NCBI GenBank assembly: GCA_905250025.1
Contig: CAJNOJ010000016.1
Coordinates: 558,001 to 622,000 of the forward strand
From: Adineta ricciae
Taxonomy: Eukaryota > Rotifera > Eurotatoria > Adinetida > Adinetidae
Direction: 5' to 3'
DNA: 64,000 nt
Shown here: piece by piece, positions 1 to 64,000 of the stretch
Position numbering within the stretch: position 1 is the first letter of the stretch
Layout of the letters: every line of letters begins with the position of its first letter
The notes under the pieces: model-generated
What the model was told of the DNA's origin: nothing
The model's database searches: none
Seen by the model: only the letters and a program-made list of their open reading frames with translations
Made by a program: the position numbers and the translations under genes

Positions 1-957
1 TTTTTGTCCGATCATAGAAAAACTATTGTCAGTTGAAAGTATGATAACATCGATAGGTGAAGTATGATTTGCCACGCAAATTGAACCAGATTTAGCACGA
101 TGTTCCGTATTATGATATGTTATTATAGCAGAGAAGACACGGGATAAAATACGATGTAGGACGATATTGATATAAAATCCATAGCGTAATTTGGCGTTCT
201 TTCCTGGAAAATATTTGAGAAATACTGCTGAGCACAACATCCAAAGAATAGCGAGAATGAATAGACAGAGACGAAATGGAAATAGGATAAAATAACGAAC
301 GCAAAAGCCGAGAAACCAAAGTGCGGTAATACGTAAAGAGAAATATTCGTGTTGTTGTTGAGTACGAGTTAATAGATTCCAAACGGCCATTTCTTCAGCG
401 GATGAAAAACGTTTTGTTACTTCGTCATCAACGATAGCTTCAAGACCTTGACGGGTATAATCCATAATATCTCCTTTAAAAGAAGAAAAAGCAAACGAAC
501 TTGAGTATAACAAGTGGCAGTCTCAAATCTTACCTAATCGAAATTGAATGTCTGATTGTGATGAACCTCGTGAGACTTTCTGCTGAACATCCAATGCCGT
601 TTCCAATGATGTTTCATTTGTCTCGTTAGACTTCGTTTCATCATTTTTAGTTGAACCACTTACTAATGGTGTGTCAGAAGTCATTTCGATAGGGTCATCG
701 GATGACCTTTCTACTAGATTAGATGTACTTGAGTTCGGAGTAGATGTCGATGGTTCATCGGAAGATTCATTGGAAAGTTCTTTGTCGTTTTTTATTTTCG
801 TGGCATAATCAAATATGAATCCGAGTATTCGAACATAGAGACTTCGCACTCCAAGTGAACAATTCATTGCAGCGAGTGCAAGTACGAGAGCAGCTATGCT
901 GATCATCGGTGTGCATAGGAGTCCTATGATTGTGAATATTTGTGCCGTTGTTGCCAT
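1..957 (-). CDS. Glycerol-3-phosphate acyltransferase, GPAT3/GPAT4-like (5' part; cut by left edge)
   Basis: It acylates glycerol-3-phosphate to lysophosphatidic acid at the ER, the first step of glycerolipid synthesis. Exon 1 (957..534) starts at an ATG and encodes a hydrophobic N-terminal segment (about residues 8-32), then a Ser/Thr/Asn/Glu-rich linker. A 60-nt GT-AG intron follows, and exon 2 (473..1) reads in frame: MDYTRQGLEAIVDDE, VTKRF, ALWFLGFCVRYFILFPFR (membrane segment), then acyltransferase block I, VANHTSPIDVIIL (NHX4D), and SMIGQ. The order and spacing match animal GPAT3/4, including the 'G.E.I.DDEVTKRFS' stretch. The glycerol-phosphate-binding blocks III/IV lie outside the window. 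The linker is more Ser/Thr-rich than I recall for vertebrate enzymes. The family assignment is firm; GPAT3 versus GPAT4 cannot be decided. Confidence 0.9.
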
Positions 958-1741
958 GATTTAATTACCAGTTAGTATCAAAGTCTAGAAGAAGAACTAA
1001 ACAGTATGAAGAAATTGAATGGTACAAAGATCAACAAACTTGATAGAATAAATCATTTTGAAAATAAAAAAAAGAAAGAAAGAAAAGATATATTTTTCTC
1101 TCATGACTCGCGTTCTGTTGATCATTCTGTTCATAAGAAATAATCATACAGGCAACCAAGTGTCTACACTGTTTTTCTTTCTCTTTTCGTAGATATAGTT
1201 CGATTATTGGATTCTCTCTTTCGTGAAAAGAAAACATGCGATGACGGACTAATCACATTGTGTTTCGAAACCCTCGATCAGGAATGGATATATATATATA
1301 TGCGTATTATAAACATACGATAGAACGGAAAGAAAACAAGATAATGAAAAGAGAAGAGAAGAGAAGCTACGCAAGCAAGAAGAACAAAACTAATGATAAA
1401 TAAAGTAAGTCTTATTTGATTAAAATTGATGTTCGGCCAAAAAAAATAGCACAAGTCACAATGAAGCCCAAGCGAGATTCGATTATCATATCACGAAATT
1501 GAATCAGGATTAATAAATGAAAGAAAAGTCAGGTATATATGTATATATCACGAAAACAGATAATATTATGATTGTTCGCAAAAAAGAACAAGTTGCTTAA
1601 ATTGTTTCGGAATGTTTCTCATCTGCGATTGGCTTTATACCATGTTGAGGAACGGTTACGATATTACCCAACGGCGCCATTGCTCTCATCGAATGTAACG
1701 ACAATCTTGAAATATAGAAAAGAAAAAGACATCTTTCGTTT
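958..1741. other. Intergenic: GPAT upstream region and MFSD5 3' end
   Basis: No supported gene. It holds A/G-rich tracts (about 1060-1085 and 1330-1385), a short (TA)n run near 1289-1299 and AT-rich sequence. Short open frames on both strands have no family signature. The promoter of the GPAT-like gene should lie just above 957, but I see no clear TATA box. Confidence 0.6.
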
Positions 1742-3773
1742 TTATTTTAACATCTTTGCAGCTTCGGCGGCGTACCGGTGTAAGCAAAATATACTGATAC
1801 CAGCCAAGAGCAAGAAAAGAATACAACTAGTAAAGATAGTTTTCAGCTCAAAATCCTAAAACATCACGAAAAAAGTTGTTTTATTTTTTTAGAAGAAAAA
1901 GTTTCCAATGAAATTTACTTTCAGGAGGATAATCACGACAATTAAGTTTAATGGAATACGAAAGTAATTCATCACAGTCGCACGTGCTATTATATTAAAC
2001 AAACAGGATGAAATACGAAAGAGAAAAGACTTAACTAGAAATCTTACCTTCTTCAGGAACGTATTTGCTGCGCAATTGTGCCATAGCTCTAATTAGATTA
2101 AAAAAAAACTTTACTAAATGTTGGCTATAATTTAATGAGTGATACATGAAACAATTCCTCAAATTAACATGTCGATGAGCATGTATTCGAGGTCAGAGGA
2201 TGCGCTGAACATGTTTCTTTGACGTTAGAAAAGAAAACGGAAAACTTTTGTAAGTCACTTACGGCCAGAAGATACCGACACACGATTCAAAAATCAAAAA
2301 TCCAGCAAACATAATCGATTGAGCGGTTGGCATGAAAACAGGTACACTCATGCACAAAGCCGAAATGAGAATGACGGGCCTAAAATGACAAAATCAGATT
2401 GATATATTCGACAACAAATAAAACCTCACCGCATGAACGACTCCGGTGTTGTATATTTACATAAAACTTTGAATAAATTCGAGCCAATCATCATCGATAC
2501 CATGTAACTTGCGAAGATATAACCTGAATATAAGAATAGATTATTTCGAAAAAATCAATGTTAATTCAAAACCATGCGGAATTGGTGGATTTTTATTATC
2601 GGTCTTATCGATAGTAGATTTATTTAACGCTTGAGTCAATGCCGGTGTCCATTCGAGAACGAAAACGTACATCGATGCTTCGAAGAGAGCTTGAACAATA
2701 CCAAGGTAGCAAATTTTTCGATCTGAAATATCTCTACGTGATTATTTACATTGAAGGTAGTAATTACTTTACCAGATTTAATTGCATTCCAAGCCGATAC
2801 AAATGATTGCATCGCAGGAGCATTCGCATCACCATAATTTTCCGTCCACGTCGTTATTAACAATGCACACATTGCAATAAATGAGATAATGGCACTATCG
2901 AATGGTGCACTAAACAAATATCGAAAGTTGAACTTTTCTTTTCTGATTTGTACTCTTTGCTTACACATATCCGAATGTATTAGCCACATTTTGTGCGACG
3001 ATTCCCGAGATGATAGCTACCAAAGAATTTCCGAATGCTGCATTTGCAAAAATAATTGTCAATGTTTCAGGTTCGTAATTTCTCTATAGAAATTCAGTTC
3101 GTGATTCATTGATGTTCGAAGCAAGAAAATATGCCATACTCGTTGATGTTCATTGACTAACCACGATTCGAATGCGCTGAACAAAATCGATGTAGCGATT
3201 CCGGCAAGTATTCGGCCAAAGAAGAGAATGTAAAAATTGGGAAAATGCTACAAGTAGAATGATTCCTATCCTTAGTAAGGCTTTGTTTTCTTGGCATTGC
3301 TAACCTTAGTTGCGCATGATAAGCCGTAGAGAATGCCATACACGAGACATGTGTTTCTCCTTCCACTAGATAAAAAAACATGAGTTCCCAGACGAAAGAG
3401 AGAAGTTTTGGTTTACTATTTATCAGCAAGTGATGCGATAACTGTTCCAAAAATCATCGAAGAGCCAAAACCAGCGATGAAAAGAACTTCGATTTCATGC
3501 TTTTTTATGTTATAACTTTCGTACAGAGCGTAAACATGAGGCCCTTGAAGCCAATCAGCAGCTGAAAGGAGAGAAAGTGATGATTGATACGATATACGCG
3601 TTTTTCCGAAAAGAAAATTTTTTACCGACGGCTAATAAGTAAACAAACAAATATGTTTGTTGAAAGCCTCGAAATGACGGATCTTTTGGCTGTTGTTGAA
3701 CTTGCCGCGTGTAAAAATGAACAATTAAGCAGAGAAGTATGAGAAATCCAAGAGCAAAAACAAACATATCCAT
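1742..3773 (-). CDS. MFSD5: MFSD5-like major facilitator transporter (molybdate-anion transporter family)
   Basis: A multi-pass transporter; human MFSD5 and its algal relative MOT2 are linked to molybdate uptake. Spliced exons give an N-terminal membrane segment (MDMFVFALGFLILLCLIVHF), FRGFQQTYLFVYLLAV, then ADWLQGPHVYALYESY, GSSMIFGTVIASLADKYGRRN (the MFS loop 2-3 motif), FFGRILAGIATSILFSAFESW, TENYGD, ALFEASMYVFVLEWTPAL, KYVPEEARATVMNYFRIPLN and a last membrane segment ending AAKMLK-stop. Each block lines up with human MFSD5 (ADWLQ.P..Y.LY, GRALGG.STALLFSAFEAW, LFESVIF.FVFLWTP, VIPETE.AGVLNWFRVPLH). About ten exons are separated by roughly 45-65-nt introns with all phases consistent. The stop is at 1742-1744. 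MFSD5 identity is confident; the substrate is inferred from the family only. Confidence 0.88.
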
Positions 3774-4476
3774 GATTAGCGCTGCTCTGTTCGTTCAAAA
3801 CGTAGCAAAAAAATACTGTTCGTTCTGCTTCAATGAAATGCTATCTTTGAAACGTAAGCAAGCAAGGTTGGACTCCCTCTCGTCTTTTTCTTCGTACTCG
3901 TTCTTTAAAATGACTACGAGTAAAAGTATTCTACATCAATCAATTGAAAGCAGACATATGTATATAATGCACTAAAAGTCTACCAATCAGAAGCCTTATA
4001 TAGCTACGGATGAAAAAGATGTCGCTGTTTGTTATCGACTGTGTGCCGTGTCGGCGAATATTTCGATAGCAGAATTCTTCGGCGATAAACAGAACGAGCT
4101 TTCTCGTCAATTTCTTTGAATTTTTAAAAGTATTACTGAGAAGAATACCGAAGCTGACGCATAAGAACGTTTGTTCGCTTATCGAACAATTATAGAAAGT
4201 AGTTGAATGAAAGAACAATTTAATTAAAAATTCAATTTCTTTGTTAACGGTTAGCGAAGAATTGGTTCTGTTTTTTTGTTATGTGAGTATGTAGAAAAAT
4301 ACAAGAAACACTGTATATCATTAGTTATTGCTGCACAAGCAGAGAAAAACATCACTGTAATACACACGCGCACGCACACAAATTGGAATAAAGATTTCCC
4401 CTGCATGACAACATCAGATCGGGTTAGTAGAGAAAAGGAAAAAAAATTGTCTTTGTACAAATAATGAATGTACATA
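3774..4476. other. Intergenic between two minus-strand genes
   Basis: AT-rich, no supported gene. Short frames on both strands show low complexity and no recognisable domain. It should contain the MFSD5 promoter (near 3780-3900) and the 3' end of the LRP-like gene. Confidence 0.6.
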
Positions 4477-7400
4477 TCAAGGCACTAGCATCTTATCATC
4501 GTCACTACTCGCTTGTTCGTCATCTCCAAGAGCAGCTAACGGTAGCGGCGACGGTGTTGACTGTTGTTCCGATTGTTCACCATGATTTCGTATTGTATGC
4601 AACGGTATATGATGTTTTCGAGTACGAATAAACGTTGCCGATGATCTCGGGGGCAGAGCCGACGTCAAGTATTGAATATCATTTTCATGGCAAGGTGATG
4701 ATAATGGTTCTTCGGCATACGGCGGTGGTGCTTCATGAGATTGAATATAAGATCGAGTAGAGAGAATGATCGGTTGAGTAGAAGTACGACGTTCACATGT
4801 ATCGAGCTCATTTGAAGCGATACTGTTACTGTTCACTGAAAGATTTGTGGTGAATAGAGAACGAAATTGTGAACGAAAACGGTCAAGTCGACTCATGGAC
4901 GGCGTAGCTGCGGCAGAAACAGTTGAAAAAGGAGTCTGAGGTTGTGAATTTGTAATAAGAGGATCTAATAAAGCAGCACGAGAATCTAAATGAGAGCATA
5001 TGAATAGAGCAAATGTTAAAAACTCGTCCACTTACTGTCATATTCAGTTCGACGATGGCGATGACGATGATGTCGATGTCTTCGATGTCTCCTACTTCGA
5101 TATCTGGATGATCTTGAGCTAGAGATAGTTGCTGGTGTTGGAATGAAATTTGCTAAACCAGCCATTCGTAGATGTTCAGCTAGAAATGCTTGTCGTTCTT
5201 CATTATCATCAGAAAAGCCCATTGTTTGATTGTACGATGGAGGTGCAAGGCGTCGAGATTCATCTGCTGACAGCGATGAATCATCGTTCGCTGAGTGATG
5301 AGTACTTGTTTGTCGTTGAAGTTCTTCTCTTCGCTGTTCGATGTATCGTTGTGGATTCAACAGACGATACGACGCTCGACGTTCAGCTGAACGTAAATGG
5401 AAAAGTTTACATGTACATGCAAGGGCGATAATGAATAGTGTTGAACAAATTGTAGCACCAATCACAGCTGCGGTCACAACTCGACGAGGTATCCGAGACG
5501 GACAATTTGTTTCATCGGAATTATCACCACAATCATCGGTACCTAAAGATAAAATTATTATTTTTTTACCATGAAGTATTTCATAGTGACTCACCATCAC
5601 AAACCCATGTTTCGTAGATGCAATTTCGATTTTTGCAAAGAAAAGTTCCATTGTTTGAATTACACCACCAACTCGTGCAGTCTCTCTCATCCGTACGATT
5701 GACACAAAATGCATTGCCATTACATCGTTCATACCATGTATAACATCGCGGTCGATCCGTCGGCAAGCGCAATGGATCATTGCACGCAAACATTGTCGGA
5801 CATGAACTGGGAAAACAACCTAATTCATCATCACCGCTAATACAATCCCAAATACCTTAAAATTCAAATCATTCAGCATAAAAATGACTTCATCGATCAA
5901 TACAGACCATCACAACGTTGCTGTTTGGTATAGCATTTCAATTCAAAGCGTCCACCGCAGGCTATTTCATCGTCGGAACATAAACTAGTTACCCAGGTGA
6001 TATTTAACGAAGCGTCGTTTCCATAGAGATCGTCAATAGGAGCGATTGCATCTGAGCTAATATATGAACGTTTTCGTATCACAATAGTAATCAGATGATG
6101 CTGGTAAGTTTGAACAATTTGTCTAGTTGAATACCAATTCGATGAGACCAATGACAGATTTTGTTCTTCAGTCCCATCATAGACGCGATATTCTAAGTTT
6201 GGATGTTGTTCAATAAATTGATATTGATTCAAATTGAGTTTTATTTTATGTTTTTCTTCCGCAACTAGAACTAAACACAATGATTGGCGATCAGCAAGGA
6301 CGGAACTATCAAGAGAAATTTCGCCGTGATGTTGATGGTAGGACACAACTGTTTCACATTGTTGAGAATAGGAACATTGCGATGGTTGACCATATGGAAT
6401 ACAAACACCTACAACATAAAAAGGAAGTATTTTTATGTAGGCCCGGAAGAAAAAGTGGTGTTTTTTTCATCAGCAGATGGTTTTTGTGACGTGCTTATCT
6501 GATATTATTTAATGAGTGGGAGAAAAAAACATTACGCCTGTTTATTCCTGTCGGTTAAACTTTTATATTTGTTGATAATGTATTTTATTAATAAAGAACG
6601 CAATGATAACCGAAAAGTCATCGATGCCTTAATTCTTTCATAGATAAAAAAAAAGAAATCTAGCCATCGAATTCATAAAAATGTAGACACCATCGAGAGT
6701 TATGCTGAACAACTTTCCTCATGGAACTTTCCAGTACTAGCATCCTCATCTTGTTTCCTTATGCGCACGTAACTCAATCGAGGCCAGGCGGCATAATCCA
6801 TTCCAATTAGTTCTTAAGCTAATGATCTTATTCATGATTAATAATTCCACTCAGACGTTCTCTTTTGTCATGTGATACACATAAAGTTATTCATCGAAAT
6901 AGAGAGAAATTTACCTTTTCGATCAATTGGATTCTTTCGATTGTTCGATGGTAAACACCAGCGTTCGTGTGAATGACATAATAAACTATTCATTGGGTCG
7001 ACAATCGAACAGACGGGACAGTTGGCTTCATCACTGTAGTCACCAGGTGGACATTCGTGTAAACAATTGCATTTCCATTGTTTCGGAATGAAAACGCCGC
7101 TTGTTGCACAAGGAAAATAATTCGTACTGTTGATCTTATTATTCACATAGAAAAATTCCAGTAGAAAACGATGAATGTTCAAGCTTTTTGCTAAAGTCTT
7201 TTGTCGAATATCGATTTGTAAATCTCCCGATGATGGAATGGTAATCACTTGTTGACTGATGTTGCTAAGAATGATCTGTGTTCGGTCGGTTCTGAATGCT
7301 AGCTCATGGGGTGTGAAATTTTCTTCATTGTCAATTTCGATTCGTCGCAATGAGATGCGGTAATACGACAGGGCAGCTTGTTTTTCATTGCGAATTCGCC

Positions 7401-7551
7401 ATGAATAGGAAAGATTTCTTGGATGAGATTCACCCAAGAAGTAATTGTAATTCTCGATATGACCAAATGAGGTATTCAAATAGGAATTTGCCGAAGTTGA
7501 TGCGAACAAGAGAGAAAACACGAGAAGAAGGTCATAATAATCATAAGACAT
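4477..7551 (-). CDS. CUB/LDL-receptor class A transmembrane protein, LRP3/LRP10/LRP12-like
   Basis: A type I membrane receptor. Exon 1 (7551..6915) encodes a signal peptide (about residues 5-22), a CUB-like domain and an LDLa-type cysteine module ending DYSDEANC. After an unusually long 500-nt intron, exon 2 (from 6411) carries a second CUB-like region and CSDDEIACGGRFELKCY.....CDG. Later exons add IWDCISGDDELGC, a further Cys-rich module, CVNRTDERDC, then TDDCGDNSDETNC, one membrane helix (VVTAAVIGATICSTLFIIAL) and a cytoplasmic CTCKLFHLRSAERR...RLAPPSYNQ. This CUB-LDLa-CUB-LDLa-TM order and the CTCKL/APPSY tail match LRP3/10/12 (LRP12 has GCTCKLYSLR and EAPPSYGQL). A His/Arg-rich run precedes the last intron. 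The exon-final phase-1 Gly codon recurs at module borders. The intron near 5905-5858 has a weak donor (gtctgt). Role probably endocytic or signalling, by family. Confidence 0.87.
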
Positions 7552-8000
7552 ATCGTGAATATAGGAGTAGATTTAAATGTCTCATAAAAAAATGAAAATG
7601 CCTTGCGAGAGGAGAAAAACTTTCGCCATGTTTTTTAATCGTGTCATTGAACCTCTCCTGTCCGTGTCGCTAGAGTCAACGCGAATGAAACTCATCTGTT
7701 ACGTATATATCACAAGTTGTTTTTATGATCACGTCAGCTTTAGGATTTGAGTAAGTAATCGAGAGGAGAAGGAGGAAATCAAAAAAATAAGCTTTTATTA
7801 GTCAATGTTTTAAACCAATAAAGAAAAAACAATGTTTTTTTTTCTCTCGAGACAAAGAGAAAATAAATAACATCTGCCATCGCTAGATTGAGCGTGAGGT
7901 TGAGTTGATATAACAAAGGTTCATATTGATAGTTCGATTCGAAAGAATTACTCATCGTTTTGATTTCGATTTCAGAAAGAACTGCTCGTTTGTTTTGCTC
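7552..8000. other. Intergenic, divergent promoter region (LRP-like / TXNDC15-like)
   Basis: It separates the minus-strand LRP-like gene from the plus-strand thioredoxin gene, so both promoters should lie here. A pyrimidine-rich AG acceptor-like site (gatttcgatttcag, ending near 7973) just before the predicted start at 8001 suggests that an upstream exon of the thioredoxin gene may be hidden here. Confidence 0.5.
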
Positions 8001-8773
8001 ATGGCGACAACATCGATCTATGAAATATTTCATTACATTCCTCCAACGATTCATCAATGTCAATCAACATCTGTAGCTACTAATCTGTCGAATAGTAGCT
8101 CAATTTTCCTTTCGTACCAGCAACCATTTATTCCGTGTCAATTGCATAATATGACAGATAATTATACAAATCATGTTCAACTTGTCGATAGCAACTATTT
8201 GATGCGTGCGCCTACACATTTCGATTGTTATGTTCTCTTGTTCTTTGCTCGTTGGTGTCAATTCTCTGTTCGATTTGCGCCCTTTTTCAATGCAATTCCA
8301 CGCTCATTTCCTGGTCTCGATTTCGTGGCCTACGATGTATCCAAATCACTTCGGTAGGACGACTAGTTCACGAAAATCTTCTTATATCTCATCCCCTTTC
8401 AAGCTATATGACCTATTTTGGTACCAATGCTGTACCGAGCGTGTTCATACTACGTAAAAACAAACTATTAGCTAGATTAAATAGCACGAACGATATACAA
8501 ATCTTACTTTCCCTGATTGAATCAACGCTACGTAAGGAAAAACGACTGAACACTGCCGATTTGTCTAATATTGAACATTTAGATCTAAATCAAACGAATA
8601 ACGTGACGATTGAAGAAGAAGATCGTCTCGGACCTGTCACGACAATATTTGAACCTTCGTTTGATTATGCTCTGTTCTTCTCATGGTTATTTGTTGGATT
8701 TTTTCTTTATTACTACGCGGATAAATATAAACTTTTCACACGAATACGTCAAAGATTTTCACATGAAAACTAA
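8001..8773 (+). CDS. TXNDC15: Thioredoxin domain-containing protein 15-like (TXNDC15), ER/ciliary membrane protein
   Basis: Exon 1 (8001..8353) and exon 2 (8404..8773) are joined by a 50-nt GT-AG intron, about 240 aa. The core reads MVQLV-like HVQLVDSNYL, DCYVLLFFARWCQFSVRFAPFFNAIPRSF, then FGTNAVPSVFILRKNKLLARLN, DRLGPV and a C-terminal membrane segment (about YALFFSWLFVGFFLYYY). Human TXNDC15 has [39 protein letters not shown] and IGPLPS before its TM helix. As in TXNDC15, the active site is WC.FS rather than CXXC, so classical dithiol oxidoreductase activity is not expected. Human TXNDC15 is a ciliopathy (Meckel) gene. No signal peptide follows the ATG at 8001; an upstream exon ending near 7914 with an acceptor at about 7973 could supply it. 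Identity is confident; the start is uncertain. Confidence 0.87.
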
Positions 8774-9558
8774 TTGTACTTGTTTTTCTTTATTCTAGTC
8801 ATATCTGTTTATCTTTTCTAGATATAAAAAAAACTCTTTATCATTGAATTACGCCGAATATTTAATTTCTACCTAGAACAGAGATAATCATTCATCCGAC
8901 GTCAAATTCAATCAATGAGTCCCATTAATCACGACCATAATGATGATGGCATTTATTCAATTTTCTCTTTGAACGAACTTTAGGTTTATCCATTTTGACG
9001 ATCGCTTAGGTTCTCTTTTGAAATTTGTTCTAAAAGGATGTTTTTCATCAACGTCTAAGCAAACATTTCTATCTAGTTGATAAGTTTTGTCGTTTCTTTT
9101 TCTTTTTTAAAGTCTCTAACAATTCGGTTTAGTATTCGATGAGATGCGCCATTAATTCGATAGTTTCTTTTTGCGTCGCAGTCATGGACGATTGGCAAAT
9201 GTTGACAGTTTTCTTTCGCGTTCTCCGACCATAGTGTGTCAGTCGTTGCTGGTTTGCACTTGTTCATGTCGTTGATATTAGTAGCAAATTCTTTTCTTTT
9301 TTTTCTCTCCGGCTTTTTCTATTACGCTCGTCTATTAGACAAAAAAAGTACCCATGCATTTTACTCGTCTTTTTTCCCTCTTCGTTCGGCGTTTTATCTC
9401 GCTACTAAGTTAGCAACAAGCGAACGCTGTTTCTCTCGCTTGTTACGAATAGGTGTCGACAAGATATTAGATTTAATTAGTAAAATGAGACAGTGTATTT
9501 AAGTAGAAGAGAAGGAAAAATGATCGTCTCGGATTTCTTCTAGATCTTCTATATACGA
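8774..9558. other. Intergenic, TXNDC15-like to desaturase
   Basis: No supported gene. AT-rich with pyrimidine tracts on the plus strand (about 9270-9440). Short frames have no family signature. The desaturase promoter should lie in the last 200 bases. Confidence 0.6.
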
Positions 9559-11588
9559 ATGGGTAAAGGTAGTAAAAACTGGGATCCTCCTACTGTCACC
9601 GATGAACAACAAGATGATTCATCAATGATGACAACTTTGAATTCTAGTCTTCACGAGAAAGGGCAATTCACATGGGAAGAAATTCGTCGTCATTCCAACA
9701 AGAAAGATCGCTGGTTAGTGATCAATAATCGCGTTTACGATGTAACAAAATGGTTGAAACATCCAGGCGGACAAATGGTTCTTAATCACTATGCTGGCCA
9801 GGACGCAACCGTAAGAGAAAGATTAATTAAAACGAAAGCTTGTCATGACGGCGGCGTTTTTCTTCTTCTTTTTTTCCATTTAATCAGGAAGCATTTCATG
9901 CTCTGCATCCTGGAATCAACGTAGTGCAGAAATATCTCAAACCATTCTATATTGGTGATGTTGCCACTGATGAAGATTATGTCGACGACGATCAAGCTTT
10001 AAAAGCTGATTTTGAAAAATTAAGACAAAAAGCCATTTCTAAAGTATATTATTTAATTGATAAGCATCTTTTCAATTAAATACGTGATTTTGTCTAGAAA
10101 CTTTTCCAACCGAGCCGTTTCTTCTTTGTGTTAGCATGTGCACATATCTTACTGTTGGAAATCGCTGCATATTTTGTTATCTTTCGGTATGGAACTGGTT
10201 GGATACCTTATTTTCTCGCCGTTGCTTTTTATGCCGCGGCAGAAGTACGTATTTTTCTGGTGTTTTGCTCATTTATGAATGTCTATGTTATTTTAGGCGC
10301 AATGCGGCTGGATTCAACATGATTTTGGACACTTATCAGTATTTAAAAAGAGCAAGTGGAATCATTTGTTACATCAAATGTATATTGGCTTCACTAAGGT
10401 TTGCCGAATTCATGTTAAGAATTGACTAATGACACAGATTTGTTGTAGGGAGCAAGTGCAGATTGGTGGAATCATATGCATTTTCAGCATCATTCAAAAC
10501 CGAATGTTATCGATAAAGATCCGGACACACGTGTAGAACCGATCTTCGTCCTCGGTGATAAAATTCCGATACGCGTAAATAAAACATGCTTTCTCTTACA
10601 TTTCATGGTCTGCATATATTGATCTTTCAGGCAGCTCATCATAATGCTAAATATGGAAAAGCTTTACCTTACAATCTTCAGAACTTGTATTTCTTCATTG
10701 GTAAAAGTTCTTTTTCTTCGTCCGTTGATTTCTCTATGTTTGTACTATATTTCAGCTGCACCACTCCTGTTTCCAGTTTATTTTCAATTCATGACGATTC
10801 GACATGCAATCAAACGAAATAAATGGATGGTACATCTCAATGTACATATACTTATTGACTTGCTCTCATTTGCTTTCTACGTAGGACCTTTTCTGGCTAA
10901 GTTTGTTTTACATCAAATTCTTTACCATAATGCCGATGAAAGTTGGCCTTTTCGGTGCACTGAAATTACTTTTTATCATTCGGTAAGATTGTTTACCTCA
11001 CCATTCGTTCAACAAATCAAATTCTTTCTTTGTTTTTTTTTCTATAGTGTATTTGAAGGAACTTGGTTCGGTATGTTAAATAAATGCATTCGATATTTCT
11101 CTTATTGAAGTCTACTGTTTAGTTCTCGTAGCACAATCGAATCATGTCGTCATGGATGTATCCCATGACGATGTAAAATCCAGTTGGTTTCGTATGCAAT
11201 TGAAAGCCACATGCAATATCGAAAAATCTCATTTCAATGATTGGTTTACTGGCCATTTGAATTTCCAAATTGAACACCAGTATGTTAACCATTAATTGGC
11301 AATGTTCAAACACAGGTTCTTCTTTCGTTTCAGTTTATTCCCCATGATGCCTCGTCATAATCTTTATAAAATTCAACCGGACGTCATCGAGTTATGTCAT
11401 AAATACAATTTACCTTATATCGTCAAACCAATGGGTCAAGCGTTCGCGGATATTTTAACGTAAGTTGAACAATTGTAGATTTCATGAGCCATTCGTTCGC
11501 AATTTATTACAGTTCTCTGGAAACATCTGGTAAAATGTGGATGGAAACCTATGAAGAATTAATGAATGCGTCTAAATCAATGAAATAA
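9559..11588 (+). CDS. Cytochrome b5-fused front-end fatty acid desaturase (delta-5/6 type)
   Basis: A membrane enzyme of the ER that inserts a double bond between the carboxyl group and an existing double bond in polyunsaturated fatty acids, using its own cytochrome b5 domain as electron donor. Twelve exons (9559-9810, 9888-10043, 10098-10244, 10297-10398, 10449-10574, 10631-10700, 10756-10829, 10885-10982, 11048-11070, 11111-11279, 11334-11459, 11513-11588) give 472 aa with all phases matching. The b5 domain shows HPGG (about residue 75) and EAFHALHP. The histidine boxes are HDFGH, HFQHH and QIEHH; the Q replacing the first His of box 3 is diagnostic of front-end desaturases. Membrane segments lie before box 1 ([20 protein letters not shown]) and before box 3. 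Exon 9 is only 23 nt. The regiospecificity cannot be read from sequence. Confidence 0.95.
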
Positions 11589-11826
11589 ATTGATGAGGAA
11601 CACTGTTCTACGTGACATTCTACAAAATCAATGTTATTCCCACTTTTCTTCGTCTTCTGCTTTTTATATCATTCATTTATTTTGACAGCATAAAAAAGAG
11701 AAATAAATCAATCAATCAAAACTCGATGATTCTCAACTAGATTGTTTTTTTTTTATTACACAGAAAGGAATGCATTCAAAACGAAACTTCTCATTCTACA
11801 GTACATCACAACGTAGACATACGAAA
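11589..11826. other. Shared 3' intergenic space (convergent genes)
   Basis: About 240 bases between the desaturase stop and the stop of the minus-strand gene. On the minus strand an AATAAA-type signal followed by an A run lies near 11750. Plus-strand AATAAA occurs near 11701. Confidence 0.5.
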
Positions 11827-12450
11827 TCATTTCAGATCTTGAGATATTTGCGCGATTAATGAACGAGATGAGTTGAACACACCTCTTACCTACACAAATA
11901 CATGAAATTTTCAAGTATAAGTTCGAAGAACCTCTACCTTGCTGTAGGTTTTAAGCCATTCCTGATGCGCTTTCGAGATTGTCTTAGGTTTGCCATAAAT
12001 ATAAACACATTTGACTTGAGGTAGGTCATGTAAATGAGGCATGAGTGTCGGTGCCAGTACAGTTGAAATAATCACAAGTAGATATTCCTTCCGTACGTTG
12101 ACGTTATTCATTCGACCGATTTGTTTGATGTATCTCTCGCAAACTTCCACTTGATTGAATGTTCGAACGTAACTAATCAAGTTTTTTAACTTGACTTCAG
12201 TGTCAATATTCGATGGACAACGATAGACATCAAGATCGAGCCAAACAAGCGATAGATTATCGAGACTTGTGGCATTCGGATCGGTTAAAACGTCTTGATG
12301 CGTACATTTCGGCAGAGATTTGATATCGAATTTGGATATTCTGCTTATAAACGATTCATTCGTGTCGATGGGATACGATGGTAAACTTTCGTTTGCATTT
12401 GTTGAGGAATGTTCACGTGAGAAGTCATATTTACCATTTTTTAAACCCAT
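11827..12450 (-). CDS. Stand-alone N-terminal 'receiver-like' domain of the bdelloid ART/TPR family
   Basis: Two exons (12450..11938 and 11889..11827; 49-nt intron gtagag...tgtag, phase 0) give about 190 aa. The core reads NLSLVWLDLDVYR, EVKLKNLISYVRTFNQVEVCERYIKQI, EYLLVIISTVLAPTLMPHLH, VKCVYIYG, YSK, then VRGVFNSSRSLIAQISQDLK-stop. The 898-aa ART-TPR protein of this window has the same string in the same order before its transferase domain (ITLIWFDTNIQ, VFTDINLCIQRIESI, KIFLVVSG, SVFIFC, YSKIVDIFVEQSSLIRSIQKNVE). This gene therefore holds only that alpha/beta domain and ends where the paralogue continues. Without the intron the frame stops 12 codons earlier, so the domain would lack its last helix. 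Function unknown. It could be a truncated copy or a genuine single-domain product. Confidence 0.68.
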
Positions 12451-12999
12451 CGAATTATTGTGAAAAGGAAAGAAATATTGCTGATTCGGTTTCGATTTGA
12501 AGTAAAACTGACTGTCGTTCTCTTATTTTTTTTTGTTGATTTTAGATACCCGGTAACATAATGTGTGCTGCTCGCCTTCGATTCATGTTTCTTATCGAAT
12601 GAGAGAAAAAAAGCTGAAGAAAAGGAATCGATTTGGTCTTGAAATTTGCATTTCGTTCTTCTCGCAATCAATCTTATCAAACCGGTTATTTCAAGGAAAT
12701 CTCCTTCTCGAACCGAGAATTCATTCAATATGTTGAATAATACAGGCGGATAATGGACGCCCCGCTCTTCAGGTGTAATTTTACAAAAGATCACGAGTTT
12801 GATAGCATGAGTGAATATTATGATTCATATTCAATCGGTTTCTATCAGATAAGCATCATTAAAGAAGGTATCGGATGAATTCTACTCTAAATCATCTGTT
12901 TCTGTTCGTCGAATTTTTTTCAAAATGTAACTTTATTTATGTAAGAAAATACGTTTACATTATGACGATTGAAAACAGCGATACTATAGCACGTAGTTT
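12451..12999. other. Intergenic with an unassigned open frame
   Basis: An open frame on the minus strand (12794..12441, GTG at its 5' end) reads protein-like for about 45 codons (CKITPEERGVHYPPVLFNIL) and then turns Lys/Ser/Phe-rich. It has no ATG at its head, no family match that I recognise, and it overlaps the ATG of the next gene by ten bases. It could be an exon of a neighbouring gene; I do not call it. Confidence 0.4.
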
Positions 13000-14271
13000 T
13001 TATGAACCTATACAAAAGAATCGTAAATAGAAATAACTAGTAGTGATTTTACCGGAAGTGAATAAGGATTGTAGAAATGGGCTGGCAAGTTGTTGTGCTT
13101 GTTCAAAACCTTCATAATCGTTCCGTTCAATTCCGTTGTACCAGTTGAGTATCAAGTGATAATCGATGCATTTATATTTCAGAAAGAACTGGAGCAAGAA
13201 CAACATAATTCCATCTAATTTAGACTGTTCGTGGGTCATTAATGCCAAAGATCGATTGTCACTCACTTTTTTCAACATCTTCAAATACATTATTGTAGAA
13301 AAATGTTTGTATTCCAATCAATACATCAGCATTAGTCTCCCGTTCATTGAGATACCGCTGAACAACTGATACGTATGTATTCAAAACAGCAAGTTTCTCA
13401 TCTCCACTTAGTTTCTCATGACACGCTGTCAGGTAAGCATTGACAATGGTTACCAATTTTAGCGAATGCCTCTGACAGAAAGAAGTAAAATTCGAGAAAT
13501 TAGCTACTAATCAACTTACTCTAACGTAAGCATCGATAGCAAATATATTCTCCGTTACTGAATTTATCTGAGAAAATCTCACGATCAATGGAACTGCGGG
13601 TTGGATTCGTTTCTTTGGCATTTTCTGATGTTGCTGCTGCTTGATAAACATTATCTGATCATCTTCTAGAGGTGAAAAACGATTCATGGCTGTTAAACTC
13701 GACATGAAATCTTACGTCTAGTCGGCATTTGAACCGGAAGGAGCGTGGATGGAGACTGTGAATGCTTGATACTATTTGAAAATTGATTAAAATTCCATTT
13801 GAGATGTTTCATATCTTGCTGAATGTTACCAAGTGTTTGTTGAATATGATGAAGTATCCCAGTATTAAGATTTTGTTGGATCTTCAAGCGTTCTAATGGC
13901 AATCGCGCACCCTCTTCTAATTGCATGAGTAGATAGTGGTGGAAACTCAGAAGAATATGTTCACGTAAATTGATCAATTGTAATTCATGATCGTAAATCT
14001 GATTGATCTTTTTCAAATTGTCTTCTCTCCATTGATTCAATTCAATCAATTGATTGTTATGTGCAGCTCGACTTTGTTGTGCTTTGTCTTTAATATCCTT
14101 CAGAGTTCGTTTGACTTCATTGGAAAGTTCGTCGCCGCCGTCCGAAGAAGAATTTCGCTCACTGTGCTCAATGATATGCTCAACGCATAGACGGCGTTGA
14201 CAATGTAAACAAATAGCGGACTGAAATTTCGAACACGATGAAGATGTTTCTTCACATTTATAATCTGTCAT
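13000..14271 (-). CDS. Zinc-finger/coiled-coil protein with a possible W2-like C-terminal domain
   Basis: The start is ATG at 14271; the frame is open upstream but only from a GTG. Residues 1-40 form a B-box-like Cys/His cluster (YKCEET...CSKFQSAICLHCQRRLC.EHIIEH). Residues of about 50-160 are Gln/Glu/Leu-rich and look coiled-coil. A 50-nt intron (phase 1) leads to KKRIQPAVPLIVRFSQINSVTENIFAIDAYVR. The next exon gives RHSLKLVTIVNAYL...YVSVVQRYLNERETNADVLIGIQTFF. The last exon gives GIMLFLLQFFLKYKCIDYHLILNWYNG and QLASPFLQSLF, which resembles the end of W2 domains (eIF2B-epsilon, eIF5, eIF4G: 'LL..Y...I....IL.WY..', '..F..WL'). The typical acidic/aromatic tail (EAEEES) is absent. The gene model is consistent in phase. 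The zinc-finger/coiled-coil part is fairly sure; the W2 similarity is a suggestion. Confidence 0.55.
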
Positions 14272-14549
14272 ACTCAAAGATACACAAGAATCCTTCGAAC
14301 GAGCACAGGTGAGTAAACGATTGTGCACGTTGTAAAGGTGTAAAAACAAATCAAAAAAATTATGTTGAGAGGGAGACACTAGTCGTCGTATCTCATGCTT
14401 ATCGATTGACTAAGATTTACAGCATTTTCCACTCAGATATCTTGCGTCTGCACTGACTAGAGTGTGTGTATTGAGACAAAGCCGCTATTATCGATAGGTA
14501 TAATTAATATAAGATTACAACAACAAAAAATGTGTTATTTAGTTCGTGT

Positions 14550-17500
14550 TTACAAGTAAATAGATTTCAATACGTTTTTCTCCGACGGTGTTGCTGAAGT
14601 AGAGTTTGAATGTTCTTTCTTTGACTTGATCCGCATAAACTCATTTAGAATATATTGACAGATCTTAGGATGAAAACCAGAATCAGCTGCTGCTGTTTGA
14701 GCAGCTTGAGTAATTTCAATACCATCACCATCATCTTCATTATCACTCACAGAAGTGGCACTCATCATATGCTCTTGTCGGAAACCTATCATGGGCAGAG
14801 ATGGTATAGATGTTGATCGTTTTTTTTGAAGTTTTTTTTGATTTGTATCACAATCTTTGACGGCTTTTCTCAAAGTTGCGTAAGTACCTCGACTCAACCA
14901 AGTGATTGAAGATAGAGTAGCAGTGGCAGGCTTGACAAGAACATTGACAGTACCCAGTAATGCTCCTCCTGCGCCACCCAATGTTCCATGTCGTTTGTAA
15001 CCCGCAAGCGGTTCTTTTACAATACCAGTAACACCGTCTTTCCATCCATACCAGAGTGACTGTCTAGCAGCTTTGACGCCAGATTTGAAACCAGTAACAT
15101 TGTGGTGTTTATGCGTATTTGGTTTGCTAGAACGAAGAAAAAAAAATTCTTCGCGACAGGAGTGCTCATGTCGATATCTCACCTGTATGGATCATATAGC
15201 GAAGGGGCTTGTTCTAGGACGTCCGTAATATCACCATATAAAGACAAACATCCTAGGGACAAATGTCCCAGACCACGACCAATACCCTTCACAACTGTTC
15301 CGCCTGCATCTGCTGTGCCTGCTAGTAGATCATCGCTGCTAGCAACTTGTTTGATTCCTTTCGTCGTATCAACAAACAAATTGGAAACAGCTTTTGATGT
15401 GTGTTGAACGACACCATGTGTTGGCACTGATAGTCTATCGTTGTGTGCATATTGCCATTCTCGCGTGATATTATATCTGAGATCCGATTCAGCTATCATA
15501 CCTGCAGATATGAGAACTTGAGCTACAGGTTGCGAGATTTTTATGTCATATTTATTCACACGGTAACACGCAGCAAATGTTGACTCGAGATCGCTTCGCA
15601 TACGCAACAGTGGTAGATTAGCATGGAATGCGCGCACTGCTGCCTCACACCCATTTTCTTGTAATAATGCTGTTCGTAGACGTTGAGCAGCACTTTGCAC
15701 ATCTTCTGTGAGAACAAATCTGAAAGCATCTGCTAGTTGTTCAACAGTAACTGATTTGCCAGGTAATGGTTGAGATCCTGCACCTGTTCTTTCGACGACA
15801 TTACCCCAAAAGAATTGATCTCCAAAGAACGGAATAATAATTGTCGGTTTACCAGCACGTAAACCAGCGGCAGTTGTTCCTGCACCTCCATGATGACATA
15901 CAGCATTTACTGAAATTACGCAGATTGTAAAAAGAAGCAACTATCATTAATTGTAGGACTTACCATACTGGAATAGCCAATCATGTGGTACATTACCAAT
16001 TGGAAAAATGTTACTCGATAATTTGATTGTGTCGAGTTTAAAGCCAGCGAGTAAAGCTCGATAACCGGTTTGACGGAGAGCTTCGATAACAACTTTCAAA
16101 AGACGACGTGAATCGTGTCCTGTGATCGAACCGAAGCCGATATAGATCAGTGGTGGTAATTTACTACCGTAATTCATATTCTGCATATTTATTCCGAGAA
16201 AATTGAGTAGATCTTGAGGAGGATCGGTATATGTCGTGCCAAGATTGAGAAAGAAGTATCCGGATACGTCAATATGCGGTCCCCAATCATGCGGCTTTGG
16301 TACTATGGTCGGAGACCAACAATAAGTATGTGGCACTTGCTCAGTAATCATTGCTTTAACGGCTGCACGGGATCGTAGTGCTGTCAGAGCCAATGTTTTC
16401 TTTCGAAATCTATTTACAATATCTCCCATTCCACTCCATGTCTATGAAAAGATGAGAGTGGCTCTATTGTGACGATGTATCGCCATAGAAACTTACCAGC
16501 ATCTCCACGATTTCATACGAATAACGATTGAGTTTTTCTGTCGGTCCCTTGCAATGTTCCATATTACACAACGGATGAGGAAACGCACCTGTCGGTGAGT
16601 AGGGCATCGTAAACATAATATGTAATGGAATTTGTAATTTCTCAGCACAATGTATATGTCCAAAAGACGGCGGATTAGCGATGATTGCATCTGCTCGAAA
16701 CGGAAGTGATGTTTCATCATCATTAGCTGTACACGCGTGCCATGTCGATTCGAGAATATCAGCAAGTGATTGACGTTTTTTGGTCACATCACCTGCAATA
16801 ATACTGCTCATTGATGGAACAATACCAGCATTCTTTACCATAAATTCCATTAAATCAGCAGGATCGCCAGCTAATGGATAAAATTCGAGACCATTACCAC
16901 GAACAAAGGATCGAAAGGTTTCATGCGTAGCTAGTCGAACACGATGGCCAGCCGCGCGCAGTGTCTGACCAAGGCTAGAAAATATTTTCAATAGAAACAA
17001 GTTCTCGATGAAAGTAAGTTACTCACGCAATAAAAGGTTGTACATCTCCGCGTGTGCCAACAATAAGAATGACAATAGCCAGGCGCGGAATTGGTATATC
17101 ATCAGCCAATGGTTCCTGTATTCTAATCTTTTGTTTTTCACGAGGCGATGAATGTTCTGATTCTTCGTCGAAGCTTTGCTCAGAATCGAAATCAACCTCA
17201 ATACGTCCATCATCATCAACCAATGAAACTGTGTATTGAAGAACATTCTTTTCATTCCGATCGACTGCTTTAGTTTCACCAAGTTGAATCTGTCCAGAAG
17301 CGTAGATGACTTTACCATAGATCAACAGACGCGCATGAAACGAAAGTGTCATCTTTGGACAGAGAATTAATAAAATATTGTCTGTATCTTCCTCGCTTAA
17401 CAAGTGTTGCGTCAATTCAATAGGTTTCTCCAACGACAACAGCGAACCAGAAAAGATTGGCACTTGATTAAGCCATATGGCTGCATAACCATTTAATGCA

Positions 17501-17769
17501 TTAGAATTATTCTCATTAGTTGGTTGTTTAAAATATAGCTGAACCTGTTGTCCGGACGCGATCCAATGAAATTCTTTACGGTACCACCATTTATGAAGCT
17601 GCACTTCGGAACCGCTGTTCTGCTGATCATAGTGGGGCAGTGTTATTGAAGACCATTGATGATTCTCATAGATCGTAGCTGTATTCAAGACATCACCGTT
17701 TGTTTGTTGAAAACATTCCCAATCAGCATCGAAGTTGATTTTGGACCGATCATCGTTTGATGTAGACAT
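14550..17769 (-). CDS. Sterol 3-beta-glucosyltransferase (UGT80/GT28-like) with N-terminal GH2-type beta-sandwich and C-terminal VPS13/ATG2-like tail
   Basis: It would transfer glucose from UDP-glucose to sterols. Exon 1 (17769..17027) encodes a jelly-roll-like domain resembling the sugar-binding domain of GH2 beta-galactosidases ([41 protein letters not shown]), an acidic linker, then the GT entry motif [18 protein letters not shown]. Exon 2 continues [18 protein letters not shown]. Later exons give [30 protein letters not shown] and the nucleotide-sugar signature [20 protein letters not shown], then [10 protein letters not shown]. The C-terminal part is Gly-rich with [20 protein letters not shown] and [20 protein letters not shown], like the C-terminal repeats of VPS13/ATG2 and of some fungal sterol glucosyltransferases. 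Six or so short introns are in phase. Sterol glucosyltransferases are typical of plants, fungi and protists; transfer into the lineage is a possibility that needs a tree. Confidence 0.9.
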
Positions 17770-17798
17770 ATTTTCATCAAACTTAGGTAAATGCTTTG

Positions 17799-17806
17799 TT
17801 TATATA
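17799..17806 (-). promoter_or_regulatory. Candidate TATA box of the sterol glucosyltransferase gene
   Basis: TATATAAA reads on the minus strand, about 30 bases before the start codon at 17769. The position would give a very short 5' leader, so it may be fortuitous. Confidence 0.35.
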
Positions 17807-17937
17807 CGTATGTTGAAGCGTGCTTTAATGCGTGTTAGTGGTATACAGTATCTCATTAGACAGTATATTTGCGTAGATATTTATAGAAAGAGAGGAAGAA
17901 GAAAATAATAAATAACAGTGTGTAGTTTATGTTTTAT

Positions 17938-18558
17938 TTATGAGTATTTTTTAATAACTGTGACTATATCTGGAAAGTCAGGACATAAAAAATGATTTCG
18001 ATCAGTAAATTCATGGTATACACTTCGCAATTCGTTCGCTATGTATCGACTGCTAACCACTGAGGTGAACGGATCATCTGTACTATGGAATTGTTCAATC
18101 CACTGTGTATTTGACTTGATCTTCTTCCAGTTCCAGTTGGAATCATTTTCGTTGCTGTCATACCCAGCTGATACTAAGATAATCCCTTTCACTTTCATTT
18201 GTTCACACAAACGTAGAATAGCCATAGCTCCCGAACTATGGCCAACTAAGATGTCATCCTAGACATAGCTATGCAGATGCATCGAACGTTGAAATGTACA
18301 ATTTACCTCTTGAACTTTCAGATCATTAATTAAGAACGGTATCCAGATGGAATCTTTAGCTTCTTTTTCATCTGGAAAAGCCGGTGCAATGGCATTCATA
18401 CCTAACTTATTTAACTCTCCTTCTAACCATTTATACCAATACCGATTGACAATTCCCGGTGTCATAGCACTGCCATGTATGATTATAACTCGTTGTTTCG
18501 ATTTTCGGTCCTAAAATATAAAGATAGACGCTTTTCGACGAACACGATTTGTTACCAT
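17938..18558 (-). CDS. RBBP9: RBBP9-family serine hydrolase
   Basis: An alpha/beta hydrolase of about 175 aa, the length of human RBBP9. The exons are 18558..18556 (the start codon alone), 18510..18307 and 18258..17938, with introns of 45 and 48 nt, both phase 0. Sequence blocks: RVIIIHGSAMTPG, YWYKWLEGELNK, AFPDEKEAKDSIWIPFLINDL, then DDILVGHSSGAMAILRLCE (nucleophile Ser in GHSSGA), GIILVSAGYD, NWKKIKSNTQWIEQFHSTDDPF (catalytic Asp region) and HEFTDRNHF (catalytic His). Human RBBP9 has [52 protein letters not shown] and HKFTDCGHF. A first exon whose coding content is only ATG is unusual but fits the phase exactly. Cellular role in rotifers unknown. Confidence 0.9.
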
Positions 18559-19031
18559 TGGTTGATTGGATTTTATTCTTATGTAGTGTACGTAGTAAAC
18601 GACCACATGGTTTTTTCCCTTCCTTCAGAAGAAATTGTCCTTTGACGGATACGGTTAGGTGTTTTCGATCATTATAAGATGAGTCATTAGAGAATGGAAA
18701 TTGATAAAAGCCCATGTCATATTTTTGCGAAATACGGCTAGATTCTTTCCTTCCTTTCTTGCATATGTGAAAAGAAATAACTAAAATTTGCTGTGTACTT
18801 GCACAGCGAGAATGAATCACCCTGACGTCGTGCGTTATTGCTGAAGTTAAGAGAAACAGTTTCGCGATAATGAAAATTTCATCAGAAATATTCACAAGTC
18901 TTGCGCTGATTCCTGAAAAAAAATTATCTAGCTTACAAAAGAAGATTTTCTTTTCAGTGCTGCAATTACATAGCATATAAAAGCGTCAATTGTCTTCATT
19001 TTAAACACACATTCACAGCACGATATCTAAA
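18559..19031. other. Divergent intergenic region RBBP9 / rvt
   Basis: About 470 bases between two genes read outward. It holds a candidate TATA box for rvt near 18976 and no other recognised element. The minus-strand open frame across it overlaps the RBBP9 exons in another frame and is a shadow. Confidence 0.55.
18976..18982 (+). promoter_or_regulatory. Candidate TATA box of the rvt gene
   Basis: TATAAAA, 50 bases before the ATG at 19032, would place transcription start near 19006-19012 and give a short leader. This is a normal core-promoter layout and argues for a regular cellular gene. Confidence 0.5.
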
Positions 19032-21593
19032 ATGCAACCGCAAGCATCGACTACAGTTTCAATGTCGCCTGATCGTGAGGCGCTGAGTATGATGACCAAA
19101 TTGAAACTAGATCGTTTCAAGCAACAGAAAATGAAATTCGAAGAAGAACATGCTCGGATTGTAGCTCAACAAGCTGATGCCAGTATCTCATTGCTGGACA
19201 AAATTGAAATATTGAGTAAAAGTATCGAAAAGTTATTCGGCGAAGAAGGCAAAGACAGATATCTGAGAAACTTCGAACCGTTCATGGCTGTTGCGAAAGC
19301 CAACACGTCAACATTGACAAATTTACTCGAAAATCAATATGAGTCATTGTTGAAAGTGATCGTCGGTGGTAAAAAACGCTCGGAGTATAATTATCTCTTT
19401 GGATCCATCATGTCACAATGGTTATCTGGACAGAATAATGAAATGGCACCATTAAAAGTCACAACCACCAAGGATAGTTTGTTGACGAACGAACATCTAG
19501 AAAAGATTATCTTCGAACGACCAATGTTAGATTTGGAACAATGGCGTGAATTTCTGCAAACGAAACTTTTTGCCAATTTGAATAATGATCAGAAATGGGA
19601 AACTATTTTTGATGAATTCAAATCAGCCACTGAAAGATACAGTAAAGTCTTATTGACCGAGAAAGTAACGCCAGCTGATGTTCAGCGAGCAATTAGTGGT
19701 TTGATCAATGGAGGCGGATTGGATGATTATCGAAAACGATTATTAACGAAGTTGAAATTAGACGAGAATGCTGTTAATGAATTTGCTTCGTCATTAACCT
19801 TACTGATCTCCGATCTATCAGACTGGAGATGGACAACAGAAGGTGTTCGTGGCATTTTTCGACGTAATCTAGCGGGGAAATATAGGTGTTTCTACGAAGA
19901 AGACTTTCTCACCGCTATTTTTCTGGAACACATCGGGTTGAAATGGAGTTACCATTTTAAAGCTGAATTGAAAGAACTTTTTCTGCTGTTAACCAAAAAA
20001 GCACGAACGAGGTGCTCATCCAATTCTATTCAACATTACCGCTTGACAATGCAACAGAAAGATTATTGGATGGCATCATTACCAGATGAACATGATGGTG
20101 AATCAGGAGTGGCTGCCTACGAACAAAATAGCTCATTGGATTTGAAAACAAAACTGTTCTACTTAGTAAATGTTGAAATTCAGTTACATCAAGTTGTAAG
20201 ACCAAATCTGCCATTTAATGTGGTTACGACTGATCTCGAATGGTTTGGACCATCGATTTCACATGAAATCATCCAGATCTTCCTTCAAGCTTGTGGTATA
20301 TCACAAATCTGGCTTGATTTCTTCGATCGATTTCTTAAACAACCGGTTTATTACAAGCCAGGTGACGCTCCTCGACAACGTCAACGTGGTGTACCTATTT
20401 CACATTCGTTGTCATACTTGTTCTCCGAATTGCTCATCTTTGGCATGGATCTTTATGTCTATCGAAACACGGGCATTTTCAACTATCGTCTTCACGATGA
20501 CTTTTGGTTCTTCCATCACGACACACCAAAGATCGACCAAGCCTGGACACTAATGACCGAGTACGCACAAATGACTGGTCTGAAGTTCAATGCGGAAAAA
20601 TGTGGTTCTGTGCAAATTCAGCCAGCAAACGCAGATAATCAAGCTGTTCAAGTGCTCAAGAGCAGTGTCCTACCATCGAAAGAAGTCAAATGGGGATTTC
20701 TGAATTTACAACCATCAGGTCGTTTTACAGTAAATCGCGACGCATTAGTTCCTTATCTTGATGAAATGAAAGATCGATTGGCAAAGGCACCAACCGTGTT
20801 AGAATGGGTTGAAATCTATGACCAATACATTTCTTTCTTCATGAGAAATTTCGGTAAATGCGCAAACATCTTAGGCACATATCACACTGAACAGATGTGG
20901 GAAACATTTCAAGTTCTTCATAAACATGTGTTCTCCGAAACAGATGGCAACGCGATCACTGTTTTAGCCAAACGAATTGAGGACAATTTCTCAACTTCTT
21001 CAATAGGCCAACTCTGCGAAGGTTGGTTCTACTGGCCATTGATTCAAGGTGGATTGGGCTTGAAAAATATCTATCTTACTTTATATGGTTATCACCAACA
21101 GTTACTCTTAACAAACCTGGAAACGTTCAGCCAGCTGCCAGAGAAAGACGTGGAACTGTACGCTGATTTAGTCGAGAAGTACAAAGCAGCTAAGAGGAGT
21201 CGAGATTACAAGGGATTGCTGGAATATCTTCACGAGGATGAAACATTAATTACTTTAGATGAATACACACAAATTCGTGAAACTTGCCATTCACACTGGA
21301 CAAATGTCTATCAACAAATGTTGCAAGTCACTCTCACACGCCGACCACCGTTTGACCAGCAAGAAGAATTCAATCGAGCCCTACGTGGAATGTTAGGAAC
21401 GCCATCGACAGGTCGATCACGACGGAAAGGACCTGATGATAATTACGTAATGTGGCTACTCTCATACTATGGTAAACAAATTCAAACCACATTCAATCAA
21501 CTGGACTTCATCGATAGCGCTAGTTTACCTATTGGTTTGATCACACTGATGAAATCAACGAAAATTAACTGGAATACAGAATCTGAAAATTAG
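19032..21593 (+). CDS. rvt: rvt: domesticated single-copy reverse-transcriptase-related gene (RVT)
   Basis: An intronless 853-aa open frame. The N-terminal about 100 residues are charged and coiled-coil-like (TKLKLDRFKQQKMKFEEEHARI). The polymerase core shows motif A around D401 (NVVTTDLEWFGPSISHEIIQ), motif B from R452 (QRGVPISHSLSYLFSELLIFGMDL), motif C RLHDDFWFF (D489, D490), motif D TGLKFNAEKCGSV and motif E VKWGFLNL. The L/F-HDD form of the usual YXDD box, the RGVP.SH motif B and the long surrounding segments are those of the RVT class known from fungi, bdelloid rotifers and some plants and bacteria, which are cellular genes and not retroelements. No endonuclease, RNase H, gag, LTR or target-site duplication is seen; an AATAAA lies 85 bases after the stop. 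All catalytic aspartates are present, so the polymerase fold is probably active. The biological role is unresolved in the literature. Confidence 0.93.
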   Translation: MQPQASTTVSMSPDREALSMMTKLKLDRFKQQKMKFEEEHARIVAQQADASISLLDKIEILSKSIEKLFGEEGKDRYLRNFEPFMAVAKANTSTLTNLLENQYESLLKVIVGGKKRSEYNYLFGSIMSQWLSGQNNEMAPLKVTTTKDSLLTNEHLEKIIFERPMLDLEQWREFLQTKLFANLNNDQKWETIFDEFKSATERYSKVLLTEKVTPADVQRAISGLINGGGLDDYRKRLLTKLKLDENAVNEFASSLTLLISDLSDWRWTTEGVRGIFRRNLAGKYRCFYEEDFLTAIFLEHIGLKWSYHFKAELKELFLLLTKKARTRCSSNSIQHYRLTMQQKDYWMASLPDEHDGESGVAAYEQNSSLDLKTKLFYLVNVEIQLHQVVRPNLPFNVVTTDLEWFGPSISHEIIQIFLQACGISQIWLDFFDRFLKQPVYYKPGDAPRQRQRGVPISHSLSYLFSELLIFGMDLYVYRNTGIFNYRLHDDFWFFHHDTPKIDQAWTLMTEYAQMTGLKFNAEKCGSVQIQPANADNQAVQVLKSSVLPSKEVKWGFLNLQPSGRFTVNRDALVPYLDEMKDRLAKAPTVLEWVEIYDQYISFFMRNFGKCANILGTYHTEQMWETFQVLHKHVFSETDGNAITVLAKRIEDNFSTSSIGQLCEGWFYWPLIQGGLGLKNIYLTLYGYHQQLLLTNLETFSQLPEKDVELYADLVEKYKAAKRSRDYKGLLEYLHEDETLITLDEYTQIRETCHSHWTNVYQQMLQVTLTRRPPFDQQEEFNRALRGMLGTPSTGRSRRKGPDDNYVMWLLSYYGKQIQTTFNQLDFIDSASLPIGLITLMKSTKINWNTESEN

Positions 21594-21793
21594 ATCTAGC
21601 TTAACCGTGTATCGAATTTCACCTATCGAAAGTGTGAAATTTTTGTAAATGAGACTTTTTTTCAAACGTCATTTTGAATAAAATCTTGAAAACACATCAT
21701 ACATACGCCTAGGGTGACTACCAGCATAGAATAATGATTTATTGTCTAAAGAATTTCGACAAAAAAACTAAGGCAACACAAAAATATAATTAA

Positions 21794-22594
21794 CTAGTCG
21801 TTTTTTCGGGTAGACGACTTGCCGGGCGAAAAAACATATTGTTCTATGAAAAATTTCAAGAAAAACAAACAATAAACTGGTACCAGAGCATACGGAACTA
21901 GAAAGATAATCAAATGATCACGAGAAAAATTCCGATAATTCGGACAAAGATCAGGTACGATATGCCACATGTATGTTAATGTTATCAACTGTATAATTTG
22001 TAGTCCTGTAATGATTGGTCGGAAAATTTTCGATAAACGAAATGCAAAATGATAATACATGAGCACATGAACGAAACCATTTAATAACATTCCACCTTTT
22101 TCTGGACCGGGTAAGTTCATAACGCATAACATGAGTAAGAATGTTGTCGCATGATGATACGTATGAAGAAATCCAATCTTTTTCAATGAATGCCCTTTCC
22201 AAATTAGAATGGCCGTGTCAATCCATTCCCAAATTTTCGATAAAGTAAACGTGATTGATACTGCACGAAGCCATGGAGGTAAGGGATCACAGATATAACG
22301 TGTCCAACTGGTGATTTCTCCGGTTACAACTATATGATAGAAAGCAGCGAGAAATGAAAAGAGGGAATACAAGAATAATAATGCATGATGAAGTTTTCCA
22401 AAGGATTCCTTGAAGCTTGGCGTTAGTTTCGATGTAAACCATGGGAAAACGGCGGTAATTAAAAATAAATAAACTAAACATGATCCTATGGAGATCGCGT
22501 ATGTCCACGGTGGATAGAGATGAATCATTTCCTGCTTGTATGGTATTTCCATTTGGAAACGTTCGAAGAGAAAGAGGTAATATGGCGATGACAT
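21794..22594 (-). CDS. ELO-family very-long-chain fatty acid elongase (3-ketoacyl-CoA synthase)
   Basis: A multi-pass ER enzyme that condenses malonyl-CoA with acyl-CoA. Single exon, 266 aa, about seven hydrophobic segments. Signatures: LSKIWEWIDTAIL (ELO K.WE..DT), the catalytic histidine box LHTYHH (residues 144-148 for HTYHH) and NGFVHVLMYYHFAF, followed by LQIIQL. The HTYHH form of the box is the one I associate with fungal ELO2/ELO3 and related proteins, whereas vertebrate ELOVL proteins have HVYHH or HWYHH. Substrate class cannot be fixed from sequence. It lies 10 kb from the front-end desaturase, with which it would act in the same pathway, but the genes are not adjacent. An acceptor-like AG at about 22617 sits 23 bases before the ATG. 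Confidence 0.92.
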   Translation of the reverse strand: MSSPYYLFLFERFQMEIPYKQEMIHLYPPWTYAISIGSCLVYLFLITAVFPWFTSKLTPSFKESFGKLHHALLFLYSLFSFLAAFYHIVVTGEITSWTRYICDPLPPWLRAVSITFTLSKIWEWIDTAILIWKGHSLKKIGFLHTYHHATTFLLMLCVMNLPGPEKGGMLLNGFVHVLMYYHFAFRLSKIFRPIITGLQIIQLITLTYMWHIVPDLCPNYRNFSRDHLIIFLVPYALVPVYCLFFLKFFIEQYVFSPGKSSTRKND

Positions 22595-23613
22595 TGTCGT
22601 ACCTGATGAATCGAATCTAGAAACAAAAAGAGAATTTAATATTTAAAGTCGAGATAAACACGCGAAAGATCATGCCATAGAATTCGTCTCTATGATAAGA
22701 TAACACGAAAACAAGCGTTCTTTTTTTCCCTAAAACAAGGTTATGTTGACGTCACACTAGTGCGTCTTCATCTTGTACTTCAGTTACATTTCGCTCTTTA
22801 CTATACCTCGCCGGCCTCGTTAGAAACTCTATTCTATAAATAGTTAACAGCCTTCGACAAACAAGTCTGGAAAAGAACATCTTGTTAACAGTGGTTCATA
22901 TCGCGGAAGGTAAAGAACTCACTAAACTATCGAACAAAACGCTTGTTGATGAATGGAAGTATGAAACTTAGCGATAGAATGTTTTCTATTCTTCGCTAGT
23001 ATTTCTTTTATGTGAAATGTTCTAGGCTCGTCATCGCTACTAACCGGTTGTTCGAATAGAAAAGAGAGAAAAATATCTGAGTGCGTTGTCGTTTTTTGCC
23101 TTTCTTCTCTAAAAAGTCAAAATAGATAAATATTACACGCGGTGTATGTGTAGAACAAGGAAAAAAGAGGAATAGACTAGGCTTTTCTTCTCATCAGTAG
23201 TTTTCTGTTTGCATAGTATCGACCAAAGCATCGTGTTTCGTATTCTTAGTTGATTTGTACGAAGAAAAAAACGTGCACAAATAAGTGAATCGATACTCGA
23301 GAAGCAAAAGAATCTGAAGCCGACTTGTTTATGATGGCAAGTCAAATGTATGAAGAAAAAAAAACAACGTTTATAGTTGAGACAAATCCAATCATGGCAC
23401 CATGGTGATTCGATCAGTTCACTTCACCCAGTCTCGATTATTCTCATACCAGAAATGAATTCTTATTACTGCTAGCGCCATCAGATCGGATAGTCCCCGA
23501 GAGTGTTTTTCTCTATAGTATTGATTATTTTGAATATCTAGAATGTATAAGCCAATCAAGAACCGCTCGTATCCCGACAGTTACATCAGTTCGTTATCGT
23601 TAAACGCGTTGCA
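22595..23613. other. Divergent intergenic region elongase / F-box gene
   Basis: One kilobase with no supported gene. It contains A-rich and pyrimidine-rich patches and short frames without family signal. Both flanking genes read outward, so promoters of both should be here. Confidence 0.6.
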
Positions 23614-24658
23614 ATGGTGAACGTATTTGAAATTCTAAGTGATGAGATTCTTATGGAAATTTTCGAATATTTTGATGCTCATCATCTGTTCAAAGCTTTC
23701 TACAACTTGAACGATCGCTTCAATCGATTAGTAAAAGATCGTCGGTTGTGTTTAAAATTGAACTCCAAGTGCATACGTGATCAAGATATGATCAAAGTAA
23801 CAATGTGGTCTCGGATGGCAAATTATCTGACAGCGATTACTCTGATTAATAACAAACACATTCTAAAATTCATGTCAGCGTGTCGAGAAAGTGATTTAAT
23901 CGCTCTTCGGTCATTGCGTCTTCATCGTCTTCGTATTTGCAAAAGTAAAAACAAAACGGATTTTATCAAACAACTTGTCTTGTTCTCTCGTAGATAAAGC
24001 GTCCATAGTAAAATACATATCGAATTTGCCAACATTGAAAAACTTATGTATTCAAGCAGTCGGTGATATCGACGTCTTGACATTAGCGATCTTTTGTGAA
24101 AATATTCTTCCTCAATTAAAATCATACGAATGTATCAATTTCGATCAAGAAACACATGTGAGCTCTGCCTATGGCCCACAGACAAGTATCGAACAATTAA
24201 TGGTCGGATGTATGTTGTACAAATTACCTAATCTTCTTACCCAAACGCCAAAATTACAATATTTAAACATAAAATTAACTAATGTTGGACCAGCGGATAC
24301 AACATTATTGTCTTCACCGTTGCCAACGATGACAAATCTTATTCATCTCAAACTAGAAATTCGTTCAGTGTCGTACATTCATTTAACAGATCTTCTGGAA
24401 TCAATGCCACATTTACAGAGTTTAGAGTTGTCCGGTTCATCCGTGGGTGACAATTTCGACAATGGATATCGATTGAAAGCTTTATTTGGACATTTACCAA
24501 TTGTTATTATAGAAAATCTTCGATGCTCAACAGCTGCACGATCAATTAAAACCATTCTAGTCACATTCGATACATTCTGGTCAGATGTAACATGTACAAT
24601 TGAACATGAACGCGCTTATCTATCCGCATATGTCCAACAAACGAAACTTAGACTTTGA
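23614..24658 (+). CDS. F-box protein of the bdelloid type
   Basis: Two exons (23614..23944 and 23994..24658) joined by a 49-nt GT-AG intron, phase 1; read without it, the frame ends after 127 codons. The product is about 331 aa. Residues 1-45 form an F-box (FEILSDEILMEIFEYFDAHHLFKAFYNLNDRFNRLV). The rest is leucine-rich with weakly repeated segments (LPTLKNLCIQAVG, TPKLQYLNIKL, LPTMTNLIHLKLEIRS, MPHLQSLELSG), consistent with substrate-binding LRR-like repeats. F-box proteins recruit substrates to SCF ubiquitin ligases; the target is unknown. This form (short F-box, then irregular leucine-rich body) is a large family in bdelloid genomes. Confidence 0.85.
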
Positions 24659-26262
24659 TTTTGTAGGAAACTTTCTTTGTATTATTATCTTAATGAACGT
24701 AATTTTGTTGATATGATTAGACATTGTTTCGATCTGATTAAATTCATATTATAGGTTAATTAGTTTTCGACACATGTATTCTATCTGTTGTAAACATCAC
24801 TCATTGTCTACATCGATGATCATAAATGATTGAATTGTTCGTTGTTCATACAATGAGGAATGAGGTCAATGGAATGAATAAAACCAGTAAATTTTGTCAT
24901 GTTTAAACAAATCGAAAGCTGTTGATGAACTTTAATCCTCTACTCTCGACAGATCAGATATGTATTGACACGAATGCACATGTATGTCAATTAGAAAATG
25001 ATGAATAGTAATTCGATCGATCATTATTGACTGAAATAAACAAGGAAATAAACTTCAAAAAACACATTGCTAAGCTTCTAGAAAAATAAAATCTAATTAC
25101 ATCAATGTAGCCCATCGCAAGTCAATCTCTTGTTCACATCTGTGCACGACATCACCGTCGTCTTCGCTTTACTTTTGATCTCTTTGTTCAATTCTTGCGA
25201 CTGTTCGATGATGACAAACATATTCGCCCAACGAAAATTTTCTTTCTTTCTAATGACTTAAAACATACAAACACAGACATGTAAGCGGTACCCAAATGTA
25301 AATTATACTTGACAAATGAATGGAATCAAATCTTTTGTTTTCGATTTGTATATATGTCTCTATCAAATAACACAACGATACTCGCACGCGTATTTCGATC
25401 GGGTCAACGAAATTTTCTAACATGCGATTGTTAAATTATGATCACGAATGAAACAATTCGACGAGACACACATGCTGTTCGTTTTCATCAACGGAAAGTC
25501 ACAATGCAACCTGCCCGTAGTCGCTACAAACGAGACGTTAAACATTGCCAATAAAAGAATCATCTATTGCCTAATTGCTTCACATATGGACATTTTGTCA
25601 AAACAAAACGATGTCGAATCATTGATTTCAATTTAGTCGCTCCCTAAAGCCCACTAAATATGCACACGTATTATGTGTGTGTTTTTTCAAGTATACGTGT
25701 GAACGCCGATCATCAAACACGTATACACTAGACATCTCTCACTAGATCAATCGAGTGTATGTTTATGATGTCATCTTCATATACAACAGTGATCTCTGAT
25801 GTTCAACAGAACGAGATTAAACGGCGAAGGTTAGTATCTGCACCTGTTATTCACGGTATCCCATCTGAAGACGAGCGAAAGAGAGAGAAAGGAGAAAAAA
25901 TCAATTAAATTCTCTCGATTGGTTTAGTTGCAATGGTGAATTGAAATGTGATTAAATCTAATGAGTAAAGAAAGAGAAAGTTCATTTTCTTCCTTTCGAC
26001 TGAACAGAGAACACAAGAAAAGAAGGAAAGAGAGGGAACCAGCTCGTATACACATATACAAAAGAACGAATGGACAGTTGTGACCATCAGTCCTGCTGTG
26101 TGCTCGACTGAAGAGCAATTTCATAAAGTATTTACTTCAGATCACATTGATACCTTTCACAACTCGGTAACGTATAAGATTTGAAAAAGAAAACGTTTAA
26201 TTTCTTCTCACCGTATCCAGCGATTCTTAAACACGTAGAATTCATTTCAGATAAAAACAACC
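24659..26262. other. Gene-poor intergenic region
   Basis: 1.6 kb with no supported gene; all open frames are short and without family signal. A small frame at 25448-25636 starts with ATG but is isolated. The end of the region holds the cadherin 5' leader with a splice-acceptor-like site at 26241-26250. Confidence 0.6.
26241..26250 (+). promoter_or_regulatory. Splice-acceptor-like site before the cadherin start codon
   Basis: A perfect TTCATTTCAG acceptor lies 12 bases before the ATG at 26263. Either a 5'-UTR intron ends here or the transcript receives a trans-spliced leader, a process known in bdelloid rotifers. Confidence 0.45.
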
Positions 26263-29149
26263 ATGTGGATTCTCTGCTTCCTTCTCTTCATCTCGGCATT
26301 CGCTTATGATGACAGTATATCCGTAATTAATATTCATGAAGAACTTCCACCGAACATTTTACTATTACCTACAATATCATCATCTAATCTTCAATGGTTA
26401 CCCTCATCGTATTCATTTCAATCCTATTTTAATCTCCATTCCGATCAGTCATTGTATACTACAGTTCAAGTAATTGATCGAGAGAAATTTTGTGAACAGA
26501 AACTTTGTAATTGCTCGAAATGTTCGATAAACTTAAGTTTCTTGCAAACAGTCTCACCAAGTAATATTTCCATTCGAACGATTGAAATCATCATTGAAGG
26601 TAAAGATCTTTTCGTGTTCTGTTCTTTTAGATTCTGTCTATTTCAGATATCAATGATCATTCACCAACATTCAAACAACCAATTATTCGACTTTCGATTG
26701 CGGAAAATGTTCCTATTGGTTATGAAATTCCTTTAGAAGCAGCAATTGATAATGACTACGGTGTTCTATCCATTCAAGCATACGAATTATATCCAATCGG
26801 AAACAATCCATTTCGTTTGTTTCGAACGACAAAACCGATTCTAAAACTAGTCGAAACATTAGATCGTGAGAGCAAATCAAATTATTTATTGAAATTAATC
26901 GCTTATGACGGAGGTCAACCGGCACTATCCGGAGAGCAAAATATTGAAATTATCGTTACAGAGTAAGTTATTATCATCCTATTCTCATATATTTGCAATT
27001 GATATGTCTTTCATTTAGTGTAAATGATAACCCTCCGATCTTTGAAAAGACGATTTATCAGAGAACTCTTCCGGAAAACTATCAAATAGAGACGATTATC
27101 TTGAAAGTTCACGCCACTGACCGAGATGAGAATGAAAATGCTCGAATCACTTATTCGATCGATGATCGTTCATCGACATTCATCATTAATCAACAGACAG
27201 GTGAAATCTATTTGAAAAAGTCTCTAGATTACGAAAGAACACGAGCATATTCATTAACCATCAAAGGTAAATCATTCAGTTTGACCAGTTCCACTCTACT
27301 TATTCTTTTTATCAATTTTTTAGCTCAAGATAATGGTGTACCACAGATGACTAATTATGCAACGTTGATTATTGACGTAACAGATGTCAATGATCATAGT
27401 CCAGATGTTTTATTAACCGAAGTTAATGGAACTAAAATGAATAATCGTTTGATCAATCTACCAGAATGTACATTAAAAGGTATAGAACAACGTAACAAAA
27501 AAAAGCATCTTCCATTGATAATCAATCTGTTTAGATACACCGCTGTTGTATGTTTACATCACTGATGACGATTCAGGTGATAACGGTCGTGTTAGTTGTA
27601 CCTTGAACGACACTCGTTTGAATTTGATCTATTTGACTACGAATGCTTATGCTTTGCAAACAAGCAATTCATCATCGTTTGATTATGAAAGTGAACAATC
27701 GGTTGTGATTCATTTGCAATGCACTGATTTCGGCACTCCATCTTTGTCAACATCGACTCTACTTCATCTGTTCATCGAAGATTGTAATGATAATTCACCC
27801 GAGTTTATTTCTCCATCATCTTCCAATCTATCATTAATCATCGCTTATGAAACAACGGATGTGCCATTTCTTCTGACTCAATTCATTGTACGCGATCGTG
27901 ATCGTTCTCAACCGAATAGTTTCGCATATTCGTATATCGTCTCACCACCGCTCGATCTAAATCTAATTAATAATGGAACATTAATTCTTCATTCAATGCC
28001 TGCTATGCCAGGAACATTCATCATCAATGTCACTGTTTATGATAGTGGAAATCTCACTAGTACAATATCAATGAATGTTCGTATTCAATCGATCAATGAA
28101 ACGATATCAACAATGAGTTTACCGAAGGAACATACGACTTTAGTACTGTTGATTACATTCTTTATTATAATTTTTCTCGCAGCGATATTGATATCGATGT
28201 GTTTTCTCATCGCTTTCATTCTGCGAAGAAAAATGCCGAAAAAATCCGTTGCAAATGTGTCATCACACGGAAGTACAACGAGTTCAAATGAACGAACAGG
28301 TTCATCACAAAAAACGATGATCGAAATTTTCGATGACGCAGTGGTAAGTTGTTCAATTCGATATCCGAGAACAAATAGACACAGTTAGATCATTTTCCCA
28401 TTACATGATCAAAGTATCGATGAGATGAGTTTACTTATTTGAACAGCATTTAGACGAATGAAAGAATGGAAACGTAATACGATTAAACATGACAATCACT
28501 GACACACATATCTTTTTCACAACGATGAAAACGAAAGTATTGAACTGTTTTCTTGTTTTGACAGGCACACACTGATTTTCTATTGTTATTTGACCTTACT
28601 TCATTTCAATAGACGATGTGTATTGTTTATAGATAGATTAATGATTGTATGCTACATTAATCTCGTCCATTTCTTTTCCTTCGAAATGCGATTAAACCTC
28701 TTTGTTCTTTAAGAATTCATCGAATCGTGTCTATCAATACGGAGTTCAACAAGCACCAGTAGATATGAAGGTAATCAATCCAAGCGGTATTCATCAAAGT
28801 GATTTTGATTATTCCGAAAAGGTAATACAAAACCATTTGCTTTCTCGACAAGTCGTCTTATCGGAATCAATCTGGAATTGTTTAGGTTCAAAGATATTTA
28901 ACACATTTGAATGATCGACTGATTGGCACTGATATCGACGAAGGTGTTTATGGATCATCGGATGTTTCGTCTGATCATATTCAACAATTAACTCTTCGAC
29001 CATCATCGGTAGATTCCTCCATACATTCATCGCAACAAGCGTATCAGGATAGTTTCAAACGTTTTGAACAATTGTATGCGCTAGTTGAACATCATCCAAC
29101 AACTAATCTCGATACGTCAGCATTCACATCGGACAGCCTTTATGTATAG
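26263..29149 (+). CDS. Cadherin-superfamily cell-adhesion protein (protocadherin-like)
   Basis: Seven exons (26263-26599, 26647-26962, 27019-27266, 27324-27479, 27535-28343, 28714-28821, 28886-29149) give about 745 aa. There is a signal peptide (about residues 1-14) and cadherin repeats marked by the Ca-binding motifs DINDHSPT, DVNDNPPIF, DRDENEN, LDYERT..YSL, DVNDHSP, DDDSGDNGRV, FDYE and DCNDNSPEF. One membrane helix (TLVLLITFFIIIFLAAILISM) is followed by a basic stop-transfer, then a Ser-rich tail ending in SDSLYV. It mediates Ca-dependent adhesion; the short ectodomain of five to six repeats and unrelated tail suggest protocadherin rather than classical cadherin (no catenin-binding region seen). 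Introns 1-4 are short; the fifth is 370 nt and falls right after the membrane-proximal tail. Confidence 0.92.
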
Positions 29150-29564
29150 AGAAAGAAATCAAGTCACTTTTGTTATGCTCGTTTTTATATGAAGAATTTT
29201 TTTTTATAAAGAAAGTACATATATGTTTATATTTCAACGTGATGAATGAGCTGGAAAATGTAATGTTTTTTTTTCCAAACTATATGTTCTCAAAATAACG
29301 TCAACCGTATCTGATGTATCCATGGCGAAGAATATCATTCAAAGAGCAAACTAATCTCTAATTATTGTTTTAATGACGTGTTTTTATGAGAAATGTGGTT
29401 TGTTTCTGATGCAACTACTGTTTTAGTATATGTCATTTACACCAGATAACGTAGAAAAAAACTCGAACAGTCATACGGCATTAGGGTTGTTTTTTCATTC
29501 TCTATATAACTTCTGTGTAAGCCATACGCGCACATCTCAGTCCTTTTCAACGACGGTAAATATT
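29150..29564. other. Intergenic, cadherin to GST
   Basis: AT-rich, with A and T homopolymers near 29195-29275. The frame of the first GST stays open upstream to about 29430 but the segment has no conserved residues, so the GST start is placed at 29565. Confidence 0.5.
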
Positions 29565-30372
29565 ATGTCGATCAAACTTGTATTTCGCTATTGGAACGCT
29601 CGTGGTCGAGTCCAAGCTGTTCGATATATGTTAGAAGATATTGCTGCGACGAATAAAAATGTTGACTACAAGGAAGAGCCGGAACTACTTGAAAAAGCGC
29701 TCGAATCATGGATGGGGCGTAACAAGGCGGATGAGAGCGTTTCTGGTCCATTCCATACTTTACCAGTTCTTCACTGGAATAACAAGCATGTATTCGCTCA
29801 AACATTACCTATCGGTAGTCTCGAGAAATCCAATTAGTTTTCTCACTGTGCTCTCTTTTGTACGTTTAGGATTATTACTAGCTCGAAAATTCAATTTGTA
29901 TGGCAAACTAACTGCATCTATTGATGAAGAAGACGCTTTACATGCCTATATTGATGGTGTGGTCTCTTGTGCGTACACCGATGTCATAACAAATATTTTA
30001 ATGTGCGTCTGGAATCAAATTGATTTCGTTGATGATAACAATCCTGCCAATCGTGCAGCAAAAAAGGTTCCTAATGATCTTAAAGCATTGAATAGTTTAT
30101 TGAAGAAAAGCTCAACACCGTTTTTCTACGATCAAGCAGAACCGACCATCGCCGATTATTTTGTTTTCGAAGCGTATACCATGGCGCGAGATTATTCCGA
30201 GAAAATGATTCCAAGTGAAGAGGACCGAGACGCATTGGTGAAATTAGAACAAGTAATGAGCGAACGACCGGGCATTGCTAATTACTTGAAAAAAGATTTA
30301 TTATATAAACGCTTTACGGGATCACCAAAAGAAGCTGAATATATGGAAAAATTAAAAGGCAATTCGAAATAA
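29565..30372 (+). CDS. Glutathione S-transferase, copy 1 of a tandem pair
   Basis: Cytosolic GST conjugating glutathione to electrophiles. Exons 29565..29814 and 29870..30372 give 250 aa; the 55-nt intron is phase 1. The N-terminal thioredoxin-like domain has FRYWNARGRVQAVRYMLEDI (a Tyr near the start as the likely catalytic residue), FHTLPVLHWNNKHVF (cis-Pro loop) and TLPIGLLLARKFNLYG. The C-terminal helical domain has FFYDQAEPTIADYFVFEAY (N-capping region) and ends in LVKLEQVMSERPGIANYLK. The class is closest to the sigma/mu/alpha group by pattern. An in-frame upstream extension exists but looks non-coding. It pairs with the copy at 31117. Confidence 0.9.
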
Positions 30373-30744
30373 CTCCGATTTCATGACTTTGTGTAGCATT
30401 CGTAAAATTTAGAATTTAACCCGAATATTAATAAATGCACTATTTTTCATTATCCGCAACTTACTCTGTATATGACATGATGGTGTGATTTACAAAAGAA
30501 AAGTAGAGCGTACCATCGCACATTCGTTTTGTTTTGTCACATTGATCATGTTTCTAATCTCTCATCGTTACGTTGACTTACTTACACTCTCTATTTCTGA
30601 TGAAACGAATATACGTATGTGTAAATGTTATATCCACTGGATATTGTGAAAAAAAAGAACCTCAAATGCTGAGTCTGTCATTGTCACATAACTCTCGCAT
30701 AGATTTTAGTTCTTGTTAATAACAGAAAAACATCGTCTCGATCA

Positions 30745-30925
30745 GATTTCAAGTTCTTCATGGGAATGATCAATATCTACTTTGCTCAACACTACCGATC
30801 GGTCTGTTTGACAGATAATCACGAGTCTGAATTGTGTTTTTTTCTTACAATAAAGTAATTTCGTTTATCGATGATATATTGAACAATTTAGTGAAGAAAA
30901 GTTCCATACTATTGCAGTAAGATCG
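30745..30925 (+). pseudogene. Degraded GST relic between the two GST genes
   Basis: Two short stretches keep GST homology in the right order. 30747-30806 reads FQVLHGNDQYLLCSTLPIGL, matching LPVLHW.D.HVF.QTL.IG at the end of exon 1 in both neighbours. 30879-30905 reads LNNLVKKSS, matching LNSLLKKSSTPFFYDQ of exon 2, followed after four codons by an in-frame stop. The intervening sequence (about 80 exon-2 codons) is missing. This is a third, decayed tandem copy. Confidence 0.7.
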
Positions 30926-31116
30926 ATGTACGACTAAATAAAAAGTCAACTGACTGAGGGGTTGACTCAAATCGTCGATAGAGGGCGATAGTGACAAACG
31001 CAAGTAAAAACACGCTTGTTTATTCGGCGTTAAATCTCTGTTTGAAATTATGAGGTGACTCAGTAAACCAAATAAACTACGACATTACATTCCTTTTCTA
31101 CCTAACCACATCGATC

Positions 31117-31935
31117 ATGTCAGCCACAGCGACTAATTCAGAAAAGATTAAACTGCGACTTCATTATTGGGATTGTCGTGGCCGCGCTCAAGCATTTCGC
31201 TATATGCTTGAGGATATTGCATACACGAATAAAAATGTTGATTATAAAGAAGATTTCGAACAAATAAGCACTACGACGACAATATGGCCTGAGCATAAAG
31301 CTGACAAAACAATCTCTGGCTCATTTCGAACCTTGCCTGTGCTTCATTGGAATGATGAACACGTTTTTGGTCAAACTTTAACCATAGGTATGCTTGCTCT
31401 TCGAAACAACCTTGTTTACCTTTAGTCGTTCAATTTTGTAGCACATTTGGTAGCAAGAAAATTCAATCTCTATGGGAAAGTGACATCATCAGTCACAGAT
31501 CCTGTTTTACTCGAAGCTTATCTCAACGGTGTTGCAAACTGTGCCTATCTCGATGTAATCGTCAATGTGTGCATGTGTCTATGGAATACTCCTGATATTG
31601 AAAATAAGACGAGTGCCGAATATTATCCAATCATAGGCGTGAAGGATAAGTTAGATGCATTGAATACACTATTAAAGGAAAGCTCAACATCATTCTTTTA
31701 TGATCAAACAGAACCGACCATTGCCGACTATTTCGCATTCGAAGCATATCTCGTTGCCCGTGATATCCATTCCGTATTCTTACCAGAAGATTGTCAGGCA
31801 TTAGTGAAACTCGAACAAGTTATGAAGGAACGACCTGCTTTGGCTAGATATTTTCAAAATAACCAATTAATAAAACTTTTTACTGCTTCACCATCTGAAC
31901 AAGAATATTTAGAAAAAATATCGAAGATCAAATAA
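31117..31935 (+). CDS. Glutathione S-transferase, copy 2 of a tandem pair
   Basis: Exons 31117..31387 and 31442..31935 give 254 aa. The phase-1 intron is at the same place as in copy 1 (after TLTI/TLPI). Blocks: LRLHYWDCRGRAQAFRYML, FRTLPVLHWNDEHVFGQTL, HLVARKFNLYGKV, FFYDQTEPTIADYFAFEAY, LVKLEQVMKERPALARYFQ. It is clearly a duplicate of copy 1 and differs mostly in the middle helices. Function as for copy 1, with probably diverged substrate range. A start-proximal Thr/Ser stretch (residues 1-9) precedes the conserved domain. Confidence 0.9.
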
Positions 31936-32316
31936 TGTTTTTTTCATTTACAAATAAACATTATCGAGCTTCTTTCATGAAATCTTTTTTACTCCATAGC
32001 CTTGACATGATTAAGTGCAATTTTTATTGTCAAAAAGTACATTGTAGTTCTAATTAGAAACAAATAGTTCATAGCCGCATAGTGATCTTTTTATTAATTT
32101 CAGAATGTCTTTTTAACTTTGAAGAAAAGATTTATTCTGTTGCATTTTTCTGCCTGGAAAGCAGTTGACATTAATAACACGCCAATCGTTGACGTAGAGT
32201 GATTAAACTTAATTCTACTCAGTTAGAGATGATCCTATACTTATGTGAGAGGATTTTCCAAGATATTTAATTTCGTATAAAAATAGTGCTTCCAGAAAAA
32301 AAAGCTAAGTAGTACA
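31936..32316. other. Convergent 3' intergenic space, GST / CSPP1-motif gene
   Basis: AT-rich with several AATAAA-like words on both strands. No gene supported. Confidence 0.5.
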
Positions 32317-34464
32317 TCAAGTATTGTTAGCGTCAGACAATTGATAGAAATTTGTGTGTTTAGAGATGAACTTCGATTTCGGATAAGCAAAATGAGCGTC
32401 GTAAAATCTCATTGGAACGGATGGTTTGGTGTCAGTTGTAGTTCGTGGCTCAAAGCTATTTGACGTCTAAAAATATCAAAACACGTATTGAGTTCAAATG
32501 AGAAACAAGCCTTTGAATACCCAATACGGCTGCGAGCTAGTGAGTGCATTTTGAACATTATCTGGTCGCTTTTTTGGTTTTGCTACGCCCACTGCTTCTC
32601 TGCCCCACCAACTGTTCTGTACTTCAGTATGCTAAAACAAGGAGATTTTTGTTTGAAGAAGATTTTTTCGGAAGAACAGTGCAATATAGACCTGTAGATC
32701 AGCCAGATTATCTTCATATCGAGCAATTTGTCGTTGACGAGCTCGTTCTTCAGTTTGTCGGGAAAGTTCACTACGAAATAAATTTGCATCTTCAGCAGAA
32801 TATGGGTCATGTGTGCCTGTAAACTGAAATCAAAGGAAGTTTTTCGTGAAAAGCAAATATTGAAGACAAAGTATATACATGACGAGTTGTCTTTGTAGTT
32901 GGCTTGTGAAATTTCAGAGGATAATGACTGCCTTCAAGTTGAGATATCCAATCGGCAGCGGTTTCACCAGGCTAAACAGAACAAATCCTTATATCTAGCA
33001 AACTAAATGATTGTTACTCTACGTTCAATCGTCGTTCTTGTCTTTCTTGCTCGCGACGAGTCTTTTGAACTTCCATATCATGTTTTTGATCAAAGATATT
33101 TCCATGATATTGACTACGATACAAACTCAATGGTCCAACCGTATTCTAGGAAAATGATACACATCAGTTTCAATGGAAACAAAGAGAAAATCCGTTGATT
33201 CGAATCTTTACTAATTTATCTTCTAGACTACCAGCGTATCTTGTGAACTTCTGACCCGTCTGTTGATGAATCAAAGGAGCACCAGCGCCTGGTCGACCCC
33301 ATGGTTCGTATAAATTCTGTTGAGGAATTATATTGAACACTTGTTGAGGTTCTTTATTTGGATCTAGAGATACACATTCAAAAGAGGTTCTTTCTTCTAA
33401 GTCACGCACTTACCAAACAGGATGAATGGATCATGTGCATCGCCTTTCAGTGGCTGAGCGGTTTTTGATAATGGTGTTAAATGCGATGAGCTTCGATTAG
33501 TATTTGCACTCTAGAATGTCAAACAGAATGAAACAATCGATTTATTCGTGAGATGACTTACACCGCCGTAAAAACGTTGATAATCAGAATTACTACTTGA
33601 CAAGAAGTCATCAGGGGGAGAAGACGCTTTCGTTGCCTTGGCTGAATTAATGCTATTGAAAGATTGATTGCCGTATGCTGGCTCTCGGGACGAACTGGAA
33701 CTATGTTTCTCGTTGGGTGCATTCAATTGTTGATAATGAATTGTTAAGATTTCTGGTTTCTTTAGCAAAGTTGGCGAGGGAACTTTGCTCTGTGTGAGAA
33801 TTTGCTCGAGTTCTTGTTTTCCTGTCAAAAGATGCCATGTTGATTATTGGAATAAATTATTTACATAGAAAAGATCCGATTTTTCTTACTGATGGGCGTC
33901 GGATGCTCGTGACTACCAAAGAGAGCTTGTTGTTTAGCCTATGTAAATAAGATGATGAAAATAATGATAGATCATGTACGACGAGTAAACGAGTCTGCTG
34001 TATTAACGTGTGTTATTGTTAGAAAGTGTTTTGAGTGTAGAAGAGAAGTTGTCAAGGTTGTCCTGAATCATGTTATTGTTGTCAGTGAAAGATCAACAGA
34101 AAGAAAAAAAACTGAGCGTTTAACTAACATAATTTTTATCTCGTTGAAGTTTCATCTCCAATTCGAGAACATCTCGATTCTTCTTCTCAGCTACTTGTTT
34201 ATCTAAATTGATGAATACTTTAGTAGAAAATTTCATCGAAGAAGACGCAAATTCTAACCGAGATCGATTTTATATTTCATTTTCTGAATATCATGTTCGG
34301 AGAAAGTAGGTAACGGACGAATTGACTTGACATTGTCAGCATTCGCATTTGTCGAGGACGAAAGTAATGCGTCTGAAGATGGATTGCTCATTCTCGATTG
34401 AGCTCGTTGGGAACGAAATGTTCGAATAAATGAGTCTAAATCTTGTTCCACTGGCTTATTAGTA
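32317..34464 (-). CDS. Coiled-coil protein with CSPP1-type PWGxxGxGAPL motif (likely ciliary/centrosomal); 5' exon not found
   Basis: Ten or so short exons with about 50-60-nt introns run from an acceptor at about 34465 to a TGA at 32317-32319. Pieces in order: SFIRTFRSQRAQSR, an Asn/Ser-rich linker, SEHDIQKMKYKIDLG, EKKNRDVLELEMKLQ, KQQALFGSHEHPT, a Ser-rich linker, YEPWGRPGAGAPLIHQQTG, TVGPLSLYRSQYHG, KTRREQERQERRLN, GETAADWISQLE, RQTEERARQRQIARYE, SWWGREAVG and VPMRFYDAHFAYP. Human CSPP1 has YNPWGKGGGGAPLRDAKG in its coiled-coil part and long Arg/Glu/Gln helices; the order here is similar but the protein is much shorter. The first codon of this exon run is not an ATG, so at least one upstream exon (above 34480) is missing. 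A microtubule or cilium role is inferred from the motif only. Confidence 0.6.
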
Positions 34465-36407
34465 CTAAAAGAAGAACAAACGGAACACAGTCATTCCAAA
34501 CGTCACTTGAAATTCTTTGTTAAATTGTAAATACGATTCGGAAATACTTCAAAAAAACTCGTCTCAATTTTACTTCACTATGCTTTCATTTTCATAGAAA
34601 AACATTCGATGCGTACAACATAAGAATAATTTGAGATGATTCGTCGTTTTCAGCTTTGCTTATATGAATCTAAAACAAACGAAGCAAACAGTATTGAATG
34701 GCAAGTAAGACTTAACGAAAGAATACTTGCTAATACGCGAAGAATTTAGGAGAATCTTTGTCGAAGTCGCTGTCTAGAAATTTCTAATGAAAGAAATGTC
34801 CTCCTGTTCTTCAACTACTACTATTATTATTACATAGGAATGCGAGAGAATTCGTTTTGTAATTAAGCAACGATTGACCACACTACTGCCATCGTTACTG
34901 TTTTTCTTTTTTCTTTTATATGTTTTTTTTTCTATCGAAACATATAAACACGGCCAAGGTTGGCAAGATCAACAATAATGTGCTAAAATGAAGTCGAACA
35001 AAAGCACAGATCGTAAATCCATTTAACAAAAGATCAACAAAGAACGCGCAAAAAATTTTTTCTTCAAAACTTTCTTTCGTCGAGTTTGTTAATTAAATGC
35101 CGACGGGAAAATTGATTTCCTAACCAGTTCATATTCGTAGTTGACTTTTCTCTCAGAGAACCAGGGATGGTTTATTTTCTTTTAAGACGAGACAATCCCG
35201 GATTTTCTTTTCTTTTTATATTCATTTCTCAGCGTCACGGTCTAATCCTCGCCATTTTGTTGATAGAATCAAACAAACTCGTTCTTTTTGATTTATCAGA
35301 ATGACGACATGCAAGTTAGACTTAATCGTCATTGAAAAACTTGACTAAAACCAATTTTCATTCATCTCAGCGGTTAACCCATCCTATCATTACTTGCAAG
35401 CTCTTGGGTTTCTTAATAAATAGTTCTCAATGATAATTAAATAGTAGGTAAGTATTTGTTTTATTAGTGGTAATAAATTCAAAATGAAATCTTCTAAATA
35501 ATGAGGTATATAATTTTTCTCCTCGCCAAAACACGTTACAAGTCACGTAGACGGGCTTCGACATGATCTTTTATTAATTAAATAATATTGTTCCACAATT
35601 AAATAGCCGAGACAAAGACACGTATTCTTGTCCTGATGCTAATATATATAAATATATCGTTTTCTCTTGCCGTATGGCATTGTTGTTTCTTAGAGGATTA
35701 GAATTGCGAAACAAGAAGCCCTGTGGCAAGTTTTGAATATTGTTTATTTGCTTGAACTCGACGGTAATTTTCCATGAATAGAATTGATAGAGAGTTGGAT
35801 AAAGACGAATTTCCGCCTTTCGAACGGCTCGTATTGAATATTTGTTTTGGGTATTTTATTACTGATCGAGTAATCTCATGAATATGGTAATTATTCAGAT
35901 ATAAATTTTGACGAGAAAGCCTTCAAACAATTGATCAGTTCGGCAACGGTCTTAAATGAGAAAAACCATTTGTTAACTTCTCTGGTAAATGTTTTGCAGT
36001 CGAACTTTCTATTTCCGACTATTTCCATTCGTCTTATTAATGATATTCTTATTCGGAACGAAAATGTCTACGTGTTCAATAGAATGAAAAGACAGATCAC
36101 CAAATGGAAGTAATATTAAATAGATTTTTCTTCTTCTTCTTTTTCCTTCTTCTTCACGTCTTCGTTAATCATCGTCCAATAAGGAAACTATTCTCTTCGT
36201 TACCATTAAATCTCGTTTTCTCTTACTTTTCATAATGAATAGGAGCTTGTGATGTTTTCTTATTAGATTTTTTTTCTTCTTGTCTCTTGTTCTGTACTAG
36301 GGGTGTTCGACAATAACAAAGAACTTTGTTGTCATTCGCAGCTTCTTCTTTTCATGTTTATTGTAGACGAAGAACAAGTTTATCTCGATGAACATATCTA
36401 ATTCACA
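34465..36407. other. Gene-poor region between divergent genes
   Basis: 1.9 kb, very AT-rich; no domain-bearing frame. It must hold the missing 5' exon(s) and promoter of the minus-strand coiled-coil gene and the promoter of the 7TM receptor. Pyrimidine-rich tracts lie near 36120-36170. Confidence 0.55.
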
Positions 36408-37840
36408 ATGATATCGGTCGAATTCTTAACTTACTTTCGGCAGACTATGGCTGTCCTGTGCTGTCTATTCGGTTTACCCGGAAATCTCTTAACAATTATC
36501 GTTTGTACGAAAGCACTCTATTTACGAACGATGCATTTACAACGAAAAATGCTCAACTTATATCTCGTGGAAATCTCTATTTTGGGTAAGTGAATGAGAC
36601 AAAGTGAAGGGAGGACTTCGTATTCGGTAAATCGAGTCAGCTATGAGATATACAAACGTACATCCGCTAATCAGATTTGAAGAAGAGTGAAAACTTGTAA
36701 TTTTGTTTCAAGGGCGTTTCATTCTCTTGATCGTAGGTTCTTCAGTGCGCAAATAGCCTTGTTCTATTGCAAATTCTAATGAATTATGTATTCGCCGTCA
36801 ACCGATCATATGTAATTCTCTCTAGGACCGCGTATTGCATGTTTTATGTTTTAGACACATGCTTATTATTATATTGGATTATCGAAACGTTATTAAATTA
36901 TCTACACGAGATTCAACGAATCGAGTTTCATTCTATTATGCATATCTCTGCCATGACATGTTATTTCTCATATATGATTAATCGTATATGTGCTGCTCTA
37001 TGTTCTTGGCTATTAACCTGTTTTACGTTCATTCGATTTATAAATATTTTTCGTCAGTTTAACACGATCAAATCGAATATTATTCTTCTTATATCTTTGA
37101 TTTTGTTCTTTTCACTGGCGAATAGTTATTCATTTGTTGTCTTAGAGTATAAAACCGAACAGAAACCTCCTCGAAATAGTACGCAAAGAAACGGAACGTT
37201 GTACGACTACAAAGATATCTGTACGATTCGTTCGGAGTACGTCGATGATCAAGTAACATTGCTGATGAATATTCTCGTCGCCGGTGTTTTGAGTTTAGCT
37301 GTACCAGCTCTTCTGGTGTCCATTGTTAATATCAGTATGCTATGCGTTATTAAAAAAATTTATTCCACGCAAACGGATGTGAATAATAAACGTCGTTCAG
37401 ACATAACTAACTACCGTTCAACACGTTCGACGCTGCTTGTTATATCAGTGACATATGCACTATTTTACTTGCCGTATATCATTTTCTATTTTCTTATGAC
37501 ACTTCTAGAGGACAACGATGGAACATTACATTACTGGTCTGAGATTACCTACAGTCTACGACATGTCAGTCATTCAGTAAACTTTTATGCATATATTTGT
37601 ACTAGTTTGAGTTTTCGTCACGAATGTGTCCTATTGGTTCGTTCAGTTTTTCGACCATGTTTGTACTTTAAAACTCGCCGACAATACAGACAAAAGAAGA
37701 AACGATCACAATTGATTATCATTGATAAGAGTCCTCTCCCACCACCGCCGTTGTATAGCTCGTTCAACAGAAAAGCTCCACGAGTCACTATTGCTCAAGA
37801 ACCTGAGGAAATTAACAATAAAAACGAAACATGGATGTGA
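36408..37840 (+). CDS. Rhodopsin-like seven-transmembrane receptor (orphan)
   Basis: Exons 36408..36585 and 36855..37840 are joined by a 269-nt intron (phase 1), giving about 387 aa. TM1 has GLPGNLLTIIV (the GN of class A receptors). TM2 is LYLVEISILDTCLLLYWI, with the conserved Asp formed across the splice. TM3 begins near INRICAALCSWLLTCFTFIRFINIF, where RF replaces the usual DRY. TM5 follows a glycosylable loop (PPRNSTQRNGT). TM6 is STLLVISVTYALFYLPYIIFYF and TM7 ends VNFYAYICTSLSFR, a variant of NPXXY. The C-tail has a Pro run (PLPPPPLY). The degenerate DRY and NPXXY are frequent in lineage-expanded peptide-like receptors of rotifers. Ligand unknown. Confidence 0.85.
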
Positions 37841-39025
37841 AGAACAACTCGCAATGTGCTTTACTGTTATGGAAAATTAATTATGAAATAACATTCAACT
37901 TAATGTCGTTCTCTTGTAAACACAGATTTTATGTCATTTTACTCTTAAGTAACGATTCAGCATTCGGTGGATTAGACAAGAAAAAACCTCAACTTCGTAG
38001 TTTTTTCTTCTCCTTCTTCTTCTTTTTCATCTTTGTCACGCATGCGTGCTTGGAAGCATCAAAAGTGTCCCATGATGATTTCATTTGTTTTGTTATAAAC
38101 AACAGTAATTATGTTGAATATTGTTATTTGAGAGGATTCTTTATACGTTGATTATTAAAAACCAAAATATACTGAATGATTTATTGCCATACTTCTACAT
38201 ATGTGCATACATGTTAAAGATCAAATGAGGTTATAATGAAAACTTCATTTTACTTCTACGATTTCCTTTCGCGTAGATCCATTTAAACAGGAAGAATAAT
38301 TACATCTGTAAGATTTGTCGAGCATTTCATTCTAGTCTAATTAGATGACTACTGACAAGATATTGCATGTCGTAGTTCATGTGATACTAATCTATATTTA
38401 ACGAACTAGAAAGAAAGAGTATGTATTAAATATTGTATTAGGTTATAATATTTCCCTTGAAGATACCGAATATGTTTTCATATACTATTCTCATTGAATA
38501 GAGAGATAGTATTCTGTTTAGGGACCAAGTTGTCGCTGGTTAGTACGTGACTTGTAGGCGGTGTTTCGTAAATGCCATAAGTGTCAATACGTGAGTTATA
38601 ACGAATGAATTGTATGAACAACGGGTCGATCTAATATAGGTCAAACGTAATTAAATTAGAGACACTTTCGGTAAGCCGGAATACAAATGTCATTCTTTTC
38701 AAAAGTTGCACATTTCATTGACAATATCCGTGTCGAATGTAATGAAAGTTTCCACATGAAATAACAAGTTGATATAGAATCTAATTAGCTCGACTTATGT
38801 AGGTTTTAATGAAATATTAATTAGCAGTTAATAATCTTACTATGTTTGGAATATATCGTTTCCTTCAACATGGCATCTTGTGCGTCATGTACATTTATTT
38901 GAAACAATGGCAAGAGTAAATATAGAGAAATATGGAAACGAAGCTGGGATATACACGAGGGCGGATGATATGGTTCATTTACTAGAAGAAAATAGTATAA
39001 AATTGTGAATATGCGTCAGAATAAA
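37841..39025. other. Intergenic, AT-rich
   Basis: 1.2 kb without a supported gene. The open frame at 37831-38151 overlaps the receptor stop, is Phe/Ser-rich and has no family signal. Confidence 0.55.
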
Positions 39026-39516
39026 TTAACTAACATGCGAATTTTTCTTTTTATCTGAATCAGAATCTTTCTTCAAATCACTGTCGGACGACAAGCTTTG
39101 TTTCTAATTAAAAGAAGAAAATAGACTCCATTAATGAAGCTCATATTCAAACTCACAGTTTCCTTAATCCATTCAGTTGCTTCTACAAATGAACTTTAAT
39201 AGAGTGAATACTAGAACTGATCTTACTTTTAGTGATGTCTTTCATGTTTTGAGTTTTGTCTTTGTCGAAATCATTTCCTGATGATTGAGAAGATGGACTA
39301 CTTCGCTCTTTCGCGCCTGTTTCTTGAGAACTTGGACCACTGCCTCCATAACCGCCTGAGGGGTTATCATTGCTACCTGATCCTTTAGAACTAAGCTTAC
39401 GAAGGAAATTTGTTTGCCCAACTGAAAGACCGCAAGAAATATTAGTTTTTTGACATATTAGTTTTGATCTTACTTCGTGAACCAGATAAAAGAGTACGAG
39501 TAAGATTACTTGCCAT
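39026..39516 (-). CDS. Small Ser/Gly-rich protein with mitochondrial-type presequence
   Basis: Four exons reconstructed from an ATG at 39516 to a TAA at 39026-39028, about 110 aa. The start MASNLTRTLLSGSR, then IGQTNFLRKLSSKG after a 53-nt intron, is rich in Arg/Ser/Leu with no acidic residue, as in mitochondrial targeting peptides. The middle is low-complexity (GSGSNDNPSGGYGGSGPSSQ). The tail is NMKDITKKATEWIKETTKQSLSSDSD then KKDSDSDKKK. The third intron is 44 nt, and a weaker 33-nt choice leads to an early stop. It resembles no family I can name; short animal mitochondrial proteins with an amphipathic helix in this place exist but identity is open. Confidence 0.5.
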
Positions 39517-40194
39517 GGTATTTCGTATTTGTTAAATGAATGAAGAGGATATAAAAATAAAATTACGAAGGAAGCAAAAGACGATTTTGCACTCATTCAC
39601 CTTTATGTTATTTGGTATATACACTATGGCTAAAAGAACGATAATATCGATAGTCAGTTGTTTTTGTTGTTTGGTAATACGTGTGCTTCGCACATGGTGT
39701 CACCGGATCGATAAATTTTCCAAACCGCGATAGATTTCATCGATACAGATTCTAACAGTTAGAATTGATGGGAAAAAGAATTGAAATCGTTCGATTAAAA
39801 CAATACTTGATTTCGTCGATCATCTCGTGCTATTGATCCTGTTTCAGAAATAAAATGCCTGACAATTCTTTTGATCACCGTAGATGTTCCAAGTATACGA
39901 TTTAGATATTGTTACAAATCTAGGAAACTCAATAGAGACATATAGTATCAAACCGATAGATGTCGCCGTATAATACGTGATTAGAATTTTGAAAGCTAAT
40001 ATGGCCTACGTAGATACCAATCATGTGTTTAGTTGAATCATAAAGCTAAAAGACTTGTTTTGCAAAGTTTATTTCAAAAGTTGGTAGAAAGTTTATTTCT
40101 AGTCGTTTTGACTCAATGTAATTTCTTTATATTGCAAGTATTTGTCCTAATTACAATATTTCAGACGCCGTTGAATATATTTATTAACGAAATC
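39517..40194. other. Divergent intergenic region, mitochondrial-type gene / Argonaute
   Basis: No supported gene. In-frame sequence ahead of the Argonaute ATG stays open from 40033 but is not conserved. Confidence 0.5.
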
Positions 40195-43100
40195 ATGTCA
40201 GCATCCGGATCTCGTGGCAGAGGCCGTGGCAGTAAGTATAAAGATGCCAGATCCAAGCCATTTGAATAAGAAATACTCGGTTTAGAAAGACCTTATCGAT
40301 CGACAGGAGGTCCTCCCGAGCCCTATAGATCTCAATCAATGGCTATCACATCGGAAAAATATCATCAGACCAATCTGGATAGAAATAACCCTAGTCGTCC
40401 ACCATCAGTGAAAGCGAATACATCTTCAGGACGGCGATCTAATGGTGATCAACGTAAATCTACATCTCGTTCATCAACAGGTCGTGCGAAGTCTACCCGA
40501 GCTTTTCGTGAACCTGTTCACTCAGCGATACCAGATACTGCACTAGTATCATTCGCTTGTCGACCAGATCGTGGTGGAAAAGGTAATTATTGCATTGAAT
40601 ACAACTCATCGAAGTTTTTCTAATTATCTTTTCTACATCACCGTTCTTAAGCTGGTTATCCATTAAAATTGCAGACAAATCATTTCACTTGCAATATTCC
40701 TCGATCATTGAAATGCCATCAGTATGATATTGATTTACAAGCTGCGAATCGAGATGGCACCTGGCGAACTGCGAAAAAAGACGATCGATTTATTATTTTA
40801 ACGAAAATTATCGAACGAGAAAACTTCCCATTAGTGTGGTACGACGAAGGAAAAAGTCTTTATTCCATTGAACTACTTGTTGATTTGAAAGATCAGTATG
40901 AGATTACTATCAAAGACAAGAAAAGTGATCGAGAACAAAGGTATCGATTATTGATTAACAATCTTGTTAAATCTTACGATATTCAAGTATAAATGATTTC
41001 CTCGATTGATAACATAATGCATTGATTTACTTTCTAGGTTTTGTGGGATTTTATTGAGAATAAAATTGCGATACGTCCTAGGGATCCGATTCGGATTCTT
41101 GAAACTCTTCTAAAACAAACCACTCGAGCGACTATGGTTTGTGTAAAAAATCAGTTTTATGATAAGCGACAGACATTAGACGATCTAGGTGAGTTCTATC
41201 GATGAATCTTGCTATTGAAAAGTCATTTTTCTTAGGTGATGGTCGAGGTTTAGCCAGTGGTTTTTATCAAGCTATGTTTTTAACTTGTATTGGTGCTACA
41301 ATTAATATTAATTCAACTTTTACATGTTTTTACCAGCCATTCAATTTAGTTCATTTTCTTTGCGAATATCTTCAACATGATATTGTTCAAGATGGTAATC
41401 ATGTGCACTTTCTGCTCTCCTTCTGCTCTCATCTGAAATTTATTCAGGTATTGATCAAAGGGAACAACAGTTATTATTAAGAAAAGTTCTCAGACCTATC
41501 TGGCTGGAAACTCATCATGGCGAAAACGTGCGTAAGTACCGCATACGTGGTTTCGGTGCACCTGCTCGTCAACATACATTTGCGCGTCATGTCGACGGTG
41601 CGAGCGATGATACGCAAGAACGACAAACAGTCTATGATTATTTCGCTGAAAAATATAATATTCAATTACAGTATCCTAATTTACCAACAGTTGGTAAAAC
41701 ATTCTCCATGATATTAATAATATATCTCGATTGATTTCATTAGAATTGTACACACCACCGAATAACATTCAATTTCACTATTTACCAATGGAATGTTGTA
41801 CAGTTCAAGCTTGGCAACGTTCAATAAAACCATTAACTACAGATCAACGTGCACGAGTAACGAAAAAGACTGTGGTCAATCCAACTCAACGCCACAGGGC
41901 AATTATGGATATTGTCAAAACACGAAAATTCAATGAGGATAAATATCTTAATGAAATAGGAATGAGTATTATTGATGATAAAATGATTACTGTCTCTGCG
42001 AGATGTATACAACCACCCGAGATAAAATATAAAAGTATTCACGATGAACAAAGTCAAATTGTCGAAAGAATTAACATCGGAAAGTAAGAATATGTTTTCA
42101 ATTGTGAACGAGAAATGTTTGTTTTCCATTAAGGTGGAATCTGAGAAATCGTTTTCAAACAACGAAGAACATTAATTGCTGGGCGTGTATTATGGTCTCC
42201 AGTCAAAAGCCTAATCAAAATCAACTATCTATAGCCAATCAATTTGTTGAACAATTTCCTTCAGTAAATTGAACATTCTCTAAATTATTCATGTTGATTA
42301 TTACTTTTTAAAGATTATCAGCCAGTATGGAATCTATTTTCAATCGAGCCCGATCATGAGTTGTGATCCAGCGGATCCAGATATTATTCATAAACGTTTG
42401 CAAACATTGAAAGAACAAAATTGCGAAGTAGTTGTCTTTATTTTGAATGGCGTTGGAGAAGATACTTATAAAACAATCAAATATTTCGGAAATCAAAAAC
42501 TCGGCATTGTGACACAGTAAGAATCAATGTTTAACTTCTATCCAATCAATTCCATTGGTTTAGATGTACGGATTTCGTTGCGATCGCCAAGAATATTCGC
42601 AGTCGAAAACTTGATATGGTAAAAACAAAGATATTTCTCCATGCTTTGTGCACGTTTTGATTTCAGTATTTGCAAAATCTTGTGCAAAAATTCAATGCTA
42701 AACTTGGCGGAGTCAATGGAATGGTCTCATTAGCACGAGCATTGACGACTGCTTCCGGAAAAGATGATGTTTTCATGTTTTTCGGAGCCGATGTTACACA
42801 TATAACATGTTCGAGAGAAAAACCATCGATTGCCGCTGTTGTCGGCTCAGTTGATTCGACGAGTATGTGATACTCATTGTTCACACGAAAACAAACGAGA
42901 GGAATGATGGTTTTTAGGTACTCAATACGCATCGAGAGTTGGTGAACAGTTTCCTGCTCGAGGAAAAATATCTTTAGAAATCATCAAAGATCTATATCAG
43001 ATGTCAACAGATCTTTTGAAGTTGTTCGCGCAAAGGAATCACTGTTTTCCGAACAAAATCGTTTTCTATCGCGACGGTAAATAGAGGTTAATGTTAGAAA

Positions 43101-43928
43101 GCACTATCTAATCGGTTTAGGTGTTGACGATGGACATTTCCAAAAAGTTTTGGATAATGAAATACGTGCATTACAAAACGCGTGTAAAGGTAATGAATTT
43201 CTAATCGTAATTTCATAGGAGACGATCAATAATTGCTTGTAGCACTCTACATGACTAATTCATTACCAAAGATCACGTTTATCATTGTCAAGAAACGTCA
43301 TAATACAAGGTTTTTTCTGCAAGATCATCAAACAGGAAATATGAATAACGTGCCACCAGGTATATTGACTCATCAGCAATGAATTCATCTTCATGTTTAC
43401 TATTAGGTACGGTTGTTGACACAGATATCGTGCATCCGCAACATTTTGATTTTTATCTCAATAGTCATGCTGCTATCCAAGGTACAAGCAAACATTCATT
43501 CTATTTACTATTTAAACATCGTTCGTTTTCTCTGTAGGAACATCCAGACCTATTCTGTATCATGTTCTGTACGATGAGATTGGTTTCACTTCGGATGAAA
43601 TACAATCCCTAACGTATTTTCTCTGCCATTCCGATGTTCGATGTACTAAAGCAGTATCTATACCGGCACCTGTGCATTATGCACATCTGGCTGCTTATCA
43701 ATCACGAGATGCAGAAAGTTTCGAAAATGATCAAAAGAGTACCGCAGGGTAAGTGTTTTTTTCTTCATGATTTCTCCATTCAAAAATCGGCAATCTTTCT
43801 TTGCTTATCGTAGAGATTTTAACGATGATGATTTAGTCGACGGTATGGGATCAATTACATTGCAAGACGTCGAGTCCAGATTAATTCAACTTGATCCTTC
43901 TATTCAAGATACAATGTGGTATGTCTAA
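40195..43928 (+). CDS. Argonaute (AGO clade), slicer residues intact
   Basis: Small-RNA-guided silencing effector. Start [12 protein letters not shown] (an RG-rich N-terminus), with about 17 exons and mostly 45-65-nt introns. N domain: [23 protein letters not shown]. Linker: [35 protein letters not shown] and [10 protein letters not shown], the AGO-type pattern before [38 protein letters not shown], then GIVTQCTDFVAI and [24 protein letters not shown] (first catalytic Asp), [14 protein letters not shown] (Glu finger), [14 protein letters not shown] (second Asp) and [15 protein letters not shown] (catalytic His), so the DEDH tetrad is complete. The C-terminus ends ...QDTMWYV, close to the hydrophobic end of metazoan AGOs. 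It belongs to AGO, not PIWI, by the ArgoL1 and PAZ patterns. Bdelloids carry many Argonautes; this one is fairly diverged from vertebrate AGO2. Confidence 0.92.
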
Positions 43929-44142
43929 AGAAAATGACAAACTATGAATTCAAAAGGGGCACATGAAGTTTATTTTTTATCCACGAATTTTATAATGAAA
44001 TGCCTCATTCGCTTACAAATCATTGTTTTGTTTTATGCTACTTTTTTTTTAATGATACATTCGTTATAACTGAATTCCACCGGTTGAAGAAATATTGTTC
44101 AATTAATAAAATAACACAGAATATTATAAGAACAGGAAAGAT

Positions 44143-45249
44143 TCAAACGAGCTTGAAAACTTCAATGTCAGACACGATGAATTTGTCAGCACCTGTAAAT
44201 GTTTCGTTACCCTTTCCTGTTGTATCCATGTATGTGTGAGGAAATGCACTGCAGCTTGAGTTGTTCGTATTACAACCGTTTGATATATAGAGATCCTGAC
44301 CATTGCCGAATGTGGGTCCATCATTTTCACCATGATAGACTGCTTTTGTAATACAAGTATGATCGACAAGATATTTCGTTGGTGAAATACTATGAGGATT
44401 GGTTAAAGTGAATAGAAAAGCATTGGTATCTTCTTTATAACCGCCATCTGAAGACCATGGAGTAGATGCATAACCTCCGAAGAGATAGTTATTACTTGAT
44501 TGAACTATCGTTATTGTTGGTCCTTGATTATCGCAGCGTGTATGGAATGCATTTGCAGCAAATCCATCTCGTGTTGCTTTGTATAACAATTGCCATTGTT
44601 GGTTAGTCTTACCATAGAATTCGTTCAGTTTTCGTGTATATTCTGGTCGAAGCAATGTTTCACCAAAGAAGACTCTTCTAGCAGCTTCTAGTTGAACTTG
44701 CTGCTCATATTTTGTTAGGATGTGGATTAAAGTATGCAAACGAAAAAACCGAGCTTCCGTAATCAGAGATTGACGAAGTGAATCATTGTCCAGTATATCA
44801 CTTGGCATCGTGTTTGTTCTCAGATAAGCAAGGATATGACTAAATAGTTTACCATCACGATCAATAAACACACTTTTATCGTCCGGATCTCGTTCGAGTT
44901 GCCATTGCTTTGAAAATAGTGCAGTGAAGAAAGTGTCTTTCTCACGAGTTAATGTCTCCACTGAAGTGGTATATTTCTCTCCACCAACGTCGAGTATAAT
45001 CTTGCCTGCAATAGCAGTTGTTGCTAGTTTAAGTTTGATCTCTTTCCATTCCTTTTCGTCATTATTTACGTTTATTAATTTATCGTCCAGCATCGCTTTG
45101 ACGTTCACTACTTGTTCACATAGATTTTCAGCAGTTCGTATGCAGTTATTGCATTCATTTAATTTTGTCATTATTTCGCTAGCAAGTTTCTCAAAACATG
45201 CTCGAACTCGCTTGACATTGCCGTGAAGCTTTTGTAGATTTGGATCCAT
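44143..45249 (-). CDS. BTB (T1/KCTD-type)-TLDc domain protein
   Basis: Single exon of 368 aa from the ATG at 45249; the frame is open further upstream but without an ATG in a conserved context. The first 90 residues are helical (coiled-coil-like). A BTB/T1 domain follows: KIILDVGGEKYTTSVETLTREKDTFFTALFS, then VFIDRDGKLFSHILAYLRTN and ITEARFFRLHTLI. The C-terminal half is a TLDc domain: LNEFYGKTNQQWQLLYKATRDGFAANAFHTRCDNQGPTI (start), YLFGGYASTPWSS, AFLFTL, FGNGQDLYI and FTGADKFIVSDIEVFKL. BTB/T1 domains assemble oligomers or link to CUL3 ligases; TLDc domains act in oxidative-stress resistance and V-ATPase regulation. The combination is common and expanded in bdelloid rotifers. Confidence 0.88.
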   Translation of the reverse strand: MDPNLQKLHGNVKRVRACFEKLASEIMTKLNECNNCIRTAENLCEQVVNVKAMLDDKLINVNNDEKEWKEIKLKLATTAIAGKIILDVGGEKYTTSVETLTREKDTFFTALFSKQWQLERDPDDKSVFIDRDGKLFSHILAYLRTNTMPSDILDNDSLRQSLITEARFFRLHTLIHILTKYEQQVQLEAARRVFFGETLLRPEYTRKLNEFYGKTNQQWQLLYKATRDGFAANAFHTRCDNQGPTITIVQSSNNYLFGGYASTPWSSDGGYKEDTNAFLFTLTNPHSISPTKYLVDHTCITKAVYHGENDGPTFGNGQDLYISNGCNTNNSSCSAFPHTYMDTTGKGNETFTGADKFIVSDIEVFKLV

Positions 45250-45743
45250 TGATGTGATTTTTATATAATAAATCGAATTTGGCTGCTGCGTGCGAATACG
45301 AAGACTAACAATGAATTTAATTTTACAGTTGTGCTTATCTTTTCCATAAAAAAACACAACACCTTTAATTTGGCTTTTTCCTACTAGTATACAAGAACTA
45401 CAGTGCATGATAACAATTTCACTGGGATCTTTTATCATCATAGTTGCAATAAATAGAAGTAACTACTGTTGAATCATATATGAGCTTCCGTCTATCCCTA
45501 GTAAATTTAGTGTTTAATAAGATCAGAAAGACATGACTTTCACTCAGTTGACAATCAGTCTTAGTTTTTGTGCGTTGATCATACGCATATACTTCTATTT
45601 AATAGTACAAAAATACCGTACTCGATTATATGATAACAATTATAAACTCATCAATGACTCCTTCATCTCGCCATATTCGTATTTATCTGTTATTGACGCT
45701 CCGTCACGCTTACATTTTGATGTGTAGTTGTGAATTCATCGCT
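45250..45743. other. Intergenic between two minus-strand genes
   Basis: About 490 bases with no supported gene. A 64-aa plus-strand frame (45533-45727) begins with a hydrophobic stretch but is isolated. Confidence 0.5.
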
Positions 45744-46447
45744 TTATTCACGCCAATTAACAAGAGGTAAACGAAATCGATCCATCCACATATCTTCTAC
45801 ATCTCTCGATGTCGGCAATTCTCCAAGTTTCTTCTCCAGAAGTACAGTCATATCACTTTTAGACAAAGTCAGATCTTTTCGTTGTTTGACTTCTGTCTGT
45901 AAATCATTATAGACTTGTTCTATCATTGCTACGACGTGCTGTTGTCTTTCTTTTTCTTCTTGAAAATGACGCCATGGTGCATATTGCTCCAATGTGACAC
46001 TAGAAAAAAAAATCTTTGTTTACGAAGAGCTGTTTCTAAAAAGAAACTATTGAACAAGATAACGACTATTTACGTATAGATCTGTTTAGCTTCCCATGAT
46101 GAAGGCACACGATCACTATGTTCTTCGTACAGTTTTTTACATTCATCCAACGTGATACGGGTGAAATTCACGTTTGGTTTCTTATTCCATATGGCTTGTG
46201 CTATTTCCTTTAGTTTTGCTTTACGACGTTTGATTTCTTGAGCTTTGTAATACAATTGAATCTTAAGTTCTGCATCAGGAAGAGGAGAAAAGGCAACACC
46301 TGTCACATCTGACGATTTATACCGGGAAGATATATTCGGAAGAAGGTGAAAAGCGGAATTGAGAGGTACATTATATGAACTTGATACTGCTTGAGTAATA
46401 TAGCTAACAGTAGGTGCAAATCGAGTAAGAAAACGATGAGCATTCAT
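45744..46447 (-). CDS. Uncharacterised protein with mitochondrial-type N-terminus
   Basis: Two exons (about 46447..46073 and about 46000..45744) joined by a phase-2 intron, about 208 aa. The start MNAHRFLTRFAPTVSYITQAVSSSY has Arg/Ser/Thr/hydrophobic residues and no acidic ones, like a matrix-targeting peptide. The body is helical and charged (LKIQLYYKAQEIKRRKAKLKEI, ITLDECKKLYEEH, WEAKQIYT, then TLEQYAPWRHFQEEKERQQ). It has no membrane segment. The 'W...LT..E...LY' spacing reminded me of COX4, but the COX4 transmembrane helix is absent, so that is not claimed. Family unknown; a structural or ribosomal mitochondrial protein is possible. Confidence 0.6.
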
Positions 46448-47523
46448 GTTTGAGTATGATCTCTTAATAGAAGCTACAGATACAGTGTGCTGAGATCAAG
46501 TACACTGAATGGTATTGAGTTTATCCAATACCCATAACATTTCAATTTCGTTAGATGTAGTGAGTGTACAATACTTTGTTCACAAATTTCTTCTTTTACT
46601 CAGAAAAGATGAAAAGTTCTAATGTTAACCAACAACCAGGTGTTTTCTATACTAAACATACTTGAATAAATTTTAATCTTAAATTTTTCGTTTATTTTTG
46701 AAGAAATATCAAGCAGCTAGATATTCAGTTATAAGCGAACGCAAGTCAGTCAACTTATGGTTTGATCATTTGTATTCGTGCACCAATTGCCTGCATAGAT
46801 AATATAATTCATTCTAATATACGGATGAGGATGAGGATTAAAATTTGTCACACCGTCTCCAGCTACAGTGTACAGTTGTTTGTACTTAATACACGATACT
46901 TGAAATCGGTTGCAGAAAAGCCATGATGCTGGCGAATGCATCTGACCACTATATAACTTTATTTCACCAATGATAAAGGAGCTATCGGATGAATGGTTTG
47001 CAACAACCTTCGGACTTTTCACTGTATTAACATGTCGTATAACTGTGCCTTGTGTTTTGTCAAGGAGGTGATTTGTTCGGCAGTAAGAGCGATCTGCAAA
47101 CTATCTGTCAGTCACTCATTTTGTAGATTTCAAAGGATTTTGGTACAATCTTTCCATCTTCCCAACTAAATTCAGCTTGATGTTGTTCATTGGGTAATTT
47201 GATAAAGTCATCTTGGGAATATTTATCACGATTTTATTTGCGAAAGCTTAGCATAAAATGAAGTTTTCAACAACGAAGATAAATCACCTTTGCCACCTAA
47301 GGATATACCAAGAAAAGACACATCAGCATCTTGAAAGCGATGGTGTGAGTATTAGATGGATGTAATAGCCACACCGACATCCTCAATATCAAAACCGCGT
47401 ATTTAATGTTGTTGGAAAAAGCCAAATTAGCAACTGAAAAGTTGTTTCATTGCTGGAAGTTATCATTAGTAAAGATAAGAGAGGTCTATAAATGAAATAT
47501 AATATGCCTGAGAATATAATAAT
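46448..47523. other. Intergenic with a possible orphan exon (47022..46750, minus)
   Basis: The minus-strand frame 47022..46750 has balanced codon use and residues such as FIIGEIKLYSG, HSPASWLFCNRF and NYIIYAGNWC. It has no ATG and no recognised family, and no partner exon was found. It could be a decayed gene fragment. The rest is AT-rich. Confidence 0.35.
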
Positions 47524-48234
47524 ATGGATACCTTATTTTTACAATCAAAGCAAAATGAATCTGTAACGACATTTGAAGAAACACCAGATGAAATACAACT
47601 CATGATTTTCAAATACTTGTCATTGTACGATTTATACAAAACATTTTTCAATATGAATTTAAGGTTTAACCGTCTTGTTAACCATATAACACCAGAAAAC
47701 TATAATATGGTTACATTAAATGAAGATATACGTACATTAGAACGACATACAGAATGGCGTTTCAGAGGATTCATCTGGTGGGAAGAATTGGTTTATTATC
47801 TTATTCCTCGAAGAGGATGTCACGCGTTACGATGGGCCTTTGTTTCACAGGTTACTATTGAGCAATTAGGAGAAGAATCAAGAAATTCTCTTCGAATTTT
47901 GTCGATAATTTCGAAATATCCTGTGTCATTAAACACTTTATTTTTGATATTTGATGTTCGTGCCATTAAAAAGATGTATTTCCGTTCGAAGGAGTTTCCT
48001 CAATGGATGAAAGAACATTATAATGAACAACATAAAATTATCATTGACTCCGAAAGTCGTTGGTACACTGAAGAAGTTTGTAATGCTTTTAGAGAAATCA
48101 ACAAAATGGAGAAAAACCGACAAGAACAAATGATTCACGAGCAAGCAAAGAAGATTTGGTGGGAAATAAGAAAATCACAAGATTTTCTCGTCTCCAGTCT
48201 ACCAGCTTGTCCAGAATATCGTGCTCATTCATGA
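47524..48234 (+). CDS. F-box protein, second copy type
   Basis: Single exon, 236 aa. Residues 18-55 form an F-box (FEETPDEIQLMIFKYLSLYDLYKTFFNMNLRFNRLV), closely similar in pattern to the F-box of the gene at 23614 (ILSDEILMEIFEYFDAHHLFKAFYNLNDRFNRLV). The remainder is a helical, charged region rich in Trp/Glu/Arg (RFRGFIWWEELVYY, MKEHYNEQHK, HEQAKKIWWEI) without evident LRR. It probably serves as a ubiquitin-ligase adaptor; target unknown. The C-terminal part is short for the family, so it could be truncated. Confidence 0.78.
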   Translation: MDTLFLQSKQNESVTTFEETPDEIQLMIFKYLSLYDLYKTFFNMNLRFNRLVNHITPENYNMVTLNEDIRTLERHTEWRFRGFIWWEELVYYLIPRRGCHALRWAFVSQVTIEQLGEESRNSLRILSIISKYPVSLNTLFLIFDVRAIKKMYFRSKEFPQWMKEHYNEQHKIIIDSESRWYTEEVCNAFREINKMEKNRQEQMIHEQAKKIWWEIRKSQDFLVSSLPACPEYRAHS

Positions 48235-48711
48235 AAATTAACTGATTTCATTTCACATTTTAGTAAAAATCGTAAAGATAATAAAATACATAGAAATTTC
48301 ACCATCGCAGAATGACTTCTAATCATGGTACCAGTAATCGAAATGTATACTGGTTGAAAAGCTTTCAGCGCAATCCCTAACGGGATTAAAAATGTGAAAC
48401 ACGATCCAACTGGAGAAACTTTCAACACATAGAATGGTCAATTTATTTCCCAGTGTGCATTCCTATTTATTTAAACTTAAGCTGTTGAAAATAACATATC
48501 ATTCTCAATAGTGATGTCCGCTGCTTGTTAAAAGGTCTTCGTTTCATCGGTCACAATATCTGATGCTTCTTATTGCGCTTCCATTAACCGATCACGATCT
48601 GTGCTGAGATCTACGTGGGTCGACGTAACGAAGTTGAGAGTCACCCTGTCTGTGAGACAATGATATAGAGTTTATTTGTCTTTTCACATAACAACCTCTC
48701 TCTCTCTCTCT

Positions 48712-48868
48712 CGACGGGTTTGTCACAGGGCTTTTGAGCTTGTTTATAACGGTATTTGACTGGTTTTTGGGCCTGTCTGTAACGTCTGTGATGGGGCTTT
48801 TGAGGCACCTGTAACGTCGATGATGGAATTTTTGGCCTGTCGGTCACGGTCTGTGATGGGGTTTTCCC
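48712..48868. repeat. Degenerate tandem repeat, period about 30-34 bases
   Basis: Units share the core CTGTNNGTNACGTCTGTGATGG with a TTTTGRGG/TTTTTGG tail: 48772-48805, 48806-48834 and 48835-48868, plus weaker units upstream from 48712. The GC content is well above its surroundings. Confidence 0.65.
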
Positions 48869-48877
48869 AGCGTCTGT

Positions 48878-48892
48878 GGGGGGGGAGGGGGG
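48878..48892 (+). repeat. G-run with one interruption (G8 A G6)
   Basis: Read directly. Together with the GGGG/GGG runs of the adjacent repeat it may form a G-quadruplex. Confidence 0.8.
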
Positions 48893-49052
48893 TCCAAATT
48901 TCTGCCCCTACACACTTCAACACTCTCTTTCAGATCGTGTTTCACAGAATAGCAGAAACAAGCATGACCTTCTTCACAAATTCCATATTTATATTTTCGT
49001 ACTTTGCAAAAAGAAAAACTTTCGCTCACCCACACCCCTTCAACATTTTCAC

Positions 49053-51749
49053 TCATGTCAACATCGCAGAAAATAGAAGTCCAATAGAGAAACCAATAAA
49101 AAATAATATTAAACGAATAGTATCAATTATCATCATTAATTTTGTTTGTTGTTCACTTTTGAGTATCATCTGTTGGATGTTACGCATTTCAATTAAGTCA
49201 CAGTGATCATCACTTAATATTGATTTGTAGATACGATATGAAATTGTAAAATACTTTCTTGCTTGTATTGAGTCGTGTTTTCTGTTTAGATAAAAAAGTG
49301 TTATATTTTTGTAACATAATGCTAAATCCGGATGGTTGTGTGGTAAAACATCACTCCATATATCTAGTGCTTGGTTAAAATACTCGAAACATGTTTCATC
49401 ATTATACTGATCAGCATTTTGATAGTAATAAACTTGTCCAATAAGATTTAAGCACTTTGCTATGTCCCGCTGTTTCTTTTCGCCAAATATTTTCTTGTAC
49501 ATAGCAAGTGCTTGATTAAAATGAGTTAAAGCTAGATGAAAATTAAGCAAAGCTAAATAAACCTCGCCAATGTTCTTCAATGTATATGCTAAATCAATAT
49601 GTTCAGTTAGCCGAGCCTTTTCTAATAATTTTAAGACAATATCGTACTGTTTCAAGGCATCCGCATACTTTTTTTCTCGATAAAATACTTTACCTATGTT
49701 ACTGATCTTTATTCCCATATCGATGTAATTATCATCTTGTTTGAAAATTTTTCTTGCTATATTTAAACTTCGTTGAAAATATTCCATCGCTTGTTTATAT
49801 TCATGTTGCTTATATAAACATTTACCAATATTGTTTAAGTTAAAACTAAGGAAGAAATGATTATTAGCAGGAAAGAGCTTTTCACTAATTTCATAAGATT
49901 TCCATTGATAATACAAAGCTGCATGATATAATCCTCTATGATAGTAAGCAATGCACATATTATTATAATATTCAATCATATCAGGATGATCTTCAGGTAC
50001 TGATTTTTGAAGATATATGTATGATTTTTCAAAATGTTTCAAAGACAAATCATCTTGTCCTAGACTGTAATATGTTTGACCAATTTTGGTTAATAGATAA
50101 GCAATCTGATTAGTACATTGTGCATCATTATTGACCAGTTTCAATGCTTTAAAATAGTAATCTAAAGCAGTATTAAAATTTCCTTGACGATCATACGTGA
50201 AACCGATGTGACCTAAAAGTTTAGCACGTTTGCCAAGTGATGAATTATTACCAGTGCATAAAGCATAAGCATCTTGAAAGTAGTTTCTTGACAAATCAAA
50301 TTCACGTAGTCCAGTTAATGCTCTTCCTAGTCCTTGATTAATCTCAATACGATTAAGTACATTTGTGTCAACTTGGTTTGATAATAAATTTTGAAAATAG
50401 TTTCGGCATTTAATATGTTCTCCCATTTTGAAAAGTAAATTGCCGAATACAATAGAAATGTCGCTTTCTTCATGGTTTATTTCATCTCTTTGAAATGCAA
50501 GATATTCTTTGGCTATTTCCAAACCTTTATTAGATGGTACCATTTCACAAATCCAGTACTTTTTCTCTTCATTATAGTAGAACTCTGTGATTTGAAAAAC
50601 AGTTCCAAGATCGAATAGAAATTCTTTCTCCTCGGGAAATTGACTTTCACCTGAAACATCAGCAACTATCGTTTTCGGATGTGCATTCGGATCATAATTA
50701 ATCTTATATATAATTGATTCACAATCATTTTTCTCGGTAAGATTTTTACCCACATCAGCGTACATTTCAGCAACTTCGATCTGTTTACTTGTTGAGAAGA
50801 ATCCATTTGTTGATATCAAATGATCAACACTATCTTTTAAAAATTGAATATAATCTTTTGTACAGGTTGTGCCACGATAGAGCGATAAGGGTTGTTGATA
50901 TTCCAATATCCGTTGATGATTTTTGCTTAATTCTGAGCACAGATCAATAAGATAAAAACGAAATGTGTATAACACTTCGACGTCTTCTGTTCGTAAAGCT
51001 TCATTGATTAATTTGAATATAAAACGGTTTTTTGTGTACCATTTCACTGCGTCATGTTTGGAATATTTGCGAGCAAATTCGTCAATATCTTTCAATACTT
51101 TCTTGTTATCACGATAATACAAACGACACTTTTTAAGCATTTCTTCTTTAGCGTTTTCGTCTCCACTCGGCATTTTTTGTAAGACTTCTTTGAGTAGTTG
51201 ATGCCATATGAATGAAGCTGATTCTTTGGTTAAATTTCTAGTTGGTTTTTGATTTTGCTCATAGAATCGTAAAATATCCATTTGTTTCTCGGCTAATTCA
51301 ACATTCTTTTGAATACTTCTTATCAAACTGCTCTGTTCAACAAAAATGTCAACAATTTTCGAATAGTTTCCATCTTCTATCAACTCTCGATCATATTTTG
51401 ATTTCTTCATACAGAATATAAAGACGCTATCAATTTGACAGAGATTGTGCACTTTGGACAACAACGTATCGGCACTCATGCCAGATACAACGAGAAAGAT
51501 TTTCTTGGATTTGATTGATTCAATACGTTGTATACAAAGATTTATATCGGTAAATACTAAAGTATCATTATTGATTTCTTTCAACTTACGCTTAGTTAGT
51601 TGAATATCCGGTGAATCAATCTGAATGTTTGTGTCGAACCATATTAAAGTAATATTTTCTTTATTTTCCCAAACACTGCTCGTATTTTCATCGGTGTTTG
51701 CTACTTCCTCGTAAGTACGTTGCTCGACTTCCTCCTCCTCTGTTGCCAT
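49053..51749 (-). CDS. ADP-ribosyltransferase (R-S-E type) fused to TPR repeats, with N-terminal receiver-like domain and C-terminal membrane anchor
   Basis: Single exon, 898 aa. Residues 30-155 are an alpha/beta domain (ITLIWFDTN, KIFLVVSGM, SVFIFC) shared with the gene at 11827. Residues of about 170-410 form an arginine-type mono-ADP-ribosyltransferase: PLSLYRG (R292), NGFFSTSK (S319-T320-S321) and PEEKEFLFDLGTVFQI (E374-x-E376), the R-S-ExE triad. Residues 415-850 are about ten tetratricopeptide/kinesin-light-chain-like repeats (AKLLGHIGFTYDRQGNFNTALDYYFKALKL, AYLLTKIGQTYYSLGQDD, SNIGKVFYREKKYADALKQYD). A hydrophobic segment lies at the end (RLILFFIGFSIGLLFSAML). It would attach ADP-ribose from NAD to arginines of partners selected by the TPRs. 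ART-TPR proteins are strongly expanded in bdelloids; their targets are unknown. Nothing suggests a secreted toxin: there is no signal peptide, and the C-terminal anchor suggests a cytosolic enzyme on a membrane. Confidence 0.9.
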   Translation of the reverse strand: MATEEEEVEQRTYEEVANTDENTSSVWENKENITLIWFDTNIQIDSPDIQLTKRKLKEINNDTLVFTDINLCIQRIESIKSKKIFLVVSGMSADTLLSKVHNLCQIDSVFIFCMKKSKYDRELIEDGNYSKIVDIFVEQSSLIRSIQKNVELAEKQMDILRFYEQNQKPTRNLTKESASFIWHQLLKEVLQKMPSGDENAKEEMLKKCRLYYRDNKKVLKDIDEFARKYSKHDAVKWYTKNRFIFKLINEALRTEDVEVLYTFRFYLIDLCSELSKNHQRILEYQQPLSLYRGTTCTKDYIQFLKDSVDHLISTNGFFSTSKQIEVAEMYADVGKNLTEKNDCESIIYKINYDPNAHPKTIVADVSGESQFPEEKEFLFDLGTVFQITEFYYNEEKKYWICEMVPSNKGLEIAKEYLAFQRDEINHEESDISIVFGNLLFKMGEHIKCRNYFQNLLSNQVDTNVLNRIEINQGLGRALTGLREFDLSRNYFQDAYALCTGNNSSLGKRAKLLGHIGFTYDRQGNFNTALDYYFKALKLVNNDAQCTNQIAYLLTKIGQTYYSLGQDDLSLKHFEKSYIYLQKSVPEDHPDMIEYYNNMCIAYYHRGLYHAALYYQWKSYEISEKLFPANNHFFLSFNLNNIGKCLYKQHEYKQAMEYFQRSLNIARKIFKQDDNYIDMGIKISNIGKVFYREKKYADALKQYDIVLKLLEKARLTEHIDLAYTLKNIGEVYLALLNFHLALTHFNQALAMYKKIFGEKKQRDIAKCLNLIGQVYYYQNADQYNDETCFEYFNQALDIWSDVLPHNHPDLALCYKNITLFYLNRKHDSIQARKYFTISYRIYKSILSDDHCDLIEMRNIQQMILKSEQQTKLMMIIDTIRLILFFIGFSIGLLFSAMLT

Positions 51750-53982
51750 TTCAATGTTTCTTCGGAATCTTTTTCAGTTCTTTATATAATAATCATACCT
51801 ATGACGTAATTTGGTATTCTCCAAAATACTTCAACGTGAAAAACGCTGTTATTTATTTTTTTTATTGAGTCATTTACGACTGATCCATGTCTTTATTCGA
51901 GTAAATATATAAATTGTCATAGTACATTGATAAATAAATTTCGTGTTTGTTTTTTCTTCGCTACATACCATGTGAGTTTAAAAATATAGATCTGCGTAAA
52001 TTAGGAGCATCATATTCACATTCTGCTTTAAAGTTAGCACACTGTGTTCCAGTTTGACCTTCCAAATCGACACGAGTAAGCATATTGAATTATGAATGTC
52101 GTGTTTAGTAAGAGACGAATTCGTCATATCCAAAGGTCGAATTCTGTTTATTAATCTTTGCAAACACAAAGTCCTGTATATACGTATATACATATTGAAA
52201 TACCAAGTTTTCCTAACGTTCAAAACCTATTCTATCTGTACGACTAAGATTATGATAATCAAGTGAAATCAGTTTGTGTCTCCTTGACTGAAGTACTAAC
52301 TGAATAATGTTATCGACAATATCGAAAAAAGAGTGTGTAAGTTTTCCACGCTCTATGAATCTATTTTTCTTTTTGAAAAGACTTATAAAAGCGAAAAGGG
52401 TTTATTATACATTGCCGATTTACAAATAGGTAACATGTGAAGAAAATAATACGAATGGAAATAGGATAACATACTATTTATACGAATCATCTTTTGTTGA
52501 TCTCATAAACATACTTTCACGAAGTACATTCAGTACTACTTAAGAACTGACCTACAGGACAAACATTCATAAGTATATATCATCATAAATGTTTCGAAAA
52601 AGAAACTTCTTTGATTTTTCACATTAAAACGTGTACACATCGGATTTATTCAGACATCTTCTGAACACTTGTTAACAAGTCAACCGTGGCAAAAAAAAAC
52701 ACTTACAATCAAAAAATTGATCTTACATTTCAACTGAAGGGTAATCATGACGATTCACTTCGGGACTTCCATACTCATACAATTGAAAACAGCTGGATTA
52801 TTGTTGAAAACCATCCGACTAAATAGCGATTTGTCCCATCAAAGAACATAATTACTAACTTTCAATGTAAACACGTCTCGTTCAGAGCTTTCAAATAAAG
52901 AAATCATGTTTATGTAAGATGGATAGACCACATGATGATATATATTCATCAAGATTATGAAATCAAGTGGAAAAGAATTCAATCTACCACCTAGGGTAGT
53001 CTTTTACTTTCTTCATAGAAACGAACCTATCTGTTCTCATCGATTATGAACGATAGATAAGAAAAACAACCGGTGATCGTTTGATAAGAGTAGTTGAAAT
53101 TCGACACGTTGAGAGTCTCCGTTCATCAATAATAAAATTTGTCTTATTTTACATTACAATCGATCATCGATCAAAAAAAACGAAATAACTTATCGTCACA
53201 GTGAAATTCAATACAATAAAAAAAGATAGACATTATGCAATAAGAGGGGGCCACCAAAGAGAAAACTCCTTGACGTAGATCTGGCTTTCCTCATGGAAAG
53301 AATAACAATTATCTTTTTTAGGTAAATATATTAACGACAATTTATTCACGCATAGACGCTTTTCGTATCTACGAGTAATTGCAGACGAACTATCAAGATG
53401 AGACGATCGTAGGTCAATAATTCAAGTGAATATTTTGAAAAACATGTGATCAACCTGTTTTAATCATTATAATTCAGTTTTTGAAGCCGGGCAAAATTAT
53501 TGTCGAATTATTCATGATCAATGGTAACATATTGTCACCTGTCCTTGAGCATCTGACATTGTCGGCTGCTGTTGCTCACGAAAGGCATGATTAAAAAAAA
53601 CAGTCGATAGTTCGCTCAATCCACAGACACGTTAAGTTTATATGTATTTGATGAGCTTGACAAGTGAGAACAAATCACTGTCGGACTTGTTCATAATTCT
53701 CATATCTATATGTCATGGAGTGTTGATGATTGAATAGTTGCTCATTTGTCTTTCGTTCTTCTTTTTTGAAAACATATTGATTTGTTAATATTTCGTTCTG
53801 CTAGCCATCACTAATCATTTGTCATTTGCAAGAAATATTTCCCTTCTTTCTTTCTCTGCTCTTTCTATCCTTTTACCACGTAAGAAGAGAAAAAGAAGAA
53901 AGAGAGAGAGAGAGAGAAAGGAAAAAAAAGAATAAGTGCAAAATGTCTATGTCAAATAAAAATTAGTTGTTCAAATCTAATC
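51750..53982. other. Divergent gene-poor region, ART-TPR / Notum-like
   Basis: 2.2 kb AT-rich sequence with no supported gene. It contains an (AG)n run at about 53900-53918 and short frames lacking family signal. The long divergent spacing suggests regulatory sequence for both genes. Confidence 0.6.
53900..53918. repeat. (AG)n microsatellite
   Basis: Nine to ten AG units, read directly, 65 bases before the start codon of the esterase gene; it may belong to its 5' leader or promoter. Confidence 0.85.
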
Positions 53983-55158
53983 ATGACGTCGTCAGTTTCA
54001 TCATCTCCAATCTCAAGTCCTAATTTATTGAAATCGAAGACCTACTCGAAACCATATCGTATCGAAATCGGTATCATTGTTTTGTTTCTTTGTTTAACAA
54101 TTCCAAGTTTAATCGTCCTTTCACTTATTTATCGTCGGCAAACTCTACCATCGTCACCCTCATCAACATTCGATGACAATTTTCATCAGATTTCATTAAT
54201 TAACTATCCGAATGCACGTTGTATGGATAATAGTATTGCTTCGTATTACGTTCGTCTAGCTAATAATCGTCATTCTCGTTGGTTAATCTATTTCGACGGT
54301 GGCTGGTTTTGTTATTCGAAAGACTCGTGTGATTTTCGACGACAATTTTCCCCGGATTTGATTACAACGAAAAATATCAACCAGAAGAAGTTCTTCTCGG
54401 GAATCTTAGCCTCATTCAAGCAATATAATATTCTCTACGCACCGTATTGTTCGTCAGATCTCTGGTCCGGTTCATCGAATCTGACGCATTCACATGGTTA
54501 CGATATCTTTCATGCAATATTTCGTCAGGAAAATTATCTTCAACATGCCAAGCAGATTCTCTTCGTTGGCTTTTCAGCTGGTGGATTGGGTTTACTACTA
54601 AATCTTCCAGATTTATTTCCGAAGTTTTCCTCCCATATCGATTTACGTGTTATCATCGATTCCGCTTGGTTTTTCGACTATTCCGACAATCCAAATGGTA
54701 TATCAAAAATCAATCAAGGAATGATCTATTGGAATACTCAAATCTCTTCATCATGTCAATTAGAATCTCGGTATAAATGTTTATTAGGTAGTGAAGCGAT
54801 TAAATTATTTCCTTCATCAGTTAAAATTTTGATTATACAATCATTATTTGATTTGACGCAATTATACTTAGATAAAATCAATTTGAACGCATATGATTTT
54901 TCATTAAAACTTCGTGATAATCTTCGTCAATCAAGTCATCGAATATCGATATTTGCACCATCATGTCCTTTACATGGGTTTCTATTTCGTTCTGTATGGA
55001 CTAAATTTGATATTAAACAAAGAACACTCGCATCTGTACTTAATATATGGTTAAAACGAAAGAAACGAGTTCATCTCCAATTGATCGATGAGCATTTTTA
55101 TTCAAGTTATTGTCCGCAAAGTAATGATGATAATAATTATTATGAAGAAGTCTTCTAA
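53983..55158 (+). CDS. Notum/pectin-acetylesterase-family carboxylesterase, membrane-anchored
   Basis: Single exon, 391 aa. A cytoplasmic Ser-rich N-terminus is followed by a membrane helix at about residues 29-49 (signal-anchor, type II), then the hydrolase. Hallmarks: WLIYFDGGWFCYSKDSC (oxyanion loop), Ser198 in VGFSAGGLGLLLN (GxSAGG), DSAWFFDY, Asp290 in QSLFDLTQL and His331 in SCPLHGF, so the Ser-Asp-His triad is complete. Notum reads GGWCC, GTSAGG and DSGWF. Animal Notum removes palmitoleate from Wnt; plant homologues deacetylate pectin. This protein lacks a long Notum C-terminal tail and is membrane-bound instead of secreted. Substrate not decided. Confidence 0.9.
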   Translation: MTSSVSSSPISSPNLLKSKTYSKPYRIEIGIIVLFLCLTIPSLIVLSLIYRRQTLPSSPSSTFDDNFHQISLINYPNARCMDNSIASYYVRLANNRHSRWLIYFDGGWFCYSKDSCDFRRQFSPDLITTKNINQKKFFSGILASFKQYNILYAPYCSSDLWSGSSNLTHSHGYDIFHAIFRQENYLQHAKQILFVGFSAGGLGLLLNLPDLFPKFSSHIDLRVIIDSAWFFDYSDNPNGISKINQGMIYWNTQISSSCQLESRYKCLLGSEAIKLFPSSVKILIIQSLFDLTQLYLDKINLNAYDFSLKLRDNLRQSSHRISIFAPSCPLHGFLFRSVWTKFDIKQRTLASVLNIWLKRKKRVHLQLIDEHFYSSYCPQSNDDNNYYEEVF

Positions 55159-55311
55159 GTGGTTCGTGTTACTTGTTGTAAGCATTTGCGTGTGTCCTTT
55201 TCTCTCTCTTTCTGTCATGTATTTCTCTATTGTATGCGAAACTGAATATAATGATAAGGAACAGTATGATCAAATAAGTTGTTATTGTAATAGATGTGTT
55301 TTAATAGTATA

Positions 55312-55338
55312 GACGACGACGATGATGATGATGATGAT
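55312..55338. repeat. (GAC)3(GAT)n trinucleotide repeat
   Basis: Read directly; three GAC-type units followed by five to six GAT units in non-coding sequence after the esterase gene. Confidence 0.85.
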
Positions 55339-56097
55339 AAGGAAATTAATTGAAATTGTACAAAATAAATTGCGTCATGGAAACTTGACTACCTGTCTAG
55401 TACAATACTATCTATTGTATGACAAGTAAGATTACGATCATTAGCTTCGAGACTTACGCAAGAAGATCATCACTTCCTTTTCCTATATCAACTCAGATAT
55501 TTATCCCAATTAGCGATGACATACTAAATGATTATCTTACTCCCACAAACTTTCTCCCTCGTATGATGATAATGATCATGATTGACAAGAATATCGCGTA
55601 GACATGTCGAAGAGATTTGTTCCACTATTTAGCAAATATTCATTTTTCAAACGAAAGAAAAACTTGCTGAGCAAACGAAAATGAAATAAATACTCTTAAC
55701 AACCGGATATTGATCTCATTCGTGTCGAATGACGTGAAAATATGTCTATCCCTATGTATCTATTGACATATGTGTCAACTTGTTGCTTTCACACATCTCG
55801 CATAAAACTTCATCATTTTTAAAGAGTAAGTGTGAACAGACGAAACAGCAAATACAAGCGACAAGTTTAAATAGATTTGAGTCATCTTCCGGGCATACAT
55901 TTTCAATTGTATAGGAAAATAGAATGCTTTTAGGATAGAGATAAAGTGCCGCTGTTAAACTGTTGACATTGAACGTGACAAGATGAGAGAACAAGCAAAA
56001 AATCTTTGAAACAAAATGTATCTTCCTATAACAATCTCAATCCATTAACACACATTTATTCAAGAAGATTTTCGAGAAGAAGAAAAATCTCGTGTTA

Positions 56098-56131
56098 CTC
56101 AATCTATACACATACATACATAGATTGAGTG
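56098..56131. repeat. Perfect 11-bp inverted repeat (hairpin)
   Basis: Left arm ACTCAATCTAT and right arm ATAGATTGAGT, separated by a CA/TA-rich loop of about 12 bases. It is followed at once by a smaller inverted repeat GTCTC..GAGAC. It may fold in RNA or mark a small element. Confidence 0.7.
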
Positions 56132-57815
56132 TCTCGTCTTGAGACGCGAGGGTATGCACATGCTTCGATGTCGCATTATAACTAGATCAAGTGGAAAGAT
56201 AAGGCTGTCTCACAAGAGATATTTTGTATACATTAGACATCCTTGAGATATATCCACGTCGTTTGTTCGATAGTTCAATTTGTAAATATCTTCAGAGAAC
56301 ACAGATTGAACAATCTCATCCGAACGAAAAGCAAATTCAGCCACGACAAGTCACGCTTAATTCTCATGAACAGCACACTCTAATTGAAGAGTCGTGTGTC
56401 AACCGACTTGACATATACAGTCAATTTGTTACCTAGTAATGTATGTTCACCCTCAAGAAAATTGAATGCCGAATAATGTTTGACAAATTACTTAAACACT
56501 TGTATTCATATACGATTTGTCATTGTGATGAAAATGTACCTAATGATTCTTAAGACGTATGACGAAGAGAAAAAGATTCAAGAACTATCAAAGATGATTA
56601 GGACAAATTGAACGTATTGAATAGAATACCGAGCATTTTGACATACGAACGCATTTGAATTGATAAAATGCACCACTACGATAATTCTCTGTTGAACTCT
56701 GATTTAGTTTCAATTCAAAATCAACAGAAATATCCGAAAATGAACTTTTTACTCTCAACCGACAAATACAATTCAATTAGTTCTGATAATAATATTTAGT
56801 TATAGAAGATTATCATTTGAATAATACAAATCTGATCAGATGAACATTTCATCTTCTCTGTAACTAAATCAGCGAGTACCATGAGAAAAATGAAAATTTA
56901 AACTGACAGAATACGTTTGCACTTTCACCAAATGATTTTACTCGAATAAAATATGTATTCATTTTTGAAAACCACCGTCAGATTTCGAACATTGCTGAAC
57001 TGACTACAATTCGGGAACATGCAGAATGCATTTTCCTTTGTTCGTATATCAGATAATAAAATCATAACAAGTTCTGTTGTGTAAATTTCCTTCAAATATG
57101 AAACCAGTTTGTATTGATTACATGTAAAGACTAGCGATCTGTTTATGAAAAGTACCGATAGATGTCCTAAGTTGTATTTGAAATCCTTATTTTTAATTTT
57201 GGATAGCACATATGGGCTTAATTTAACATTTGATTGACATTCGTGAACACGTGTTATCACTGGTCAAGCATATTTGCTTTGTGACGATGTTACCAACTAT
57301 AAAATCAACTTCCATTGCCGTTTTTTAAGACAATCTATGTTGATCGTATGAATCTGCATGTCACACTCTCAGGCAAGAACAATGATACCAGAGAAACTTC
57401 TAATTGATGATATCATTCTCATCAAAAGCAGTTGACTATGTTCTCACACATTCAATCTATCTATAAGATAGGAACGATTTTATTTCGTTAAAGATAAAGC
57501 AAAAATAAACAAGCACAGAGATCTATGTATATGTGTTTTAGAATAGCAACAGAAAAAACGCATGCACAATTAACCTTTTTTTTTATACAAATACAATGCA
57601 AGAAAACAAAAAAGGAAGAAATGACGCATACACGACGACAATAATACTACACAATGGATATATCTAAATGAATAAATGAATGAACATTCTCGAAGATGTC
57701 TAGAGGAGAGTTTTTAGGCTCGGCCTTTTCATTGAGCGTATATTCAACTACAAAAAACAAATTGACAGATAGTTTCGAGATGAATGTCAATGAAATATTG
57801 TATGTGCAGATGTCT

Positions 57816-58070
57816 TTAGTGTGTTTTTTTATATGCTTGCAATTCGATTTCGTAGCGTTCTTTGGCTTCTTTGGCTGCCTTTTCGTATTTACGTTTTAAA
57901 TCGTCAGGTGCAGCACGCCATTTCTCGCCGATGACTTTGGCAACATCGGCAACGGATAAACTTGCATTTTGAGATTTGATTTTTGGCCGTTCATCTTGTG
58001 AAAAAATGAAGAATGCTGACAATGGTCGTTTTGGAGCGTTGGGATCTTTTTGTTTCGAAGCACGTGGCAT
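57816..58070 (-). CDS. Single HMG-box protein (HMGB/NHP6-like)
   Basis: 84 aa, one exon. MPRASKQKDPNAPKRPLSAFFIFSQDERPKIK is the canonical start of an HMGB box B/NHP6-type box, followed by VADVAKVIGEKWRA and KRKYEKAAKEAKERYE. It bends DNA without sequence specificity. Only one box and no acidic tail, so it resembles yeast NHP6 or a split HMGB; vertebrate HMGB1 has two boxes. A good splice acceptor (gcatttccag) lies 12 bases before the ATG, so a 5'-UTR intron or trans-splice site is likely. An upstream coding exon carrying another box was not seen. Confidence 0.93.
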   Translation of the reverse strand: MPRASKQKDPNAPKRPLSAFFIFSQDERPKIKSQNASLSVADVAKVIGEKWRAAPDDLKRKYEKAAKEAKERYEIELQAYKKTH

Positions 58071-58292
58071 GTTGAATAGATCTGGAAATGCAGGTAAGAT
58101 GAAGAGATGCTTGTAGAGACAAATTTCTGCTTACTTGACTTTGGCGGGCGAAAAAAGAGGGCGATAGAAGTCGAGTAAAAATGTTAGAATGAAGCGCTAG
58201 TCTCGATGTAAAATCGACGATGTGTCTGTGCGTGTGTGCTGTACAGCGAGTGAGCAAGCGCTTTTACGTTACTTGCTCTTTCCCTCTCTTAT

Positions 58293-58322
58293 TCTCTCTC
58301 TCTCTCTCGCTCGCTCGCTCGC
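58293..58322. repeat. (TC)n-(TCGC)n microsatellite
   Basis: Read directly, about 230-250 bases upstream of the HMG-box start codon. The minus strand reads GA/GCGA, a GAGA-like promoter tract. Confidence 0.85.
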
Positions 58323-58541
58323 TTCCTTTTTCTCTACATAGACAAAGCATAGGGCAGCCGTTGTAAGGCGACGTCTTCCTTTCTTCGCTTGCTTATTCCT
58401 GTCGACGGCCGAATGCCTGTCTACATCGTTGTTTCAAGTAGTGCGTATGTGCACAAGCGATTCGCTTTCTCCTTCTCTCCTTCGACGTACATACTATGCG
58501 CACAGGCCGATCGATAGATTAGATGCTATGCATTGGATGGC

Positions 58542-58556
58542 TGTGTGTGTGTGTGT
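58542..58556. repeat. (TG)7 microsatellite
   Basis: Read directly. Confidence 0.85.
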
Positions 58557-59409
58557 ACGCAAACGGATGCATACCCTCTTCTATGTCTATTGATTCTACC
58601 ATTGCCTTCATAGCAAATTGCTTCTCGGGCAAGCGGCGAAGTCGTAAAGTAGACGAAGAATAGAGAATAAAAACGAGTAGAAACAAATGTGCTTGTGCTG
58701 TGATATAGATGATGGAAGTGATGGATCTCTCCTGGCGATGACGTATACTACATGATGCTATCAAGAGAGATGCAAACTGTGTCTTATCTCATTTAAGGAA
58801 ATCTGCTATTTTACATGCGACATATACATGTGATGGATTAACCATGAAAAAAACTTTGAAAACGTTTCAAATTTTTACATTGAGTAGTAGTGACAATAGT
58901 AGAAAGCAAATCTGTCTTGAGTGTTACATACCACAATCAACTCCATTACATTTTCCCTGATGCGGTCGTAGTAAATTATGAATATTGAAATTATACTCTA
59001 TTCATATAACATTTAATGAATGTCGAAGAAATCTTGTGATTTTCAAAAAACACTCATGTCTATATGGGTTCGGTCAATATGCAATTGTTAAAAGAGTTTC
59101 ACTTCTTGAAATCGAATAATTACGTTTGCACACTCAGTATTACACACAAAAAACGATAAGAATAAAGATGTTCTTCATTCTAATGCTAGAGTCAATTGAG
59201 TGTAGCAATGGATATCTGTCAAATTCACTTGTGGATCTATAGTGAAATCTTCCATCGAACACTAGCGCCCTCCACGCACATGTTGGATGTATCCGTATTG
59301 CTTTACAACTAGCCCAATCATCGAGAATTATTAGCACTTCGTTTCTTTGAGCTAGATAGGATTCAAATGCTTAGGAATAAGACAAGATCTCTCATTTTAT
59401 TTTAGAGAT

Positions 59410-63613
<4,204 letters not shown>

Positions 63614-64000
63614 TTTTCTTTCTTCTTTTGTTTCTATGATGATCAGTTTTTCCTTTGATTCCGAAAATAAATATGCAAAGATTGTTTTTTCAGATAAACT
63701 TGTCAGATTCTCTTGATTCATACGCGATGAGGAAATGATTGATCTTTTCCTTCCCAACAAGTAAAAAGCACCCGAATTATATCTGCAGACCTGCAGATAG
63801 CGGAGCTATTTATGAATTCAGCCATTGATGACTCGCTGATCATAAAACAACATCCGATGTGTTTAAGAAAGAAAAGAAAAGTTTATTGTGTGTGTATATG
63901 GTTTGTTGTGTTTTTTTTTTGTTAAACGTATGCAAGTTTTTTTCCTTCGTTTTCTTCACAAGACATACAATGCCGACGACACATGAATAGACAAAAGAAT
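63614..64000. other. 3' flank of PEX1 to window edge
   Basis: No supported gene. An inverted repeat with 9-bp arms and a 2-base spacer (TATCTGCAG-AC-CTGCAGATA) lies at 63780-63799. The minus-strand frame across it is a shadow. Confidence 0.6.
63780..63799. repeat. Near-palindrome, 9-bp arms
   Basis: TATCTGCAG and CTGCAGATA separated by AC, read directly. No target-site duplication or larger element noticed. Confidence 0.75.

Follow-up and report, generated by a model that had tools for sequence, protein, structure and literature searches.

Is the reverse transcriptase-like gene found in this stretch of Adineta ricciae DNA a resident gene of its host, where did it come from, and what could its product do? 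Together with telomerase, rvt genes are among the few genes of reverse transcriptase (RT) type that are kept as ordinary cellular genes, and their role is unsettled. The region analysed, called the window below, is the 64,000-nucleotide stretch C16:558001-622000 of an assembly of 130 Mb in 1,033 contigs. Features are reported in Table 1. As a preliminary description had claimed, the rvt gene is a single, uninterrupted exon; it starts with ATG and has no internal stop over its 853 codons. With stop codons as frequent as in the window (0.0567), 862 codons would stay open by chance with a probability of ~1e-22.

Table 1. Features of the rvt gene and its surroundings, in window coordinates.
Feature	Position	Strand	Remarks
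Serine hydrolase (PF06821), divergent neighbour	17938..18558	-	short introns inferred
Divergent intergenic region, rvt/hydrolase	18559..19031	.	473 nt; hydrolase start inferred by eye
TATAAAAG, candidate TATA box	18976..18983	+	56 nt 5' of ATG
rvt coding sequence	19032..21593	+	853 aa + stop, single exon, intact frame
N-terminal all-helical region, residues 1-260, candidate multimerisation region	19032..19811	+	AlphaFold2 model; aligned with bacterial UG37
Finger hairpin with R285, ~residues 272-289	19845..19898	+	two strands in AlphaFold2 model
~105 residues from finger hairpin to motif A strand, putative loop 2a	19899..20213	+	AlphaFold2 model
D401, catalytic aspartate of motif A	20232..20234	+	25/25 rows of A1, invariant in 22 rows of A3
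RGVPISH, residues 452-458, motif B region	20385..20405	+	G453, P455 in 25/25 rows of A1; R452 in 24/25
LHDD, residues 487-490, catalytic D489 and D490	20490..20501	+	D489, D490 invariant in 22 rows of A3
FNAEKCG, residues 519-525, with N520 and K523	20586..20606	+	motif read in protein, alignment
Helical thumb and R2-like linker, residues 569-853	20736..21590	+	AlphaFold2 model; VIA-align to R2; invariant residues
AATAAA, candidate polyadenylation signal	21677..21682	+	84 nt past rvt stop codon
ELO fatty-acid elongase, convergent neighbour	21794..22594	-	ORF list, domain match

All the polymerase motifs were found where they had first been placed, including VKWGFLNL at residues 552-559, and the protein has an RT palm with the catalytic D, the xxDD and the rvt-type motifs. 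Conservation was measured in two alignments, one of 25 rvt proteins (A1), and one of 22 rows comprising nine bacterial proteins besides fungal, bdelloid and unassigned ones (A3). In A1, 27 columns are invariant, among them those of D401, D489 and D490, and these three residues are also present in all nine bacterial rows of A3. Sixteen columns are invariant across A3; two of these are not so in A1, where H411 differs in 2/25 rows and R452 in 1/25. In the Pfam scan of the protein, RVT_1 stayed below threshold (15.6 bits for a cut-off of 29.6), with one other weak match. The same scan detected no RNase H, endonuclease, integrase, gag, zinc-finger or other DNA-targeting domain, which agrees with the description on the first, second and fourth of these. 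This is a well-preserved rvt gene, of a class already known but to which the gene itself is new.

The flanks were examined next to the coding sequence. The preliminary description gave the gene a TATA box of its own. A candidate is indeed present, one of 5 occurrences of the 8-mer TATAAAAG in the 64 kb when both strands are counted, but the upstream region appears to be shared with the divergent hydrolase gene, so that an “own” promoter is not established. Further upstream, TTCCTGAA at 18910-18917 looks like a heat-shock-element pair, and is short enough for chance. A glycosyltransferase gene (family 28 / UDPGT-like; 14550-17799, minus strand) lies beyond the hydrolase and has 14 DNA matches in its own genome, at 66-69% identity. 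GC content of rvt is 39.9% (GC3 38.1%), higher, though not by much, than in any of another five ORFs of the window, which have 31.3-37.0% (GC3 26.1-35.7%). A partner RNA of the kind known for DRT2 or DRT9 was searched for and rejected: Rfam gave no match in the window, a search that does not reach RNAs of new type, and three 150-nt flanking pieces did not fold clearly better than their shuffles (z of -0.09, -1.59 and -0.85).

Far to the right of the gene, a dispersed repeat of ~600 bp (48341-48951) matches many contigs of the same genome, in pieces ~75-99% identical, and is likely a non-autonomous mobile element. It is followed by a frame for an 898-aa tetratricopeptide-repeat protein (49053-51749, minus strand) with a weak, sub-threshold match to arginine ADP-ribosyltransferase (E 6.5e-4), and by one for a 391-aa pectinacetylesterase-family protein (53983-55158, plus strand), which may be Notum-like or a foreign gene.

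Relatives of the protein were then collected. A search of protein collections (7,994 candidates scored) yielded 61 proteins, query included, and full-length homologues were found in both Adineta vaga and fungi, as expected from the earlier assignment to a class known from fungi and bdelloids. Bdelloid relatives (Adineta, Rotaria, Didymodactylos) share 41-69% identity over the aligned parts, and fungal relatives 23-33% in the search, or 23-36% once A3 is included. The others are metagenomic proteins, of which one, P0059, is evidently bacterial. Rhizophlyctis rosea, added by profile search, is 34% identical, or 36% in A3. No named animal other than bdelloids was among the 61 proteins, a weak absence at the number of candidates scored. 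Two A. vaga proteins were recovered: I4U23_012862 (69% identity, 727 aa as annotated), and G3KGU9, annotated as “Reverse transcriptase-like protein” and homologous over full length (41% over 98%). Rotaria relatives are 59-60% identical, with few indels in the alignment. Since relatives at these distances exist in A. vaga and Rotaria, the frame has been kept through a long divergence.

Two trees were built, the first from 60 of 71 proteins, those of at least 720 aa, and the second, more careful one, from 38 rows chosen by hand, with the bacterial proteins as outgroup. In both, bdelloid rvt formed one clade, with Rhizophlyctis as its nearest neighbour and Basidiobolus next, while the remaining fungi stood apart. 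Forcing the 16 fungal rows together cost 60 log-likelihood units (p-AU 5e-5), and fungal monophyly was rejected, in a test set up after the nesting had appeared in the first tree. P0071, a long-branched metagenomic protein, fell outside fungi and bdelloids. Because bdelloid rvt is nested within fungi, we infer that an early-diverging fungus was probably its source, and that the transfer preceded the split of the bdelloids sampled. Transfer in the reverse direction, to fungi, would be less economical. Within the bdelloid clade, the present gene pairs with I4U23_012862 (100/100), whereas G3KGU9 branches outside the other bdelloid rows. As Rotaria sp. Silwood2 moreover has two diverged forms (P0003 and P0016), bdelloid rvt seems, on the sequences at hand, to comprise at least two old lineages.

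A second link led to bacteria. The PADLOC model RT_UG37 (PDLC03776) matched residues 20-692 of the protein over profile positions 8-667 of 778, that is over most of its length, with 242.6 bits (E 1.7e-72). It matched all 25 proteins of A1 and 7/7 further proteins; weaker matches of rvt proteins were to the Drt9, Drt6 and UG4 models. P0059 scored 754 bits with RT_UG37, and a search started from it gave 91 further proteins, with Chloroflexota, Planctomycetota, Actinomycetota and Myxococcota among the sources named. When the 25 rvt proteins were compared to 25 bacterial proteins by hhalign, 753 columns were aligned at 23% identity (probability 100, E 4e-93); the homology to the bacterial RT_UG37 proteins spans most of the protein and takes in its N-terminal helices. 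A scan of GTDB contigs with the bacterial alignment showed that 26 loci, out of 158 pattern matches, encode relatives, one of them in Herpetosiphon aurantiacus, which has reportedly been published as a bacterial rvt host. No relatives were obtained when contigs were scanned with the eukaryotic alignment. None was found either among 395 pattern matches in IMG/VR, nor in plasmids, where two weak matches were to other RTs (14-15% coverage). Three bacterial loci (L034, L039 and L042) have the UG37 frame in two separate ORFs, which may reflect decay or assembly error.

Given the model match, the full-length profile-profile alignment and the relatives in bacterial loci, rvt and UG37 are, by sequence, one family. 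The bacterial rows of A3 are 21-24% identical to the present protein in eight cases of nine, and 17% in the ninth. Two positions near the catalytic pair differ: H488, present in 25/25 rows of A1, is V, G, I, M or F in the nine bacterial rows and H in none, and W492, likewise in 25/25, is C in seven of them, W in one and A in one. The equation of rvt with UG37 was not found in the literature searched, to which the 2011 rvt and the 2022 UG/Abi papers, out of reach, did not belong; it may already be published, possibly in the latter. With this proviso, the analysis adds the UG37 equivalence, the nesting within fungi, the apparent split of bdelloid rvt into two lineages, and a block, described below, for which no counterpart was found.

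The bacterial group that matches rvt is listed among defence RTs, and rvt could be a eukaryotic member of that world, acting against viruses or mobile elements by way of a toxic or sequestering nucleic acid. The matches of the 25 and 7 proteins to RT_UG37 and the weaker ones to Drt9, Drt6 and UG4 are consistent with this, as is the fact that the rvt profile, run against the PDB, reached DRT9 (E 1.1e-5) and no other RT chain. DRT4-type systems, moreover, are single-gene and untemplated, according to PMC13213688. We looked for support in the context of the bacterial genes, grouping by blastp the neighbour ORFs within 7 kb at the 26 loci, many of which end at contig ends. Neighbour families present in four loci were all from Herpetosiphon, and the widest other family was present in three. 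A conserved partner gene was therefore rejected, none being common to more than three of the 26 loci outside Herpetosiphon, many of them cut by contig ends. Domain scans covered 58 neighbours from 18 of the 26 loci. Among the Pfam matches listed (25 of 85 families), domains were largely metabolic, housekeeping or repair ones, such as histidyl-tRNA synthetase, dehydrogenases, MutS, SRAP and UvdE, with some LRR and kinase domains. Among the PADLOC matches listed (25 of 36 families), each family hit one neighbour; RtcR-CARF, PD-T4-6 kinases, mad6 and MkoA were matched in this way, and favour defence to that extent. Since neighbour families outside Herpetosiphon are not widely common to the loci, the bacterial context speaks for a gene that works alone, and does not clearly point to a defence island. 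The PADLOC description of the RT_UG37 model is simply DRT, a defence test of UG37 was not found in the literature searched, and the phenotypes reported for rvt in a meeting report (PMC10680173) concern starvation and antibiotics. We consider such a defence function rather unlikely. Another reading, possible but tentative, makes animal rvt the eukaryotic branch of UG37, which would have reached bdelloids via early-diverging fungi. It would then be a relative of defence RTs that has been domesticated and works solo, and that responds to stress or viruses in an animal by making nucleic acid that is untemplated and linked to protein.

What the protein may do instead was approached from its predicted structure. 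The AlphaFold2 model places ten helices within residues 13-260, a region to which a role in multimerisation may be attributed. R285, in the finger hairpin, is conserved throughout both alignments (25/25 rows of A1, 22/22 of A3). The ~105 residues between this hairpin and the motif A strand would lie between RT motifs 2 and 3, if our assignment of motifs in the model is right, and probably hold the large insertion named loop 2a. In the thumb and linker region, H618, P669, G673, G674 and P833 are invariant in A3. Viral polymerases among the structural matches listed are, we take it, a reflection of the common palm fold. Both loop 2a and the distribution of rvt across domains are described in PMC5718144.

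In the literature on its relatives, rvt is described as a multimeric, Mn-dependent, NTP-preferring untemplated polymerase. Multimerisation and protein priming were reportedly established in a 2018 paper on the biochemistry of bacterial rvt, and the preference for NTPs is said to go back to Gladyshev and Arkhipova in 2011. Such a preference would not fit with the production of templated cDNA from cellular RNA by an R2/LINE-like, target-primed or end-joining reaction, for instance in the repair of desiccation breaks, and the Pfam scan, as mentioned, detected neither an endonuclease nor a zinc finger nor any other domain that would target DNA. The activity of the class is furthermore reported as non-templated, with catalytic residues needed, in PMC10680173, and we hold templated synthesis to be unlikely. 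Another meeting report (PMC3520738) mentions terminal transferase activity of the class in vitro, and according to PMC10680173 rvt is of help to bacteria, fungi and rotifers when they are starved of amino acids or exposed to certain antibiotics. As these reports describe terminal-transferase or non-templated polymerisation, “reverse transcriptase” is, in rvt, the name of a fold. Most likely, in our analysis, rvt is a solo, stress-related, untemplated polymerase. The protein would assemble via its N-terminal helical region, and D401, D489 and D490 would carry out two-metal nucleotidyl transfer, for which no dedicated template RNA would be needed; polymerisation would probably be protein-primed or of terminal transferase type, on NTPs or dNTPs. 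Blocked translation or amino-acid shortage may switch the gene on, and its polymer or tailing activity would then help the cell through translation or amino-acid stress.

There remained the question of residence. The preliminary description had taken rvt for a normal cellular gene without terminal repeats, and many near-identical genomic copies would have spoken against it. Across the 130-Mb host assembly the protein had one match (three candidates scored), which may partly stem from loss, collapsed haplotypes or an assembly gap. No direct or inverted repeats of at least 20 bp were found in 16500-24500, a search that does not reach short target-site duplications or strongly diverged or gapped repeats. 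The neighbours, a hydrolase and an elongase, proved to be ordinary genes, as claimed. One match, no flanking repeats found and ordinary neighbours are what one would expect of a resident gene, and not of an element; full-length homology makes it an rvt gene by sequence. A non-LTR or LTR retroelement copy, looked for by endonuclease, integrase, RNase H, gag, terminal repeats and multiple copies, was rejected, with one genome match, no repeats found and no partner domains.

Bdelloids retain colinear duplicated regions, and a partner of the window was sought. On the left, positions 2-11,564 match contig C104 by DNA, with a weaker protein match to ~12.5 kb; on the right, 26.3-58.7 kb match contig C400. 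No counterpart was found in C104/C400 for the ~14-kb block in between, which holds glycosyltransferase, serine hydrolase, rvt, ELO and LRR-like genes. Where it was sought, C104:1-17300 bears aminotransferase, JmjC and transporter genes, and C400 begins within a cadherin gene. Out of 15 DNA matches obtained with the window's 15.2-26 kb, 14 were to the glycosyltransferase, one to ELO and none to rvt. As a contig gap separates C104 and C400, the missing counterpart may be due to loss, insertion or the gap itself. That rvt is a captured retroelement remnant, intact from recent arrival rather than selection, would agree with this missing counterpart, but is very improbable in view of the one assembly match, the repeats not found, the relatives in A. 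vaga (69%) and Rotaria (59-60%, few indels) and the unchanged catalytic residues.

Taken as a whole, a resident, non-mobile rvt gene, gained from a fungus and encoding a multimeric untemplated polymerase that aids stress survival, is a model that we hold, on balance, to be probable. The locus supplies an intact rvt copy, with no second match in the assembly. The UG37 match and the fungal nesting point experimenters to the relatives in Herpetosiphon, Neurospora and Rhizophlyctis, and single out H488, W492, D401/D489/D490, R285 and K523 as residues worth testing.

Compared to DRT9 and other defence RTs, rvt has a long N-terminal region and a C-terminal linker, and neither a partner RNA nor a defence context was found for it here. 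In structure, it is most similar to R2, LINE-1 and spliceosomal chains (the latter presumably Prp8), R2 being aligned over residues 149-836 by VIA-align. Identities are 8-14% among the matches listed, and rvt differs from these chains in that Pfam found no endonuclease or nucleic-acid-targeting domain in it. The closest likeness is to the rvt genes reportedly described by Gladyshev and Arkhipova in 2011, which have in common with the present gene the domain plan, the catalytic motifs, the insertion between finger hairpin and motif A, the single copy and the freedom from mobile-element features. Among A. vaga genes, it is with I4U23_012862 (69%), and not with G3KGU9 (41%), that the A. ricciae gene pairs.
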